NCBI RefSeq assembly: GCF_019670105.1
Contig: NZ_AP023032.1
Span: 1,234,972 to 1,298,971, forward strand
Direction of reading: 5' to 3'
Length of the DNA: 64,000 nt
Origin: Agarivorans albus
GTDB taxonomy: Bacteria > Pseudomonadota > Gammaproteobacteria > Enterobacterales > Celerinatantimonadaceae
Positions 1 to 64,000 of this stretch are shown here, one piece after another. The notes beneath the pieces were generated by a model. That model was given only the letters and a program-made list of their open reading frames with translations, was not told where the DNA came from and ran no database searches. Numbering within the stretch: position 1 is the stretch's first letter; each line of letters starts with the position of its first letter. Made by a program: the position numbers and the translations under genes.

Positions 1-99
1 GTATTTAACGATCATTTAAACGATGAGCATTACGAGCAACTAGGTGCTACAGACCACGGCATTATTAAAGCAAATTTTGTTTATAAGCCTTTAGATTAA
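1..99 (+). CDS. C-terminal end of a possible endonuclease/exonuclease/phosphatase-type protein (partial)
   Basis: An open frame runs from the first base to a TAA at 97-99 and gives 32 residues ending in ATDHGIIKANFVYKPLD. The short run TDHG followed by a beta-strand-like hydrophobic stretch resembles the C-terminal SDH motif of endonuclease/exonuclease/phosphatase (EEP) enzymes, whose last catalytic His sits there. The fragment is too short to be sure. A strong hairpin follows 7 bp after the stop. Confidence 0.4.
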   Translation, partial: VFNDHLNDEHYEQLGATDHGIIKANFVYKPLD

Positions 100-105
100 A
101 CCAAT

Positions 106-141
106 TTTAGGGGGCTTAAGTGCAACGCTAAGCCCCCTAAA
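106..141. terminator. Bidirectional terminator between convergent genes
   Basis: A 13-bp perfect stem (106-118 with 129-141, core AGGGGGCTTA/TAAGCCCCCT) encloses a 10-nt loop. It lies between the stop of the plus-strand partial gene and the stop of the minus-strand sulfotransferase, so it can serve both. Confidence 0.8.
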
Positions 142-144
142 GCT

Positions 145-1869
145 CTATTCGGGAGCGTCGTGTTGGTAGCCTAACCGCTCAATAAACTCGGCCACCTTGG
201 GAATGTGTGGTTGCAAGAATTGTTGGTAGTTAAGCCACTTGTAGCGAGAGTCTGTATAAATCGGTTTTACTACTTGGTTACTTGAGGCAGACATAACAAT
301 TTTTTGCTGGGCGTATTTCTCAAACTCTAAATAGTGACTGTTTGCAGACATCCCGAGGAACTTAAACACTTTGCTGGCTTCTTTCTCTAAATCTTCAACT
401 AAGTCTTCATAACGTACAAAATGAATATTTAAGGGTAATTCAGCTTGGTAGCGATTAAACAGCTTGAATACTTGCTGGTAGCGCTTAAAGCAATCGCCTA
501 GTTGGTTAAGCCAGGCTTGCTCTTGGTTATTGGCAGAGTTTTGCTGAAAGTTACTCAAGCATGTGTCGATTGGATGGCGCAAACAAAAGATAATCTTCGC
601 CTTAGGGAAGAGCTGCAAGATGAATGGCAGATCTACCGTATAAAGCGGAAACTTGTCCACAATAAGACTATTGGCTAGCGGAGCCAAACCTAAGCTTTGG
701 ATGTAGCTAAAGTATTGCTCCCGCAATTGTTTTAACTCATCTTCTGTTAGTGTGGCTAGATCTTGCGGATAACGTTTATTAAATTGGCTAGTGATGCTTT
801 GAGTTAAATTATAAATAGAACGTGTTTCACTTAAGGCAACGATGTTCGGCTGAGTATCTAATATGTTCTCCAGCAGGGTAGTGCCAGAGCGATTAAAGCC
901 CATCATAAACACCGGTTGTGGTTCATTGGCCTCAGCTAGTTGTTTGATGAAAGACAGGTCTAGCTTTTGAAATTCTGCCACCTTATCTGTCCGCGTTTGC
1001 CCTTGAACGCGTTGGTGATTCAAACTCGCCATGGCCGAAAAATCGGCAAAGGCTGCAGAGTAGTCTTTCTGTTTATCGTAGGCCTCTGCCCGCAGTTTAA
1101 AAGCCGCCTTTTGGCGCATAAAGTCGAGACGGTCAATTAGTTCATCGCTCAACAACTTTATAACGTGTTCGCTGTGACCGTTTCTTGCACTTAGTTCTGC
1201 CTGATAAAAACTTATCCAAGCCTTATTTACAAAATCAATTTGCGCTTGCTGTAACAGTTGTTCGGCGTGTTGGTGCTCGCGAATGAACATTAGGGTGTCT
1301 ATGGAAAATTCTAGCTGCCACTCTTCTACAAACTTGCTGTGGCTCAATAGCTCTTCAATTAGGCGTAATATGAGCGCTCGTTGATTTTGACGTTTAGCGC
1401 TAGAGATGAGCAATGCTTGAGCTGGTGCAAATTGCCCCGGCCACATTTTCATTTTTTCTGCCAAGGTGCCTAAGTCGTGATATCTATCTTCTTCTAAGTA
1501 GCACTCGCCCAGAGCTGCAGCTACATCGGCATTATTAGCCTCACCGGTTAAGCTAAAGCTTTGTTCAAAATGCTCAATGGCAGATGAAAACAAGCCAAGT
1601 AGTTTTTCTGCCTTAGCCATGTTTTTGTATGTGGCGCTTCGTTGTTGTTGGTTTTCGCATAGCGCTAATAAACTTTTATAGCTGGCTAAAGCACGCTCTA
1701 GTTTCTGCTGTTGAAAAAGTACATACGCCTCTAACTCTAGGCTTTTATAGTCTTGCTGAGACTTAAGCTTGTTGATTTTGCCAATGGTAGATAAGGCTTG
1801 GCTATATTTACCCGCTTGTAAGGCCTTTACGGCTTTTTCCATAATGGCGTGGCGCATCTCAGGCTTCAT
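145..1869 (-). CDS. TPR-repeat sulfotransferase
   Basis: 574 aa. Residues about 1-300 are alpha-helical repeats of tetratricopeptide type; residues about 317-565 form a sulfotransferase domain. The PAPS 5'-phosphosulfate loop is visible as GFNRSGTTLLENIL near 324-337, and the 3'-phosphate element as CLRHPIDTCLSNF near 429-441. Family members transfer sulfate from PAPS to protein, lipid or carbohydrate acceptors; the acceptor cannot be told from sequence. No signal peptide is seen, so a cytoplasmic location is likely. An AGGAAG ribosome site precedes the ATG. The gene stands alone and ends at the terminator shared with the converging gene. Confidence 0.85.
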   Translation of the reverse strand: MKPEMRHAIMEKAVKALQAGKYSQALSTIGKINKLKSQQDYKSLELEAYVLFQQQKLERALASYKSLLALCENQQQRSATYKNMAKAEKLLGLFSSAIEHFEQSFSLTGEANNADVAAALGECYLEEDRYHDLGTLAEKMKMWPGQFAPAQALLISSAKRQNQRALILRLIEELLSHSKFVEEWQLEFSIDTLMFIREHQHAEQLLQQAQIDFVNKAWISFYQAELSARNGHSEHVIKLLSDELIDRLDFMRQKAAFKLRAEAYDKQKDYSAAFADFSAMASLNHQRVQGQTRTDKVAEFQKLDLSFIKQLAEANEPQPVFMMGFNRSGTTLLENILDTQPNIVALSETRSIYNLTQSITSQFNKRYPQDLATLTEDELKQLREQYFSYIQSLGLAPLANSLIVDKFPLYTVDLPFILQLFPKAKIIFCLRHPIDTCLSNFQQNSANNQEQAWLNQLGDCFKRYQQVFKLFNRYQAELPLNIHFVRYEDLVEDLEKEASKVFKFLGMSANSHYLEFEKYAQQKIVMSASSNQVVKPIYTDSRYKWLNYQQFLQPHIPKVAEFIERLGYQHDAPE

Positions 1870-2050
1870 TAGTGCTTCCTATCATGTCGAGCGTTTACTT
1901 GTTTGGCATTACTTTAAAGCAAAATAACAGTTTTTGATGCGTAGTTTATCGCAGTGCTAAAAGCCAATCATGTTTCATGAAGAAGTGTTAGCTAGCGGCT
2001 AATTTCATCATTGAGCTGCCCAAGCTTGGGGAGTTGCGGCAGTAGCCTGC

Positions 2051-2104
2051 TGCACCAACTTGTCGTTTGGCCTTTATTGGTGCAATTATCAACATCTCGG
2101 TGCA
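2051..2104 (+). promoter_or_regulatory. Putative NtrC-like enhancer half-sites
   Basis: Three half-sites are visible: TGCACC at 2051-2056, GGTGCA at 2079-2084 and GGTGCA at 2099-2104; the first two form the arms TGCACCAA/TTGGTGCA. NtrC consensus sites are of the form GCAC-N-GGTGC. They lie 100-150 bp upstream of a sigma-54-type promoter, the usual geometry. Spacing between half-sites is wider than the classical operator, so this is a suggestion only. Confidence 0.4.
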
Positions 2105-2202
2105 AATCCAGTTAAATAAACACTTTTTGTTTTGCCACATTGTATTTGAAAATCAGGCTGCAGTTGCCGTGTTGTTAGGGTTTTGTGTGTTTTTTGTGGT
2201 GC

Positions 2203-2219
2203 TTGGCTTAACAATTGCA
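2203..2219 (+). promoter_or_regulatory. Putative sigma-54 promoter of the channel-kinase-cyanase operon
   Basis: TTGGC at 2203-2207 and TTGCA at 2215-2219 give the invariant GG-N10-GC spacing (GG 2205-2206, GC 2217-2218) of -24/-12 promoters. Transcription would begin near 2230, leaving a leader of about 140 nt. Sigma-54 control fits a nitrogen-source operon. Confidence 0.6.
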
Positions 2220-2220
2220 A

Positions 2221-2309
2221 TTTCCCCTTTGTAGGTCAGGGACAGGCCCAAGCAGCAAGGAAGCAACGAAATCCGTTCTACTTGTAAAGGTGAACTCGCC
2301 AAGGGAAAC
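2221..2309 (+). promoter_or_regulatory. Possible structured 5' leader RNA
   Basis: Outer arms TTTCCC (2221-2226) and GGGAAA (near 2304-2309) could pair, and inside them CCTTT/AAAGG and GTAG/CTAC could extend a long bulged hairpin. The interior is purine-rich. It lies just downstream of the expected transcription start. No known riboswitch class was recognised. Confidence 0.3.
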
Positions 2310-2370
2310 CAAGGTGAATAGAACCAGCCAACAGTTTTTATCTACTACTTAAGCAATATAGGGAAATATT

Positions 2371-3228
2371 ATGTCTTATTTAGCTCCTGCGGAGTTCGTA
2401 ACCAAAATGGTTGACGCTGGTGAATCTAAAGTATTCATGTCAACACGAGATACTCTTATTCGAGCCTTTATGGCTGGCGCCATCTTGGCATTGGCAGCAA
2501 TTTTTGCCATTACTATGGCAGTGAATACAGGCAACTTCCTCATTGGGGCTATTTTGTTCCCTGTTGGTTTCTGTATGCTTTATTTAATGGGTTTTGACCT
2601 ATTAACGGGTGTGTTTGTACTGGTGCCTTTGGCCTTGTTAGATAAGCGGCCTGGGGTTGATGTTAAAGGCATGCTAAGAAACTGGGGCTTTGTATTTTTA
2701 GGTAACTTTGCTGGCGCACTTACCGTTGCCTTCATGATGGCCTTTATCTTTACCTACGGGTTTAACATTGAAGCGGGCGCTGTAGGTGCTAAAGCTGCCG
2801 CCATTGGTGAAGCACGTACTGTAGGTTATGCAGAACATGGTGTTGCTGGTTGGTTTACTATTTTCATCCGTGGCATGTTGTGTAACTGGATGGTATCAAT
2901 GGGCGTAGTAGGCGCAATGATTTCTACTAACGTTAGCGGTAAAGTAATCGCCATGTGGATGCCTATCTTCTTGTTCTTCTACATGGGCTTTGAGCACTCA
3001 GTAGTTAACATGTTCCTATTCCCATTTGGTTTGATTATGGGCGGTGATTTCTCAATCATGGATTACTTCCTATGGAACGAAATTCCAACTGCATTGGGTA
3101 ACCTAGTAGGTGGTTTAGCCTTCACTGGTTTAACACTTTACACTACCCACGTAAGAACCGCGCCTAAGCGCAAAGTAGCTAAAGCAGCGGTTGAAGCGCC
3201 AAGTAAAGCGGCTACTAGCAACGCTTAA
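2371..3228 (+). CDS. Formate/nitrite transporter (FNT) family channel
   Basis: 285 aa inner-membrane protein with about six hydrophobic segments between residues 25 and 260, a size usual for FocA/NirC. FNT proteins are pentameric channels for small monovalent anions such as formate or nitrite. Here the next genes are a phosphatase-kinase and a cyanase, so nitrite or perhaps cyanate is a plausible substrate; this is inference. GGGA precedes the ATG. It is the first gene of the operon behind the sigma-54-like promoter, and only 14 bp separate it from the kinase gene. The Lys/Ala-rich tail is cytoplasmic. Confidence 0.85.
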   Translation: MSYLAPAEFVTKMVDAGESKVFMSTRDTLIRAFMAGAILALAAIFAITMAVNTGNFLIGAILFPVGFCMLYLMGFDLLTGVFVLVPLALLDKRPGVDVKGMLRNWGFVFLGNFAGALTVAFMMAFIFTYGFNIEAGAVGAKAAAIGEARTVGYAEHGVAGWFTIFIRGMLCNWMVSMGVVGAMISTNVSGKVIAMWMPIFLFFYMGFEHSVVNMFLFPFGLIMGGDFSIMDYFLWNEIPTALGNLVGGLAFTGLTLYTTHVRTAPKRKVAKAAVEAPSKAATSNA

Positions 3229-3242
3229 TTAAAGGACAGTAG

Positions 3243-4964
3243 ATGACGAGCCAGCTGAGTATCTCCATCGGTCAGTGTTCTGATAAAGGTCGCAAAGACA
3301 TTAATCAAGACAGTTATGGAAGCTATACTCCGCGTGGCTCTCTACTCAATCATAAAGGCTTTGCTGCTGTGATGGCCGACGGCATAAGCAGCAGCGAAGT
3401 AAGTCAAATAGCCAGTGAAACCGCAGTAAAAAGTTTTTTAGATGATTATTACTGCACCTCTGAGACGTGGTCGGTTCAACATGCAGCAGAAAAGGTCTTA
3501 GACGCCACCAACTCTTGGTTATATAGCCAATCGCAACAAAGCCCTTACCATTACGACAAAGACAAAGGTTATGTTTGTACGCTTAGTGCTTTAGTGATTA
3601 AAGGCAATAAGGCGCATATTTTTCATGTTGGTGATACCCGAGTGTATCGCCTCAATCAGCAGGGCTTAGAGTTACTCACCAAAGATCACCGACTATGGGT
3701 GAATGATAATAAAAGCTACTTAAGCCGTGCGCTAGGTATTGATGAATATTGTGAGTTTGATTACCACACGCTGTCAGTGAGCCCTGGCGATATTTTTTTG
3801 TTAGCTACCGATGGTGTTTACGAGTTTGTTGATGCAGAGCTTATCAACAGCACTATTGCCCAGTGTGCCAACGATTTAGAAGCTGCGGCAGCGCAAATTG
3901 TTGATAAAGCCTATCAGGCAGGCAGTGATGACAACTTAAGCTTACAAATCATAAAGGTAGAGCAACTAGCAGAACAAAGCTCTCAGCAGCTTAAAGAGCA
4001 AATAGAGACTTTACCTTTTCCCCCAGAGTTAAGTGCTCGTATGAGCATAGACAACTACACCATTGTTCGACAAATTCACGCCAGTAGTCGAAGCCACGTG
4101 TTTTTAGCATTGGATGAACAAAGCGGCGAGCAAGTGATACTAAAAACACCTTCGGTAGATTTGCGCGACGACCCCGATTATTTAGAGCGCTTTTATACTG
4201 AAGAGTGGATAGCGCGGCGTATTAACAGTGCCTATGTGTTAAAAGCAAGCCGCAACCCACGCCAACGTAACTACCTTTATACGGTATTTGAATACATAGA
4301 AGGGCAAACCTTAGCCCAATGGATTACCGATAATCCCAAGCCAGAACTGGCTAAGGTGAGGGAGGTTGTAGAGCAAATTGCCAAAGGCCTACGTGCCTTT
4401 CATCGCATGGATATGCTCCATCAAGATCTTAAGCCAGACAACATTATGATTGATAGCTCTGGCACCATTAAAATTATCGACTTTGGCTCGGTATGGGCCG
4501 CAGGTCTTGCAGAGCAAACTCAAGATATTACCCAGCAACATTTGCTAGGCACTGCGTTATATTCGGCGCCGGAGTTGTTTTTGGGTATTGGCGGCAGCAC
4601 CCGCGCAGAGCAGTTTTCGCTGGCAGTAATTACTTACTACATGCTAAGCGGCCGCTATCCATATGGTACTAAAGTGGCGGGTGCAAAAAGCCATGCAGCG
4701 CAAAAGCGCTTACGCTATCAATCGGTAATTGACAGTGACAGCGAAATCCCAGCTTGGATTGATGATGCCCTAGAAAAAGCGCTGCACATAAACCCCTTAA
4801 AACGTTACGAACAAATCACCGAATTTCTCTGTGATTTACGCCAACCCAACAAAGCTTTTTTGAATAAGGCTCGTGCTCCATTGGTAGAGCGCAATCCGGT
4901 GGCGGTATGGCAAGGGATCTCTGCAATTTTGGCGGCTATGGTGGTGTACCTATTACTTAGGTGA
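3243..4964 (+). CDS. PP2C phosphatase - Ser/Thr kinase fusion, membrane-anchored
   Basis: 573 aa. Residues 1-240 are a PP2C-type phosphatase with metal-binding motifs RKDINQDS, MADG, HVGDTR, LATDG and DDN. Residues about 268-535 are a Hanks-type kinase with catalytic Lys near 301, HQDLKPDN near 393-400 and DFG near 413-415; the glycine loop is degenerate (HASSRSHVF). One hydrophobic segment (about 552-572) ends the protein and should anchor it to the membrane with both domains in the cytoplasm. Such a fusion can add and remove phosphate on the same target. Its place between the channel and cyanase genes suggests it controls one of them, which is inferred. Confidence 0.85.
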   Translation: MTSQLSISIGQCSDKGRKDINQDSYGSYTPRGSLLNHKGFAAVMADGISSSEVSQIASETAVKSFLDDYYCTSETWSVQHAAEKVLDATNSWLYSQSQQSPYHYDKDKGYVCTLSALVIKGNKAHIFHVGDTRVYRLNQQGLELLTKDHRLWVNDNKSYLSRALGIDEYCEFDYHTLSVSPGDIFLLATDGVYEFVDAELINSTIAQCANDLEAAAAQIVDKAYQAGSDDNLSLQIIKVEQLAEQSSQQLKEQIETLPFPPELSARMSIDNYTIVRQIHASSRSHVFLALDEQSGEQVILKTPSVDLRDDPDYLERFYTEEWIARRINSAYVLKASRNPRQRNYLYTVFEYIEGQTLAQWITDNPKPELAKVREVVEQIAKGLRAFHRMDMLHQDLKPDNIMIDSSGTIKIIDFGSVWAAGLAEQTQDITQQHLLGTALYSAPELFLGIGGSTRAEQFSLAVITYYMLSGRYPYGTKVAGAKSHAAQKRLRYQSVIDSDSEIPAWIDDALEKALHINPLKRYEQITEFLCDLRQPNKAFLNKARAPLVERNPVAVWQGISAILAAMVVYLLLR

Positions 4965-5008
4965 ACACCGAGTTGTTTCGTTTTTCAATCAAAGGAAGGA
5001 AGCAAAAA

Positions 5009-5458
5009 ATGATATCAAGTAGAGAAGAAGTAACTCAACAAATTGTATCAACCAAGGTGAGAAAAGGCATTAAGTGGAGTGAGGTTGCCAGCGCTATTGG
5101 TTTATCGAAGGAGTGGACAACTGCAGCGTGTTTAGGGCAAATGACCTTTGATAAAAGCCAAGCTGAAACCGTGGGCGATATTTTTGAGTTAAGTGACGAA
5201 GCCATCGCTTGGTTACAAATTGTGCCTTACAAAGGCTCACTGCCTACCGCTGTACCAACCGATCCGCTTATCTACCGTTGGTATGAAGTAGTAAATGTAT
5301 ACGGCAGCACTATTAAAGAGCTCATTCACGAAGAGTTTGGTGATGGCATTATGAGCGCTATTGATTTCTCGATGGACATTAAGCGTGAAGCCGATCCTAA
5401 AGGTGATAGGGTAAACGTAGTGTTGTCGGGTAAGTTTTTACCTTACAAAACCTTCTAG
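5009..5458 (+). CDS. cynS: Cyanase (cyanate hydratase)
   Basis: 149 aa, close to the 156 aa of the E. coli enzyme. Cyanase turns cyanate and bicarbonate into CO2 and carbamate, which yields ammonia. The N-terminal half is a helical fold; the C-terminal catalytic part has YRWYEVVNVYG with Arg90 and Glu93 and GIMSAIDF with Ser116, equivalent to E. coli Arg96, Glu99 and Ser122. The ATG at 5009 is chosen because AAGGAAGGA lies just upstream; a GTG at 4961 would overlap the kinase gene and add unlike sequence. It is the last gene of the operon and is followed by a hairpin. Confidence 0.92.
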   Translation: MISSREEVTQQIVSTKVRKGIKWSEVASAIGLSKEWTTAACLGQMTFDKSQAETVGDIFELSDEAIAWLQIVPYKGSLPTAVPTDPLIYRWYEVVNVYGSTIKELIHEEFGDGIMSAIDFSMDIKREADPKGDRVNVVLSGKFLPYKTF

Positions 5459-5481
5459 ATGTTAGCTTCATGAAGCATGAG

Positions 5482-5504
5482 AGCCAGCCCCACGCTGGCT
5501 TATT
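5482..5504 (+). terminator. Terminator after cynS
   Basis: AGCCAGC (5482-5488) pairs with GCTGGCT (5494-5500) around a 5-nt loop, 23 bp after the cynS stop, followed by TATTT. Confidence 0.65.
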
Positions 5505-5626
5505 TACGAACGACATGGCGAGATACTCGACCCGTAATCTACAAACTTGTTGTTATGAGTACTGGTCAATTCCATACCTACAAAGCTAAACTGTCGCCTA
5601 ATTTTATTTAGTCTAAAGGTAATGTG

Positions 5627-5878
5627 ATGAACCCAATTCTTGCCATGTTGAGAGAGAACAATATTAGTGACCAGCAAATCAGTGAGCTTTTTGAAGCGCT
5701 TACTCAAAACCCCCTTGCTGCTATGGCGACTATTAGCCAATTAGGTTTGCCTCAAGAACAATTGCAATTGCTGATGGGACAGGTGATGCAGAACCCAGCT
5801 TTGATTAAAGAAGCAGTAGAAGAATTAGGTTTAGACTTTGCCAAAGTAGAGGCAGCTAAAGAACAGCTTAATAATTAA
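5627..5878 (+). CDS. DUF2999-like small conserved protein
   Basis: 83 aa from the ATG at 5627; AAGGT lies about 6 bases upstream. It is helical and acidic at the end, with the repeated pattern NPLAAMA and NPALIKEAVEELGLDFAKVEAAKEQL. I recognise this as resembling the small DUF2999 family of Vibrio and related bacteria; its function is unknown. No signal peptide or membrane segment. It converges on the CNNM/CBS gene with a shared hairpin between them. Confidence 0.75.
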   Translation: MNPILAMLRENNISDQQISELFEALTQNPLAAMATISQLGLPQEQLQLLMGQVMQNPALIKEAVEELGLDFAKVEAAKEQLNN

Positions 5879-5884
5879 GAAAAG

Positions 5885-5911
5885 AGCGCTAAAACCGTCG
5901 ACTTTAGCGCT
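5885..5911. terminator. Bidirectional hairpin terminator
   Basis: AGCGCTAAA (5885-5893) pairs with TTTAGCGCT (5903-5911). On the minus strand the stem is followed by TCTTTTC. It lies between two converging genes. Confidence 0.6.
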
Positions 5912-5979
5912 TGAAGATTGGCTGTTTGCTTAAAGTTTTGTTTACTTAAAGTTACGTTTGCTTCTAGGCTCGTTAGAAC

Positions 5980-7029
5980 TTATCGACTATAGCGTTGGTT
6001 TTTGCTGCGTAAACGGCGTAACCACTGGAAGCGAGCTAAACGTTGCATGTCTTCAATGGCATCGGTTTCGTCGGTAATCTCTTGGCCTAACAGGGTTTCA
6101 ATAATGTCTTCCATGGTAAGCAAGCCTTGTACTTCACCGTATTCGTTCACTACCGCTGCAATAAGCTCTCGAGCCTGTAACAAGCTTTGATAAGCATGCC
6201 TAACACTTACGCTAGCTGGTAGCATTAGCAACTTACGCGAGTAATCACTTATTTGTGTGTCGCCATTGCCGCTTGCAGCTGCGCCTAAAACATCTTGTTT
6301 ATGCACGTAAGAGACAAAGTTGTCGCGCTCACCTTGGTATACCGGAAAACGCGAAAACGGCTGGCTTAAGTGCTCTTCAACAAAGCTTGCCACGGTGCTG
6401 TTTAGTTCAACACGCTGCACTACAGCGCGCGGGGTCATCACTTCAGTAATCTTTAACTTTTCTAGTTGAAGTAGATTACGTAATACTTGCGACTCGCCTT
6501 GTTCAATCACACCTTGCTGGTGGCCAAGTTCGGCTAAGGCACTAATCTCGTCACGCAAGCTTGAAAAATCTTCTTGTTGTTTACCAATACGTGCAGTGAT
6601 GCGATCACTTAACCACACAAAAGGGTAAAACACTTTAATCATTAATGGCAGTAACCAAGAGGCAAACGGCGCAAGTTGGCGCCAGTAAGTTACTCCTAAG
6701 GTTTTAGGCACAATTTCAGACAATACTAATACCAGTACTGTCATAATTGCTGATGAAATGGCTAAGTATTGTGAGCCATAAAGCTCTGCTACTTGTGCAC
6801 CCACACCTGCGGCTCCGGCAGTGTGAGCAACAGTGTTTAAGGTAAGAATCGCCGCCAGCGGCTTATCGATACTCGCCTTTAGCTTGGCGAGTCGCTCTGC
6901 AACTTTAGGATATTGCTGCTGTTGCAGCTGAATATAGCTAGGAGAAACGCTAAGTAGCACCGCCTCTAGCACAGAACACAAAAATGAAACAATAATAGCA
7001 AGGCACAAAAAACTTACTAAAAGAAACAC
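5980..7029 (-). CDS. CNNM/CorC-type membrane protein with CBS domains
   Basis: 349 aa. Residues about 1-150 contain the hydrophobic segments of a DUF21 (CNNM transmembrane) domain; residues about 195-320 contain a CBS pair (VMTPRAVVQRVE, VVNEYGEVQGLLTMEDIIETLLG). The family is linked to magnesium efflux and was formerly called hemolysin-related; it lacks the CorC_HlyC transporter-associated C-terminal domain of the longer members. The start is a GTG with GGTGG upstream. It is monocistronic. Confidence 0.85.
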   Translation of the reverse strand: MFLLVSFLCLAIIVSFLCSVLEAVLLSVSPSYIQLQQQQYPKVAERLAKLKASIDKPLAAILTLNTVAHTAGAAGVGAQVAELYGSQYLAISSAIMTVLVLVLSEIVPKTLGVTYWRQLAPFASWLLPLMIKVFYPFVWLSDRITARIGKQQEDFSSLRDEISALAELGHQQGVIEQGESQVLRNLLQLEKLKITEVMTPRAVVQRVELNSTVASFVEEHLSQPFSRFPVYQGERDNFVSYVHKQDVLGAAASGNGDTQISDYSRKLLMLPASVSVRHAYQSLLQARELIAAVVNEYGEVQGLLTMEDIIETLLGQEITDETDAIEDMQRLARFQWLRRLRSKNQRYSR

Positions 7030-7112
7030 TTAATCCACCATTTTATAAACCCAAATACACTGTTGGGCGTGCAGTAACGCTGCCACAAATAATCTTGCCG
7101 CTGTCGTTAGCC

Positions 7113-7208
7113 GCAGTTTATCAAGTTATATCAACAAAAGGGCAGAAGAATATTTAGATTTACATAACTTCGGCGGTAAATATGAGGCACAAAAAAGACA
7201 CCCTTAGG
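7113..7208. repeat. Direct repeat, left copy (duplicated ssrA-downstream region)
   Basis: About 96 bp that match 8274-8370 at all but six positions and one indel. The right copy sits directly downstream of ssrA and includes the first part of its terminator. The two copies bracket the exported protein gene at 7227-8150. Confidence 0.9.
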
Positions 7209-7226
7209 AGCCTTAGTTGCCAGTAT

Positions 7227-8150
7227 TTAAGGCTCATAGACTTTCTCTTCATGTTTTAGGTCGCGAAAAAGGTTTTGTCGCCAATCAAACTCTAGGCTGC
7301 GGTCGTTGGGGGTAGGGTTGTAGTAGTAGGTGAACTTTACAAAACCATTTTCTCTGCCTTTGGACTTGTTTTGTTTTGTGGAAGAGAAAAACTCACCCGA
7401 TATCTTCCCATAATTGGCATGTATTACCTCACCTTCACTGTTTAGCTTAGTGTTGACTCGGAAAATATAACCTAAAGCTAATTTTTCGTAAGTGTTAATG
7501 GTTTTAGAGTTTGGGGCGCGATTCTTTTTAAGAACAAGGTTGTTAGTGTAGCCAGCCTGAGGAGCTAGGTAGGGGAAGGGGTACTCGGAGTTAGTCCAAA
7601 CTTTATTTAGTTTAACCAATCCATCATTTGCATTAATAAAAGAGACTTGCAGCTCATTGTTGTAGTTGAATACTTCTGTATATTCACCATCTAAGTAAAA
7701 GAAAACATGAGCCGAATTTCCCTTTCCATAAGGTGCAATCCAATCACTTTGCTCAAAGTCAAAGCCGATTGCTTCTCGTTTCTTGGGGACAGGAAGAGTT
7801 AGCTTTTTGGCATACATGGCGGTGGTTTTTTTCTTTTTGCGCAGCTCGATGGTGAGGCTTTGGAGGTTCTTGTTAGTTCTTAATTTAGTTTGGTAGTAGC
7901 CTTCTTTATTCACCCTAAAAAATACAGCTAGATTTTTTCGGCCGATAGTTTGGAAAACTCCCTCTTTATCTGTTAAATCTTTAATATTTTCGCCATCAAT
8001 ACCTAACCGACCGCCAGCAAATACTTCAGCTCCTTCAATTGCTAACCCGTCTTGGTCGACTACTTTGACTTTTACCGTGGTGAAACTTCCCGCACACGTG
8101 GTGGTGCAAATGATTAGTAAACTGAGCTTCAACCATTTATTAAAAGTCAT
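7227..8150 (-). CDS. Exported protein with carboxypeptidase-regulatory-like domain, function unknown
   Basis: 307 aa. An N-terminal hydrophobic stretch ending near residue 22 looks like a signal peptide. Residues about 25-105 read like an Ig-like beta-sandwich (VKVVDQDGLAIEGAEVF...), of the carboxypeptidase-regulatory type that occurs as an accessory domain in many surface proteins. The rest is beta-rich and lysine-rich and not recognised. The gene is enclosed by two copies of the ssrA-downstream sequence, so it was probably inserted or left by a duplication. A hairpin (GAGCCTTA/TAAGGCTC, about 7207-7236) overlaps its stop and can act as terminator. Substrate or role cannot be stated. Confidence 0.75.
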   Translation of the reverse strand: MTFNKWLKLSLLIICTTTCAGSFTTVKVKVVDQDGLAIEGAEVFAGGRLGIDGENIKDLTDKEGVFQTIGRKNLAVFFRVNKEGYYQTKLRTNKNLQSLTIELRKKKKTTAMYAKKLTLPVPKKREAIGFDFEQSDWIAPYGKGNSAHVFFYLDGEYTEVFNYNNELQVSFINANDGLVKLNKVWTNSEYPFPYLAPQAGYTNNLVLKKNRAPNSKTINTYEKLALGYIFRVNTKLNSEGEVIHANYGKISGEFFSSTKQNKSKGRENGFVKFTYYYNPTPNDRSLEFDWRQNLFRDLKHEEKVYEP

Positions 8151-8273
8151 TGCTTACATCCTTGTTATTAAGCTACTGCAGTATTACTTATCACCATGAA
8201 TCATCGTTTATTTTTATTAAGACTACTTTGTAACTAGTTGAACTACCTCGTGAATATACTGATTTATTTAACA

Positions 8274-8370
8274 GCAGTCTATCAAGTTATATCAACAAAA
8301 GGGCAGCAGAATATTTAGATTTACTTAACTTGGATGGTAAATATGAGGCACAAAAAAAGACACCCTTAGG
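8274..8370. repeat. Direct repeat, right copy (next to ssrA terminator)
   Basis: 97 bp matching 7113-7208. Because this copy carries the intact ssrA terminator stem, it is probably the original. Confidence 0.9.
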
Positions 8371-8376
8371 TGTCTT
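8352..8376 (-). terminator. ssrA terminator
   Basis: AAGACACC/GGTGTCTT stem (8357-8364 with 8369-8376, loop CTTA) followed on the minus strand by seven T residues, 13 bp past the tmRNA 3' end. Confidence 0.85.
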
Positions 8377-8388
8377 CGTTTGTAGAAT

Positions 8389-8755
8389 TGGTGGAGCTGG
8401 CGGGTTTCGAACCCGCGTCCAAAACCATTCTAACCAATGGCGCTACATGCTTAGTTTGTCTTTATTCTCGTTAGCAAGCTGCGAACAAACACGCCACTTA
8501 CTAACATACCAGAATTCTATTTCGCGGTTCAGCTCTCTAGTCAAAGCATCCCTCGCTATCTTGTTTGGGTTTGAACTTCTATGATTCCCCGTCTTACAAG
8601 CGGAAGCTAGGGTAGAAGTGCTCTAGCAGGTTATTAAGCTGCTAGTGCGTAGTTTTCGTCGTTTGCGACTATTTTTTTGCGGCTTTTTACGTGGCAAACC
8701 GCCCCACGACATGCTCCACAAGCCTTCCTGATCCTGTCGAATCCAATTCAGCCCC
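8389..8755 (-). ncRNA. ssrA: tmRNA (ssrA)
   Basis: 367 nt. Read on the minus strand it begins GGGGCTGAATTGGATTCGAC and ends with the tRNA-like part GGTTCGAAACCCGCC and CCAGCTCCACCA. The tag reading frame near 8632-8665 encodes ANDENYALAA followed by TAA TAA, the same as in E. coli. tmRNA with SmpB rescues stalled ribosomes and adds the tag that marks the peptide for proteolysis. The partner smpB lies directly upstream on the same strand. Confidence 0.97.
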
Positions 8756-8769
8756 GGAATTTCTCGAGC

Positions 8770-8775
8770 ATTGTA
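8770..8775 (-). promoter_or_regulatory. Putative -10 box of ssrA
   Basis: TACAAT on the minus strand, about 15 bp upstream of the mature 5' end of tmRNA. No good -35 match was found at the usual distance. Confidence 0.45.
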
Positions 8776-8824
8776 ACACAAGCCAACGGCGTGCGGATAT
8801 ACAGTGCTGTTCAAACGCTGCTTA

Positions 8825-8842
8825 TTTACCCAATAGGGTAAA
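8825..8842 (-). terminator. Hairpin just after smpB
   Basis: TTTACCC/GGGTAAA stem with a 4-nt loop, directly after the smpB stop. It lacks a T tract, so it may be a weak terminator or a 3'-end stabiliser. Confidence 0.4.
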
Positions 8843-8843
8843 A

Positions 8844-9329
8844 CTATCTGAAGCTGTGCTTCATTACGCGGTCTTTAGTACGTTGCCATTCGCGATCTTT
8901 TTCATCTTCACGCTTGTCTTGGTCTTTCTTACCTTTGGCTAAGCCCACTTCTAGTTTGGCCCAGGAGCCTTTCCAGTATAAAGCCGTTGCAACAATGGTA
9001 TAGCCTTGGCGCTCAACCGCACCAATAAGCTTATCTAGCTCTCGGCGATTAAGAAGCAGTTTGCGAATGCGTGTTGGATCTGCCACAACATGGGTTGAGG
9101 CTGAAATTAGTGGTTGAATGTTTAAACCAGAAACAAAGGCTTCACCGTCGCGTACGTATACGTAGCTCTCGGCGATATTTACCTTTCCGGTTCGCATGGA
9201 TTTTACTTCCCAGCCTTGTAGTTCCATACCCGCTTCAAATTTGTCTTCGATACGGTATTCATGACGCGCTTTTTTGTTTAGCGCAATGGTATTGGAACCA
9301 GCTTTTGATTTTGATTTTTTCTTGCTCAT
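8844..9329 (-). CDS. smpB: SsrA-binding protein SmpB
   Basis: 161 aa, the usual length. It has the OB-fold core ([46 protein letters not shown]) and the basic, Lys/Arg/Asp-rich C-terminal tail ending in MKHSFR that enters the empty mRNA channel. SmpB binds the tRNA-like domain of tmRNA and brings it to stalled ribosomes. It is encoded just upstream of ssrA on the same strand and is divergent from ratA. Confidence 0.96.
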
Positions 9330-9430
9330 GGCGGCTATTATACCGATGCGGCGGGGCTTTAAAACTGATAATGTGCGGATTAGCTCAGCTAATGATAAAA
9401 TGTGTGCAGATTTGATGAAAGAGTGGGTTC

Positions 9431-9859
9431 ATGCCGCAAGTAAACCGTAGTGCCTTAGTGATGTTTAGCGCTAAGCAAATGTACCAATTAGTTAATGATA
9501 TAAACGCCTACCCCGAGTTTTTACCTGGGTGTGTGAATAGTGAGATATTAGAAGAAAGTACTTCTAGCATGGTCGCTGAAGTTGGGGTTGCCAAAGCAGG
9601 CATAAAAAATAAGTTTGTGACTAAAAACACCCTTACTGAAGATCAGTCCATTCAAATGAAATTGGTGGATGGTCCGTTTAAATCGTTAACTGGGGTATGG
9701 AACTTTGTGGCCTTGGACGAGCAAGCTTGTAAAGTGATGTTGGATTTAGATTTTGAGTTTAGCAATAAACTAATAGCGGCGGCGTTTGGCCGTGTATTTA
9801 ATGAATTAGCCGGCAATATGGTGCAAGCCTTTGTTGAGCGGGCCAAGCAGGTATATTAA
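9431..9859 (+). CDS. ratA: RatA/Coq10-type START-domain protein
   Basis: 142 aa, full length for the family. It starts MPQVNRSALVMFSAKQMYQLVNDI, with YPEFLPGC, the hallmark of RatA and Coq10-like lipid-binding START proteins. In E. coli RatA was described as blocking 70S ribosome assembly; the Coq10 relationship suggests a quinone-related role. The gene is followed 2 bp later by rnfH, the usual pair. The smpB-ratA-rnfH-bamE order is the common gammaproteobacterial order. Confidence 0.92.
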   Translation: MPQVNRSALVMFSAKQMYQLVNDINAYPEFLPGCVNSEILEESTSSMVAEVGVAKAGIKNKFVTKNTLTEDQSIQMKLVDGPFKSLTGVWNFVALDEQACKVMLDLDFEFSNKLIAAAFGRVFNELAGNMVQAFVERAKQVY

Positions 9860-9861
9860 CG

Positions 9862-10206
9862 GTGTCGGATCTAATAAATGTAGAAGTGGTTTACGGCTTG
9901 CCAGAGCATCAAGTGTTGTTGGCGCTAAAGGTTGAGCAGGGATGCAGTATTTTGGAGGCCATTCATCAATCTGGCATTGTGCAGCATTTTCCTGAAATTG
10001 AGCCTGAGAAGGCCTCGGTTGGCATATTTAGCCGAGCAGCAAAACTCGCTCAGGAGTTAAGAGATGGTGATAGAGTTGAAATATATCGCCCATTGATAGC
10101 TGACCCTAAAGAGTTGCGAAAAATTCGTGCTGAGAGGGCCAAAGCAGAAGGGCGAGCCAGTAAGGTAACTGGCGGCAGGCCAAAAACGAAAAAAGCAGAT
10201 AGCTAG
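9862..10206 (+). CDS. rnfH: RnfH family ubiquitin-like protein
   Basis: 114 aa with a GTG start 2 bp after ratA, so translation is probably coupled. The beta-grasp core (INVEVVYGLPEHQVLLALKV, ...GDRVEIYRPLIADPKELRK) is typical for RnfH/UPF0125; the tail is basic. The exact function is unsettled. It ends at a strong bidirectional terminator. Confidence 0.92.
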   Translation: MSDLINVEVVYGLPEHQVLLALKVEQGCSILEAIHQSGIVQHFPEIEPEKASVGIFSRAAKLAQELRDGDRVEIYRPLIADPKELRKIRAERAKAEGRASKVTGGRPKTKKADS

Positions 10207-10210
10207 AAAC

Positions 10211-10241
10211 AAAAAAGCCAGATGATTAATCTGGCTTTTTT
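10211..10241. terminator. Bidirectional rho-independent terminator
   Basis: AAAAAGCCAGA pairs with TCTGGCTTTTT around a 7-nt loop; T runs occur on both strands. It serves rnfH and bamE. Confidence 0.9.
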
Positions 10242-10256
10242 AATGATGTTTTGTTT

Positions 10257-10616
10257 TTAACCGGCGTCGAGCGGTTGCATAAAGTCTTCGCTGACTTGGT
10301 AGTCACCTTCGATGAAGGCTAAGTGGTCATTCACAAACTGAATCACTAAATCGCGCTTCTCAAAATCACCGTTGCCACTTTGATAGCTGTATAAGTAATA
10401 CCAACGTTCTTTATCGAAGGCGTCAATTAACATTGGAGTACCTAGTACAAAACGTACTTGCTCCTTAGTCATGTTAATGCGGAGCTGTTCTACTTTGGCA
10501 TCATCAATGTAGTTGCCTTGTGGAATATCAATTTTATATACCATCCAGTCGAAGGCAGAACAGCCACTTAGGCCAATGCTGGCTAGTAGAACAAAAATTT
10601 TGGCAGTAAAACGCAT
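10257..10616 (-). CDS. bamE: Outer membrane assembly lipoprotein BamE
   Basis: 119 aa. Signal peptide with lipobox LSGC (Cys19), then the small SmpA/OmlA fold with IPQGNYIDDAKVEQL, MTKEQVRFVLGTPM and the WYYLY strand. BamE is part of the BAM complex that folds outer-membrane beta-barrels, and contacts phosphatidylglycerol and BamD. It is transcribed on its own, downstream of recN. Confidence 0.95.
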   Translation of the reverse strand: MRFTAKIFVLLASIGLSGCSAFDWMVYKIDIPQGNYIDDAKVEQLRINMTKEQVRFVLGTPMLIDAFDKERWYYLYSYQSGNGDFEKRDLVIQFVNDHLAFIEGDYQVSEDFMQPLDAG

Positions 10617-10692
10617 GTGAATCGAAGCTCCTTGTTAAGGCAAGCATCATAACTAAGCCTTGCCATAAAAAGAAGCTTGGAATGCTAAGAAT

Positions 10693-12357
10693 TCAATCCT
10701 TAATCAATAATTCTTGCGCGTTTGCTAGCGCTGAAGCGGTAATTTCATCACCTGCAAGTAAGCGGGCTAGTTCTCCAAGGCGTTGTTCTGTATCCAAGGC
10801 TTGCATGTTTGTTATCGTTTCGTTTTTCTTTTGCTGTTTGCTTACCAGCATTTGTTGATGACCGTGGCCTGCAACTTGCGGTAAGTGAGTGACACACAAT
10901 ACTTGGCATTGTTTACCTAGCTGGCGCAACATGCCGCCAACTACTGCAGCAGTTGGGCCGCTAATGCCTACATCCACTTCATCAAAAATTAGCGTTGGGG
11001 TTAAGATACTGGCAGAACAAATCACCTGAATTGCTAAGCCTATGCGTGAGAGCTCGCCGCCGGATGCGACTTTTTCGATGGCCTGCATCGGTTGGCCTGG
11101 GTTAGTGCGCACCAGCAGTTCAATTCGATCAATACCGTTGGCGTTGGTAAATTGCTCATCACTTTGTAAAGAAAACTCACACTGGGCTTTTGCCATGCTT
11201 AGTTTGTGAATTTCTTTGGTGATTTGTTTGCTTAAGCTATTCGCGGCGCGCTCACGACTTTTAGACAGCTTGTTAGCATTAGCCAAATATTGTTGCCATG
11301 CCTTATCAATATCTTCGGCAAGGTGTTCAAAGCGTTCTGTTTGTTGGCTTAGTTGTTCTAGTTGATGTTGTAACTGTTGATGCAGCTCTGGCAGTTGTTC
11401 TGGGTTTGTTTGGTGTTTCCTTGCAAGCTCTAAGGCTTGGCTTAAACGCTCTTCTAATTCTGCAAATAACTCTGGGTCGTAATCCAATTGCTCACTGTAA
11501 CTACTTAACTGCTGAGTGGCTTCTTCTACTTGGATTTGAGCTTCGTGCAATAGGTTATTGATTGCATCTAGTTTAGGGTCTAATTCGAGCAGTTGGCTGG
11601 TTGTTTTGCAGGCTTGGCCTAGCATATCTAATACGTTTACTTGCTCATCGTGGCCAAGTAGCTGAGTAAGTTGATAGCTAGATTGTTGTAGCTCGGTGCT
11701 ATGAGACAAACATTGATGCTGCTGCTCAATAGTTTGGTATTCGCCCGGCTGTAGGGCGAATTCATCTAACTCTTTGACTTGGTATTCAAGTAACTGACGT
11801 TGTGCAGCCAATTCATTTTGCTGTTGTTCTGCTAGCTCTTTCTCGTTACATAAACTTTTCCAAGCTTGGTAGGCTTGTTTTACATCTTGGATAAGTTGAG
11901 GGTGAGCTGCATATTGGTCAACAATGCTTAACTGCTGACTTGGTTTTAATAATAGTTGATGGGCGTGCTGGCCATGAATACTGACAAGGTATTGGCCCAA
12001 GCTTTTTAATTGCGCAGCGGGTACCGCTGTTCCATTAATATAGGCTTTCGAGCGTCCCTCTTTGGTGATCACTCGGCGTAGAATACACTCATCATCACTT
12101 AGCAGTTCATTTTGTTGCAGCCAAAGCTGGGCACCTTGGTTATTGCTTAAATCAAATTGAGCACTAATTTCGGCTTTATCTGCGCCTTGCCTAACTACAG
12201 AGGCTTCGGCGCGATTGCCTAAACATAGGCCTAGGGCATCAATGGCAATAGATTTACCAGCACCGGTTTCACCAGTGATGGTGGTCATACCTTGGTGTAA
12301 GTCGAGTTCAAGAAACCGAACAATCGCAAAATTTTGTACGCTTAATTGAGTGAGCAT
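10693..12357 (-). CDS. recN: DNA repair protein RecN
   Basis: 554 aa, the usual length. SMC-like: Walker A GETGAGKSIAID near residues 29-40, long coiled coils (about 155-370), and C-terminal signature ASGGELSRIGLAI with Walker B PTLIFDEVDVGISG. RecN tethers broken DNA ends during double-strand-break repair. Two LexA-like boxes directly upstream of the ATG indicate SOS control. In many related genomes recN is beside nadK; here nadK lies about 43 kb away. Confidence 0.97.
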   Translation of the reverse strand: MLTQLSVQNFAIVRFLELDLHQGMTTITGETGAGKSIAIDALGLCLGNRAEASVVRQGADKAEISAQFDLSNNQGAQLWLQQNELLSDDECILRRVITKEGRSKAYINGTAVPAAQLKSLGQYLVSIHGQHAHQLLLKPSQQLSIVDQYAAHPQLIQDVKQAYQAWKSLCNEKELAEQQQNELAAQRQLLEYQVKELDEFALQPGEYQTIEQQHQCLSHSTELQQSSYQLTQLLGHDEQVNVLDMLGQACKTTSQLLELDPKLDAINNLLHEAQIQVEEATQQLSSYSEQLDYDPELFAELEERLSQALELARKHQTNPEQLPELHQQLQHQLEQLSQQTERFEHLAEDIDKAWQQYLANANKLSKSRERAANSLSKQITKEIHKLSMAKAQCEFSLQSDEQFTNANGIDRIELLVRTNPGQPMQAIEKVASGGELSRIGLAIQVICSASILTPTLIFDEVDVGISGPTAAVVGGMLRQLGKQCQVLCVTHLPQVAGHGHQQMLVSKQQKKNETITNMQALDTEQRLGELARLLAGDEITASALANAQELLIKD

Positions 12358-12365
12358 ATCCTTAC

Positions 12366-12400
12366 CTGACTATTTATACAGTAACTGTATAAATATATAG
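12366..12400 (-). promoter_or_regulatory. Two LexA (SOS) boxes upstream of recN
   Basis: CTGA-N8-ACAG at 12366-12381 and CTGT-N8-ATAG at 12385-12400 each differ by one base from the CTGT-N8-ACAG operator, with AT-rich centres. They lie 9-43 bp upstream of the recN start. E. coli recN also has several SOS boxes. Confidence 0.8.
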
Positions 12401-12630
12401 TTCTATTTTTAAACATGCAAGCATCTGTAGGTTTTACTTACAGTGTGATTTTTTACATTTGGATGTAATTATTATATATCAAAGGCTTAAGTGGCAGATG
12501 GGTTGTGATCAGCGGATTCAAGCAACTTACGTTACCAATTTGGAACTCGATGTTCTTGGTAACTGAAACTTGATGTGCTCCTGTCTAATCTTGGTTTTCT
12601 AAATTGTTTGGTAGTTGTGACTGGGGATCA

Positions 12631-12690
12631 TTAATTAAGTTGGTTAACGATTTAATGAAGATGGTTATCTTAATGAAGTTGGTTAACACG
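12631..12690 (+). repeat. Three tandem imperfect ~20-bp repeats
   Basis: Units of the form TTAATGAAGTTGGTTAAC occur three times with a spacing of 21 and 18 bp. A TGTGACTGGGG sequence lies just outside at 12616-12626. Arrays like this resemble transposase-binding sites at ends of Tn7-like elements; no confident matching array was found at the other side. Confidence 0.6.
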
Positions 12691-12700
12691 TTTAAATATC

Positions 12701-12730
12701 AAAGGGCGAATAGTCACTGATTCGCCCTTT
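12701..12730. terminator. Terminator after the HNH gene
   Basis: AAAGGGCGAA (12701-12710) pairs with TTCGCCCTTT (12721-12730) across a 10-nt loop, 49 bp past the stop of the minus-strand operon. Confidence 0.8.
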
Positions 12731-12779
12731 TGATAAACGATTAGCTCTAGTCGAGTTAGGTTTAGAATCGTTGTGATAT

Positions 12780-13658
12780 TCAATCTGTAAGGTCTAATCT
12801 AGGTAAAATATTAGCCAACCAAGGCTCTGCTTTCTTTGGTTTAACAAAAGCTACTGCGGCGGCTGAGAATGGTGATTTTCTGTTACAAGCATCAACTAGT
12901 CGATTTTCAGCGTTATTTACATTGACCTGCATAACTTGTTTACTAGCCAGTGGTAATCCATGAATACTTTCTAGTAGCACTAGGTCTTGCTGAACGGAGG
13001 TGATTACTTTAAGCCTGTCACCTTTAACGGTCTTGTGGTTTAGGTTGTAGCACTTAGCACTCGTCTTTACTCTTTCATATTTAGCTTTATCTGTGGCTAG
13101 GTCGTACCGAGAATGTACCATACCAGGGGACTTTTCAAATGATAACAATTGAACATCGGCAAGTTCGCATGGGTCGAGCAAAACAGGCGCTTCAACGTTA
13201 TGGTTTGTTAGCGAACATCGACCCCAGACTCTAGCGGTTTCATTTTGAAGAGGAAAGTAGTCATGTTTTCCACCATTATCTCTCGGTTGGTTCGCATACT
13301 GGCAGGAATATCGATAATTTTTTGGTTCAAATGCTAACCACCAGTAACCTGAGTGCTTTTGTGGTTTTCCACCAAAAAATCTAGTGGCATAAGCCCCTTT
13401 AGTTCTCTTAACAGCCCCTTTTGGGCGAAAGTGATCAATATTAAAATCAGTGTTGCTTCTTTTAACTTCTGAATACCAGCATTTATCACCAAATTGGTTG
13501 ATAAAGTTATCCTTGAATGGTGACCACTTACTACCAAGTCGCTTAAACTCAGCTGATCTATCCTGTGCATTCTGAATATCAGTTAACCACTGCGTAGCAT
13601 TAACATCCCAGTTGGCGGGTTTACATGCATCAATTAAGTTAATATCTATATATCGCAA
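12780..13658 (-). CDS. ptuB: PtuB-like HNH endonuclease (Septu-like)
   Basis: 292 aa. An HNH core is seen at residues about 60-80: CWYSEVKRSNTDFNIDHFRPKG, where the first Cys, the IDH pair and FRPK match the signature of HNH proteins found with Septu and retron-type ATPases. The second Cys of the usual C-x2-C is Ser here (CWYS). The gene directly follows the ATPase gene with no gap and ends at a terminator. In Septu systems PtuA senses infection and PtuB cuts nucleic acid. Assignment rests on the HNH motif and on the neighbour; the family fit is inferred. Confidence 0.75.
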   Translation of the reverse strand: MRYIDINLIDACKPANWDVNATQWLTDIQNAQDRSAEFKRLGSKWSPFKDNFINQFGDKCWYSEVKRSNTDFNIDHFRPKGAVKRTKGAYATRFFGGKPQKHSGYWWLAFEPKNYRYSCQYANQPRDNGGKHDYFPLQNETARVWGRCSLTNHNVEAPVLLDPCELADVQLLSFEKSPGMVHSRYDLATDKAKYERVKTSAKCYNLNHKTVKGDRLKVITSVQQDLVLLESIHGLPLASKQVMQVNVNNAENRLVDACNRKSPFSAAAVAFVKPKKAEPWLANILPRLDLTD

Positions 13659-15254
13659 CTAGACCAGCCCTTTTGTCTTCAAAATATTTTCAATTATCTT
13701 CAACCGATACTGAGTGTCATCTATACCTTTCGAGTCCATAGCGTCCATAGCTCTTTTTCGAGAAATTAAGAACTGTCGATAGTCTTCATCTGGGTGGGTA
13801 TAGCCATAGCCGAGTCGTTCTAAAGAGCCGTTTAACTTCCTTAATTTCTTGGTTTCATTCTCACTTAAAGATTCTTTTTCAAGTAACGTTCTACGTTTCT
13901 CTATTACACCGCTTGTATGCCTATCTAGTGTTGTCGCCATGCCAAACATATCACTGGTCAATATTCCATTGACCCCCATACCTATTGGGCTTTCAGCGGG
14001 CACCTCAGCTATCGACTGGCCTTCTTGGTTATTGCGTATAACTTGTATTTGCTGTTTATCCAATTCAGCTATCGCTAGTGGGTGATGAGTTACCATCAAG
14101 ATATGACAGAATTTTTGATTAGGTATGAACCGTTTAAGAAAGGTATGGTATTTAGCTGCCCATGCAGGATTTAAATGAGTATCGGGCTCATCCAATAGAA
14201 ATAACGAATCATCTTCTACTGTAAACTCTAAAAGGCCCAGGACAGTTAGTAGCTGTTGCTCTCCTTCGCTTAGCTCACTAAAGCTAACAATCTCATCGTT
14301 GTGCAATTTAACTTTAATATTTACGCTATCAATAAGCTCAGACAACAATGTACTTTCTAGCATTTTAAAGAAGTCTTTAGGTTTTAACCCCTTGGCTACT
14401 TTTTTTAATCCGTGTATGTCTGGTAGAAACAAGTGTACGAACTCATTATCAACGCCTTTGCCCGTTAACGAGGTCGCTTCTTCTCTTGTTGATTTTACAG
14501 GCCCATAGCTATAGGGAAGCAACCTATCTAAAAACTCGCGAACTACACCTCGTGCGCCCCAGAACGTATCTCTCTTATTGTTTTTACCCCAGTCCGGCCG
14601 ACGAAATACAAAATGCACGGAATGAAAGTCTTTTATACCCAGCTGCTCAGCCAGAAACTCACGGCCTACACCATGTTGCTGGTTTAAAAAGAAAGCGAGA
14701 AGTACAAATTGGCTATGGAACGGTTTTGCGTAAAATAAAGGGCGAACCTCATCTTCAATTTTGACTTTATTTTTCAACAGTTGATTATAAAACTTGATTC
14801 TATGCGGCTTAAACAAGTCTTCCAGTCGATCACTTGGGCCTGAGTAATAGGCGAATAGATGTTGAGGTAAATATTCTGAACCCCCTTTGGTATCACGCCT
14901 AACCTTTGACAAGGCTACTGGTTCAAGTTTCGAATAGGTATTATCTTCCTGTTTAATCGCAACCTTAATTTTATGCTGCTGATGAGGCGTGCTGCCATAG
15001 TCAGGTGAGGCATCAACTTCAATCATCTTTTCATTATCAGCACCCAATAAATATATCAATTTATAGCTAAAGGGCGCTTGTTCATCACCAAGGTCTAAGG
15101 CTCTGAAAATACGTACTAATGCTTCAATAACATTCGATTTACCAGAGCCATTTCTACCAATAAGAACTGTTAATAATTCTTTATCATCAAAATCAATTTC
15201 TAAATTGTGGATATTCTTAAAGCCATCCCTGATTTTTAAAAAATCCACCTTCAC
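13659..15254 (-). CDS. ptuA: PtuA-like AAA/ABC-type ATPase, restriction-associated
   Basis: 531 aa. Walker A GRNGSGKSN at about 33-41, ABC-type signature LSEGEQQLLTVLGLLEF near 328-344, Walker B LFLLDEPDTHLNP and switch His in VTHHPLAI. This is the OLD/RecF-like P-loop fold used by PtuA and other defence ATPases. Its start overlaps the hsdS stop by 4 bp (ATGA) and its stop abuts the HNH gene, so all are probably translated in coupling. Known names for relatives are restriction system-associated AAA ATPase and PtuA. It may work with the HNH protein as a Septu-type unit. Confidence 0.8.
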   Translation of the reverse strand: MKVDFLKIRDGFKNIHNLEIDFDDKELLTVLIGRNGSGKSNVIEALVRIFRALDLGDEQAPFSYKLIYLLGADNEKMIEVDASPDYGSTPHQQHKIKVAIKQEDNTYSKLEPVALSKVRRDTKGGSEYLPQHLFAYYSGPSDRLEDLFKPHRIKFYNQLLKNKVKIEDEVRPLFYAKPFHSQFVLLAFFLNQQHGVGREFLAEQLGIKDFHSVHFVFRRPDWGKNNKRDTFWGARGVVREFLDRLLPYSYGPVKSTREEATSLTGKGVDNEFVHLFLPDIHGLKKVAKGLKPKDFFKMLESTLLSELIDSVNIKVKLHNDEIVSFSELSEGEQQLLTVLGLLEFTVEDDSLFLLDEPDTHLNPAWAAKYHTFLKRFIPNQKFCHILMVTHHPLAIAELDKQQIQVIRNNQEGQSIAEVPAESPIGMGVNGILTSDMFGMATTLDRHTSGVIEKRRTLLEKESLSENETKKLRKLNGSLERLGYGYTHPDEDYRQFLISRKRAMDAMDSKGIDDTQYRLKIIENILKTKGLV

Positions 15255-16855
15255 TTTTTAGTCACCTTAAAAGTGCTGTTTTCACCTTCACTAGCTTGAA
15301 TAACGACTTTTTGTTCAATAAGTTTTTTCAATTCAGTAAACAGATCATCAATTGCGTTGAAGGTATTTTCGGATTGAGCATCAAATAATGCTTGTGCAGA
15401 CATGCCTTTGCTATTCATTTTTAATAGCTGAAATACCTCACTAGCTTGCTCATTACTGCTTTCATTTACTGTTGCCGAAACTACTTCAGTCTGCCGTTCT
15501 GGTTCTTTAGCTATAGCCTTAGGTTGCTTATGCTTAGTCTGCTGCGACTCAGAGTTATGTGCTTTGACTGTAACAGCTGTTCTATCTTCTTCAGAGATTG
15601 GAGAGAAAAGCTTACCGCTAAATGCTCTTGCTAGTATTGATTGAGTCATTTTATCGACGCGAAGCTTTGTAGCTTTGTATTGCTTTTCTACAAGATCTGC
15701 ACTTGAAAGCAGTTCTGTTACAACACGAATAATTTCTATTTGCTCTTCTATTGAAGGAAGTTCAAACTCATAAGCCTGTAATTTTTTAGCATTGATATTT
15801 GATTGGCTAACACCATCTGTCTTTACTGCCCAGCAATAATCTCTAGCATGAGGGCTATTAAGCTGAATGTTTAAATACTCCGTATTTAGTCTGTTAGTTC
15901 CTTGAACTTTTATTAGATAACCAGCAAAAATAGCTTCTCTTTCACCACGATAAATAGAGGTTTTGCCAACCAATTCAGGGCTGTTAGTTCTGTTAAACAA
16001 GACGTCACCTGGGTGAAGTTTATATTTTTCAATTTCTGCATCATCAGATGTAAAAACTAACTTTTCCCAGTCTAGTTTTCCACCCTGTAAGTTCCCCATT
16101 CTTAATACAGGAATCTTACCCTCAGGTTGTGACTTCGAAGAAGAGCCATAATTAAAACCTTTACCAACATCCTTAAGCCTAACCTTTTCCCAGCCTTCTA
16201 CTCCATTACTCCCTCGCCAGTCCTTGGTAAGTTCACCAGATGTCGCGGCAGCTAAGACCGATTGGCGGAAACGTTTTAAAATCGTGGGGATTTTGTCGAG
16301 ATGTGCTTGCGCTGTTTCTACTTTAGCTAATACTGAATCTAGTTTATCTGCAATGCGTTTTTGTTCGTCCAGAGGCGGTAATGGGAACTTACTTTTTTTC
16401 AAAGCTGTTTTGTTGAACTTTTGTTGCGCATTACCTCCTGTAATCGACAAAACTAAATCTTGCCCTTGCCTTGAGCGAATGAAATAGTCGATAAACCTAT
16501 TAGAAGTTAAGTCATTAGCTCGCACCCTAATACCATTTGGAGCAATAGTCATAGGCTTACCTAGCTCAGGTACTAGGAAGGTTCTGCCTGGAGCGCCTAC
16601 ATTAGCTAAGAACAAATCACCAGCTTGTAACTCACTCTTTTTTAAAAATTCGTAAGAAGGCTTAGTTACATATTTAAACGGGCCTTTGAATCCTTTCGAG
16701 TGATCTTTCAGCCGAAGCAAAATAGCATAGTCTTCTTTGTCAGTCTGTGTGACGTTTTCTTTTAAACTAGCAAAACTTCCATTTGCGACAAAATCAGTAT
16801 ATTCCCCGATTTCATCAAATGTTTTTTCTACCCAACCTTCCGGCAATTGGCTCAT
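15251..16855 (-). CDS. hsdS: Type I restriction specificity subunit HsdS with C-terminal extension
   Basis: 534 aa, longer than the usual 400-460. Two target recognition domains (about 1-165 and 215-395), each followed by a conserved helix (LPPLDEQKRIADKLDSVLAKVE and LPSIEEQIEIIRVVTELLSSAD). Residues about 425-534 are an additional Gln/Glu/Ser-rich linker and a helical, perhaps winged-helix, end. HsdS picks the two half-sites of the target sequence for HsdM and HsdR. The start overlaps the hsdM stop by 4 bp. Confidence 0.92.
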   Translation of the reverse strand: MSQLPEGWVEKTFDEIGEYTDFVANGSFASLKENVTQTDKEDYAILLRLKDHSKGFKGPFKYVTKPSYEFLKKSELQAGDLFLANVGAPGRTFLVPELGKPMTIAPNGIRVRANDLTSNRFIDYFIRSRQGQDLVLSITGGNAQQKFNKTALKKSKFPLPPLDEQKRIADKLDSVLAKVETAQAHLDKIPTILKRFRQSVLAAATSGELTKDWRGSNGVEGWEKVRLKDVGKGFNYGSSSKSQPEGKIPVLRMGNLQGGKLDWEKLVFTSDDAEIEKYKLHPGDVLFNRTNSPELVGKTSIYRGEREAIFAGYLIKVQGTNRLNTEYLNIQLNSPHARDYCWAVKTDGVSQSNINAKKLQAYEFELPSIEEQIEIIRVVTELLSSADLVEKQYKATKLRVDKMTQSILARAFSGKLFSPISEEDRTAVTVKAHNSESQQTKHKQPKAIAKEPERQTEVVSATVNESSNEQASEVFQLLKMNSKGMSAQALFDAQSENTFNAIDDLFTELKKLIEQKVVIQASEGENSTFKVTKK

Positions 16856-18360
16856 ACCACAACCTCATCAATTGCTTCGGTTGCATCCAGCTCAACTAAA
16901 ATTGATTGTAGATCTGTTATGGCACCCGCCAACTCTTCTATAGCTTCGTTTATCAAAATATCAGGCTCTGGTAGGTTGGCAGCATCTTCAATACTGTCAT
17001 CACGTATCCATGCTAGATCTAGGGAGTCTTCTTTAGCTGCAATTTCTTCACGGGTAAAGGCTCTTAATCGGCAAGTGTCAACGTTACCTACTTCACTACC
17101 GTCTTTATGATTATCGATAAAGGCTTGGCGTTTAGCGTCATCTACTTGAGTTAAGTCACTGCCAACTGCTTTATAAAACTCATTAAAGTGTGTTTTTGTT
17201 AAGACTGTACGCTTACCAAATTGCGGCATATTGGCACGAAGGTCATACACCCAAACTTTTTTGGTGTTGCCCTTGTCTTTATTTACATTTTTAGGTTTAT
17301 CAAAAAATAGTACGTTCGTTTTCACACCTGCTGCGTAGAAGATGCCAGTAGGTAATCTTAAAATGGTATGCAGGTTACATTTTTCCATTAGGTCGTTACG
17401 GATTTTACGGCCTGTAGAACCTTCAAATAAAACGTTGTCTGGCAATACTACTGCTGCTCGACCTCCTGGTTTTAACATGCTGTGATACATTGCATGTAAA
17501 AAGGCTAATTGTTTATTAGACGTGTAATGCACTAAGTCATCACGAGTAGGTACACCTCCACCTTGCTTGGTACCAAAAGGTGGATTGGCAAGTATTAAAC
17601 TTGCTTTAGGTAATGCTTTACCTTCGTTTGATAAGGTATCGCCGTACAACACACCCGCGTTGTCATCGTCGATTGCTAAGTCGTGAAGCATTAAGTTCAT
17701 CATCGCTAGCCGACGAGTATCAGGCACTAACTCCATACCAAAGAATGTACCGTGTTGGTATTTCTCGTACGCTGTTTCATCAAGGGCTTTGATGTTATTG
17801 CTCTTTTTAAGCTCATGATGCGCCGCAATTAAGAAGCCTCCCGTACCAGCAGTTGGATCTACTATTACGTCATCCAAGTTTGGCTTCATGAGCTCGACCA
17901 TCGCTTCGATAAGTACACGAGGGGTAAAGTACTGACCTGCACCTGACTTTTTCTCACTTGCATTTATTTCTAGCAAGCCTTCGTACATATCGCCTAAACC
18001 TTCCTCTTTAGCCGAGTACCAGTCAAGATTATCAATTTCAGTGACAAGCTTGTTTAAGGTAGCTGGTTTACGAATACAAGTTGAGGCATCAGCAAAAATA
18101 GCTTTTGTTATTAGTGAACCGTGAGAGCCTAGATGAATAAGTAACTTTTTATATTCTTCTAAACGAGTCACAGCGTTGAACTCTTCAATATCAGACCAAC
18201 GAAACCCCTCAGGGATGAGCTCTTCTTGCCCTGTTTCTTCTATCATTTTCAAAAATATAAGGTAGGTTAATTCGTTTAGGTATTCATGATAAGTAACGCC
18301 GTCATCTCGCAACAGGTTACATAAATTCCAGAGTTTGTTAATCAGATCTTGTGTGCTCAT
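16852..18360 (-). CDS. hsdM: Type I restriction modification methylase HsdM
   Basis: 502 aa. N-terminal helical HsdM_N domain (about 5-140), then an N6-adenine methylase domain with SAM motif DPTAGTGGFL and catalytic NPPFGTKQ. It methylates adenine in the target and forms the M2S core. Followed by hsdS with a 4-bp overlap. A 134-bp gap separates it from hsdR upstream, which probably is enough for its own ribosome site but not clearly for a promoter. Confidence 0.95.
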   Translation of the reverse strand: MSTQDLINKLWNLCNLLRDDGVTYHEYLNELTYLIFLKMIEETGQEELIPEGFRWSDIEEFNAVTRLEEYKKLLIHLGSHGSLITKAIFADASTCIRKPATLNKLVTEIDNLDWYSAKEEGLGDMYEGLLEINASEKKSGAGQYFTPRVLIEAMVELMKPNLDDVIVDPTAGTGGFLIAAHHELKKSNNIKALDETAYEKYQHGTFFGMELVPDTRRLAMMNLMLHDLAIDDDNAGVLYGDTLSNEGKALPKASLILANPPFGTKQGGGVPTRDDLVHYTSNKQLAFLHAMYHSMLKPGGRAAVVLPDNVLFEGSTGRKIRNDLMEKCNLHTILRLPTGIFYAAGVKTNVLFFDKPKNVNKDKGNTKKVWVYDLRANMPQFGKRTVLTKTHFNEFYKAVGSDLTQVDDAKRQAFIDNHKDGSEVGNVDTCRLRAFTREEIAAKEDSLDLAWIRDDSIEDAANLPEPDILINEAIEELAGAITDLQSILVELDATEAIDEVVV

Positions 18361-18494
18361 TGGTTTCTACTTTTTAAGTTAAGTCTTCTGTATCTAGCTT
18401 AGATCGCCTTCAAAAATAGGCTATCAAGTTTACGCTGTGGCCTTGAGTGGGCTTCGCCAACTTGAGCTAAAATATATGACGCTATTGTACAGGA

Positions 18495-21400
18495 TTAGGC
18501 TGACTGTTGCTGCTCAAGCCAAATCGATTTGTTGAAATGGCTCAAGATATCTACAATCGGCTGGTCAAATAACTTACTAGCGCGTTTCGTACCGCCAATT
18601 TGTTTGAATATACCTTCATTAAGGTTGCTTTCATCAACAATGACATTAGCTTTTATTTGCTCTGCAATGGTTTCAAGCCATTCGCGTTGTGGAGTTTTCC
18701 AAGGCTTGCTATTAAGTATTTTAACTAGCGCGTTATCTACACGTTGCTCATAAGGAACCAGCGCCTCACCTAACGCTGCTTGGCGAATAAAGCCGATAAT
18801 GCGAGCGGCAATGTCTTCATTTTTTACTTCCTTCCAAGCCACTTTTAAGTCTTCTTCGCGGAACTCATTTTTCTCCAACTCTAGCGCCAATTGTTTTAGG
18901 CTATCACGGGTTAACTCCCAAGGACGTTGAATAACCGTTTGAATAGCGACCATGCGGTTACTATTCGCATTAACAAATTTGTTGAAAGAGGACAGATAAT
19001 CTTCAGGTTTCTGGCCACTACCGTAACCTGTAGATGTGCCCGTTACTTCATCACCATGAGTGGAAATAACCACTTTATTGTTGCCACCTGTACCTTTAAC
19101 TCTCATATCAAGTAGCTCGCCTAAGCCAGGGTTATTAACAAACCAATCTGCAACGTCTTGGAGTTTCATTTTTTTAATTTCTTGAGCGAACTCTTTCGGT
19201 GGCTTACCAACTATGCGCTCAAAATGTGAGTGCTGGTTATGTGAAAGGTAATTCTTTTTACTTTGAAGTTTGGCAAGAAACTGATCTTTAGCGAGTTGCT
19301 GCAATTTAGGATCTGGGCTGTCTTTTATCTCACTTTCAAGTTCAGTAAAGGTAATATCAACCTTGGTAACAACGGGTTTCATGCTATTAACTTTTTCAAG
19401 CTGCTTGTAGATATCTACAGCATCAAAAATACGGAAACGTTCTTTAGAAATCTCATCACAACGACGAGTTGCACGACCAAGCATTTGTTCAAACAAGATA
19501 CGGCTGTTCACTCGGCGTAAAAATACTAGATTACATATACGTGGGACATCGACCCCTGTTGTGAGCAAATCTACTGTAACCGCTATATTAGGGAGCCTAT
19601 CGTTTTTGTATCGACGGATTTTTTCGAGTGGCTTGTCTGATGCACCTGTGATTTTTTGAATGGCATCATCATCGACTTCACCTAGGTAGTTTTCACACGC
19701 TTCTTTCAACGCTTCAACTACGTCATCTGCGTGTTTATCGGTAACACAAAATATTAAGGATTTCTCTTCAGAATATGGATTTAAAGAATCACTTTCGATC
19801 AACCAGCGACATATTTCTTTCGTGAACTCAGGTGCTATGACCTTACGGTTAAACTGTGCAACATCAAAGTTTAATTCATCAGGTGTATTGATTAAGTCAA
19901 GTTGATGGGTTTGAGGGTCATACACTTGAACTTCTTCGTTAACCTGATATTTAATCCCATCCGTATTGAGCTTGGTATGGATTCGTGTTGGTGGAAGATG
20001 GTCCACTAGGTGCCCATCGATAACGGCTTCTGTATATGTGTAAGTAAAAACAGGATCACCAAAGATATCTTTCGTGTGTAGTGCTGGGGTTGCCGTTAAT
20101 CCAACTTTGAATGCATCAAAATATTCAATTACGGCTCGATATTTTGACATATAGTCTTTTTGATCGCGGAACTTAACTTCTGTTTCACTTAGTTCTCGGT
20201 CAAGTAAATAGCCTCTATGGCATTCATCTACAACAATACAGTCATACTGCCCTACACCCGGCTTAGCGCCATTATCTGATGGGTACATGATACGCTTTAC
20301 CAATCCTTGAACGGTTGCTATATGAACTTTCGTATCATCTTCTGGGAATGGTACCGCTGATTTATCTGGCTCAATGCCCAATACTTCAAATGTATCAGCA
20401 AATGAGTTGGTAATGCTTTCCATTTTCACTTCGCCAAAATCGACAGTCGCTTGCTCACCTAATGCACTTCGGTCAACGAGAAATAGGATGCGGCGAAATC
20501 TTTCGGCTTTTAGTAAGCGGTAAACAAGCGCTATACAGGTTTTAGTTTTACCTGTACCCGTTGCCATAGCAACCATTGCTCTTTCTTTGCCATCTTTAAT
20601 AGACTTCTCAACACTTAGAATCGCTTTTTTTTGGTAATCACGAAGTTTTAACTCGTAATCAAATCCCATGTCATCGAGTTCAGCATTTGCTTGTTGAGGT
20701 GTTTGACGTAAATAGGTTCTAATTTCTTGAGGCGAATACCAGCCTTTAAGTGCTTTACGGCGGTTGGACTTGTCACGCACATCTAAAAACCAGATACCAC
20801 TTTCTTGCTCTAATTGCTTTAAGTAAGCCCGACCATTAGTGGCAAAAGTAAGGGGGGCATTAAATTCACCGTATTGTGTGACTTCTACATTTACTGGTAG
20901 GTCTTCAATCCCTTTTGCATAACGCTTCGCTTGGTCGATAGCACCGTAGACATTTTTAGCATTCTTCTTTGCTTCTATAACCCCTACGAGAGTCATACCG
21001 ATAAATAGTGCATAGTCGGCTGGACCTGATGCTGTTGGCCATTCAGAGATTGCTTTGTTTTTATTTGGCTCTGGTTTTGAACCAGGGATTCTTTTTCCAT
21101 TAACAATTCTGTCAGCATGCCTGATATTTACAGTATCGGCTTCCCAACCAGCATCAACTAGTTGTTGATCTATGATGACACGAGTTTCCGCTTCATCCAT
21201 CTCAAATAGAGATTTTTCAATACGTTTAAGTTCTGCGGCTTGTTCTTCTTTCGGCTTAGCTTGGAACGACTTTATGTATTCTTTATTTGCAGCCTCTGCT
21301 GCGGATTTGTACTGTGCGGCTTCTTTTTCATTTTCTAGCGCTATTTGCTCCCAAACGGCTTTATCTTCGGCCATTTGCTCTGCACGCTCTCGCTCAGCAA

Positions 21401-21950
21401 CAGCCTTTTCAGACTCAATGTGTCTCAGTTCTTCGGCTGTTTTTATACGTTCAGAGCTACGTTGAGATTCTGTTTTTAATTGTTCTACTTGTTCTTCTAG
21501 CAAACGTACATATTCTGAAGGATCTTGTGGTTTTACAAATTTCTTTATCTTAAAACCTTTGGCTGCATTGCCACCAAAAGTTATATGGAACCACATTGAC
21601 AAAGCATGCCCGACCATTATTGCTTTTAACGCATCACGGTGACTAGTACTGTCAAAATTATGGGTGGCGGTGTTACCTAGCTTTCGAATTGTGTGAAAAG
21701 CATCTCGAACGTTATCATCTAAACGTAAGTTGTAATCGAGGTCTCGAAGAAGGTCGACTTGTTTTACGTTACTACCTGCCTCAACACCTATACGAGCAGC
21801 GATTGATTGCGCTATAGCCTCACCTAGTTGTCGTATCTTTATAAGCGAAGTATTAGGATCGGAAGAAAAGTTGAGTTCAGCACTTTCGGCCAATTTAAAT
21901 AACCAATCTTGATGTTTTTTTAAAAAATCGAAATTACTTACTTGTTCCAT
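18495..21950 (-). CDS. hsdR: Type I restriction endonuclease subunit HsdR
   Basis: 1151 aa. Order: DUF4145-like N-terminal domain (about 20-130), coiled coil (150-240), PD-(D/E)xK nuclease with GVIEAKK near residue 320, then an SF2 motor with Walker A ATGTGKT, DECH box, LTATPA and motif VI QMLGRATRR, and a C-terminal domain. It translocates and cuts unmodified DNA with HsdM2S. AAGGAAAGG lies before the ATG. It is the first gene of the hsdR-M-S-ATPase-HNH run. The DUF4145 N-terminus places it in the EcoEI-like class. Confidence 0.95.
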   Translation of the reverse strand: MEQVSNFDFLKKHQDWLFKLAESAELNFSSDPNTSLIKIRQLGEAIAQSIAARIGVEAGSNVKQVDLLRDLDYNLRLDDNVRDAFHTIRKLGNTATHNFDSTSHRDALKAIMVGHALSMWFHITFGGNAAKGFKIKKFVKPQDPSEYVRLLEEQVEQLKTESQRSSERIKTAEELRHIESEKAVAERERAEQMAEDKAVWEQIALENEKEAAQYKSAAEAANKEYIKSFQAKPKEEQAAELKRIEKSLFEMDEAETRVIIDQQLVDAGWEADTVNIRHADRIVNGKRIPGSKPEPNKNKAISEWPTASGPADYALFIGMTLVGVIEAKKNAKNVYGAIDQAKRYAKGIEDLPVNVEVTQYGEFNAPLTFATNGRAYLKQLEQESGIWFLDVRDKSNRRKALKGWYSPQEIRTYLRQTPQQANAELDDMGFDYELKLRDYQKKAILSVEKSIKDGKERAMVAMATGTGKTKTCIALVYRLLKAERFRRILFLVDRSALGEQATVDFGEVKMESITNSFADTFEVLGIEPDKSAVPFPEDDTKVHIATVQGLVKRIMYPSDNGAKPGVGQYDCIVVDECHRGYLLDRELSETEVKFRDQKDYMSKYRAVIEYFDAFKVGLTATPALHTKDIFGDPVFTYTYTEAVIDGHLVDHLPPTRIHTKLNTDGIKYQVNEEVQVYDPQTHQLDLINTPDELNFDVAQFNRKVIAPEFTKEICRWLIESDSLNPYSEEKSLIFCVTDKHADDVVEALKEACENYLGEVDDDAIQKITGASDKPLEKIRRYKNDRLPNIAVTVDLLTTGVDVPRICNLVFLRRVNSRILFEQMLGRATRRCDEISKERFRIFDAVDIYKQLEKVNSMKPVVTKVDITFTELESEIKDSPDPKLQQLAKDQFLAKLQSKKNYLSHNQHSHFERIVGKPPKEFAQEIKKMKLQDVADWFVNNPGLGELLDMRVKGTGGNNKVVISTHGDEVTGTSTGYGSGQKPEDYLSSFNKFVNANSNRMVAIQTVIQRPWELTRDSLKQLALELEKNEFREEDLKVAWKEVKNEDIAARIIGFIRQAALGEALVPYEQRVDNALVKILNSKPWKTPQREWLETIAEQIKANVIVDESNLNEGIFKQIGGTKRASKLFDQPIVDILSHFNKSIWLEQQQSA

Positions 21951-21959
21951 AACCTTTCC

Positions 21960-22085
21960 TTAGTATGCTTCGAAGAACTCTTCATCAATTTTCTTGAGCT
22001 TTAGAACTTGCTCATCTCGGCTACCAATGTTGTAGCGCAGCATCAGTTTTGCTAACTCTTTACCGTTGATAAGCACTATACGCAT
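21960..22085 (-). pseudogene. C-terminal remnant of an Mrr-type restriction endonuclease
   Basis: A 41-codon frame (MRIVLINGKELAKLMLRYNI... ending KKIDEEFFEAY) lies between rdrB and hsdR. It matches the conserved end of Mrr-type enzymes, where IVLIDG-x-LAELMI-x-N and K-x-D-x-D-Y/F-F-E are typical. The frame continues upstream without homologous sequence and stops before any catalytic domain. It is likely the leftover of a lost restriction gene. Confidence 0.6.
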
Positions 22086-22132
22086 ACTGGTAAGGCCTGA
22101 GAATTCTAGACAAATAACATTCGAAAACAAAA

Positions 22133-24583
22133 TTACATTTCAGCTAAAGGCCTACGTTTACTATGAAAGTTGGCAATTTTTGGTTTAAAGTGATAGACAC
22201 GCCCGTTTTCATTCAACCGAGATGTAAGCTGTAGAGCATCATTTACAGAATATTCGAAATGCTCAACAAGAGTACCAAATATGTGATAAAACTCATTTCG
22301 CATATCTGTAGCAAAAATTCCTGGATCATCAGATCCCAAAGCAATCAACATCGGAGAATCATCTTTAATTACTCTAGCTGGAACCCCGAGCCACCTAAAA
22401 AGATGGTGTTCCTTAATAGAGTTGTAATGACTAATCCTGACGTTGCTGGTAGGTAAAGTTTCAAGAACAATATGTTTCTCTGTAACAACTTTCTGTACAT
22501 ATTGCTGCGCCTCTAAGAGCTCTTTATAAGAGAACATCGATAGAGGAATTTCAACTCGTTCGCTGTATTTGTCTAGCACTCTGTAATCGAACCAACGCTT
22601 ATAAAGAAGATTCTGCACTGAGCTACTCACTCTCTGAGCTAATAAGTATTCCTTTTGCTGGTAACCAAAGAGATTAGTAAAAGAGTCCTGATTTTCTCGA
22701 ATAGCCTTAACAATTGAAGGCTCCAAGTTACGGTAGTCAAAAAAACTATTTAGATCAGATAGAGTGAAGTTATCAACAAAAATATCCGATGCTGTAGCAA
22801 GAATTCGAGCTTCCAATTTAGCTAGAGGAAGAGCACTGGTAGGGTCGGATAGAGCTATCTTTCTTAGGAACAATAAATCTTCAAGGTACTGACCTCGTGG
22901 CAAAAATAATTGTTCTGGCATCAAATCTAACCAATACTGGGGATCAATACCTATCGCTGTTGCATGACCGAGCCTATCTCCTGCTGTCAACTCTAAGAAA
23001 GTAATTGCTTCATATATTGCTCGAATGCCACTCAGCAAATGTTCAAAGTCTTCTCCTACATGATAAGTAGCATTGGACAAACCCTGTGACCTACATCTAC
23101 GATAAAGTGGAGCAAAAACTTCGGGAGGGGCTTCCAACTCATTCGCTGCTGCATCGATTCCCGTAATAATCTCTCTTAAGCTAGTGAATTTATTCAGTAG
23201 ATCAAACAAAACCTCACTATTGTTGCTAAGTGTTTGCCTCAAAAAGCTATAGTGGGACTCTTTTTTTGGATCAGAGGGTAGTTTTATGAAGTGAGCGACT
23301 AATTTTAAGGAAGGTCTTTGATATTTCGACACTTCCAAAGCAAGGCTATTAAGGTCTCTGCCATATTTGACGCTATCAGCTTCAGTTTCCCCATTTGCAT
23401 AGGTAATGAAACCACGTAAAACAGCACCTACCAAAGCTTCATTTTTTTCTAGTGATTTTTTGGGTGCGAACCTACCCTCTAAAACTAATAAATCAGGTCT
23501 TCCTGCTAAATTAGGACCATGAAGTTGATAAAACCTCTGCATGTAGCTTTTTTCATAACTTTCCCTAACGCCATTGTCAGCAAATTTCTGAAATTGTTCA
23601 AAACCAAACTGATCATCACGTTGTACCATGAGCCTTTGAAAGTTATTCATACAAAGCAAATAGGTTAAATAACAGTAATCTAAGCAAATGTTTGAGTTTT
23701 CTTTCAACTCTCTTTGCACAGCGATATGCAACTCTATCTCTGCAAGATGAGTCCAGCGACAGTTAAATTGTTTTTCTTCTAGTAACCAGCCAGATGTATC
23801 GACATCGGCTCTATCGTGATCTAAGAAATCAGCTAAAGATTGCTTGAACTCGGAAAGTTGTGTGCTGCCTCTAACCCAAGCAATAAGGAGCCTTCTAACA
23901 TATCGTGCAGTCAACAATAGCTTTCCGTACTTGTAAGGATCATCGAGCTCTGGGCAGCAACTATAGAGCAACTGTACCCGGGGCTTAACGTACTCTTCCG
24001 CCAAATCAGATATGACCTTTTGAGGATTGGACATAGCGAAATTCCACATACTTTCAAGAGAGCTAGTGCCATTTAAGTGAATGTGCGTATCGTTTAATCC
24101 ATTTTGCTCAATATAGTCCTCAACACTTGGATGAAATGGCGACAGCAGGCATCTATATCCTAGTTGAGATTCTAACCATTGATAGCGTTCAACAGAACTA
24201 TAACTTCCGTCTACCGCTTTTGCTAATTGATATGCAATCACTGGTAACCCTGATTGATTAGCAATCCATGTTTGCCATTCATCAAACTTTTTGAGCTTAA
24301 CCGCTAATTTTCCAGATGGTTCAAAATGATATCTTGCAACTTGACCAAGTAATGCTCTAGTTAAAGAACCTGATTCTTGTTGTCTTTTATCTAGTTGGAG
24401 CCAATGTGTATTAAACAATTGATCTCCGTGCTGTAGATATCTGCGATGCCACCCCGCATACGCAATTTTTTTTATTTCATTACGATCTAGGTCTGCCTGA
24501 CCTTTAAGCAATAGTGGAAGTTGCTCAACAAGCCATTTGTATAGCCGAGGTTCTGAAAGAAGATAAGGATTAATAAACATCAC
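22133..24583 (-). CDS. rdrB: RADAR adenosine deaminase RdrB
   Basis: 816 aa, the size of RdrB. The metal-dependent deaminase motifs are spread over a long chain: NDTHIHLNG (His167, His169), YHVGEDFEHLLSG with catalytic Glu near residue 500, RLGHATAIG and ALGSDDPGIF near 755. Known RdrB forms large shells and deaminates adenine nucleosides or nucleotides (originally reported for RNA) when RdrA senses phage. It starts 5 bp after rdrA, so both are one operon. No accessory rdrC/rdrD-type gene is seen downstream; next comes the Mrr remnant. Confidence 0.88.
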   Translation of the reverse strand: MMFINPYLLSEPRLYKWLVEQLPLLLKGQADLDRNEIKKIAYAGWHRRYLQHGDQLFNTHWLQLDKRQQESGSLTRALLGQVARYHFEPSGKLAVKLKKFDEWQTWIANQSGLPVIAYQLAKAVDGSYSSVERYQWLESQLGYRCLLSPFHPSVEDYIEQNGLNDTHIHLNGTSSLESMWNFAMSNPQKVISDLAEEYVKPRVQLLYSCCPELDDPYKYGKLLLTARYVRRLLIAWVRGSTQLSEFKQSLADFLDHDRADVDTSGWLLEEKQFNCRWTHLAEIELHIAVQRELKENSNICLDYCYLTYLLCMNNFQRLMVQRDDQFGFEQFQKFADNGVRESYEKSYMQRFYQLHGPNLAGRPDLLVLEGRFAPKKSLEKNEALVGAVLRGFITYANGETEADSVKYGRDLNSLALEVSKYQRPSLKLVAHFIKLPSDPKKESHYSFLRQTLSNNSEVLFDLLNKFTSLREIITGIDAAANELEAPPEVFAPLYRRCRSQGLSNATYHVGEDFEHLLSGIRAIYEAITFLELTAGDRLGHATAIGIDPQYWLDLMPEQLFLPRGQYLEDLLFLRKIALSDPTSALPLAKLEARILATASDIFVDNFTLSDLNSFFDYRNLEPSIVKAIRENQDSFTNLFGYQQKEYLLAQRVSSSVQNLLYKRWFDYRVLDKYSERVEIPLSMFSYKELLEAQQYVQKVVTEKHIVLETLPTSNVRISHYNSIKEHHLFRWLGVPARVIKDDSPMLIALGSDDPGIFATDMRNEFYHIFGTLVEHFEYSVNDALQLTSRLNENGRVYHFKPKIANFHSKRRPLAEM

Positions 24584-24588
24584 AGGCC

Positions 24589-27156
24589 TTAATTTACAAA
24601 GAAGCCAACGATAGGCAATCCTGATATTTTCAGGCGTTCTGGTTTTGAAACAGAAGTAAATTGCTTGAATGATTCCACTTCTTCCGGAGCAAGAAGTTTG
24701 CCTACTATAGCTTTAAGCTCATCGTCTCCCAAAAATGGCCAAAGTAGAGGACAAGATATAAGTGTCATAGTAACTGGCATTTTAGAATCATCAGATTTAT
24801 AGCTTACGAACTCGTTAAGGTTCTTTGCTAGCTCTCTCGAAGAGGTGTCAACATTACGGGCTTTACTCATTGCCTTATAAACGGCTTGATTGTAATCGTA
24901 GCCGTATCTCGACTCTTCAATGAGGGATGCATTGATAATTGCCCATACGTATCGTGATAAAACAATCCCTAATACAACATCTCCACGACCAACGCTGTAC
25001 TCAACTTTGTTACGAGCTGACTCCGATACTTGGTTCAAGCAATAATGTAAACGAGTCCAAATTTTGCCTAATAGTAACGAAGATAGCCTGTGTTGACCGC
25101 TATATTTAGATACCCAACGTTGCAACGCATTACTTAGTATTTTGTCATTACTCTGGTTTTGGTTTTGGTTTTGGTCTAGGGCTGAAACAGAATCGATTTC
25201 ATCTACATTATATTCATCGCCTTTTTTACCCTTATCGAAAAAGCTGGGGTAAGAGTAAGTAGGAATAGTACATAACTTATCAACATCAGTATGTTCTTGA
25301 GTAAGTAGCTCAGCAATCCCGGCTAAAAGGCGATATGCAGAGATATAGTCTCGCCCTTCACTCCCAATTTGAGCTCGATGAGAAGCCACCAATAACATCT
25401 TAGCAGCTACGTAATCTGATAAGTCCTCAAAGGTATGATGGTCAGAAATCAATCGCTCCAACTTTGTTAATCTTTCGTTAGGAGCGATTACTTCGACAAA
25501 AAAATTCTCATTAAACTTCGAAGGCTTTCCTCTTACCGTGCGAACGATCCCTGAGGCAATTGCTTTCTTACCTTGTTCTTCAGGAATAACTAAAGGGCCT
25601 AAATGGGCAGCAAAACTAGAAATGTTCTCGAAGCGATTTAGACCTATATAATCTATATAATCTTGCTCAGAAGCCTCAGTAGCGAGGCGATCAGATACAA
25701 AGTTCATGTATATGTTTGAGCTAGCTCCACATAAAAGCATCGTTTTAATAGCTTCTGAGATGCTCGAATCAATAGAAGAAGTAAACTGAGAGGCGATGCA
25801 AGCCGATAGATAGAGTTTTGCGGTGTTGTAATCATTTTGTGCATAACCACTATCAGGTCTGACATAGAACCCCGTTTCCAGCTCTCCATGCCTATGAAGC
25901 AATTTAAACATTTCATAGCTGATAGTATGGCCATCGGTCGTAGTCTGACTAAGGCTTTCGGTGTCAATTTCTAGTTTAACTAAGGACCCTACAAAGCTAT
26001 GATAAAGAGCTGATTTTAGTGTTACAGGAGAATACATAATCTTCTTCTCTGGGCCAATCATGTCAAACTCAATCATCGTTTTAAGCAATTGAAAAACCGT
26101 TCTTACTGGCAGACTCAATACAAAATCCAAGTGTGATTTAAGGTAGTCTGCCGGAGTATTTAAGGCTTCACTAAAGATCTTTTTGCAAAGCTCTTTTACT
26201 TCTACTTTTTCAAATGAGGTTGAAGAAGAATAAGTAATGTTCACGGTGTGTAACTCCGCAACTTCACTTATTTTTTTCAAATTGACCCGTTGTTCAACAG
26301 GTAGAACCTTAGCCAAGTATTGCTGTTCTAAGTGATCTACATGTTGCTTCGTTGTACCATCGTCACCTCCAGAGTCTTTTAAACTTAACTCCTGATATTT
26401 AGCTCTTCTTACGATATGGCTATAGAGCTTTAGATCCCCAGTCAATACCACTACTAATCGAGGGTGAGTAAGATAACAACGAATTACTTCTAGCACTTCG
26501 TGAGCTTTCTTAGTGTCAGTGTCAACATCATCAATAGCTATGAAGAATAACTCTGAATCAAGGATATCTGCCATAACATCCACTAAAGCATGAATGCTAT
26601 GTTCTAATTGGATACCGCTGCTAGACTGGTCGATAGCTTTACTCAGAAACCAAGAAGAATCATATTGAGAAGATGTCACTTTTCCACTGAGAAGTTGCAC
26701 ACCTTCAGCTAGAGCATCAAGTTTCGAACGAAACCTTTCAAACTTGTCTGAGTCACAGCAATGACTTAAGCTGGTTTTCACTAGCGATGTGAACTTGGCA
26801 ATTATATCGACTAGTATGTGCTGCTGTGTGGAAACAAGTGTAGGATCGATTAAAGGCAACGGAATAGCATTTATTGCTTTCGTATCCTCTTTTCTTTGGT
26901 AGCGCTCTATCAAAGAATGCAAGTAAGTGGTTTTACCTGCCCCACGTTCACCATGGATAAAGATGGTGTTATTACACCTTCTAAGAGGCTTTAAATAGTT
27001 ATAACTCTCGCCTTCTCTGCTCTCCTCTTTAGCGCCTTCCTGCATAGAGAGTAGTAGCCTATCCATTTGTTTATTTGCGTCTTGTTGTAACAACTGCTCT
27101 TTTTTGATTCTGACTCCGCCAACAAGTGTGCTTAGGTCAATAGTGATATCAGACAT
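24589..27156 (-). CDS. rdrA: RADAR ATPase RdrA
   Basis: 855 aa. AAA+ ATPase with Walker A GERGAGKT (residues 69-76), a Walker B at about 210 (FIAIDDVDTD) and a sensor region VVVLTGDLKL. RdrA assembles into rings and works with RdrB, whose gene follows after 5 bp. AAGAG lies 7 bp before the ATG. The upstream DNA is an IS end that begins only 20 bp before the start codon, so the original promoter is probably gone or was replaced. A Gln/Asn-rich low-complexity stretch (DQNQNQNQSND) lies in the second half. Confidence 0.88.
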   Translation of the reverse strand: MSDITIDLSTLVGGVRIKKEQLLQQDANKQMDRLLLSMQEGAKEESREGESYNYLKPLRRCNNTIFIHGERGAGKTTYLHSLIERYQRKEDTKAINAIPLPLIDPTLVSTQQHILVDIIAKFTSLVKTSLSHCCDSDKFERFRSKLDALAEGVQLLSGKVTSSQYDSSWFLSKAIDQSSSGIQLEHSIHALVDVMADILDSELFFIAIDDVDTDTKKAHEVLEVIRCYLTHPRLVVVLTGDLKLYSHIVRRAKYQELSLKDSGGDDGTTKQHVDHLEQQYLAKVLPVEQRVNLKKISEVAELHTVNITYSSSTSFEKVEVKELCKKIFSEALNTPADYLKSHLDFVLSLPVRTVFQLLKTMIEFDMIGPEKKIMYSPVTLKSALYHSFVGSLVKLEIDTESLSQTTTDGHTISYEMFKLLHRHGELETGFYVRPDSGYAQNDYNTAKLYLSACIASQFTSSIDSSISEAIKTMLLCGASSNIYMNFVSDRLATEASEQDYIDYIGLNRFENISSFAAHLGPLVIPEEQGKKAIASGIVRTVRGKPSKFNENFFVEVIAPNERLTKLERLISDHHTFEDLSDYVAAKMLLVASHRAQIGSEGRDYISAYRLLAGIAELLTQEHTDVDKLCTIPTYSYPSFFDKGKKGDEYNVDEIDSVSALDQNQNQNQSNDKILSNALQRWVSKYSGQHRLSSLLLGKIWTRLHYCLNQVSESARNKVEYSVGRGDVVLGIVLSRYVWAIINASLIEESRYGYDYNQAVYKAMSKARNVDTSSRELAKNLNEFVSYKSDDSKMPVTMTLISCPLLWPFLGDDELKAIVGKLLAPEEVESFKQFTSVSKPERLKISGLPIVGFFVN

Positions 27157-27175
27157 TGAATTACTCTTATTTTGA

Positions 27176-27207
27176 TGTAGTGGTCAAGTAAAACTGGCCA
27201 CGGTTTT
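27176..27207. repeat. Inverted IS end, left
   Basis: 32 bp beginning TGTAGTGGTCAAGT and including GGCCACGGTTTT. It matches the reverse complement of 37263-37294 at 30 of 32 positions. The outer flanks show no target duplication. Confidence 0.85.
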
Positions 27208-27330
27208 ATAGTTTTTCCAGTACAACTCTTCAGACAGAGGAGTAGAGTTAGGCGTCTCGGTAATCCGGTCTACCGGCGTTAGCTTCTTTAAACGAGTTGT
27301 GTTTGTATTCAGCTCGCGATAGATCACCAT
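27184..27330 (-). pseudogene. Transposase C-terminal remnant (left IS)
   Basis: A 48-codon frame ends inside the IS end with ...YWKNYKTVASFT. The right IS end encodes an almost identical tail, YWLEYKTVANLT. This shows two related IS elements whose gene 3' ends point outwards. The family could not be named. Confidence 0.5.
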
Positions 27331-27989
27331 AGTCAAAAGTGAAAAAGGTCGCACGTATGTACGACCTTCAAACTAGGGTCGGTATTACACCCTACAAATA
27401 ACTACTATTGCGTCACCAATACTTCCCATCTCAAAAGAATCGGCAGTTATACTTACCTCGTAATACCTCAGTTAAGCTTCACAGCGCGAATGGGGGTCAG
27501 ATCATAAGGTGTACACGGTAGATACTCTCAATCACCTCGCCAAGACTATCACTTAATCTAGCAAAAATTAGTAAACTCCAGCACAGTTGATACTCCACAA
27601 AAAAGTATCATTGTAGGGCGCTTTTTTTCAAAAATTTGGCCAAAGTAACCTCCTTGAGTGCCATCTTGATATGGCGCTACAGATATTTATATCAGTGATA
27701 TGTATTTGTTTCAAATTAACTTCTGTCCATAGTCGTGTGAAGGGAAATCATCGCGACACGTATTTTTCATCAGAACACTTTAAAGACGCACCGGCTGTTT
27801 AACTGGTACAAATTTATTTAAATTAGTGTGCTCTAGTTGTTTTGGGTCAATTGCAACGTAGGACAATGTTTTTTTTGCCCTGTATAATCTGGCGCTTAAT
27901 CCAAAGTATCTACCACAAAGCGTATAAGATCTTTTATCACGGAACGAGTTAAGCACATCAAAGCGCTGATAACTGTTTTAGAGGTAAAT

Positions 27990-28478
27990 TTGACTACATA
28001 TAAATACGCCTTCATGGCTTTATTCACCATCTCAATTAGTGGATGTTCATCTCAATATCCCGTGACATTCGATTCATATCCTCAAGGCGCTTCTGTAGTT
28101 TGTGGGAATAAGAACTGGGGACATACCCCAATAACTTTAAATTATGACCCATCCGTAAAAGAGCGAGAAGTTCTCGATTTAAGCAACTGTAGTGTGCAGT
28201 GGGTGAGTGGAGCTAAAACTAACTATCAACCCGTTAACGTGCAAGAGTTTCCCAACGGAGTTCGGCTTACCCAACAGCGGCCAAATGTACCTGGCTTTAG
28301 TGATGACGCTCAATACGCTATCCAATTAGAACAACTCAAGGTCCAGAAGGAAATGGCTGAAGAATTAAGAAAGGCTAATAATGCGAGGCCTGTTATTCAA
28401 GACTGTAGAAAGTATGGAGATTTTAGCGGTAGGGTATACCAATTCGAGGGAAGATGCCCTGATGGTTATTTTAACTAA
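27990..28478 (+). CDS. Lipoprotein with PEGA-like domain
   Basis: 162 aa, TTG start preceded by AGAGGT. Signal peptide with lipobox ISGC (Cys19). Residues about 24-80 read as a PEGA-type beta-domain (VTFDSYPQGASVVC, GHTPITLNY), which is found in many surface lipoproteins. Then a Gln/Glu/Lys-rich helix (about 105-128) and a Cys-containing end (CRKYGDF...CPDG). Function unknown. It is the first gene inside the IS-bounded segment and converges on the endonuclease I gene. Confidence 0.7.
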   Translation: MTTYKYAFMALFTISISGCSSQYPVTFDSYPQGASVVCGNKNWGHTPITLNYDPSVKEREVLDLSNCSVQWVSGAKTNYQPVNVQEFPNGVRLTQQRPNVPGFSDDAQYAIQLEQLKVQKEMAEELRKANNARPVIQDCRKYGDFSGRVYQFEGRCPDGYFN

Positions 28479-28501
28479 CTCAGCACTATTCCACACTCGA
28501 G

Positions 28502-28546
28502 TTAAAGCTCAGGTCTAGCAAACTTCTCCCTAGTCCTGAGCTTTAA
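28502..28546. terminator. Hairpin between convergent genes
   Basis: TTAAAGCTCAGG (28502-28513) pairs perfectly with CCTGAGCTTTAA (28535-28546) with a 21-nt loop. It has little T tract, so it is a moderate terminator candidate. Confidence 0.5.
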
Positions 28547-28565
28547 AAATACACCACATGATTTA

Positions 28566-29438
28566 TTAGAGGGAGGAGCATTGTTCTCCCCATATCAGAT
28601 TAGCCCATCCTGGCTGATCAATGAACGGATTCCTATTTCCTTGTATTTCTTCGACTCTATCGTTCCGGCGTCTTTCGAAGTCGCTAGGCGAGTACATGTT
28701 ATGCCAAGTGAGGAGAGTACAAAGATCGCCAATAAGCGGATCTTTAGTTACAAAGTTATCGTCGACAATTCTTAAATCACTCATTTTCTCTTCATCGGTA
28801 TTGTCCTGTGGTTCGTAGCGAACAGCCATGTAGAATAGCATTCTGGCTACCTGGCCTTTAGCGCGGTTGGGGGGCTCAAATGACTTATTTTCCTTATCGA
28901 GTTTTGCCGTAGTTTCTCGTGTCTGGCTATCTTCAAGTTTATCAAGGATGGGCTGACCACCATTGTCATACCCATAGTTAGAGTGCTTGTTATTCAGGTC
29001 TCGATCGGCGGGGCGCAGGTGATGCAGGTCGGTATATCCATCTTGATTCGGTTTGGGAAAAGATCGGGACTTTGGCCAAACATGCTCGCGTTCCCAAGCA
29101 TGTATAGCCGCTGTTCCACCTCGATAAGCTAAATCGGTTGAGCGAATTTCTCCTAGATAAAGTGTTACCACTAAATCACAGTCAGGAACTTCATCAGCAC
29201 AAGCTGAATCAGTGTAGGCAAGTGCTTCCCAGACATCTATATTTTCCCCATCAGTCCAGTCATCATTGCCTGATTTTGTGTAGGGTAAAGCCAAATGACC
29301 GTCAATAATTGTATGTAGAGCGGCTTTTAGATCTGTCCCTGTTTTTCCAAGTGCACTTTCGTAGTATCCGTCTTTAGGTGCGCAAAAAGACGCAAGTGAA
29401 TACACAGCTAAAATGCAGCCAAATAGTAACCTTCTCAT
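28566..29438 (-). CDS. endA: Endonuclease I family, periplasmic or secreted
   Basis: 290 aa. Signal peptide (about 1-19) then the EndA/Vvn/Dns fold: EREHVWPKS with general-base His, TDLHHLRPAD, and RDLNNKHSNYGYD with the Mg-binding Asn. Cys residues are present for disulfides, fitting an exported enzyme. Family members cut DNA non-specifically outside the cytoplasm for nutrition or to limit DNA uptake. Its 37-bp leader is nearly the same as that of the NUC nuclease 4.2 kb away. In this setting it is one of three unrelated nucleases. Confidence 0.93.
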   Translation of the reverse strand: MRRLLFGCILAVYSLASFCAPKDGYYESALGKTGTDLKAALHTIIDGHLALPYTKSGNDDWTDGENIDVWEALAYTDSACADEVPDCDLVVTLYLGEIRSTDLAYRGGTAAIHAWEREHVWPKSRSFPKPNQDGYTDLHHLRPADRDLNNKHSNYGYDNGGQPILDKLEDSQTRETTAKLDKENKSFEPPNRAKGQVARMLFYMAVRYEPQDNTDEEKMSDLRIVDDNFVTKDPLIGDLCTLLTWHNMYSPSDFERRRNDRVEEIQGNRNPFIDQPGWANLIWGEQCSSL

Positions 29439-29472
29439 AATAACTTCCTTGTCAGTATAGGGCTGAGTATAG
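29436..29472 (-). promoter_or_regulatory. Shared nuclease leader, copy 1
   Basis: Start codon, AAGGAAG ribosome site and the upstream CTATACTCAGC block agree with 33634-33670 at about 33 of 37 positions. Confidence 0.7.
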
Positions 29473-29784
29473 ACTGGTAGGGCCTGATAATCCTAGATAC
29501 TTTCTAAGCTTTTAAAGTAATGTTGTTTCTATCAATAATTCGAAAGTGTCCAGAAGTGTGTTACGCCGGTCGATAGACTAACAAGGTTTTTCCCCATTTA
29601 GTTTGAGGCAAAACTATCGATAATGACTAAGAAGTAAGTCGTTCAGGTATAGTTTTCATCATAAGTCTGTCGACAAGTCTCAGGCCATACTAGGTCGATT
29701 ATGAAGATACTCTCTACTTTGATAGACAACCCATGATTTCGCCAAGGAAGAAAAGCGCTTCATATAGGCGTTCTAACTGTTGCG
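29473..29784. other. Intergenic region, nothing recognised
   Basis: 312 bp between the endonuclease I leader and the end of the PD-(D/E)xK-like gene. No ORF, RNA or repeat could be supported. Confidence 0.4.
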
Positions 29785-31380
29785 CTAAAGTCTAGATTTT
29801 AGCGCTTGTTCTAACTGCGCAACAGCTTGATAGAATTGGCGAATCTTTTTAGGTTCAGTGCCCCAATTCTTCCTTGAGTGCGTGAATTTTTTGTTTAACG
29901 TGCTCAGTAATTTTTCTACATTAGATTGAAGTAGTTGAGTACCAATAGGTGATGCATTTTGAAGATTATGTATGCTTGCAAATGCTTCTATCCGTTGCCG
30001 CATATCGAAAGTTTGAGTTGCTGGTTCTTTTTCCTGCTCAGTACAAAAATCAAGAAATTCCGCAATGTCTTTTCCCGCCTCAAAGCATACCGCTACCATT
30101 CCTTCAAAATCAGCGATGCTGAAAAAATGAATGTTTTCAATAGGAAATTGCCCATTACTAGCTTCAGTTACTTTATGTGATAGTTCTTCACCGAGATATT
30201 GAACTAACTTAGAGCCACTTCCACAGTAAAAATCTTGATGTGTAACAACTATTGAGTATCTGTTTTCATAAGGCGCTAGATCTTCATAGGCTATATCGCC
30301 CAATATTTGAGCACAGCGACTGCCTTGCGTAACGCCACTCAATAGATTGTCTCTCAGCTTATCTTTGAGCATTCGTGTTGAGTCGGTTACTAGCAACTTT
30401 TCTTTTGGCTCAACTCCTTTCGCATCAATAAACACAGAAGAGCCATTGTTTTGATGCAGAAAGTCAATTACTTTTCCCTGACGTTTATGCTGCTTATAGG
30501 TGTCATTGATATCATCTTCTGTTATGTAAGTGAAATTGAACTCTCCCAGTGTAGTACCAACATATGACTCAAAACTCTTGGTAAACTTTTTTTGGAAACG
30601 CTGAGTGTCAACAGCTTTAAGCGTTCGTAGGACAAACTCACTAATTCCAATACTCACGATGTAAGGGTGGGCATGAGATATATGTATATCTAGTAAAATT
30701 AGAGGCTTCTTTATCAATAAAGGTTCGTAGAAATAAGTCTCTGGTCGTAAAGGTAATTGCAACGGCTGAGCGAGCGCTTTCAATCCTGGGATTGTGCTTC
30801 CGACTAATTTTAGTATCTTGGAGATAGATTCTATGGAAAGTGCAGGATGGAAATTTACCAATATCTGGCCTAGCGTTAGATTCTTATTTTTCGTATCACT
30901 AAAGTAGTTAACAATCCAAATAGCAAAGAGGAAAAAATCTTCTAAATCAACACCCGTAGCTTTCTTGAAGTCTTCTGTGAATGACTGCTTGAAACCGAGC
31001 TGAGACATGATTGTGTATAGTCTAAGCAAGAAGAAGCTATGAGTTATTTGAGGTACTTGAAACCGAAGTTGAGATAGTAGAAATGCCCTTAGAGACAGCC
31101 AAATATCTTTCTCTTTTTCGATACCCATTGCTTTGCCTTGCAATTCCCACATGCTTTGCAAAATTGGTTGAACATCTTTTTGCGTTGCTTCCCTAGCGCC
31201 TGCGATGGGATCTAGTTCTAATGCCCAGTCAATCGCCAAGCATAAGATCCAAGGTCTCTTAAACGCTTCGCCCATATCATGCTCTTTGTGAAGCCGAGAT
31301 AAGATACGAAGCACAAAGCTTTCAGTGGTAAAATATCGGATCTTTTGGCGTATCTTACTTGCTGCCTGATCGTAACTCAT
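29785..31380 (-). CDS. Large protein with PD-(D/E)xK-like nuclease core, function unknown
   Basis: 531 aa, no signal peptide. Residues 1-260 are helical and not recognised. A restriction-type core follows: FESYVGTTL with Glu271, KVIDFLHQNNGSSVFIDAKG with Asp306 and the Asp319-Ala-Lys321 triad. That is the E...D...(D/E)xK order of PD-(D/E)xK enzymes, including NERD-like ones. The C-terminal third is helical. It is a single gene with a terminator upstream that isolates it from the next gene. The size, single-gene layout and neighbours suit a defence effector; this is inference and no named family was recognised. Confidence 0.65.
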   Translation of the reverse strand: MSYDQAASKIRQKIRYFTTESFVLRILSRLHKEHDMGEAFKRPWILCLAIDWALELDPIAGAREATQKDVQPILQSMWELQGKAMGIEKEKDIWLSLRAFLLSQLRFQVPQITHSFFLLRLYTIMSQLGFKQSFTEDFKKATGVDLEDFFLFAIWIVNYFSDTKNKNLTLGQILVNFHPALSIESISKILKLVGSTIPGLKALAQPLQLPLRPETYFYEPLLIKKPLILLDIHISHAHPYIVSIGISEFVLRTLKAVDTQRFQKKFTKSFESYVGTTLGEFNFTYITEDDINDTYKQHKRQGKVIDFLHQNNGSSVFIDAKGVEPKEKLLVTDSTRMLKDKLRDNLLSGVTQGSRCAQILGDIAYEDLAPYENRYSIVVTHQDFYCGSGSKLVQYLGEELSHKVTEASNGQFPIENIHFFSIADFEGMVAVCFEAGKDIAEFLDFCTEQEKEPATQTFDMRQRIEAFASIHNLQNASPIGTQLLQSNVEKLLSTLNKKFTHSRKNWGTEPKKIRQFYQAVAQLEQALKSRL

Positions 31381-31470
31381 ACAATTCCTCTAAACTAGAG
31401 ATTGTAAGTTACAGTATGATTAACTTAATCAACTGTCTTTGATTTCTATTAGAAAAACAGTCGTTACAAT

Positions 31471-31500
31471 GAAAAAAGGGAAAACCTTCACTTTCCCTTT
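31471..31500 (-). terminator. Terminator after the EEP nuclease gene
   Basis: AAAGGGAAA pairs with TTTCCCTTT (31475-31483 with 31492-31500) and on the minus strand is followed by TTTTTTC. Confidence 0.75.
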
Positions 31501-31599
31501 ATGTTGCTTTTGCTTTTCCGCATGCTAAGCGAGCGGCTTGGCATTTTGTGTATTTTTATTTCACATTTTTAATAGCTTGCTTTTCATCCGAAATTGATG

Positions 31600-32616
31600 C
31601 TACGGGTTTATTTCTAAAGAGACTACAGCATGATCGCTAGTTGCTTGTTTGTCTGCGCCGGGGAGCTCCTTTAGCGTTTCTGTATCTGCGATATGCTCGT
31701 TCCAGACCTTGTGTTCTGTTACGCTGTTTTCTAATTCTTGAGTGACAAAGGCATAATCAAGGGTGCTACCTTTCCCGCCGAAGTAATGTGTTGGAGCATT
31801 ACTTTTTGTGTCTGCGACACTATATCCACTGTAAAGTTTTAATTTGTTGTAAACTGGCTTAACGCTAGAAGAGTCTTCATATTCTGAAGGACCTTCGATT
31901 TTAGGTACAAAATAGCCTGTTGGGCACATTGAGTCATATTCAACGCTGTTGAAATCACAGTTAATGTCGCCTAAAACAATAGTTGGTAACGCTGAGGAAC
32001 GTTGCTCAGTCATTACGTCCGAAGCAACGCAAGCGGCCTCAGTACCTCGTTGTAATAAGGAGGCGATTTTACCCTTTGATTGCCCAATCATTTCTTGAAG
32101 TACACGATCTTCTAATTCATCTTCTACATCGTAAGCCCTCGAGTATAAGGGCCTTTTACTTTTAAGGTGCAAAACATAAACTCTCACTAAGCCAAAATTT
32201 TCAGTTTCAATGAGTGCTTTGATAGGTGTTCGACTAAAGCTAAATCCTTCTTTTAAACCCAGTGTTCCTACTAGTTCTCCACTAGTGCCAACCTCAGAAA
32301 CTGAACGGATTGGGTATTTGGATGCTATTGCAACAACCGGGTGATTGTAGATCGTGGGGTCTGTTTCGTCGCGACCAACTGAGCCAACAGAGGCAAAATT
32401 TGTGTAGCCAGCTTCTGAACAAAGCTGCTTTAGGGATTTCTTACTAAAGACCTCCTGAAAACCAACAATATCAGCAGCGATATCATTCAAGGTACTCTTA
32501 ATCCACTCTCGCTTTTTTTCCCACTTTTCAGGACTATATTTATTCTTACTTTTTTTCTGGTACCAGTAATTACCTGGTTCTAAGTATTGGTAAAGGTTAA
32601 AGGTTGCTACTTTCAT
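31600..32616 (-). CDS. Endonuclease/exonuclease/phosphatase (EEP) family protein
   Basis: 338 aa. It opens directly with the EEP fold (KVATFNLYQYL), then FQEVF with the metal-binding Glu, HLKSKRP, VLGDINCDFNS with the catalytic Asp and Asn, and SDHAVVSLEI at the end with the final Asp-His. There is no signal peptide. EEP enzymes include DNA, RNA and phospholipid hydrolases, so the substrate is not certain; a DNase is likely given its neighbours. It has its own terminator. Confidence 0.88.
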   Translation of the reverse strand: MKVATFNLYQYLEPGNYWYQKKSKNKYSPEKWEKKREWIKSTLNDIAADIVGFQEVFSKKSLKQLCSEAGYTNFASVGSVGRDETDPTIYNHPVVAIASKYPIRSVSEVGTSGELVGTLGLKEGFSFSRTPIKALIETENFGLVRVYVLHLKSKRPLYSRAYDVEDELEDRVLQEMIGQSKGKIASLLQRGTEAACVASDVMTEQRSSALPTIVLGDINCDFNSVEYDSMCPTGYFVPKIEGPSEYEDSSSVKPVYNKLKLYSGYSVADTKSNAPTHYFGGKGSTLDYAFVTQELENSVTEHKVWNEHIADTETLKELPGADKQATSDHAVVSLEINP

Positions 32617-32745
32617 TGTGTATTTCCTTTATGCTATTTAAATAATTGTATTTAAAGCCTTTTACTTATAAGTAGAGCTCATATTTGTTACTTCTTTTTC
32701 TTCGTAACATGAACGCTAGGGCTGATTTGTAAGTCGTCTAGTGGT

Positions 32746-33636
32746 TTACCCTCTACAAGCTCTTGTGATCATTTCTTTCTTGTATGGCCATATATCAGAA
32801 GCAGTTTGTGCTTTAAGCTTTTTTCTCTTTATTTCACTGATACTATTTAAAAACGATAATCCTGTTATTTCTTCAATTTCAGCAATTGAGGTCAGGTAGC
32901 GAGAATGATCATAATTCTTTGAGTAATAACCAGCACCTAGTTGCGGATAGATGAATGCGAGAACGTCCGGATTCTCCAGATTGCTCTCTCGGACTACGAT
33001 TTTGAATAAGGCATCGGGTATAGCGACTTTGAACTCTTCACCTTCACCTATGTATCCTGAAGGCATTCCATCAATGTATATGGGCCCTGTTATAACCCAG
33101 AGCTTTCCGTATTCTTGTGCCCAAGCAGAAGTTATGTACTCTAAATCCAACCAAATCCCGCTGTTGAATTTTTTTCTCTGAGGTACTGCGTTCAAAAATG
33201 TAAATGTTTGTGCTGCTGCTTCATTGCTTATCCTCTCCGCTATTAACTTCATTTGGAGGTGGCCTCGCACATACCAATCCGGGTTCGCACTTCGGAACTT
33301 ATTGGAGTAGGCATAGCTATTATCTTTGGGGGCAATCCCATTATCTTCAAACTTCTTTTCAGCCTTCCAACTATGGCCACCTTTCGTGGGAATACACTCA
33401 CCTAAATACTCTCTAATTTCGTATGCAACCCATTCAGGGGTTCCAGTTACATCATCACCCGGTAAGTCATTGTTATCGTCTTTGGAATCCATACTGGCAG
33501 TAAACGCGATAAATTCTTTGATGGTATCTTGAGGCTGAGTAACCCATTTGTCGTGGGAGTATGGATCTTGCGTGTCTGAATGAGTTAAATGCGAAGTCAA
33601 AACGGCTATCGCTAGAGTCAGCATTCGAATCTTCAT
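32746..33636 (-). CDS. DNA/RNA non-specific endonuclease (NUC family), exported
   Basis: 296 aa from the ATG at 33636, chosen since a signal peptide (MKIRMLTLAIAVLTSHLTHS) and an AAGGAAG ribosome site fit it; upstream in-frame codons are mostly untranslated leader. The NUC fold has YVRGHLQMK, where the RGH His is the catalytic base (DRGH in relatives), and then FLNAVPQ and IWLDLE with the metal-binding Asn and Glu. The Asp of DRGH is Val here (YVRGH), which is unusual. The enzyme should act outside the cytoplasm. Confidence 0.85.
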   Translation of the reverse strand: MKIRMLTLAIAVLTSHLTHSDTQDPYSHDKWVTQPQDTIKEFIAFTASMDSKDDNNDLPGDDVTGTPEWVAYEIREYLGECIPTKGGHSWKAEKKFEDNGIAPKDNSYAYSNKFRSANPDWYVRGHLQMKLIAERISNEAAAQTFTFLNAVPQRKKFNSGIWLDLEYITSAWAQEYGKLWVITGPIYIDGMPSGYIGEGEEFKVAIPDALFKIVVRESNLENPDVLAFIYPQLGAGYYSKNYDHSRYLTSIAEIEEITGLSFLNSISEIKRKKLKAQTASDIWPYKKEMITRACRG

Positions 33637-33670
33637 AATAACTTCCTTGTTAATATATCGCTGAGTATAG
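33634..33670 (-). promoter_or_regulatory. Shared nuclease leader, copy 2
   Basis: Same start-codon, ribosome-site and CTATACTCAGC block as 29436-29472. The rest up to 33948 contains no other recognised feature. Confidence 0.7.
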
Positions 33671-33948
33671 TCACCTATTTCAGCAATTTGGAAGATCAGA
33701 ACTAAATGGTTGAATATTTTGTTTTTGCGCAACAAAGAAGCGGAAATATCATTCGTTTGTTTCGATACATTAGCTTTGGTTGAAGGCTTAATGAGTACGC
33801 GAATAAATCTTTGCAAGTAGAACTGCTCAATCATCAACACTAATCCAATTAGTGACATCTCAGTAATATTTCCTCAGGGCTCGTTACTTAAAGCTCCAAA
33901 ATCGACTATGCTATTTATCAATTAAGCGCTAGATAATTAGGTTCGCAT
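33671..33948. other. Divergent intergenic region before the caspase operon
   Basis: Divides the NUC gene from the caspase operon. No operator or gene was recognised; AT-rich promoter-like sequence (TATGCTATTTATCAATTAAG) lies near 33907-33926. Confidence 0.35.
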
Positions 33949-34419
33949 ATGCAGGGGCTAGGTAGAGTTTTCTTGAGAAGTAGGCAAATTGAAATACTTA
34001 TCAAGAATAGTGTTCTTTTCGCTACCGCTTTGGTGATATCAATTTCTGGGTACGCTAGCGATTCTGCCACGATAAAAAGGCTAGCTGGGAACTCTGAGAA
34101 AATATGGCAAGTCGAAGCATTTGATATCAACTTAGGTACTTCGAGTGATTGTACAAAGGGTATTCAGTATATTTTCAACTCAAGCCGCAGCTTGACAATA
34201 CGTTCTTGCATAAATTCAAATGTTAAAACTATTCAACTCCCGTTTCGCATTGAAAGTGACGGAATAGATACGTTCATTCGTTACGATAAGCAAATATATC
34301 GGCTAATTTACTCTTGGAGAATAAATGATTTAGGTTTAGAGGAAGAAGAGTTAATTATACGAATGGATGGGTCTAAGCAGGTGGCTACTGAAGACATCAT
34401 TATGGTTCATATTCCTTGA
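33949..34419 (+). CDS. Exported small protein of the caspase operon
   Basis: 156 aa. An N-terminal hydrophobic stretch (about 18-37, ending SGYASDS) looks like a signal peptide with a long n-region. The mature part is beta-rich with two Cys residues (SSDCTKG, IRSCIN) that could form a disulfide in the periplasm. No family was recognised. Its stop shares one base with the ATG of the next gene (TGATG), so translation is coupled. Its role is presumably tied to the membrane protein and caspase that follow. Confidence 0.65.
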   Translation: MQGLGRVFLRSRQIEILIKNSVLFATALVISISGYASDSATIKRLAGNSEKIWQVEAFDINLGTSSDCTKGIQYIFNSSRSLTIRSCINSNVKTIQLPFRIESDGIDTFIRYDKQIYRLIYSWRINDLGLEEEELIIRMDGSKQVATEDIIMVHIP

Positions 34420-34898
34420 TGGAAACAGAGAAACTGGAACGAAAAAAGCTTTGGATTAGCTTAGTCAGCACAATCATTGCTGGGCTTAGCGTGATATCTA
34501 GTGTGGTGATCTATATCCACGGGTTAGATGAATCTATAGAGAAGGAGCAAGCTCTTATCGACCAGCGCTCTCAGGTAGAGTATCACCGTAGCTTGTGGGA
34601 TGAACGACGTGAAAGTTATAAGTTATTGGCAACCATACTCGGTGGTATTGCCGCAGAAATTGAGATTGATAAAAAAATATCATCGGAATCTTTAAAGTCG
34701 TTTTCAAAGGCTTATTGGGGTTTGTTAATTATGGTTGAAAATGAGTCTGTGAAATCTGAGTTGACTAAATTGAAAGATGACTTACGGGACTTAGAACAAA
34801 ATAGGATATCCGCTAATAAGATTAAGTTACGTATACAACGAATAATATCTTTGAGTAAAAATCATATAGATGAGGTGGTTGATGCTTCCAGCTTCTAA
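34419..34898 (+). CDS. Membrane-anchored coiled-coil protein of the caspase operon
   Basis: 159 aa. One transmembrane segment (about residues 12-34, ISLVSTIIAGLSVISSVVIYIHG) with a short basic cytoplasmic end, then a helical coiled-coil stretch in the periplasm (about 38-155). No family was recognised. It starts at the stop of the first gene and overlaps the caspase gene by 17 bp. A membrane anchor or sensor for the caspase is a natural guess, not shown. Confidence 0.65.
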   Translation: METEKLERKKLWISLVSTIIAGLSVISSVVIYIHGLDESIEKEQALIDQRSQVEYHRSLWDERRESYKLLATILGGIAAEIEIDKKISSESLKSFSKAYWGLLIMVENESVKSELTKLKDDLRDLEQNRISANKIKLRIQRIISLSKNHIDEVVDASSF

Positions 34899-36369
34899 GG
34901 TATTCACCTTGTTGATATGTATTCATTTTAGTTTTTTTTCAAATTTGGCACAAAGCACACAAATTGATAATGTTCACTTACTCCTTATCAGCAACGGTCA
35001 CTATGTAGATAAAATAAAGGACAGAAACCGAGATGGGTCGGGCTCTATAGTAGATTTTAATGGTGCTCACGTGTCTGCAATGGTCGTAAATTCAGTGCTA
35101 GATAAACACTTCGGTTTAGCTTCATCAACCTTGCTCCGTTCAGATGAGCATCAAATAGTGAGTAAGGATGATGTATTCAACATCCTGGATTCTTTAAAAA
35201 GAAAAATTAACACGGCAACCGAGAAAAGCTATCTAATTGTTTACTATGTAGGCCACGGCTTCGGAGAAGGGATCGCTTGGAACTACTTTCTTCAACCGGG
35301 AAATGTAGAATTTCCTAATGCTCTAAATTCCTTAGATGTTGAAACATTAGCAAGTCAACTTATTTACGTGGGAGATTTGAACGAAAAATTGATAGAGCTT
35401 GGCCTTCCTTACACATTACTTATTGATGCTTGTTATGAAGGAAGTGCTGTAGATCTATTTGCTACACCGCTTCTATCAGATACAGCTAAACAAAATCTAG
35501 AAGATGTTTCTGATGTATTAAAGTTTATGAACCAATTTCATGGTGATAATCCAGTTGTTTTCTCCACGCATCCGGGAAGCTATGTCCGCACTGTAACACC
35601 GCCGCTGAATCTTAATCTCTCCTATAACATAGGTCCACTTGCGCGTCGACTAGAACTCAGTTCGAAGCATTGGGCAATAACAAAAGGCTATGTAAAGCTG
35701 GAGGACGTCATTCACTCCATAATGTCTCCAAAATTGGACTCAGAAACACTACCTGCGGTGTCTTTCGCAAGCTTTGGACAACAATATGCTTTTCTCAAAA
35801 CTCAGGGGGGGGCTCGTGTCAAGGTTGATAGATTTTGGGGCTCGGCAACGACAAGTGATTTGCTGTTATTACAAGGGGCGATATCAGATGAATATGAACC
35901 AACTAATGATCAGGTTAAAGATACATTCGAAATTACTTTCGCGACTATTGCCATAATAGGAAAGCCTAACGAGTACATATCCGACGGTAAGGATTACGTT
36001 TTTACCTCGGGATTAGAAAAAATGAGCATAGATACTTTGACTGAAAACGAACTTATACTGCAAATGGAATTAGATGGTGAAAACTGGTTCTTTTCTATTG
36101 CGGTTCCTGAGGGAGAACCTTTCCAGCCCAAGTATTATGAAAATATTAGTCGGCATCCTTTCCAAGAAGGGGAGAATGCAGGATTGGATATTTCTGGTGC
36201 AGGTCGAGGTTGTAACGACATATCTGGTGACTTTAATATTGAATCTGTCAATTACTTAAATGGCATACCGAGTTCTTTATCTTTATCATTTACTCAGTTT
36301 TGCGATGATGAACCTAACCCTATCAAGGGAAGCCTAATAATCGAAATTCAAACGACCGATAGACTTTGA
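34882..36369 (+). CDS. Exported caspase-like (peptidase C14) protein
   Basis: 495 aa from the ATG at 34882, preceded by GAGGTGG. A signal peptide ends near LAQS, so it acts in the periplasm or outside. Residues about 28-195 form a caspase p20-like domain: HLLLISNGHY, then YYVGHGFGEG with catalytic His125 and LLIDACYEGS with Cys184. The C-terminal about 140 residues are a beta-sandwich-type domain with ISGAGRGCND, FTQFCDDE and a final G-x-I strand, a pattern seen in other exported proteins. It is the third gene of an overlapping operon. Most known defence caspases are cytoplasmic, so an exported one is unusual. Confidence 0.8.
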   Translation: MLPASKVFTLLICIHFSFFSNLAQSTQIDNVHLLLISNGHYVDKIKDRNRDGSGSIVDFNGAHVSAMVVNSVLDKHFGLASSTLLRSDEHQIVSKDDVFNILDSLKRKINTATEKSYLIVYYVGHGFGEGIAWNYFLQPGNVEFPNALNSLDVETLASQLIYVGDLNEKLIELGLPYTLLIDACYEGSAVDLFATPLLSDTAKQNLEDVSDVLKFMNQFHGDNPVVFSTHPGSYVRTVTPPLNLNLSYNIGPLARRLELSSKHWAITKGYVKLEDVIHSIMSPKLDSETLPAVSFASFGQQYAFLKTQGGARVKVDRFWGSATTSDLLLLQGAISDEYEPTNDQVKDTFEITFATIAIIGKPNEYISDGKDYVFTSGLEKMSIDTLTENELILQMELDGENWFFSIAVPEGEPFQPKYYENISRHPFQEGENAGLDISGAGRGCNDISGDFNIESVNYLNGIPSSLSLSFTQFCDDEPNPIKGSLIIEIQTTDRL

Positions 36370-36756
36370 GGCTATTTTCTCTTTTTAGCCATGGTTTTAC
36401 CTTTTATAGTTAAGTTACATTTTTTGCCATAAAAAGTGTCGAGTGTTCTCAGGCCTTACCAATCTGAAACCTTCCAAAAAGTATCAAAATATGTTGAACA
36501 TCAAAATAGCGCCCCAAAGTGGATGTTTAAGGGCTCTCCTGAGCTTTTATCACATAAAGAAATTGAAGACTTAACTGAAAGTTTGGCCGCTTGTCAGTAA
36601 ACTGTAGTGGCTGAGGGAGAAGGCTTAATGAGTATCAAGGCGCTTAAGGTGGACTGCAAACCTGTGGCGGTTTTGGTTCAAGTCGGTTAGTGTGATTGAG
36701 GTGGTTAATTTGGGTGTAGTGGTGTTTACAGCCACTTAGCTTATCGTTACAGGGCA
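36370..36756. other. Intergenic region with gene debris
   Basis: 387 bp after the caspase gene with only the two short frames mentioned and no strong terminator. Confidence 0.4.
36436..36600 (+). CDS. Small ORF, possible remnant
   Basis: 54 codons from a GTG, directly after an in-frame stop; ends LTESLAACQ. Helical, no recognised family. It may be the end of a lost gene rather than a real one. The rest of 36370-36756 shows only a further 20-codon frame. Confidence 0.3.
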   Translation: MSSVLRPYQSETFQKVSKYVEHQNSAPKWMFKGSPELLSHKEIEDLTESLAACQ

Positions 36757-37200
36757 ATGACTTTGACACATCATATAATTACATTCGAAATTCAAACAGG
36801 GCCAGTTGAAGATGGAACTGAGAAGGATATTGCGATTTTTATCCTTAATGAATTTTCTGCGCTAGCTGAAAAGCATGGTTTTCGGGAAGGCTTCTCGATA
36901 GAGGCCTCATGGAAAAAAGGATGTGTTCTTGAGCATATTTCTCTCTTGGTTACAAATGCAGATGCAGTCGTAACTGGTGTAACCGCTGCGGGCACTTATG
37001 TAGCACTAAAAGACTATAAGTCTCTTAGACAAAGTATTCTTTTGCTGCTGAATGATGTAAGAACTATAACGTATAAAACTAAGAAATTAACTTTTAAAGT
37101 CATCCGTGCTGTAATTTCAGAGAAACGAAAACCTCCGCTTCATGAGCGAATTGAGCCAACAATCAAACGAGATGATAATCCAAACCTTAAAAGCCTTTAA
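36757..37200 (+). CDS. Small protein of unknown function
   Basis: 147 aa. Residues 1-65 look like an alpha/beta unit; a weakly hydrophobic helix (AVVTGVTAAGTYVALKDY) is near 70-87; the tail is basic. No family recognised. It ends exactly where the right IS end begins to be recognisable, so its 3' part may be affected by that insertion. Confidence 0.5.
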   Translation: MTLTHHIITFEIQTGPVEDGTEKDIAIFILNEFSALAEKHGFREGFSIEASWKKGCVLEHISLLVTNADAVVTGVTAAGTYVALKDYKSLRQSILLLLNDVRTITYKTKKLTFKVIRAVISEKRKPPLHERIEPTIKRDDNPNLKSL

Positions 37201-37202
37201 TA

Positions 37203-37286
37203 AGCCGCAGCAATCGCTCCTGTTGGTCGCAGGGACAACCCAAACGCTATTGGCTTGAATACAAAACCGTGGCCAATTTAACTTGA
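37203..37286 (+). pseudogene. Transposase C-terminal remnant (right IS)
   Basis: A frame ending RYWLEYKTVANLT, closely like the tail in the left IS end. No intact transposase is left. Confidence 0.5.
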
Positions 37287-37294
37287 CCACTACA
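37263..37294. repeat. Inverted IS end, right
   Basis: Reverse complement of 27176-27207 with two mismatches; ends ACTTGACCACTACA. Together they frame 10.1 kb. Confidence 0.85.
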
Positions 37295-37558
37295 ATTCAC
37301 TATGTCACTAAAATGGTAATCTTTAAAGCTAGGTGTATTTTGATACATTCCTAACATCTATCACTGTAGGAACTGATACTTACGAACTCATGCAATCTCT
37401 GCACATGGTGAAAGCTTTTAAATATCAACATCGGACAAACTCGCTTAGCAATTCTATCAGCCCATACAATAACTCAGTTTTCTTATGGCATAGTCGATTT
37501 TGTCCTGCACCTAGTTTTTATTCGACACTCCTAGTTGGCTCAAGATAGTATTATTTTT
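37295..37558. other. Spacer after the right IS end
   Basis: 264 bp with no supported gene. Confidence 0.35.
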
Positions 37559-38077
37559 TCACCCTTCGGTAATCGCACCGGCAAAACTTAATCGTCCGTA
37601 CCATCCTGGCGAAAAGGTTATATGTTCGTCTAACCATGTGTTATCAGCACTAGCAAAAATCAGCGTGAATCCGGTAGCGTTTTTAAGCCACTGCTCCCAC
37701 CAGGTCCATAATGCATCTGCAATGTCATCATGCTTACCCGCCAAAATTTCGATGTCGTCGATAAACAATACGCAGTCTCCCTTCCGTACCAATTTGCAAG
37801 TTTCAGCGATAGCTTGCTCCCAATCGGTTAAATTCGGGGGAGGGATAGCAAACACCTCAGAGAGTTGGTTCGCTAAATCTAACAACTCATCAGCAAGCTT
37901 AAGGTTTCGTCCTCTACCCACAACTCTATATACCGGCACACCCAAATACTCAGAGATTGCCCGTATTAAGTAGTCCGAGTTGATACTTTGCTGCTTCCTT
38001 ATAACGTTGACCTTTGGGCGCTCACCTGGCTTAGAGAGCTGTTTGTAAAGGCACTTAAGGCTGCTTGAATGTTGCAA
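37559..38077 (-). pseudogene. Probably truncated AAA-type ATPase
   Basis: 172 codons whose first possible start is a TTG with no ATG in the frame. A Walker-B-like GDCVLFIDDIEIL (about 103-115) and a following WWEQWLKNATGFTLIFASADNTW strand-plus-helix resemble sensor regions of AAA ATPases, but no Walker A is present. Most likely the C-terminal part of an ATPase that lost its N-terminus. Confidence 0.5.
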
Positions 38078-38146
38078 AACAACTCCCGTTTAGACCGTTA
38101 CATTTGAACAAATAACCAATACTCGGAGTAGGTCGCGGGCAATTTC

Positions 38147-38302
38147 CTAACGACTTCTCCGCTTGAGCTTAAGCCCACGCCGTAAGAGTTTTTCTCTTAG
38201 GTTTTCTCGTGCTTGAGTCATCGATACGCCAGGGTTTACAAACTCATCACCGTCAAAAGGGTTGGGAATTACCCGACGCGCTACAAAGTGTCGCTTCTTC
38301 AT
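38147..38302 (-). CDS. Small basic protein, paralogue A
   Basis: 51 aa from the ATG at 38302 (a GTG at 38383 would give 78 aa; no good ribosome site for either). It carries RVIPNPF-x5-FVNPGVSMTQARENLREKLLRR. The same pattern occurs in the protein at 39157-39324. It is basic and could bind nucleic acid. No family was recognised. Confidence 0.55.
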   Translation of the reverse strand: MKKRHFVARRVIPNPFDGDEFVNPGVSMTQARENLREKLLRRGLKLKRRSR

Positions 38303-38383
38303 ACAGTTAGCGCCTATATCTGTGAAGTGACCACTGCTCCCGTCGAGGCTGTTCCTTCGTCTCCGTAACAAGGTACGCTTCAC

Positions 38384-38855
38384 TCTTACTCAATTTCAGT
38401 CTCTGACAACGCGATGAGGCATGGGTAGAACGTCTTAGCAAAACACGCTATTGATTCAGATTTACTCACCAGTCACTCCAAACTCTTTAGTTAATTCTAA
38501 TTCACATCTATATAATTCGCATGGCAGAAAAACCTGTTTTTCTAATATATTCAGTTAGTTTCGAAGTGATACTTACTATGTAGATGAACAGTATTTGATA
38601 TGCGATTTACTGTCGTAAGTTAAGTTGTCAACTTAAAATATCTGTTTATTTTGGGGTATTGAAGACCCAAATTAAGCACGATAATCATCGGAGTGATGCT
38701 CCGCTAACTACGTCTTGATTTGCTTTTATCCTTGCAGTTCAGCGAGCCTAATCTAGCGGACTCTCTTTGGATCATTAACAAGGTCTTAGGCAATTGGCTA
38801 TAGCAGGTCACTTCACTGGTATATTAGATCCGTAGTCAACCTATTATTGCTCGCT
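38384..38855. other. Intergenic region with a 17-bp palindrome
   Basis: 472 bp, no gene seen. Contains TTAAGTTG-T-CAACTTAA (38620-38636) and a small hairpin CGGAG/CTCCG near 38689-38703. Confidence 0.45.
38620..38636. repeat. Perfect 17-bp palindrome, operator-like
   Basis: TTAAGTTG, one base, CAACTTAA. It could be a repressor operator or a transposase half-site pair. Its core AAGTTG is shared with the repeats at 12631-12690. Confidence 0.45.
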
Positions 38856-39065
38856 TTAGAATTCAGCACCCTTAGGCTCGTCATCTTCATCATTGAGCTT
38901 CTCATTCAAATCTATTTCAACACCGTCGATGAGCTTATCTACCGATTCTCGCATCTCTTGAGTAAGCGGTACTGAGCATTTCAGTAAGTCTTGAAAGGCA
39001 TCGTCATAGAGCGCTTCTGCGTCCTCGGGGGGCGGGTTTATCTTCCCCTTCGTATCTTTGGTCAT
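38856..39065 (-). CDS. Small acidic protein
   Basis: 69 aa from the ATG at 39065, with GGAG upstream; a GTG 42 bases earlier is possible. Strongly acidic at the end (NEKLNDEDDEPKGAEF). It lies between the two basic paralogues, which might suggest a partner. No family recognised. Confidence 0.5.
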   Translation of the reverse strand: MTKDTKGKINPPPEDAEALYDDAFQDLLKCSVPLTQEMRESVDKLIDGVEIDLNEKLNDEDDEPKGAEF

Positions 39066-39156
39066 CAGTTCTACTCCAATACCAGTTTTCAGAAAATTAC
39101 AAAACACACACTATTTCTGGGCAATTAGAGGAAGGGGTGAGCAACCAACCTCTTGC

Positions 39157-39324
39157 CTATCGCTTCGCGGTGTTAGCAATCCCTCTTCGCCGAACGAGTT
39201 TCGCCTTGAGGTTTTCACTAGCTTGTGCGAATGAGACCCCAGGATTAACAAATCCAGGTTTTAGAAAAGGATTGGGGATAACCGCCGGGACATTTTCTTC
39301 TTCATATCGGTTCTGTAAATGCAT
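39157..39324 (-). CDS. Small basic protein, paralogue B
   Basis: 55 aa from the ATG at 39324. Contains AVIPNPF-x4-FVNPGVSFAQASENLKAKLVRRR, matching paralogue A in motif and layout with a basic end. Divergent from the transposition genes. Confidence 0.55.
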   Translation of the reverse strand: MHLQNRYEEENVPAVIPNPFLKPGFVNPGVSFAQASENLKAKLVRRRGIANTAKR

Positions 39325-39518
39325 GAATCTGAGAATATAGCGTAACGAGTCGTGCAATGAGTTTACGCCACGGACTAATCTTCGCTTATAGCAAAAAGTT
39401 CTAAAAAAACTTGATGCACTAGCTCTTCACTCCATGAAAAATGCCAAAAATCAAACTTCTTAATTTTCAGGTGTTTAGCAAAAAACACAAGCTCTGTACT
39501 GACATTTTATTAATTATT

Positions 39519-39556
39519 GCTAATAATAAGTTGTTGAAAAATAAAGAATTATTAGC
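39519..39556. promoter_or_regulatory. Inverted repeat upstream of tnsA
   Basis: GCTAATAAT (39519-39527) and ATTATTAGC (39548-39556) lie in the AT-rich region before tnsA. A possible operator for the tns operon. Confidence 0.4.
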
Positions 39557-39629
39557 ATTTGAATATGGTTATTTTGTAAGCTCTCGACTATCTTTCTTCG
39601 CTTACCCTCAACACTTAAGGAGAAAGAAG

Positions 39630-40259
39630 GTGAGCCTAAATAGAAAAATCGGAAAAGCGTCAATGATGAAAATCGCTCGCTTCGATTACAGCATAAAGAC
39701 AGGAACCTTACAGTACATGGAGTCCATGCTCGAAAGCGATGTCTGCTTATTGCTGGACTTTGACGATGAGGTTGTCAGTTACACCACCCAACCTGACAGT
39801 TTCATGAACCACTCGAAGGAGGGAAACTGGCGTCAGTATACCCCTGACCTGCTGATTCAATACTCTCGGCATTTTGACCACGGAGAAGTTAAGCCCGAAG
39901 CGAAAACCTATTCGGATGAATTCCAGAAAAAGCATGCATTGCACGAAAGTATTGTGAAGGAACAAACTGGCACAGAGCTAAAGCTTTTCACTGAGCCAAA
40001 GGTTCACCCTGATCGCTTAGTCCAACTGCGTCAGCTCAAGGCTTTTCATCGCTATGAGGCGATACCGTCACTCAACAAACAAGTGGTGCAGTTCATTAAA
40101 GATAACGGTGGTCAGGTAGTGCTCTCTGAGATTGATCACATCTGTGTGGAGCACGAGGCTTGGGTTTCCTATCCTATGGTCATGCTTGCTCATCAAGTGA
40201 TACGTTGCGTGTTTCCAGAGGTTATTAGACGTCACACTCTTGTGGAGGTGGCAGCATGA
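39630..40259 (+). CDS. tnsA: Tn7-like transposase subunit TnsA
   Basis: 209 aa from the GTG at 39630, selected since AAGGAG lies 7 bases upstream. TnsA is a restriction-enzyme-like nuclease that cuts the 5' ends of the transposon. The catalytic pattern is visible as YMESMLESD (Glu), YTPDLLI (Asp) and GEVKPEAK (Glu/Lys). The C-terminal half is the TnsC-contacting domain. The stop overlaps tnsB by 4 bp. A further in-frame upstream extension (from 39441) is unlike known TnsA and lies in promoter DNA. Confidence 0.9.
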   Translation: MSLNRKIGKASMMKIARFDYSIKTGTLQYMESMLESDVCLLLDFDDEVVSYTTQPDSFMNHSKEGNWRQYTPDLLIQYSRHFDHGEVKPEAKTYSDEFQKKHALHESIVKEQTGTELKLFTEPKVHPDRLVQLRQLKAFHRYEAIPSLNKQVVQFIKDNGGQVVLSEIDHICVEHEAWVSYPMVMLAHQVIRCVFPEVIRRHTLVEVAA

Positions 40260-42265
40260 ATCCGCAGACAGCTAAATCACCCTCTACCTATCAAGACCGC
40301 CCAACCCAGTTTGTCAAAGGCATGCTGTTAAGTTACGACAAGGAGGAGCACGTTGTTCGCACTGTTGAGCCGGATTATATGGTGCTGGAGAATACACTGA
40401 CCCACGAGCCCAAAATGCTGAAGACGGATGTATGGTCTCTTGCTTATCACGAAGGCTTTCTGAAGGTTACCGAAAGAGAAAATACGGTTGCCATCCATCC
40501 TATTACTGATGCTGAAAAGTTAGCCGAAGCCGAGCGTTGGTTAGCCTACCTGAACGAGTTAGACATTTCTGGTTCACCGGGCTCGATGGAAACGAGGCTT
40601 AAGGTCATCGACAGTGTTTCCAAACGGGTTAGTGACCCCAACCCACCGCATCAGATGAAGCTTTATCGTATGCATAAAAAGTGGGGGCGGAAAGGCAGGA
40701 ATATTTATGCCTTACTCAACACTAAGCTGACGCGCACTAAACCGGTCACCGAAGCTCAGTATGACTTTGCGATGGCCGTTATTGATGAACATTATCTGGT
40801 ACCGCATGGCGGTAACCGTTCTGCACTATATCGCACATACAAAGAAGCTTTTTATCTGGATATTAACCAAGAAAAATATGAACTCTGCGGTAAACCCATG
40901 TCCAAAACCTCGTTGGACAACCTATTAGATGAGCTGGACCCCTTCCAGGTTTCGGTTGCCCAGAAAGGGCTCAAAGCTGCCCGCGCTCTATTCAGAGACA
41001 GCAACGAGAAAATCATCACCAAGCACCCAGGGCAACGCGTGGAAATCGATGCTGTTCACTTAAATTTAGGGGTGCTTTGTGATGAAACGGGAGAGTATTT
41101 GGGGCGTATTATTTTGTTCCTCGCTATCGATGTGCATACCAGGTACATCCTAGGATACTCGATTGTCTACGGCACTAAACCGGCAGAATCTGCTGAAGCT
41201 GCTATGAACTTGCTGCGACATGTACTCTCGCCGAAGTTGAAAAACGGCAATTTTCAACATGATTGGCATACGATTGGAACACCGGAAGCATTTCATTCTG
41301 ATAATGGCGCAGGGTTTATATCAGAAACGGTGACTCACTTTTATGCTCTCCTTCATAGCAGTATCCATCGCGCTGAGTCCGGAAAGTCACAACGGCGTCC
41401 ATTTGTCGAACGTTTTAATCGCACTATTCGTGAGCAACTGATGACGAAAATTCCGGGGTATTTAGGTAAGCGCGTCGATGCGAAAGATTTCAATAAAACG
41501 GTAGAAGCGGCGGCAGTAATTACCCTGTCCGAGTTTATTCGGTACTTGGAAGAATACATCGTCGATTACTACCACCAAAATGCGCATAAAGGGTTAGATG
41601 GCTTAAGTCCGGCACAAAAGCTGGCTCAGTGTGTAGGCGATTTTTACCCAAGGCCCGCAGCGGATTTAGCGATGCTAGATACCCTGGTTGGCGCGACTTA
41701 TACGCGCACCATACAGGAAACGCAAGGAGTACAGATTGAAAACTTGTACTACAACTCGACTGAGTTGAAACACTTGCGGTTCAAGCTCATGCAGAAGCGC
41801 AATTCGACAAATAGCAAATCGAAAGACACCAAGTCGAGGAGTGACAAAGTAAAAGTCGAGGTCATATTTAACAAAAAGGACATTTCATCCGTCACTGTCA
41901 TTGTGCCGGGCGAGATGGAGATGATGATTGTACCTCTGCGCGATAAAACAGTCGCTCCAGGAACCAGCCTTGAAGCCTATCGGGCGCAAAATCAAGCCGC
42001 CAAAAAAGGAGCGCAAAACGCTGAGACTAAGACTTATCCATCAAAACATGGTGAGCACGGTAAACCTAAGAAACGTAAGCCTTCGTCGTCTGCGCCGAAG
42101 TCTAAAGCGTTAGAGAGCGGCAGCTATTGCCCTCAAACAACGCTTGAGGAGGGGGTGAATCGCTTTGCGAGAGACAACTCTAAACTGACGTATGTGCAAC
42201 CCAGCACTTCAGTGCTAGAGCCTCCTATCCCGGACTACTCCCGAGAATTGTCTGGAGGGCGATAG
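40256..42265 (+). CDS. tnsB: Tn7-like transposase subunit TnsB
   Basis: 669 aa. DDE integrase-type transposase that binds the ends and joins the 3' ends. Helix-turn-helix N-terminus, then catalytic Asp in VEIDAVHLNLGV, Asp in FHSDNGAGF and Glu in FVERFNRTIREQL, then a beta-barrel and a Lys/Ser/Pro-rich tail (about 570-640) that usually contacts TnsC. Overlaps tnsA by 4 bp and is followed directly by tnsC. Confidence 0.93.
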   Translation: MNPQTAKSPSTYQDRPTQFVKGMLLSYDKEEHVVRTVEPDYMVLENTLTHEPKMLKTDVWSLAYHEGFLKVTERENTVAIHPITDAEKLAEAERWLAYLNELDISGSPGSMETRLKVIDSVSKRVSDPNPPHQMKLYRMHKKWGRKGRNIYALLNTKLTRTKPVTEAQYDFAMAVIDEHYLVPHGGNRSALYRTYKEAFYLDINQEKYELCGKPMSKTSLDNLLDELDPFQVSVAQKGLKAARALFRDSNEKIITKHPGQRVEIDAVHLNLGVLCDETGEYLGRIILFLAIDVHTRYILGYSIVYGTKPAESAEAAMNLLRHVLSPKLKNGNFQHDWHTIGTPEAFHSDNGAGFISETVTHFYALLHSSIHRAESGKSQRRPFVERFNRTIREQLMTKIPGYLGKRVDAKDFNKTVEAAAVITLSEFIRYLEEYIVDYYHQNAHKGLDGLSPAQKLAQCVGDFYPRPAADLAMLDTLVGATYTRTIQETQGVQIENLYYNSTELKHLRFKLMQKRNSTNSKSKDTKSRSDKVKVEVIFNKKDISSVTVIVPGEMEMMIVPLRDKTVAPGTSLEAYRAQNQAAKKGAQNAETKTYPSKHGEHGKPKKRKPSSSAPKSKALESGSYCPQTTLEEGVNRFARDNSKLTYVQPSTSVLEPPIPDYSRELSGGR

Positions 42266-42266
42266 C

Positions 42267-43247
42267 ATGGATGAGCATAACCATAACCAAGAGCTTGATG
42301 CCTTTTTGGCACGTACGATTTTTTACCCTAAGTTCAAGGTTGCTTACGACACGTTGACTCATATCTACAAATTTGGCGGTCGCGATGCTGAACTGGTGGT
42401 GTTGATAGGACCTGTCGGGGCGGGTAAGAGTCATATGATTGAGCAACTGATGCTCGATTACCCGATTAGGGACACCGATGAGCAAACGTTCAGACCTATC
42501 TTGTATGCCCGCATACCACCTGAAAACACTTACGCGGGCTTACTCGGAAATCTGCTTGAAGCAATGGGAGATCCTTTACCGTGGCGCGGCTTGGTTGTTG
42601 AGCGTCGTATGCGGCTTAAGAGCTTAATTACTCAACAGCAAACTCGGATGATTACATTAGATGAGTCTCAGTCAGTTATTCCTCGCTCTGGAGCGGACGC
42701 TAAAACCGCAAACGTTAAACTGCTGCTTGAGCTGATGAATGATCTGAAAATCCCCATTTTGCTGGCTGGTAAGGAAGACTTACTTGCGCTGATGGCCGCA
42801 GACGATGCCATACGTTCTCGTACCCGCTGTAAGTTATCACTCAGTTATTTCTCGTGTATGACGAGAGCTGGAGCTTTCGACTTTGCCGACTATATCCAAG
42901 GCCTGATAGGGTTCTTTCCTCGTAAGGTGAAAGGGTTCAATTTTTTCAGTGTGTTAGATGATGGGAAACCAGTACTTAAGAAAGACATCAGTACTTTGAT
43001 TCGGTTAATACTCGCCACTGATGGCTGCCCTCGTAGTATTAGGTTCTTGTTCAAAGCGGTTATTGAACGTACCACTTCGGATACAGTTGTAGAACTTAAG
43101 CACTTTGCGGACGCTTTCTACACAGCGAGCAACCTGGAAATACCGCTGAGCTTTAATCCGCTTCTTGATAGCGAGTCTAGCGAGTCTATTGCTAAAGTTT
43201 CAGAAGAAGCAGAACGTCGGGGGTTGTATGACAGCGATGCCTTCTGA
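42267..43247 (+). CDS. tnsC: Tn7-like AAA+ regulator TnsC
   Basis: 326 aa. Walker A GPVGAGKSH near 50-58, Walker B MITLDESQ, and an Arg-rich sensor (RSRTRCKLSLSYF). TnsC links the target selector to TnsA/TnsB in an ATP-dependent way. One base separates it from tnsB; tniQ starts inside its 3' end, so the four genes are coupled. Confidence 0.93.
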   Translation: MDEHNHNQELDAFLARTIFYPKFKVAYDTLTHIYKFGGRDAELVVLIGPVGAGKSHMIEQLMLDYPIRDTDEQTFRPILYARIPPENTYAGLLGNLLEAMGDPLPWRGLVVERRMRLKSLITQQQTRMITLDESQSVIPRSGADAKTANVKLLLELMNDLKIPILLAGKEDLLALMAADDAIRSRTRCKLSLSYFSCMTRAGAFDFADYIQGLIGFFPRKVKGFNFFSVLDDGKPVLKKDISTLIRLILATDGCPRSIRFLFKAVIERTTSDTVVELKHFADAFYTASNLEIPLSFNPLLDSESSESIAKVSEEAERRGLYDSDAF

Positions 43248-44889
43248 ACTGCCGTTGCGCCCAAGACCAATGGCTAATGAGACACTGTTGGGCTATTTGT
43301 TGCGGGTCAGCCATACGAATGGCTACCGCCAGGTTCAAACAATGCGTGATTTGTTTGGCTTGGAAGGGATGCCACTCCCTAGTATCACCTGCGACAACCG
43401 GCATCTAGATAGAGTGGCGTCTAGCATGTCCAGACGTCTTCGTTTGTCCCCAGAAACGCTTGTAGTTCATTTTGAAAACGAGCTCGATGGGGCGTTCGAC
43501 GATGGTCGAGTTATCAAAAGTATTGTGGTTAAGTCACCGAAGGTTTGCATAGCGTGCATTGCAGAAATCAAACCGATTCAAGCAAAGTGGCGTTTGACGC
43601 ATGTGACTCATTGTGAGGAGCATTGCCAGCCGTTGGTGAGCTGCTGCCCCGAGTGCCAAACGCCATTAAAGTGGACTCCGCAAATATACTCCAAGTGTGA
43701 GAATTGCCAAGTGGAGTGGAGGGAGAACGAGTCTAAAGTGGATTCTCTGCCGCTGTATCAAGTGGCTGAGCAAGGGCTAAGTCTGGTCCAACAACAGCAT
43801 TATCGTCGCCATCTTTATCGCATGGCAGGAATGGCAATGCGATTCTACGACTTTCAAGCAGCTGCATACGCAGTGTTTCCAGATGATGTTCAAAATGTTT
43901 CATCGCTATTCGAATTTAGCTACCGTTGCCTAGTCGATGAAAAGTTTCGTCTTAGACAGTTTCAAAGCCGTGTCGACTACTGGAAGAAAAAGGGTCTACT
44001 AGAGCATATCCCTCATAGCTTCTTTATTCATTTACATGCCAACTATATTGAGGAGCTGGGGTTTTTGCCTCGTCCTCTTATTTGGCCGGTGAAGCCTTTT
44101 CATGTGATGAGCTTTCAGTCTAAGCGGGTTTCAAATCCACATGCTCACCTTAATTTCCGTGATGTTGGCACTCATTTCCTTGTAGATCGCCGAACCTTAG
44201 CTGATTGTTTGAGTGTTGCAACTTCGGACGTGACTTCTATGGTGAAGGCTGGCCTGTTGAGCCCGAGCTATGACTCAACATCTTTGCGTTACTCTTGGTA
44301 TGACGTGCGTGATATCGACCAGCTTCTTGCGCGTTTGATGGCATGTACGAAACCGATGAGTGCTTGCTATACCTCAGGGGAGCTAATAACTGTTTTCGAA
44401 GCGCAAATAGTCTTGCGCCGTTTTAACTGGTCAGTCGCAGATATTCTCGTATTGCTGATATCTAAGCAGTGCGATTCGTTCCTAAAGGCTAGCGAGTTAA
44501 ATTTTTCGAATTTGGCGGTTAATCGTGAGCAGTTGTTCGATGCATTGAATAAAAGGCTGGGCAAACAAAATGACTACAATGAACATACACTGGCGAGAGA
44601 CTTCTATGTTCCTCCTGAGGTACGAGAGCGTTTTTACGATTTTGTTCGGTCGGAAAAAGCGAAACTTCCAGGGGAGCTGAACAGTTTGCTGTTCTTCACC
44701 GATCACTATGTCGTGCTAAACCAATGGTGTCGACTTCGAAAACTATCTATTCCAAGCATTTTTCGCTATCTAATGAAGCAAGGTATCGTTACTGAGTTTT
44801 CAGAAATGGCTGGTCGAGGATTCTATGTTTTTAGAAAATCTGATCTGCTTGAGCGTTCTCTTTCTGAAGTAGTAAAAAACGACAGCTAA
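43228..44889 (+). CDS. tniQ: TniQ/TnsD-family target selector
   Basis: 553 aa from the ATG at 43228, which overlaps tnsC by 20 bp. N-terminal TniQ domain (LPLRPRPMANETLLGYLLRVSH...) with zinc motifs CIACI, CCPECQ and CENCQ around residues 108-165; the long C-terminal part is typical for TnsD-like proteins that recognise a fixed attachment site by DNA binding. CRISPR-linked TniQ proteins are usually shorter (about 400 aa). A series of hairpins follows. Confidence 0.9.
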   Translation: MTAMPSELPLRPRPMANETLLGYLLRVSHTNGYRQVQTMRDLFGLEGMPLPSITCDNRHLDRVASSMSRRLRLSPETLVVHFENELDGAFDDGRVIKSIVVKSPKVCIACIAEIKPIQAKWRLTHVTHCEEHCQPLVSCCPECQTPLKWTPQIYSKCENCQVEWRENESKVDSLPLYQVAEQGLSLVQQQHYRRHLYRMAGMAMRFYDFQAAAYAVFPDDVQNVSSLFEFSYRCLVDEKFRLRQFQSRVDYWKKKGLLEHIPHSFFIHLHANYIEELGFLPRPLIWPVKPFHVMSFQSKRVSNPHAHLNFRDVGTHFLVDRRTLADCLSVATSDVTSMVKAGLLSPSYDSTSLRYSWYDVRDIDQLLARLMACTKPMSACYTSGELITVFEAQIVLRRFNWSVADILVLLISKQCDSFLKASELNFSNLAVNREQLFDALNKRLGKQNDYNEHTLARDFYVPPEVRERFYDFVRSEKAKLPGELNSLLFFTDHYVVLNQWCRLRKLSIPSIFRYLMKQGIVTEFSEMAGRGFYVFRKSDLLERSLSEVVKNDS

Positions 44890-44917
44890 CTGAAAAGCCC
44901 CATTCCTAACCTTCTCA

Positions 44918-44962
44918 CGCAAGACTAATCTCGCTCTTGCGGGATGCCGAAATATCGGCATC
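44918..44962 (+). terminator. Two hairpins after tniQ
   Basis: CGCAAGA/TCTTGCG (44918-44941) followed directly by GATGCCGA/TCGGCATC (44943-44962). They probably stop transcription of the tns operon. Confidence 0.6.
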
Positions 44963-45005
44963 ACTTCCTTGCAAAAAAACTAACCTTTCCTATGATTATC
45001 AGTAC

Positions 45006-45028
45006 ACCAGCTTCACGGCTGGTTTTTG
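45006..45028 (+). terminator. Rho-independent terminator
   Basis: ACCAGC/GCTGGT stem with a 6-nt loop followed by TTTTGCT. Confidence 0.7.
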
Positions 45029-45044
45029 CTGTTTAGGGCTCATT

Positions 45045-45070
45045 ACACACCAATTATGAAGGTGTGTTTT
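45045..45070 (+). terminator. Rho-independent terminator
   Basis: ACACACC/GGTGTGT stem with a 9-nt loop followed by TTTTCT. Confidence 0.65.
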
Positions 45071-45306
45071 TCTGCTAGAAAAATGACACTCTAGCCTGGA
45101 AATCCTATTTCTAATGACAGGTTTAATTGGAAAATATGCCCAACCTTAATTGTATATTCACTCCCTAACTGACTGAAAAATAACAATTACATCTTTTCTG
45201 TAAATTTCACTTTTAGGTATGAACCTACACATCAAAGCTTAAATGTTGTTCGGCATTACCTTGAAGAGATACTGCGTATCATTTTTCTTCTAACAGATTT
45301 GAACAC
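45071..45306. other. Right-junction intergenic region
   Basis: 236 bp between the hairpins after tniQ and the galactanase gene. No gene. Contains CCAACCTTAATTG (near 45149-45163), weakly like the inverted form of the 12631-12690 repeats. Confidence 0.35.
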
Positions 45307-46521
45307 TTACTCTTGTTGTTTAAAAACCTCTAAAGAGGGTAAGGCATTGCCTTCAAAATCAAACAAGGCTTGGTTTTCCCATGAGTTCCCTAGACCCCAT
45401 TGATCGCCGCTGTATTCCATACCTGCGTTTGTTGACCAAGTGGCCCCTTGAATCGGTAGCCACGCGGGCTCCCAGTAGTAGATACCTAAGCCCATGTTAT
45501 TTGGAAGCTCGTTAACTAACGACATTATGTCGACTAGAAATTGTGCCTGCCCATTTACGCTTATTTGATAGCCTTCTATTGGATTTGCACTCGAGTAACT
45601 ATTGGCTAGTGAGTCGCCATTTTCATGTGTGAAAGGGAAGGCTGTTTCAACAAGTAACACTGGCTTGTTATAACGAGCAATTAGATCTTCCATGTTGGCT
45701 TTTACTTGTTCTATTGGGCCATGCCACCATGGGTAGTAAGACATGCCTATAATGTCGAAGTCGACACCTTGCGCACTTATTTCATCAAACCACCACCGAA
45801 ACGTTTGATTGTTACCTGCTTCTGCTAGGTGCAATATGATTTGAATTTCTTTGCCACTGTTGTTGTCATGTACCGCTTGAATTCCCGCTTTAAGTAGTTG
45901 TGATAAGCGCTCAAACTCTTTGCCATCTTGTCCCCAGCTTTTTCCATCGGGCCAGAGCATTCCTCCATTGATTTCGTTACCAATTTGCACCATCTCTGGC
46001 ACAATGCCAGCAGCTTGGTGAGCTTGCATTATCTCGGCGGTATAGTCGTAAACTTTCTGTTTTAGATTGTCAAAGGTAAGGGTTTCCCAGTCCTTGGGTT
46101 TACTTTGTATTTTAGGATCTGCCCAAAAGTCGCTGTAATGAATATCTACTAGGAATGACATACCGTTCTGATGAGCTCGTTTACCGAGCTCAATGGAGCG
46201 CGCAAGGTCATTGTTGCCACCCCCAAATGGTTCACCGTTACTAGAGCTAGGGTCAACCCATAATCTTGCCCGAATAGAATTTACGCCATGGTTTTTTAGG
46301 ATGGTCACTAGGTCTTGCTCGATACTGTTTTGGTAGTACTTTCCACCCAGCGCTTCAATCTCAGGCAGCATCGAGATATCCATTCCACGAATGAAATTAT
46401 CTCTAAGATCAGGAGCGGTGATGCTGGCATTGTTATCACTGCTAGTAGGTTGGTTCGCAGACTGGCAGCCGGCAACAATAAACACCATAAACAATAGCGC
46501 TGTATTTACTCTCGAGTTCAT
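45307..46521 (-). CDS. GH53 endo-beta-1,4-galactanase, lipoprotein
   Basis: 404 aa from the ATG at 46521, chosen for the signal peptide with lipobox VAGC and a GAGG site upstream. (beta/alpha)8 glycosidase of family GH53: FIRGMDISML, GNEINGGMLWP with the acid/base Glu, YYPWWHG and ETAFPFT with the nucleophile Glu. It cuts beta-1,4-galactan side chains of pectin or arabinogalactan; lipid attachment places it on the cell envelope. Its presence suits a marine polysaccharide degrader. Confidence 0.93.
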   Translation of the reverse strand: MNSRVNTALLFMVFIVAGCQSANQPTSSDNNASITAPDLRDNFIRGMDISMLPEIEALGGKYYQNSIEQDLVTILKNHGVNSIRARLWVDPSSSNGEPFGGGNNDLARSIELGKRAHQNGMSFLVDIHYSDFWADPKIQSKPKDWETLTFDNLKQKVYDYTAEIMQAHQAAGIVPEMVQIGNEINGGMLWPDGKSWGQDGKEFERLSQLLKAGIQAVHDNNSGKEIQIILHLAEAGNNQTFRWWFDEISAQGVDFDIIGMSYYPWWHGPIEQVKANMEDLIARYNKPVLLVETAFPFTHENGDSLANSYSSANPIEGYQISVNGQAQFLVDIMSLVNELPNNMGLGIYYWEPAWLPIQGATWSTNAGMEYSGDQWGLGNSWENQALFDFEGNALPSLEVFKQQE

Positions 46522-46913
46522 TGTTTGCCTCGTTTTATGGCCAATTGTTTGGCGATTACCGTGGGTATTTGTGCTCTGTTTTGCAGCTAAATAAGTAAAA
46601 CACAGAGTTTTGTTTGTGAAAGATGCATTGGAGCGGTTTAACATCAATATAGCTACTGTTTTTAAGTGAGATTGCGAGCTGGAAAAGACTTTTCACAAAA
46701 ACTGTTTGTTACCTCCAGGGCGCTATTTAATTTACCTTAATTTGCTGTGGTTAATTTTTTCTTTCAAGTTCTTTGCTGTTTAAAAATTTAGCGACTACGC
46801 TTTTGCTTGTCACATTAGTGTCATTAAATTGGTGCATGTTTATCAAATACTTGTTGTAAATAAGCCGCTTTTGTCGGTAAACCATTTAACCGTAGAACTA
46901 CATGGAAGAGATT
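46522..46913. other. Divergent intergenic region before the ABC transporter
   Basis: 392 bp with no gene seen. Promoters of two divergent units should lie here; no operator was recognised with confidence. Confidence 0.4.
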
Positions 46914-47984
46914 ATGTTGAATAAACGTTTATCATTAAGTGCCTTGGCACTTAGCATGGGCGCAATGGTAAGTGCGCAGGCCAATGCTGAAACTTTACGT
47001 TTGCTTACTTGGGGCGGCTATGCACCACAAGAAGTTATCGAAATGTTTGAGAAAGAAACCGGCATTGAAGTAAAAGTGACTAAATCAAACAACGAAGACA
47101 TGATCTCTAAACTTCGCGCAACTGGCGGCTCGGGGTTTGATTTAGCCCAACCTAGCCAAGACCGTATCACCGGTGTGCAACAGCAGTTTGGCATTTATCA
47201 GCCTATTGATTTAGCCCGTATTGAGCAGGCCCAAATAATTACCTCAATGTTAGATGCTACTAAAAAGAATACCGCGGTAGGTGAGCAAGTGTTTGGTGTT
47301 CCTCATGTGTGGGGAACCAGCGGCTTGGTAGTAAATGGTGAAATGGCAAAAGATGTGGCCGATTACACCGACCTATGTCAGCAGCAGTACCAAGGTAAAA
47401 TTTCTTATCGCTTAAAACGCCCAACCTTAATCGGTTTTGCTTTTGCGTTGGGTGAAGATCCGTTTGCTGCTTACGCTGATCCCGTTAAGTACCAAGAAAT
47501 ATTGAACAAAGTTGAAAAGACTCTGGTTGAATGTAAGCCTTTGGTTAAGACTTACTGGTCTGGCGGCGACGAGTTAATGAACTTGATGCGCTCTAATGAA
47601 GTAGTTGCCGCTATGGCTTGGGATGCTGGCGGTTGGAAGCTAAATCGCGATCAACAGAATATCCAGTTTGTAGCGCCTAAATCTGGAGCTTTGGGTTGGA
47701 TTGATACTTTTGCCATTCCTAAAAAATCTAAAGCAGTAGATGCTGCGTACAAGTGGATTAACTTTGTTATGCGCCCTGAAGTAGCAGCCAAAATTACCGA
47801 AGCTGCAGGTAACTTCACCGCTTCTAAAGGTTCAGATGCTTACGTAAACGAACTGGCAAAGTCGCAGTTTAACGCCAGCTTTAGTAGCGACGACATCGAC
47901 AACATTAAGTGGTACCCCGCTGTTCCTGCTGGTTTAGAAGCAATGGAAGGCAAAGTACTGGATCGCGTACAAGCGGCCAACTAG
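46914..47984 (+). CDS. ABC transporter substrate-binding protein, polyamine-type
   Basis: 356 aa from the ATG at 46914 (GGAAGAG upstream). Signal peptide ends in ANA. The mature part begins ETLRLLTWGGYAPQEVIEMFEKETG, typical of PotD/PotF-like extracellular binding proteins. The operon has one ATPase and two permeases of the Pot type. Substrate is likely a polyamine or related cationic compound; sequence alone does not settle it. Confidence 0.85.
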   Translation: MLNKRLSLSALALSMGAMVSAQANAETLRLLTWGGYAPQEVIEMFEKETGIEVKVTKSNNEDMISKLRATGGSGFDLAQPSQDRITGVQQQFGIYQPIDLARIEQAQIITSMLDATKKNTAVGEQVFGVPHVWGTSGLVVNGEMAKDVADYTDLCQQQYQGKISYRLKRPTLIGFAFALGEDPFAAYADPVKYQEILNKVEKTLVECKPLVKTYWSGGDELMNLMRSNEVVAAMAWDAGGWKLNRDQQNIQFVAPKSGALGWIDTFAIPKKSKAVDAAYKWINFVMRPEVAAKITEAAGNFTASKGSDAYVNELAKSQFNASFSSDDIDNIKWYPAVPAGLEAMEGKVLDRVQAAN

Positions 47985-48028
47985 TTTTATTGGGGCGCTC
48001 GCGCCCCTCTGCTTTATTTGGAAGTACT

Positions 48029-49144
48029 ATGGCGGCAAACGCTAAATATGATCTTGAATGTAAACACCTTTCCAAGCATTTCTCAGAATTTACAGCAGTA
48101 GATAAGCTTAATTTCTCGGTTGAAGCTGGCTCGTTTTTCTCTATTTTAGGCCCTTCTGGCTGCGGTAAAACCACCTTATTAAGAATGTTGGCAGGCTTTG
48201 AATCACCCAGTGAAGGTGAGATTCAGATCCATCAAAAGCGGGTTAACGAGCTAGCGCCAAATAAGCGCCCAGTGAATATGGTGTTTCAGCACTTGGCTCT
48301 TTTTCCGAACATGAATGTGTCGGAGAACATTGCTTACGGCTTAAAGCGCCGTGGTATTAAAGCCAACGAGCGACAGCATAAGATTAAAGATGTGTTAGAG
48401 CGAGTGGGCTTAGATGGTAGTCAAAACAAGCAAATTACTCAGTTATCGGGCGGGCAAAAACAACGCATTGCGATTGCGCGTAGTTTAGTACTGGAGCCTC
48501 GATTACTGCTGCTTGACGAGCCATTAGGTGCACTAGATTTAAAATTGCGTGAAAAAATGAAAGTTGAGCTAAAACACTTGCAGCGAGAATTTGGTACAAC
48601 CTTTATCTACATAACTCACGATCAATCTGAAGCCTTGGTGATGTCAGATAAGGTGGCGGTAATGAACAATGGCCGCTTTGAACAGGTAGCCAGTCCGCAG
48701 GAGCTGTATTATCAACCGAATACGGCGTTTGTGGCCAAATTCGTTGGCCAAACCAATGCGCATTCAGCAGTGGTGTGTGAACAACGACAAGGTGTTGCTT
48801 TACTTAAAACCGCTCGAGGTCGCCACCTGATTGTAGCGACTACTATTGATCAAGCGGAAAAGTCGGTGGTGGATGTATTTGTGCGGCCAGAAGCCATTGG
48901 AATTTGTGAAGCGGGAAGGGAAGTTCAAGCCGATAACCAGTTTGATGTAGAAGTTGAAGAATGCTTGTTTGATGGCGCAAGTTCCACCTTGGTAGTTAAA
49001 GATACTCACCATCAAGACAGTTATCGAGTGGCTCCAGGTGCGAGCTTTTCTTTGCAGCACATAGTTCCGGGCAGTAAGTTACGAATTTTCTGGGATGCTA
49101 AACAAGCAATTTGTATCAGCCAAGAGGTGAAGGGTGAAAGCTAA
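48029..49144 (+). CDS. ABC transporter ATPase, PotA-type
   Basis: 371 aa from the ATG at 48029; an earlier in-frame GTG-like start would overlap the previous gene and lacks homology. Walker A GPSGCGKTT, signature LSGGQKQRIAIARS, Walker B LLLLDEPLGALD, followed by a TOBE-like C-terminal domain (about 270-370). Powers uptake with the two permeases. Confidence 0.92.
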   Translation: MAANAKYDLECKHLSKHFSEFTAVDKLNFSVEAGSFFSILGPSGCGKTTLLRMLAGFESPSEGEIQIHQKRVNELAPNKRPVNMVFQHLALFPNMNVSENIAYGLKRRGIKANERQHKIKDVLERVGLDGSQNKQITQLSGGQKQRIAIARSLVLEPRLLLLDEPLGALDLKLREKMKVELKHLQREFGTTFIYITHDQSEALVMSDKVAVMNNGRFEQVASPQELYYQPNTAFVAKFVGQTNAHSAVVCEQRQGVALLKTARGRHLIVATTIDQAEKSVVDVFVRPEAIGICEAGREVQADNQFDVEVEECLFDGASSTLVVKDTHHQDSYRVAPGASFSLQHIVPGSKLRIFWDAKQAICISQEVKGES

Positions 49145-49991
49145 AGGGCTGGGGTTTTACTTATTGCTGCTTCCTTTTGTACTGTGGTTTGTTCTGCTTA
49201 TTGTATTGCCACATTTGCAGATGCTAGAGCTGTCTTTCATCAAACGGGATTATATGGCAGGGGACAGCGTTGGTTGGTACCAATACCAACAGTTTTTGGG
49301 CGAACCGCTCTATTGGCGAACCTTATTGCGTACAGTGTGGATGTCGTTGTTAGCCACTTTTATAACCTTGTTAGTGAGCTTTCCAGTGGCATTTTTCATT
49401 GCAAAAGTGGCTCAAGGTAAAATTAAACGTTTGCTGTTGTTAAGTTGCTTGCTGCCTTTCTGGGTAAGTGAGTTAGTGCGCACTTACGGTTGGATGATAT
49501 TGCTACGTGAGTCGGGGGTGATTAGCCAAGGTTTAATGGCTCTGGGTTTAACCGAGCAACCGATTGAGTTTTTGTATAACGATGTGAGCATGTTGGTAGG
49601 GTTGGTGTATACCTCAATGTTGTTCATGGTGGTGCCATTGGTAAGCACTTTAGAAGGCTTGGATCAAAGCTTAATAGAAGCCGGTTACGATTTGGGCGGC
49701 AATGGATGGAACGTTACTACCTCAATAATTGTCCCCTATGCTATGCCCGGCATTGTATCGGGTTGCATTATGGTGTTTATGCTTTGCCTAGGAAATTATT
49801 TAACACCGCGTTTATTAGGTGGAAAAGATAGCCTTTGGTTTACCGAGCAGATTTTTACTCAGTTTATTACGCGTTTTAATTGGGAACTAGGCGCTGCCTT
49901 TGGGGTGATTTTATTGCTGGTTTCGTCTTTAGTTGTGGCGCTGGGTTTAAAGCTAAGTGGCCAATCATTCAGCCGTACTTTGGGACGCTAG
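49134..49991 (+). CDS. ABC transporter permease, PotB-type
   Basis: 285 aa, six hydrophobic segments. GTG start overlaps the ATPase gene by 11 bp. The EAA loop is seen as EAGYDLGGNGW near residue 182, which couples to the ATPase. Confidence 0.9.
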   Translation: MKAKGLGFYLLLLPFVLWFVLLIVLPHLQMLELSFIKRDYMAGDSVGWYQYQQFLGEPLYWRTLLRTVWMSLLATFITLLVSFPVAFFIAKVAQGKIKRLLLLSCLLPFWVSELVRTYGWMILLRESGVISQGLMALGLTEQPIEFLYNDVSMLVGLVYTSMLFMVVPLVSTLEGLDQSLIEAGYDLGGNGWNVTTSIIVPYAMPGIVSGCIMVFMLCLGNYLTPRLLGGKDSLWFTEQIFTQFITRFNWELGAAFGVILLLVSSLVVALGLKLSGQSFSRTLGR

Positions 49992-50000
49992 GGGAGCCTT

Positions 50001-50855
50001 ATGTTGCATCAATTACGTGGCCCTGCTAAATCCCTTTATCAGTTTTATATGGTGGGGTTCTTAGTCTTTTTGGCACTGCCATTAAGCATTGTGGCGGTGT
50101 TTGCTTTTAATGATAGTTTGTTTGCAGCACTACCTTGGCAAGGTTTCACCTTGGATTGGTTTATTGGTCAAACCGAACCTAAGCTGGGCATTCTTTACGA
50201 TGATGGTTTGTTGTCTAGCATTGCGGTGAGTGCTTCGATAGCGTGTTTTGTTACCTTGTTTTCCTTACTGCTTGCCACGGCTAATGCTTGGCTGTTCATT
50301 CGTTTTGATTTCCCAGGGAAAAACTGGTTATACATTGGTTTATTGTTGCCTTTAGTGATACCTGGAGTGATCTTAGGGGTGGCGATTTTGGTAGCCAGTA
50401 GCAGCTTGGCGAACAGCATTGAGAACAGTTTTGCTTGGGAGTTAGAGTGGTTAAGGCCGGGGTTTGTGTTGGTGGTGATTGGACAAGTAGCGTTTATTAC
50501 CACTATTGCTACCTTGGTGGTGTTAGCTCGCTTACGTAAGTTCGATTTTAGCTTGGAAGAGGCGGCGCTAAACCTAGGGGCTAATTCTTGGGTCGCTTTT
50601 GTTACCGTGGTATTGCCGTTTCTTAGCCCTGCATTAGTTGGAGCTGCGGTGGTTAGCTTTTTAATGTCTTTTGAAAACTTTAATACTACCTTAATGCTGG
50701 TGGGTTCCGACGCGCCGCTGACTATTGCTATGTATGACCGTTTACGCGAGGGGTCAACACCAGTGCTCAATGCTGTGTCATTATTATTGATGCTTGGCTC
50801 TGCTTTTATTGCTTTGGTATCGATGTTATTTGATGGCAAAAGTAAACAGAATTAA
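50001..50855 (+). CDS. ABC transporter permease, PotC-type
   Basis: 284 aa, six hydrophobic segments and an EAA loop (EEAALNLGANSW near 190). Starts 9 bp after the other permease with GGGGAG upstream. Last gene of the transporter operon. Confidence 0.9.
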   Translation: MLHQLRGPAKSLYQFYMVGFLVFLALPLSIVAVFAFNDSLFAALPWQGFTLDWFIGQTEPKLGILYDDGLLSSIAVSASIACFVTLFSLLLATANAWLFIRFDFPGKNWLYIGLLLPLVIPGVILGVAILVASSSLANSIENSFAWELEWLRPGFVLVVIGQVAFITTIATLVVLARLRKFDFSLEEAALNLGANSWVAFVTVVLPFLSPALVGAAVVSFLMSFENFNTTLMLVGSDAPLTIAMYDRLREGSTPVLNAVSLLLMLGSAFIALVSMLFDGKSKQN

Positions 50856-51010
50856 GTTCTTAGTGTTTAAAAAATAACAACGTTTTGTTGTGGCTTATGC
50901 ACTTAAGTTGACGATAAAAGTTAAAAATTAGCTGCGCTATTATTGTTTATCGCTATTGCGATTTGAGCGTGATATAACCAACAGCTCACTGTTGTATTAG
51001 GGAGTAGTTG

Positions 51011-52231
51011 GTGAAACACAGCAGTACCCACTCTAAAGCCTTTATTATCTTACTTGCAGGCATGATGTCGTTGGTAGCCTTGTCGGTTGATGCAATGCTA
51101 CCGGCCCTGGTAGCCATTGCCGAAGATTTCGAACTGGCTAATCCCGCGCATGCCCAATGGACCATCACATCACTGTTTATAGGCCTTTCGATTGGCCAAC
51201 TTGTTTATGGGCCATGGTCAGATGCGGTTGGCCGAAAACCTCCTATCTATGTTGGTTACCTATTGTTTATTGTGGGTAGCATTATCTGTGTATTGTCTAG
51301 CTCGTTTGCTTGGCTTATCGCCGGGCGAGTACTGCAAGGTATGGGCGCAGCTGCGCCAAGAATTATTACCATGGCCTTAGTGCGCGACAAGTTAAAAGGC
51401 GCTGAAATGGCGCGCATTATGTCTGTGGTGTTTTCGGTATTTATTGTAGTGCCGATTTTGGCCCCCGCGGTGGGGCAAGTTATTTTAGGTTTGGCCCACT
51501 GGCGTTGGATCTTCGGCATGTTATTGCTAATGGCTATTGCTACTGGTCTTGGGTTTTGGCGGGGACAAGAAGAAACCTTAACCTTGGATAAACGTCGCCC
51601 TCTAACATTACAAAGTTTTGTAGAAGGACTTAAGTATTTACTGCAAAAGCGCAGTGCGCTGGTTTACACCATTGTATCTGGTTTTATTTTTGGCGCTTTT
51701 ATGGGGTATTTAAATAGCGCGCCATTGTTGTTTATTCAACTCTACAATCAAGCAGACAACTTTGCGCTGCTTTTTGCTTTAGCGGCAATTGCCGTAGGTG
51801 TTGCATCGTTAGTGAATGGTCGCTTTGTACTTAAGTTAGGCATGCGCTTAATGATTAAGGCTGCGTTGTGGGGCTTACTTGCCCTTACGAGCGTATTTTG
51901 TTTATTACTAATAGCTAGCAGCGGAGTGCCTCCTCTTTGGTGGTTAATGGCTTATTTAATCCCAGCATTTTTCTGCATTGGTATTTTGTTTGGTAATTTA
52001 AATTCTTTAGCCATGGAGCCTTTAGGAGCAATTGCAGGAATGGGCTCGGCGTTTGTCGCGAGTATTTCTACGTTGGTGGCTATTCCCATTGGTAGCCTTA
52101 TCGGCCTTAGCTTCAACCAAACCTGTTATCCAGTGGTTATCGGATTTGGGTTAGTGGCAGCGAGTAGCTTGTTGCTAATCAAGTGCTTCGATAATCCAGA
52201 TGTTGAAAACAAGCAATCATCGGTTTCTTAA
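51011..52231 (+). CDS. MFS exporter, Bcr/CflA type
   Basis: 406 aa from the GTG at 51011 with AGGGAG at a 6-base distance; a TTG 3 bases earlier is less likely. About twelve membrane segments. GPWSDAVGRKP is the A-motif between segments 2 and 3, RVLQGMGAAAPR is the B/C-type motif. The Bcr/CflA group exports drugs and small metabolites such as sulfur amino acids. It lies between the uptake operon and the dioxygenase pair. Confidence 0.88.
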   Translation: MKHSSTHSKAFIILLAGMMSLVALSVDAMLPALVAIAEDFELANPAHAQWTITSLFIGLSIGQLVYGPWSDAVGRKPPIYVGYLLFIVGSIICVLSSSFAWLIAGRVLQGMGAAAPRIITMALVRDKLKGAEMARIMSVVFSVFIVVPILAPAVGQVILGLAHWRWIFGMLLLMAIATGLGFWRGQEETLTLDKRRPLTLQSFVEGLKYLLQKRSALVYTIVSGFIFGAFMGYLNSAPLLFIQLYNQADNFALLFALAAIAVGVASLVNGRFVLKLGMRLMIKAALWGLLALTSVFCLLLIASSGVPPLWWLMAYLIPAFFCIGILFGNLNSLAMEPLGAIAGMGSAFVASISTLVAIPIGSLIGLSFNQTCYPVVIGFGLVAASSLLLIKCFDNPDVENKQSSVS

Positions 52232-52472
52232 AGCATAAAATATCGTTTTAAATCTACATTAAATCAGCGGCTTAAGGAAAAGCTGGAGAGTTTTTCTTTA
52301 ATTCGCTGATTAGTTGTTACGGTTTGGTGTTTTAACTAAGCTCTGGAAAGATATGTTGGTTCTAAATGTTGAATTTATAGTTATTTGTGATTCTTAATAC
52401 TGTTTGGTATGGCGCTGGCAGCTGTTTGTTATTAGTCTTGATGTTATCACTTTGTTAACCAGAGATTGAGCC

Positions 52473-53114
52473 ATGAACACTCATGCAGATTGTTTATTAC
52501 AGCTAAACCATTTAAGCGGTGCCGCAGTGCACGATTTATCCTCTTCATTTGATAATCTTCCTCATACTAAGCATGCCGATGGGCAATACCGTTTACGTCG
52601 CTATTCTGTTGTTCGTATTAATGAAGGAAAAGTGCAAGCTCTGCCAGGACGGAGCTTTGTGCAAAGTGAACAGGTGAATCACTTTCAAGGCGATGTTATT
52701 CGTCAGTTTGAGGATATTGAGCAGAGCATTATTGCTTCCAAAGGCATGTATGAAATGTGTGCCCTTTTCTTGGAAGCAAATAGCTTAAGTGAACAGCAAG
52801 AGATTGAAATTCATCAAATTAGAATTGCCGCACAAGCTTCCGATACACCAGTTGCCCCTGAAGGAGTGCATCAAGATGGATTTAGCCATATCGCCGTAGT
52901 GGGCATTCGTCGTCATAATATTGATGGTGGAGACTTCATGGTGTTTAAAGATAAACATCAAGCACCGATTATGACCTTGGCACTAGACAGTGGCGAGGTA
53001 GCCTTACTTGATGACAGTAAACTTTGGCACTATGCAAGGCCCATTCGTGCTCATCGCCCCAGTGAACCGGGCTTTATGGATGTATTTGTATTAACAGCAA
53101 AGGATGAAGCATGA
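52473..53114 (+). CDS. 2OG-Fe(II) dioxygenase (PF10014-like)
   Basis: 213 aa. The iron site is EGVHQDGFSH with the HxD pair and, downstream, LWHYARPI with the second His. PF10014 proteins include bacterial amino-acid hydroxylases such as isoleucine 4-hydroxylase, so hydroxylation of a free amino acid is a reasonable guess. Its stop overlaps the next gene by 4 bp. Confidence 0.82.
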   Translation: MNTHADCLLQLNHLSGAAVHDLSSSFDNLPHTKHADGQYRLRRYSVVRINEGKVQALPGRSFVQSEQVNHFQGDVIRQFEDIEQSIIASKGMYEMCALFLEANSLSEQQEIEIHQIRIAAQASDTPVAPEGVHQDGFSHIAVVGIRRHNIDGGDFMVFKDKHQAPIMTLALDSGEVALLDDSKLWHYARPIRAHRPSEPGFMDVFVLTAKDEA

Positions 53115-54343
53115 GTTTTTCTGTAGAGGCTGCACGCAAGCTGTTTCCTGCCTTAAATGCTAGGGGCGACGAAGAGCCCTTTATTTATCTGGATGGGCCT
53201 GGGGGGGCGCAACTGCCCGCTTCGGTGCTGCAAGCCATGAACGATTATTTTATAAAAGGCAATTCCAATCTAGGCGGCGCTTTTGCTAGTAGCAAGCATA
53301 CTGAACAGGTTGTAGAAAAAGGGAGGCAGCAGGCTAAAACCTTATTGAATGCCGCTAGCGCTAATAACATTGTGTTTGATGCCAATATGACATCCTTAAC
53401 CTTTAAGTTAAGTAGGGCAATAAGCCGAGATTGGCAAGCTAATGATGAAATACTGGTGACCGCACTTGATCATTATTCCAATGTGTCGAGCTGGCAGCAC
53501 GCAGCTGCCGACAAAGGGGCTAAGGTGCATCAAGTGAGAGTTGACCCAGTTAACTGTAATTTGGACTATGCGCACCTAGAGTCACTGATCAATTCTAATA
53601 CCCGCCTTATTGCGCTTACTTATGCCTCTAATACCAGTGGTAGCATTGTTGATTTACAAAGAGTTATCCAAAAAGCGAAAAGCGTTGGTGCAATGGTTTA
53701 TGTGGATGCGGTGCATTATGTGCCGCACCGTTTAGTGGATGTGCAACAACTGGGCTGCGACTTCTTGCTCTGTTCGGCTTACAAGTTTTTTGGCCCTCAC
53801 CTGGGTATTGCTTATGTGTCCGATCCTTGGCTGGAGCTGCTCAAACCTTATAAAGTTGAGCCTGCAACCAATATCGGCCCAGGTCGCTTTGAAACCGGAA
53901 CCCAAAGCTTTGCGGCGATTGCAGGCATGAGTGCAGCAGTTGACTACTTGGCTGATTGGAACCCTCAGCAAAATAAGCGAGCAGCGTTAACCGCCAGTTT
54001 TGAGCAGTTTGCCGCGCATGAACAAGCTTTAAGCGAGCATTTTTTGGAGCGCTTGGCTGCCCATCCGCAAGCCACGCTTTATGGTGAGAGTAGCTTGCAG
54101 AGTACCCATATGCGCACTGCAACGTTCTCGTTGCGCTGGCCAAATATTCAGCCGCAGCAAATTGCCGCTATGTTGGGCGAGCATAATATTGCTACGTGGC
54201 ATGGGCATTTTTATGCGCAAGGCATGATGGAGCAATTGGGATTAATGGATAAAGGCGGGGTGCTACGCGTAGGTTGTATGCATTACAATACTCACCAAGA
54301 AGTCGACCGCTTGTGGGACCTTTTAGATAGTTACTGTGCCTAG
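53111..54343 (+). CDS. Cysteine desulfurase-like PLP enzyme (class V aminotransferase fold)
   Basis: 410 aa. Fold type I: FIYLDGPGGAQLP, DHYSN, and CSAYKFFGPHLG with the PLP-binding Lys near residue 223. The form is the so-called cysteine desulfurase-like group, whose substrate is unclear; it lacks an obvious active-site Cys loop. It is translationally coupled to the dioxygenase, suggesting that it acts on a hydroxylated amino acid or its precursor. Confidence 0.82.
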   Translation: MSFSVEAARKLFPALNARGDEEPFIYLDGPGGAQLPASVLQAMNDYFIKGNSNLGGAFASSKHTEQVVEKGRQQAKTLLNAASANNIVFDANMTSLTFKLSRAISRDWQANDEILVTALDHYSNVSSWQHAAADKGAKVHQVRVDPVNCNLDYAHLESLINSNTRLIALTYASNTSGSIVDLQRVIQKAKSVGAMVYVDAVHYVPHRLVDVQQLGCDFLLCSAYKFFGPHLGIAYVSDPWLELLKPYKVEPATNIGPGRFETGTQSFAAIAGMSAAVDYLADWNPQQNKRAALTASFEQFAAHEQALSEHFLERLAAHPQATLYGESSLQSTHMRTATFSLRWPNIQPQQIAAMLGEHNIATWHGHFYAQGMMEQLGLMDKGGVLRVGCMHYNTHQEVDRLWDLLDSYCA

Positions 54344-54351
54344 TAACCTTT

Positions 54352-55056
54352 TTATACGTCTAAGGCTAGGTGAGCAAATAGCTCATCTAGGTCGGTAGCA
54401 CCTTCAAACTTTATCCCCACTGCAATATGGTTATGACCATCTCGGCTTTGGCTTTTAATATTGCCTTCGATTACTGTGTCATTCTCTGGTTTGCCAGGAA
54501 TTCGAATGTACACAAATACGCTATCAAGTAACAGTTTGCCATTGCTTTCTGGCCACGCCATCTTGAAGCGGCAACCACCGGCTGACAAATCGAGAATAAT
54601 GCCGTCAAAGCTTAAATCGTTTTCGATTTGCTGGTCACTTACAGAGGAGCGGTGAGTTACGGTTGCTGGAATGCGCGTGCTCGCACGTTGCTGTTTGCGT
54701 AGGCTAAAACGCTCTACTTCAGATGGGTATTTAACAAACAATAAGTGCTTAGGGGATTTGATAATGTCGGTAATGATGCTGCGAAATGCAATACATTGAC
54801 CGGCTTCTCCTTCAATGATTGAACGGATTACGCAAGCCATGCCTTCCACTAATACATCACCATGGCCTTGTTGAGCATATTTAGGCACAGCAAAGATAAG
54901 AAAGTTAGCGTCATCTAAGCCAATAAGCTTACATTTAATTCGTACATTACCTACTTTTACAAACTGCACATCTAGAACGTCGCCAAAACGCAGTTGTCGC
55001 ATTATTTCTACAACTTCTTGGCGTTGGTTAACGCGAGGGCTTGGTGTAGCTGGCAA
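54352..55056 (-). CDS. PilZ-domain c-di-GMP receptor, YcgR-like layout
   Basis: 234 aa. N-terminal YcgR-N-like beta domain (about 15-120), then a PilZ domain with RKQQRASTR (RxxxR motif) and DLSAGGCRFK (D/NxSxxG). Members bind c-di-GMP and often slow flagella or alter surface behaviour. It lies 27 bp downstream of nadK on the same strand and may be co-transcribed. Confidence 0.88.
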   Translation of the reverse strand: MPATPSPRVNQRQEVVEIMRQLRFGDVLDVQFVKVGNVRIKCKLIGLDDANFLIFAVPKYAQQGHGDVLVEGMACVIRSIIEGEAGQCIAFRSIITDIIKSPKHLLFVKYPSEVERFSLRKQQRASTRIPATVTHRSSVSDQQIENDLSFDGIILDLSAGGCRFKMAWPESNGKLLLDSVFVYIRIPGKPENDTVIEGNIKSQSRDGHNHIAVGIKFEGATDLDELFAHLALDV

Positions 55057-55083
55057 AATAAAACTTCCTTATTACATATTTGC

Positions 55084-55965
55084 TTAAAAAAGGCGGCTTC
55101 CCCAGCCAAGCTTAGTCCGTAATATTTTAAAGTAATCATAGCTTTTAGGATGAACCAGGCGCAACGGGTGATTTTGCTTACGAATAATAACCTCGTCCCC
55201 AGGCATTACCGGTAGTGATACGTGACTATCACAGCTAATGTTCATATGGTCGCTATTGTCGTGAGACAGCTTGAGCTTAATTTCGCTGTCGCTGTCTACA
55301 ACTATTGGCCGTGAACTAAGAGTGTGTGGAAACATCGGTACCAGTGCGATGGCATCCAAATTAGGAGTAAGGATCGGCCCGCCAGCAGATAAAGAGTAAG
55401 CGGTAGAACCTGTTGGCGTGGTAACAATTAGGCCGTCGGCGCGCTGGCTAAGCATGAAATGGTCATCAATATATACTTCAAACTCTAACATTGTGGCCAC
55501 TTTGTCGAGGTGAAGCACCACTTCGTTCACAGCACTATTGCGGCTTTTTACTGCGTTATGGCGCAGCACTTTGGCTTCTAATAAGCAGCGTTTCTCGGTA
55601 ATAAACTCACCTTGCAACACTTCCTTTAAAGGATGTTCAAAGTTGAAAGGGTCTAGATCGGTTAAAAAACCCAGGTTGCCGCGGTTAACACCAAGCACTG
55701 CTATGTCGTAGCGCGACAATACTCGTGCGGCTCCCAACATATTGCCGTCACCACCAACCACAATCGCTAAATCAGCTTGTTCGCCTACTTGGTTGATGCT
55801 AACCAGATTAAGCCCATCAATGCTGAGTTGCTGGCCAGTCTGCTCTTCTACCAATACGCTGTATGATTGTTCAATCAACCAATGGTAGAGCGCTGTTAAG
55901 GTATTATTGGCTCCCTCGTGGTGGGGTTTGCCAATTAAACCAATAGTGTTGAAGGTTTGAGTCAT
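55084..55965 (-). CDS. nadK: NAD kinase
   Basis: 293 aa from the ATG at 55965, which aligns with E. coli NadK; an ATG 18 bases earlier is possible but adds unlike residues. [13 protein letters not shown] holds the GGDG motif, and [16 protein letters not shown] the second conserved loop. It makes NADP from NAD and ATP. Divergent from grpE, as in E. coli. Confidence 0.96.
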
Positions 55966-56044
55966 AACTTGTTGATTTAACATTGTGTTGCTAGTGATTA
56001 TAACGTGTGGTTTTACTACTCAGCCAGTTTTATCGTGACTATCA

Positions 56045-56075
56045 CTTGAAAGCGGCGGTTTGATCCCCATAATAT
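56045..56075 (+). promoter_or_regulatory. Sigma-32 (heat shock) promoter of grpE
   Basis: CTTGAAA (56045-56051) and CCCCATAAT (56065-56073) with a 13-bp gap match the sigma-32 consensus. Confidence 0.88.
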
Positions 56076-56118
56076 GCAACAGATTTAAGTTATTTGTGAA
56101 GAATTACGGAGACCCTGC

Positions 56119-56748
56119 ATGAGCAGTGAGCAAAACAAACCACAAGCCGAAGAAGTGGTAGCGGAAAACGAAGTAGAGCAACAGGTTGAAGCGATAGACG
56201 CTGAGCTTGAAAGTGAAGTGGAAGAAGAAGCTGCAGAGTCTGCTGGTGAAGAAATTAGCGTAGCCGAGTTACTTGAGCGTTTAGCAACTGCGGAACAAAC
56301 CGTAGCTGACCAAAAAGACGGTGTTATTCGCGCGAGAGCAGAAGTAGACAACATTCGCCGCCGCTCTGCTCAAGAAGTAGAAAAGGCACGTAAGTTTGCC
56401 TTAGAAAAGTTTGCTAATGAACTGCTACCGGTTATCGACAACATGGAAATGGCTTTGCAACACGCTAACCGTGAAGACGAAGCCTTAACTTCGATGATTG
56501 AAGGTGTTGAGTTAACCCTTAAAACCTTGATTGATGCCGTGAAGAAATTTGGTATCGAAGTTGTTTCACCGCAGGATGAAACCTTTGATCCTGAGAAGCA
56601 CCAAGCCATGGGCATGCAAGAAGTTGAAGGTGTAGCGCCAAACACTGTAGTTGCAGTACTGCAGAAAGGCTACGAATTAAATGGCCGCTTATTGCGTCCA
56701 GCAATGGTTATGATTTCTAAAGCTGCCTCGGTAGACACTAGCGCATAG
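56119..56748 (+). CDS. grpE: Nucleotide exchange factor GrpE
   Basis: 209 aa. Acidic N-terminal coil ([20 protein letters not shown]...), then [29 protein letters not shown], and the C-terminal beta part with HQAMG and [18 protein letters not shown]. It releases ADP from DnaK. Own sigma-32 promoter and own terminator. Confidence 0.97.
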
Positions 56749-56765
56749 TCATTTTTGTTTAGAGA

Positions 56766-56790
56766 AAAAGGGCCTTTTGGCCCTTTTTTT
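56766..56790 (+). terminator. grpE terminator
   Basis: AAAGGGCC/GGCCCTTT hairpin with a run of T residues. Confidence 0.9.
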
Positions 56791-56919
56791 ATGGCTGAAT
56801 TTCAGCGTGTTTTTGGATCGCGATTTGGCGAATTCTTTGACCTAAGTTGCTTGGCTATGCCATTGTAGAGGTATGAATAAAAATTATTCGTATTGCTCAA
56901 AAGGTAAGCATTTCAGCAA

Positions 56920-57177
56920 ATGGAACAGTTAGAGATTTTCGACATCCCCAATCCTTGTCGTGGCATTTGTCAAACAAATAGCCGCGGTTTGTGTATGGGC
57001 TGTTTCCGAAATCGCGATGAACGTTTTGCTTGGCAAACCTTAGAGCCTGCGCAGCAGCAGAACATATTACGGCTAACCAAGCAGCGCAGGATGCGTTTTA
57101 TTCGTATGCAGCGTAAGAAGTTAGCCGAACAACAGCAGCAAAACTCGGTGCAAGATGAACTGCCATTTGGTGAGTAA
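56920..57177 (+). CDS. DUF1289 protein
   Basis: 85 aa. Contains the DUF1289 signature IPNPCRGICQTNSRG-x-CMGCFRNRDE with four Cys residues spaced as a likely metal site, then a basic/Gln-rich helix. Function unknown; family members are short and often found as single genes. Confidence 0.85.
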   Translation: MEQLEIFDIPNPCRGICQTNSRGLCMGCFRNRDERFAWQTLEPAQQQNILRLTKQRRMRFIRMQRKKLAEQQQQNSVQDELPFGE

Positions 57178-57263
57178 ATGCTGCGCTAAATAGTGGTAGT
57201 TATCTATCACATCGGGCAATATATGCCTCTAGTAGTAGGGAAGTGTTGTTAACTAGAGGTCGT

Positions 57264-57866
57264 ATGAGTGATTTAAATCAGCTGATAAGTAATAATCGTA
57301 GCTGGGCTAAAAATATAAAAGAACAGAATCCAACCTTCTTCTGTGATTTGTCTGAACAGCAAAACCCTGAATTCTTGTGGATTGGTTGCAGTGACAGCCG
57401 AGTACCTGCCAACCAGATTGCTGGATTACCCCCTGGCGAAGTATTTGTTCACCGCAATATTGCTAATGTGGTGGTGCATACCGATCTAAATTGTTTGTCG
57501 GTTATTCAATATGCAGTAGATGTACTTAAAGTTAAGCACATTATCGTTACCGGCCATTATGGTTGTGGCGGCGTGTTAGCGTCGATGGAAAACGAACAGT
57601 TTGGTTTGATTGATAACTGGCTACGCCATCTTAAAGATGTTTACCGTTACCATGAAGCTGAGCTTGATGCTATTGAAGACAAGAAGCAGCGTGCCGACCG
57701 TTTATGTGAGTTAAATGTGGTGGAGCAGGTTAAAAACGTATCGCAAACTTCTATCGTGCAAAATGCTTGGAGTAAAGGCCAAGACTTATCGGTACATGGT
57801 TGTATCTACTCTATTCAGAATGGCATTTTAAACAATCTGGATATCTCGATATCTGGCAATAGTTAG
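57264..57866 (+). CDS. can: Beta-carbonic anhydrase
   Basis: 200 aa from the ATG at 57264 with AGAGG upstream. WIGCSDSRVPAN (Cys42, Asp44) and TGHYGCGGV (His98, Cys101) are the zinc ligands and catalytic dyad. It interconverts CO2 and bicarbonate; this could also feed the bicarbonate-using cyanase elsewhere in the window, which is speculative. Confidence 0.95.
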   Translation: MSDLNQLISNNRSWAKNIKEQNPTFFCDLSEQQNPEFLWIGCSDSRVPANQIAGLPPGEVFVHRNIANVVVHTDLNCLSVIQYAVDVLKVKHIIVTGHYGCGGVLASMENEQFGLIDNWLRHLKDVYRYHEAELDAIEDKKQRADRLCELNVVEQVKNVSQTSIVQNAWSKGQDLSVHGCIYSIQNGILNNLDISISGNS

Positions 57867-57883
57867 ACTGTATTGTTAACGAT

Positions 57884-57912
57884 AAAAAAACGCGGCCAAG
57901 GCCGCGTTTTTT
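57884..57912. terminator. Bidirectional terminator
   Basis: AAAAAACGCGGCC/GGCCGCGTTTTTT with a 2-base loop, between converging genes. Confidence 0.92.
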
Positions 57913-57930
57913 GTTGGTGTGTTTGTAAGC

Positions 57931-59265
57931 CTAGGCTTTTTCGGCCGAAGCCAAGCTGGTATCTGATTCACCGTGAGGAAGATGTACTTCTTCTTCAGAT
58001 AAACCTGCTTGAGGATTGTTGTAAGTCTCTACGTTTAAATCGCCTTCCGATTTAGCTACAGCAACCGTCACCATGCTATCACCAGTAATGTTTACTGCTG
58101 TGCGCACCATATCTAACAAGCGGTCTACACCAATAATTAGCGCAATACCTTCTACCGGCAAACCTACCTGTTGCAATACCATTGCTAAGGTAATTAAACC
58201 AACACCAGGAACACCAGCAGTACCTACTGACGCAAGCGTTGCAGTAACAATAACCATTAAGAAATTGCCTGCGGTTAGGTCAATGCCGTACACCGTTGCA
58301 ATAAAGATAGTGGCTACACCCTGCATAATTGAGGTGCCGTCCATGTTGATGGTAGCGCCTAAAGGTACAGTGAACGAAGCTGTTGAGTTACGTACACCTA
58401 GCTTATGAGTAGCTGTTTCCATAGTGACTGGAATAGTCGCATTTGAAGAGGCAGTACTAAAAGCAAATACGATAGCTTCACGCATCTTCTTAATGAAAAT
58501 AAGCGGGTTTAAGCCAGTAAGTACCTTTAACAATGAAGGGTAAACCAACAAGGCATGCAGTAGTAATACAACCAATACCACCATGAAGTAACTGAGTAAG
58601 CTAGCAATCGCGTCAAAACCAATTTCAAAGAACAACTTCGCTAGTAACGCAAATACGCCGTAAGGGGCTAGGTTCATTAAAATGGTTACTAACTTCATGA
58701 TTACTACATTGAAGTCTTCAAAGTGTTTACCAATGCGCTTGCCTGGCTCACCAGAAATGGCAATTGCGATACCAAATAACAATGCAAACACGATGATTTG
58801 CAACATGTTGCCTTGAGCCATTGAGGCAATAGGGTTATCGGGGAACATATCAATGATAACTTGGCTAATGCTTGGCGCTTCTTTCGCTACAAAGGCTGCT
58901 TCGGTAGTTAACTCAATGCCAGTACCTGGGCGAATAAGCAGTGCAACTGCCATGGCCAGTGAAATGGCTATCGCAGTAGTGGCCAAATAGAGTAGTACTG
59001 TTTTACCGCCAAGGCGGCCTAAGCGAGCAGTGTCTTTCATTGAAGAAACACCACACACTAAAGAAACAAATACCAATGGAACCACTAACATCTTCAAGCT
59101 TGATACGAAAATCGAGCCAGTGATATTGAGGATGCCGTCAACGATGTAATCTTTGACTAAGATAGACTCAGCAAAAAAGGTTTGTAAGAACACCCCTAAG
59201 CCAATACCGGTAATCATACCTATTAGTATTTTATGAGTAAGACTCAGTTTTGAATCGTTTTTCAT
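57931..59265 (-). CDS. Dicarboxylate/amino acid:cation symporter (DAACS)
   Basis: 444 aa with about eight membrane helices. Hairpin motifs of the GltPh/DctA fold are visible: AFSTASSNATIPVTME (serine-rich loop), GATINMDGTSIMQG (the NMDGT motif) and DRLLDMVRTAVN. It takes up dicarboxylates or acidic amino acids with Na+ or H+. The C-terminal tail is acidic. Monocistronic. Confidence 0.93.
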   Translation of the reverse strand: MKNDSKLSLTHKILIGMITGIGLGVFLQTFFAESILVKDYIVDGILNITGSIFVSSLKMLVVPLVFVSLVCGVSSMKDTARLGRLGGKTVLLYLATTAIAISLAMAVALLIRPGTGIELTTEAAFVAKEAPSISQVIIDMFPDNPIASMAQGNMLQIIVFALLFGIAIAISGEPGKRIGKHFEDFNVVIMKLVTILMNLAPYGVFALLAKLFFEIGFDAIASLLSYFMVVLVVLLLHALLVYPSLLKVLTGLNPLIFIKKMREAIVFAFSTASSNATIPVTMETATHKLGVRNSTASFTVPLGATINMDGTSIMQGVATIFIATVYGIDLTAGNFLMVIVTATLASVGTAGVPGVGLITLAMVLQQVGLPVEGIALIIGVDRLLDMVRTAVNITGDSMVTVAVAKSEGDLNVETYNNPQAGLSEEEVHLPHGESDTSLASAEKA

Positions 59266-59480
59266 TTCCCTTCTCTCTGTATTTTATGCAGGATTTAACT
59301 CTGCATATAACCTAAAGTTGCGCGCATAGTATCACAGGTTATAAAAATAGCCATTTTTAGCACTGAAGTGGGCTGTTTCGTTGGTTTTATGAGCTAAATG
59401 TGTGATCGCTTGCTCAATACCTAAGCAGTCTTGGATAATTTGCGAGAATAGGTTTTTAGTGAGTTTTTTTTATTTTTTCC
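59266..59480. other. Intergenic region
   Basis: 215 bp between the symporter start and the dnaK heat-shock promoter; nothing else recognised. Confidence 0.35.
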
Positions 59481-59509
59481 CTTGAAAAGCAATTTGCCGC
59501 CCCCACTTA
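59481..59509 (+). promoter_or_regulatory. Sigma-32 promoter of dnaK
   Basis: CTTGAAA at 59481-59487 and CCCCACTTA at 59501-59509 with a 13-bp gap. Confidence 0.85.
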
Positions 59510-59559
59510 GTTCTCAACAACGAAATATTAGTTACAACCAGAATTTGGAGAACACCATC

Positions 59560-61476
59560 ATGGGTAGAATTATTGGTATCGATTTAGGAACCACTAACTC
59601 TTGTGTTGCAGTACTAGACGGCGACACCCCTAAAGTAATTGAAAACGCAGAAGGCGATCGCACAACGCCTTCAATTATTGCGTTTACCGACGACGGCGAA
59701 ACTTTAGTAGGCCAACCTGCTAAGCGCCAAGCGGTTACTAACCCAAAGAACACTGTATTCGCTATTAAGCGTTTAATCGGCCGTCGTTTTACCGATGACG
59801 AAGTTCAACGCGATATCGAAATCATGCCTTTCAACATTGTTAATGCTGACAACGGTGATGCTTGGGTAGAAGCCAAAGGCGACAAAAAAGCGCCACCACA
59901 AATCTCTGCAGAAGTTTTGAAAAAAATGAAGAAAACTGCAGAAGACTACCTAGGTGAAGCGGTAACTGAAGCAGTTATTACTGTTCCTGCTTACTTCAAC
60001 GATTCACAACGTCAAGCAACTAAAGATGCTGGCCGTATTGCTGGTCTAGATGTTAAACGTATTATCAACGAGCCTACTGCTGCAGCATTTGCTTACGGCG
60101 TAAACAACGCTAAAGGCGACAACGTAGTTGCTGTTTACGACTTAGGTGGTGGTACTTTCGATATATCAATCATTGAGATTGACGAAGTTGATGGCGAGAA
60201 AACCTTCGAAGTATTAGCAACCAATGGTGATACTCACTTAGGTGGTGAAGACTTTGATAACCGCTTAATCAACTACTTAGTAGAAGAATTTAAGAAAGAC
60301 CAAGGTTTCGACCTTAAGCAAGATCCACTGGCTATGCAGCGCTTAAAAGAAGCGGCAGAAAAAGCTAAGTGTGAGCTATCTTCAGCGCAACAAACTGATG
60401 TAAATCTACCTTACATCACAGCTGATGCTTCAGGTCCTAAGCACTTAAACATCAAAGTAACTCGCGCTAAGCTTGAGTCTTTGGTTGAAGAATTAGTTCA
60501 ACGTTCACTAGAGCCATTACGTATTGCACTGCAAGACGCTGACCTTTCAGTTAGCGACATCAACGATGTAATTCTTGTTGGTGGTCAAACTCGTATGCCA
60601 CTAGTACAAAGCGCTGTAACCGAGTTCTTTGGTAAAGAACCACGTAAAGACGTTAACCCTGATGAAGCAGTTGCTATGGGTGCTGCTATTCAAGGTGCGG
60701 TATTGTCTGGCGACAAAACTGACGTACTACTACTAGACGTTACCCCACTATCTCTAGGTATTGAGACAATGGGCGGCGTAATGACTCGCGTTGTAGAAAA
60801 GAACACCACCATCCCAACTAAGGGTTCACAGGTATTCTCAACGGCCGACGATAACCAAAGTGCGGTAACCGTTCACGTAATTCAAGGTGAGCGTAAGCGT
60901 GCTGCAGACAACAAATCTTTAGGTCAATTCAACCTAGAAGGTATTCGTCCTGCACAGCGTGGCGTACCACAAATTGAAGTAACCTTCGATTTGGATGCCG
61001 ACGGTATTTTACACGTGTCTGCTAAAGACAAAGATACCGGTAAAGAGCAGAAAATTACCATTCAAGCATCATCTGGTTTGTCGGATGACGAAATCAACAA
61101 GATGGTAAACGAAGCTGAAGCAAACGCTGAAGAAGATAAGAAGTTTGAAGAATTAGTTCAGGCTCGTAACCAAGCTGATGCACTTGTACACGGTACCCGT
61201 AAGCAAATTGAAGAAGCTGGTGAAGCACTTCCTGCTGAAGATAAAGAGAAAATCGAAGCTGCAGTTAGCGAGTTAGAAACCGCTAGCAAAGGCGAAGATA
61301 AAGCAGAAATTGAAGCGAAAACTCAAGCTTTAATCGAAGCGTCTCAAAAACTAATGGAAGTAGCACAGCAACAAGCTCAAGCCAATGCCGGTGAAGCAGA
61401 CGCAGAGCAAGCGGCTCCTGCCCAAGACGACGTTGTTGATGCTGAGTTTGAAGAAGTGAAAGACGACAAAAAATAA
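59560..61476 (+). CDS. dnaK: Chaperone DnaK (Hsp70)
   Basis: 638 aa, exactly as long as E. coli DnaK, from the ATG at 59560 with TTTGGAG upstream. Any start further upstream would lie inside the promoter. [23 protein letters not shown] and the linker [12 protein letters not shown] are typical; the end is [15 protein letters not shown]. It folds proteins with DnaJ and GrpE. Confidence 0.98.
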
Positions 61477-61505
61477 TTTGTCTAAACACTTTTAGTAAGT
61501 AAATA

Positions 61506-61531
61506 ACGGGCGTTGTGTGAACAACGCCCGT
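61506..61531 (+). terminator. Hairpin between dnaK and dnaJ
   Basis: ACGGGCGTTGT/ACAACGCCCGT with a 4-base loop but only short T runs. Could be a partial terminator or RNA processing/stability element that keeps dnaJ below dnaK. Confidence 0.6.
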
Positions 61532-61591
61532 GTGTCTATCAAAAGCCATTACTTTCAACTGGTTTAGTTGCGAGAAAGTAGAACACCCATT

Positions 61592-62734
61592 ATGTCAAAA
61601 CGCGATTATTACGAAGTTCTTGGTCTAGGCAAAGATGCCGGCGAGCGAGAAATTAAAAAAGCCTACAAACGTCTGGCGATGAAGTTTCACCCTGACCGTA
61701 CTAAAGGCGATAAAGCTTCTGAAGAGAAATTCAAGGAAGTTAAAGAAGCCTACGAAGTACTGAGTGATGCTCAAAAGAAAGAAGCTTACGATCACTATGG
61801 TCACGCTGGGGTTGATCCAAACCGTGGCGCTGGTGGTTTTGGTGGCGGACATGGCGACTTTGGCGATGCGTTTGGCGACATCTTTGGTGATATTTTTGGT
61901 GGTGGACGCGGTGGCGGCGGTGGCCGTCGTCAGCCTCAACGTGGCTCGGATCTTCGCTACAACTTAGAGTTGAGCTTAGAGCAAGCGGTTAAAGGCGTTA
62001 AGAAAGAAATCCGCGTACCTACTTTAGTACACTGTGAGCAGTGTAATGGTAGCGGCGCTAAAAAAGGCTCAACACCAAAAACTTGTGGTACCTGTCATGG
62101 CCAAGGCCAAGTACAGATGCGTCAAGGCTTCTTTGCTGTTCAGCAAGCCTGTCCTACCTGTAAAGGTAAAGGCTCAATTATTTCAGATCCTTGCCATAAG
62201 TGTCATGGCGAAGGTCGTTACGAACGCTCAAAAACACTATCAGTCAGCATCCCAGCTGGCGTTGATACTGGTGACCGCGTTCGTTTATCGGGTGAAGGTG
62301 AAGCGGGCGAGAGCGGTGCTCCAGCCGGTGATTTATATGTACAAGTACATGTTAAAGAGCACCCAATCTTCCAACGTGAAGAAAACAACCTTTACTGCGA
62401 AGTGCCAATTAGCTTTACCTTAGCTGCTTTAGGTGGCGAGATTGAAGTACCAACCTTAGATGGTCGAGTTAATCTAAAAGTACCTAACGAAACGCAAACT
62501 GGTCGTATGTTCAGAATGCGTGGAAAAGGGGTTAAATCGGTACGTGGTGGCCCAATTGGCGATTTAATCTGCAAAGTAATTGTAGAAACGCCGGTTAAGC
62601 TAAACGAAACGCAAAAACAGCTACTTAAAGATTTTGAAGAAAGTTGTGGTGGTTCTGCGAGCAGCAAGCACAAGCCTAAGGCTGAAGGCTTTTTCGACGG
62701 TGTTAAAAAGTTCTTTGATGACTTAACCAGTTAA
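61592..62734 (+). CDS. dnaJ: Chaperone DnaJ (Hsp40)
   Basis: 380 aa from the ATG at 61592. J domain with HPD (FHPDRTK), Gly/Phe-rich region (about 75-120), four zinc repeats [32 protein letters not shown], then the substrate-binding part. Stimulates DnaK ATPase. Probably shares dnaK transcripts across the hairpin. Confidence 0.98.
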
Positions 62735-62750
62735 TTAAAAAACTTAAAGA

Positions 62751-62775
62751 AAAGCGGCTATTAGCCGCTTTTTTT
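62751..62775 (+). terminator. dnaJ terminator
   Basis: AAAGCGGCTA pairs with TTAGCCGCTTT and is followed by T residues. Confidence 0.9.
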
Positions 62776-62864
62776 ATGCTTATCGCTCACTCATATTGTC
62801 TCATTACCAACGTTCCAAGCAGCCCTTTGACTATGTTATTCTTTGTTAAAAATCATTAGGTAGC

Positions 62865-63407
62865 ATGATGATAAGTCTTGTTTTAGGTGGCATTAGAAGC
62901 GGTAAAAGCGCTTGGGCTGAACAGCAGTTTAAAAGCAACAGTGAGCTTAAGCCCGTATATATTGCTACTGCGAAGGCGAGTGATGAAGAAATGAGCCAAC
63001 GGATTGCTCATCATCGGTCATTGCGTAAAGCTTCTTTTGAGACCCATGAATTGGATTATTCTAAAGAAGTGTTAAGCCTAGTAGTGCTCAGATACGCCGC
63101 TAAAAAGCAGCCAATATTGGTAGAATGCATGTCTACTTGGTTAGGGTGGTGGCTATGCACCAATAAATCTGTAGACCAGCAGTTACTCGATATTCAACAG
63201 CAGTCTGCCGCACTACTGGCAAGCTTGGATGAACTGGATAGTGATGTAGTTATCGTGAGTAACGAAGTGGGTTTGGGTTTGGTATCAGACAATGCCATGG
63301 GGCGTAGGTTTGCAGATGAACTTGGGCGACTAAACCAAGCCTTAGCAGCAAAAGCCGATAAAGTTGTATTTGTTAGTGCTGGCTTACCGCTAGTATTAAA
63401 GGAGTGA
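62865..63407 (+). CDS. cobU: Adenosylcobinamide kinase/guanylyltransferase CobU
   Basis: 180 aa. Walker A GGIRSGKSAWAE, YIATAKASDEEM, HHRSLR and VSNEVGLGLVSDNAMGRRFADELG follow the CobU/CobP pattern. It phosphorylates adenosylcobinamide and adds GMP in cobamide nucleotide-loop assembly. No other cob genes lie in the window, so it may serve salvage. Tandem ATG codons at 62865 and 62868. Confidence 0.93.
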   Translation: MMISLVLGGIRSGKSAWAEQQFKSNSELKPVYIATAKASDEEMSQRIAHHRSLRKASFETHELDYSKEVLSLVVLRYAAKKQPILVECMSTWLGWWLCTNKSVDQQLLDIQQQSAALLASLDELDSDVVIVSNEVGLGLVSDNAMGRRFADELGRLNQALAAKADKVVFVSAGLPLVLKE

Positions 63408-63443
63408 TTGCCGATATAGGCAGTAATGAAATGGAATGCATGA

Positions 63444-64000
63444 ATGAATAAGATCTTAAAAAACGCCATTATTGTTAGCTCAATTGCAGCTTTGCTTAGC
63501 TGCTCTGCTTCTCCTACTGGGCGCAAACGGGTGTTACTTTATGATGACTCAAAAATGAGTGCCTTAGGCGCTCAGTCTTTTGAGGAGATCAAAAAACAAG
63601 AAAAGATTTATACCGACAAAGCCACTAATGATTATGTTGCTTGTGTTTCAAACGCGGTTACTGCAGAAATCCCTGGTCACTACGGTGATGAAGACTGGGA
63701 AGTAGTAGTATTTGATTCTGACCAAGTAAACGCGTTTGCCTTGCCCGGTGCACATGTGGGCGTATATACCGGTCTAATCAAGGTGGCCGAAACCCCAGAC
63801 CAGTTGGCAACGGTTATAGGCCATGAGATAGCACACGTATTAGCGGAGCATAGCAACGAGCGCTTATCACAAAATCAAATTGCTGGAATAGGCACCGCAG
63901 TAGCGGCAGTGGCGATTGGCGTAAGTGACGATGTAAAACATAAGGGAGCCGCTATGGCTGCACTTGGTTTAGGAGTGCAATACGGCGTGCTATTACCTTA
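63444..64000 (+). CDS. M48 metalloprotease lipoprotein (3' end cut by window)
   Basis: 185 codons visible. Signal peptide with a Cys following LLS (lipoprotein), then FALPGAHVGVYTGLI and zinc motif IGHEIAHVLAEHS with the His ligands and catalytic Glu. Resembles periplasmic LoiP/YcaL-type proteases that check outer-membrane proteins. The C-terminus lies outside the window. Confidence 0.9.
   Translation, partial: MNKILKNAIIVSSIAALLSCSASPTGRKRVLLYDDSKMSALGAQSFEEIKKQEKIYTDKATNDYVACVSNAVTAEIPGHYGDEDWEVVVFDSDQVNAFALPGAHVGVYTGLIKVAETPDQLATVIGHEIAHVLAEHSNERLSQNQIAGIGTAVAAVAIGVSDDVKHKGAAMAALGLGVQYGVLLP

Follow-up and report, generated by a model that had tools for sequence, protein, structure and literature searches.

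Three overlapping genes of Agarivorans albus, located at positions 33949-36369 on the forward strand of the window (the whole stretch of 64,000 nucleotides analysed here), form a real, conserved operon on defence-carrying mobile DNA. They encode two small proteins, P1 and P2, followed by P3, which by its profile and catalytic dyad is a predicted Peptidase_C14-related, caspase-type protease, and the unusual feature of the locus is the conserved trio, not an exported caspase. The trio may be undescribed, within the literature titles and abstracts searched: among the matches listed, no title or abstract opening concerned an exported three-gene caspase defence system. Its features, with the support for each, are as follows.

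33949..34419, + strand: P1, 156 aa with a signal-like N-terminus and a mature part of ~120 aa (ORF, hydropathy, Donghicola homologue)
34419..34898, + strand: P2, 159 aa with one hydrophobic stretch at residues 11-37 and a charged, helical-looking C-terminal part (ORF, hydropathy, homologue)
34882..36369, + strand: P3, a predicted exported caspase-type protease of 495 aa (ORF, profile match, homologue)
35254..35256, + strand: codon of the predicted catalytic His125 of P3, in YYVGHG
35431..35433, + strand: codon of the predicted catalytic Cys184 of P3, in IDACYEG
35944..36345, + strand: C-terminal beta domain of P3, residues about 355-488, also present in other secreted-looking proteins

The ORFs overlap at both junctions, in line with the first-pass annotation, which had read them as a single overlapping three-gene unit. 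The stop codon of P1 and the start codon of P2 have one base in common (TGATG), and 17 nt are shared by P2 and P3, given a P3 start at 34882. An alternative ATG at 34870 would yield a protein of 499 aa; the ATG at 34882 is preceded by the ribosome-binding-like GAGGTGG, and the numbering of His125 and Cys184 agrees with it. From this start, P3 is made up of a signal-like segment (residues 1-25), a caspase part (roughly 30-260), a linker and the C-terminal beta domain.

P3 had been described at first pass as a caspase-fold protein, and its relation to caspases was borne out by profile-profile comparison with shuffle controls together with the His125/Cys184 dyad. It shows the GHG plus D-x-C pattern, with H125 in YYVGHG and C184 in IDACYEG, and neither residue changes when P3 is aligned with its Donghicola homologue or with a diverged caspase from Sagittula, described below. 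Against seven caspase domains, a two-sequence alignment of P3 gave 94.7% in hhalign (E 5.8e-8) and a three-sequence alignment of the caspase part gave 97.8% (E 7.8e-13), scores somewhat favoured because the seven had first surfaced as weak matches of the query. H125 aligned with the GHG histidine (YYAGHG) of the seven caspases and C184 with the cysteine of their D-S-C motif. With 40 column shuffles per alignment, the controls reached at most 2.2% (two-sequence) and 1.0% (three-sequence), and alignments of P2 and P1 against the same caspases yielded 0.2% and 0.1% respectively. Four of the seven reference caspases were scanned with Pfam, and all four match PF00656 with E 1.9e-25 or better.

P3 shares with PF00656 caspases the His/Cys dyad in GHG and D-x-C and an N-terminus that in them is often signal-like, but it escapes the Pfam model itself, with no PF00656 match at E 1. 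The NCBIfam caspase model NF047832 touched P3 at residues 90-129 (E 0.0072, with 15.8 bits versus a cut-off of 140). Nothing above cut-off was found for P1, P2 or P3 in Pfam, NCBIfam or PADLOC, which agrees with the first-pass statement that no named system could be recognised, and PADLOC-DB 2.0.0 returned 0 families for each of the three at E 0.01. Poxvirus, orbivirus and similar Pfam names for the trio proteins were far below cut-off and were discarded. A search of solved structures with P3 gave no match at E 10. AlphaFold models built from two-sequence alignments had a mean pLDDT of 42 for P3 and 48 for P1; Foldseek with the low-confidence P3 model found no match at E 0.001, and its best rows were weak (E 0.01-0.05) and included lipocalin-type barrels.

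Support for the operon as a unit comes from the alphaproteobacterium Donghicola eburneus, in which one locus (L064) carries homologues of P1, P2 and P3 in the same order (E-values are those of single comparisons):

L064:8832-9272: Donghicola P1, 33% over 117 aa (range 28-33%), E 2e-18
L064:9282-9743: Donghicola P2, 43% over 147 aa (range 43-44%), E 2e-46
L064:9740-11182: Donghicola P3, 36% over 463 aa, E 1e-93

The most conserved member of the trio between the window and Donghicola is thus P2, not the protease P3, and both cysteines of P1, C68 and C87, are kept in the homologue. Donghicola P1 and P2 lie 9 nt apart and do not overlap. Between the two loci, the frequency of differences at codon position 3 is 0.73 for P3, 0.77 for P2 and 0.72 for P1, and at position 2 it is 0.41, 0.31 and 0.46 respectively, so that in each gene of the trio the differences peak at position 3, a pattern that conserved proteins would be expected to show. 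The genome that carries the window has a one-piece tmRNA, 77% identical along its full length to E. coli ssrA; in alphaproteobacteria tmRNA is two-piece, and the host is accordingly taken to be a gammaproteobacterium, of another class than Donghicola. Downstream of the Donghicola trio lie the genes of a Hachiman system, HamA (2.4e-100) and then HamB (E 0), both strong PADLOC matches, with a RES-domain gene beyond them, and ~1.5 kb upstream lies a secreted nuclease of a different, SNase type.

A diverged set was identified on a conjugative plasmid of Sagittula stellata, whose caspase matched P3 over 140 aa (26%, E 2e-4) in the plasmid search and Donghicola P3 over 147 aa (30%). Here too three annotated genes overlap; they encode P1' (signal-like start), P2' (a single membrane-type helix) and a caspase-like protein that also has a signal-like start and is without the C-terminal domain. 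Neither BLASTP nor profile comparison revealed any similarity of P1' and P2' to P1 and P2, so they were rejected as demonstrable homologues, and the Sagittula set shares the architecture of the trio while its homology runs through the caspase only. The refuting condition named at first pass, two small genes unrelated in other genomes, did not apply in Donghicola, where both recur with the caspase, though in Sagittula there is no sequence similarity between the small proteins. On one side of the Sagittula set are type IV secretion genes, on the other a transposase gene; in the annotation viewed, no named defence system appears in the 38 kb around it and no nuclease adjoins it.

The trio proved rare. 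A contig scan of 84,980 species with exact short peptides, which detects close relatives and misses distant ones, gave 90 pattern matches, from which two loci were confirmed: the Donghicola relative (47% over the 108-residue catalytic query) and one in Ezakiella (L065; 30%, E 1e-5), the latter then dismissed, since its ORF lacks the dyad and reads as kinase-like. Among 394 genomes of the order, single-sequence P3 matched 12 at E 0.001, the 11 others by the C-terminal domain only, and P2 matched 17 at E 0.1, its own genome among them, with 0.0027 as the best value elsewhere. With the caspase part of P3, 40 of 369 genomes of the class matched at E 1, again counting its own, and the best match outside it (1.3e-4) was a C14 protein. 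A two-row P3 profile recovered only Donghicola itself among 394 genomes of its family and only the window's own copy among 12 genomes of the window's family. With a three-row caspase profile, 14 of 398 genomes of the phylum matched at E 0.01, own copy included (best other 1.2e-8), and the seven motif-filtered ORFs from these matches read as ordinary caspases. No further trio emerged from these overlapping samples of 394, 369, 394, 12 and 398 genomes. Scans of viral contigs yielded no relative, and one phage record matched the C-terminal domain of P3 only. In 72,556 plasmid records no copy came to light beyond the diverged Sagittula set. Searched with the caspase part of P3, they returned Sagittula plus two disregarded rows at E 0.5 and 9; the C-terminal domain returned Photobacterium, Streptomyces and Simkania, and P1 and P2 returned nothing. 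P1 on its own was searched in plasmids and viral contigs.

All three proteins had been proposed at first pass to enter or cross the envelope, and Kyte-Doolittle hydropathy, on which our topology and signal calls are based, suggests the same. P1 and P3 have signal-like segments (maxima of 1.87 at residues 14-32 and 1.63 at residues 1-19 respectively), and P2 has a single strong hydrophobic helix at 11-37 (2.29). Four basic and three acidic residues precede this helix and one basic and four acidic residues follow it, a charge balance that suggests an N-terminus inside and a periplasmic C-terminal part. Donghicola P2 shows this bias weakly (3 basic/4 acidic before the helix, 1/5 after), and Sagittula P2' shows it more clearly (4 basic/1 acidic before, 2/2 after).

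The C-terminal beta domain of P3 is in keeping with such a location. It is the best-modelled part of the protein, all-beta in the AlphaFold model with block pLDDT values of 57-88 for residues 381-490, and its residues, about 352-488 in this comparison, matched domains in 11 further genomes of the same order (394 searched). Some of the other carriers are frames of ~640 aa with the domain at their end, several of which start like a lipoprotein with a leading cysteine; others contain it twice. Pfam scans of two carriers revealed Big_5 in one and PKD, Ig-like, cadherin-like and CBM_5_12 in the other, with the C-terminal domain itself unnamed in both. Its occurrence in secreted-looking proteins supports an extracytoplasmic P3 and hints that the domain may bind glycan or a surface.

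The known immune caspases of bacteria are mainly cytoplasmic, and the first-pass annotation had taken export as the mark of an unusual caspase. This part did not hold up. A signal-like hydrophobic start, defined as a maximum mean hydropathy of at least 1.3 in the first 45 residues (a threshold chosen afterwards), was present in 10 of the 14 caspase ORFs that a motif filter selected from loci of the class and phylum searches, after omission of any that started <200 nt from a locus end, and several had a lipoprotein-like cysteine. Exported caspases as such are probably not new, and export alone was discarded as the novelty of P3. None of the 14, in the short flanks covered, was preceded by two small overlapping genes for an exported and a membrane protein; five had some ORF ending within 60 nt before them.

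The first-pass placing of the operon in a defence island was confirmed, and the island is a transposon:

12426..45229, no strand assigned: Tn7-like transposon of 32,804 bp with the trio as cargo (ends TGTAGGTT...AACCTACA; transposition genes; empty site in relatives)

CATC occurs on both sides of the element, and a clean 5-bp duplication was not seen. Its transposition genes, at 39441-44889, include TnsA-, TniB/TnsC- and TniQ-type genes above the Pfam cut-off and an rve-type transposase below it. The gap between recN and a GH53 gene measures ~33 kb here versus about 145-150 bp in two sister genomes (G055 and G109); the site is uninterrupted in these two of the six other genomes of the genus, and in the remaining four the best GH53 match lies elsewhere. 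Besides the trio, the transposon carries RADAR-like RdrB (1.5e-24) and RdrA (1.8e-35) genes, PtuB/PtuA-like (Septu-like) genes adjoining type I RM genes, GapS1 (2.6e-156), and genes for an EndA-like nuclease, a DNA/RNA non-specific endonuclease and an exo/endonuclease/phosphatase-family protein. Among the window proteins scanned with Pfam there was no MBL-fold match, and the ORF that follows on the trio strand, counting those of 100 aa or more (36757-37200), had no Pfam match at E 1. Named defence systems thus adjoin both homologous trios, in the window and in Donghicola; two homologous loci and one diverged set are too few for a statistic of defence association.

We tentatively read P1-P2-P3 as a putative mobile defence module, in which a membrane-anchored periplasmic caspase complex would act against phages or other mobile DNA, a reading that is quite possible though short of probable. 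P2, its C-terminal part lying in the periplasm, would tie the complex to the inner membrane; P1, small and with two conserved cysteines, may be a sensor of or a brake on the protease, and the C-terminal beta domain of P3 may bind glycan, peptidoglycan or another envelope ligand. Disturbance of the envelope by entering phage or other DNA would release or activate P3, which would then cleave periplasmic or inner-membrane proteins, so that entry would be stopped or the cell would die before phage was made. The sensor and anchor roles are drawn from topology, as neither P1 nor P2 matches a family, and mobile elements also carry cargo other than defence genes, a point against the defence reading.

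Other explanations bear on the same observations. That three unrelated genes were grouped by chance in a gene-dense island is barely credible: the trio was first found in a single genome, as such a grouping would be, but the same three homologues occur in the same order in another class, and the Donghicola locus contradicts it. An addiction or death module, with P3 as an envelope toxin that P1 (and P2) would hold in check, retained by mobile elements for their own maintenance and affecting phages secondarily, is unlikely, if worth serious thought; it would suit the location of the window and Sagittula copies on mobile elements, their overlapping or closely spaced genes and the two small partner genes upstream, but three genes and a membrane anchor appear to exceed the needs of such a module, and the plasmid records hold no copy beyond the diverged Sagittula set.

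Nor do we think it very likely that P3 is a regulated periplasmic protease of envelope processing or stress, maturing or degrading surface proteins and travelling as ordinary cargo. The signal-like starts common among the caspases examined (10/14 ORFs) and the presence of the C-terminal domain in secreted-looking proteins, one with a CBM_5_12 module, would be natural for such an enzyme, whereas defence genes adjoining both homologous loci speak against it, as do a rarity and patchy spread that are unlike those of housekeeping genes. Exclusion at the envelope of incoming plasmids or conjugation machinery, rather than phages, finds a point in its favour in the Sagittula operon, whose neighbours on its conjugative plasmid include type IV secretion genes, but no conjugation gene was recognised among the scanned neighbours in the window or in Donghicola, and we consider it quite improbable.

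Among described systems, the closest for comparison with the trio is canu (CanABC), a three-gene operon for caspase-driven defence that occurs in defence islands and near transposases, as outlined in the available text of its report (PMC12799240). The canu caspase has a C-terminal Ig-like beta domain, associates with one partner in a complex and switches on an MBL-fold pro-nuclease, according to the same text (PMC12799240). On that account, both three-gene operons centre on a caspase that ends in a beta domain, Ig-like in canu and all-beta in the low-confidence model of P3; canu has an MBL-fold nuclease, whereas the trio has no recognised nuclease, and it is for this missing MBL-fold nuclease that the trio is not canu. 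Moreover, the terms 'signal peptide', 'periplasm' and 'exported' are absent from the canu main text (PMC12799240), whereas the N-termini of the trio proteins are signal-like or membrane-type. SNIPE, a membrane-bound nuclease, defends at genome injection, as summarised in its report (PMC13190303); by that description it acts at the membrane, as the trio is proposed to do, SNIPE being a nuclease and P3 a predicted protease. Type III CRISPR, gasdermin/CARD, NLR and Thoeris systems are also listed as bacterial immune systems with caspases (PMC12799240), and their caspase homologues serve in defence as P3 is proposed to do, whereas P1 and P2 match no family in the three libraries scanned. If our reading is true, a trio that sets a caspase in the envelope would bring caspase immunity to the point at which DNA enters and would provide a defined operon comprising a catalytic dyad, a membrane anchor and a putative sensor or inhibitor. 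It would also hint at what other bacterial caspases that start with a signal-like segment are for.

A further, more specific scheme, a periplasmic equivalent of caspase-gated immunity in which a membrane-tethered exported caspase would sense genome entry and switch on exported effectors, possibly the two adjacent nucleases, appears improbable to us. These nucleases were rejected as established parts of the system: they are encoded on the opposite strand, Donghicola has a different nuclease (SNase) and none is annotated at the Sagittula set. Both the EndA-like and the DNA/RNA non-specific nuclease of the window are exported, and their genes, at 28566-29438 and 32746-33636 and opposite in strand to the trio, share a 38-nt leader that is identical at 34 of 38 positions.

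The trio is carried as cargo by a Tn7-like transposon that separates recN from a GH53 gene; in two sister genomes this site is uninterrupted. Defence genes and nucleases make up much of its recognised cargo, and the features that concern us are (window coordinates):
12426–45229, Tn7-like transposon (32.8 kb)
12780–21950, PtuB/PtuA (Septu-like) and type I restriction-modification (RM) genes, all on one strand
22133–27156, diverged RADAR-like pair (RdrB-like and RdrA-like)
27176–27210 and 37260–37294, two inverted IS3-family-like ends (35 nt each, 91% complementary)
29435–29472 and 33633–33670, copies of a 38-nt nuclease leader

In the first of the defence clusters, the genes for the specificity subunit and methylase of the type I RM system are followed directly by PtuB/PtuA, with gaps short or absent. 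PADLOC model scores for the RADAR-like pair are modest (84 bits for the RdrB-like and 120 bits for the RdrA-like protein). A short AAA-type ORF (172 aa, 37559–38077) on the opposite strand adjoins the transposition genes and is possibly a remnant.

Between the IS3-family-like ends lies a 10.1-kb segment that holds the trio together with GapS1, an exo/endonuclease/phosphatase-family gene and the genes of two exported nucleases; it resembles a passenger unit inside the Tn7-like transposon. No transposase was recognised between the two ends and no matching target duplication was seen at them, and searching the genome itself for the end sequence returned these two copies only. Within this segment, the genes of the two exported nucleases, one EndA-like and the other of the DNA/RNA non-specific type, have in common a 38-nt leader that includes the start codon (identical at 34 of 38 positions), which suggests common regulation or recent shuffling.

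The C-terminal domain of P3, the caspase-type member of the trio (35944–36345, motif GxGRGCN), to which the Pfam scans made gave no name, also occurs in secreted-looking proteins (L002–L016), some with two copies, and was matched in plasmid records of Streptomyces, Photobacterium and Simkania and in one phage-labelled record.

Upstream of the homologous trio in Donghicola eburneus (L105) lie genes for two long trypsin-like, Sel1-repeat-like proteins of 1174 and 1094 aa (L105:3630–7154 and 10214–13498), which, as judged from reading their translations, look like duplicates of one another. On the Sagittula stellata conjugative plasmid (L104), about 4 kb from the diverged caspase set, there is a same-strand gene run (L104:1056–16698) whose products include SUMF1/EgtB/PvdO-type, ATP-binding cassette and MotA/TolQ/ExbB proteins and which is possibly a conflict system.
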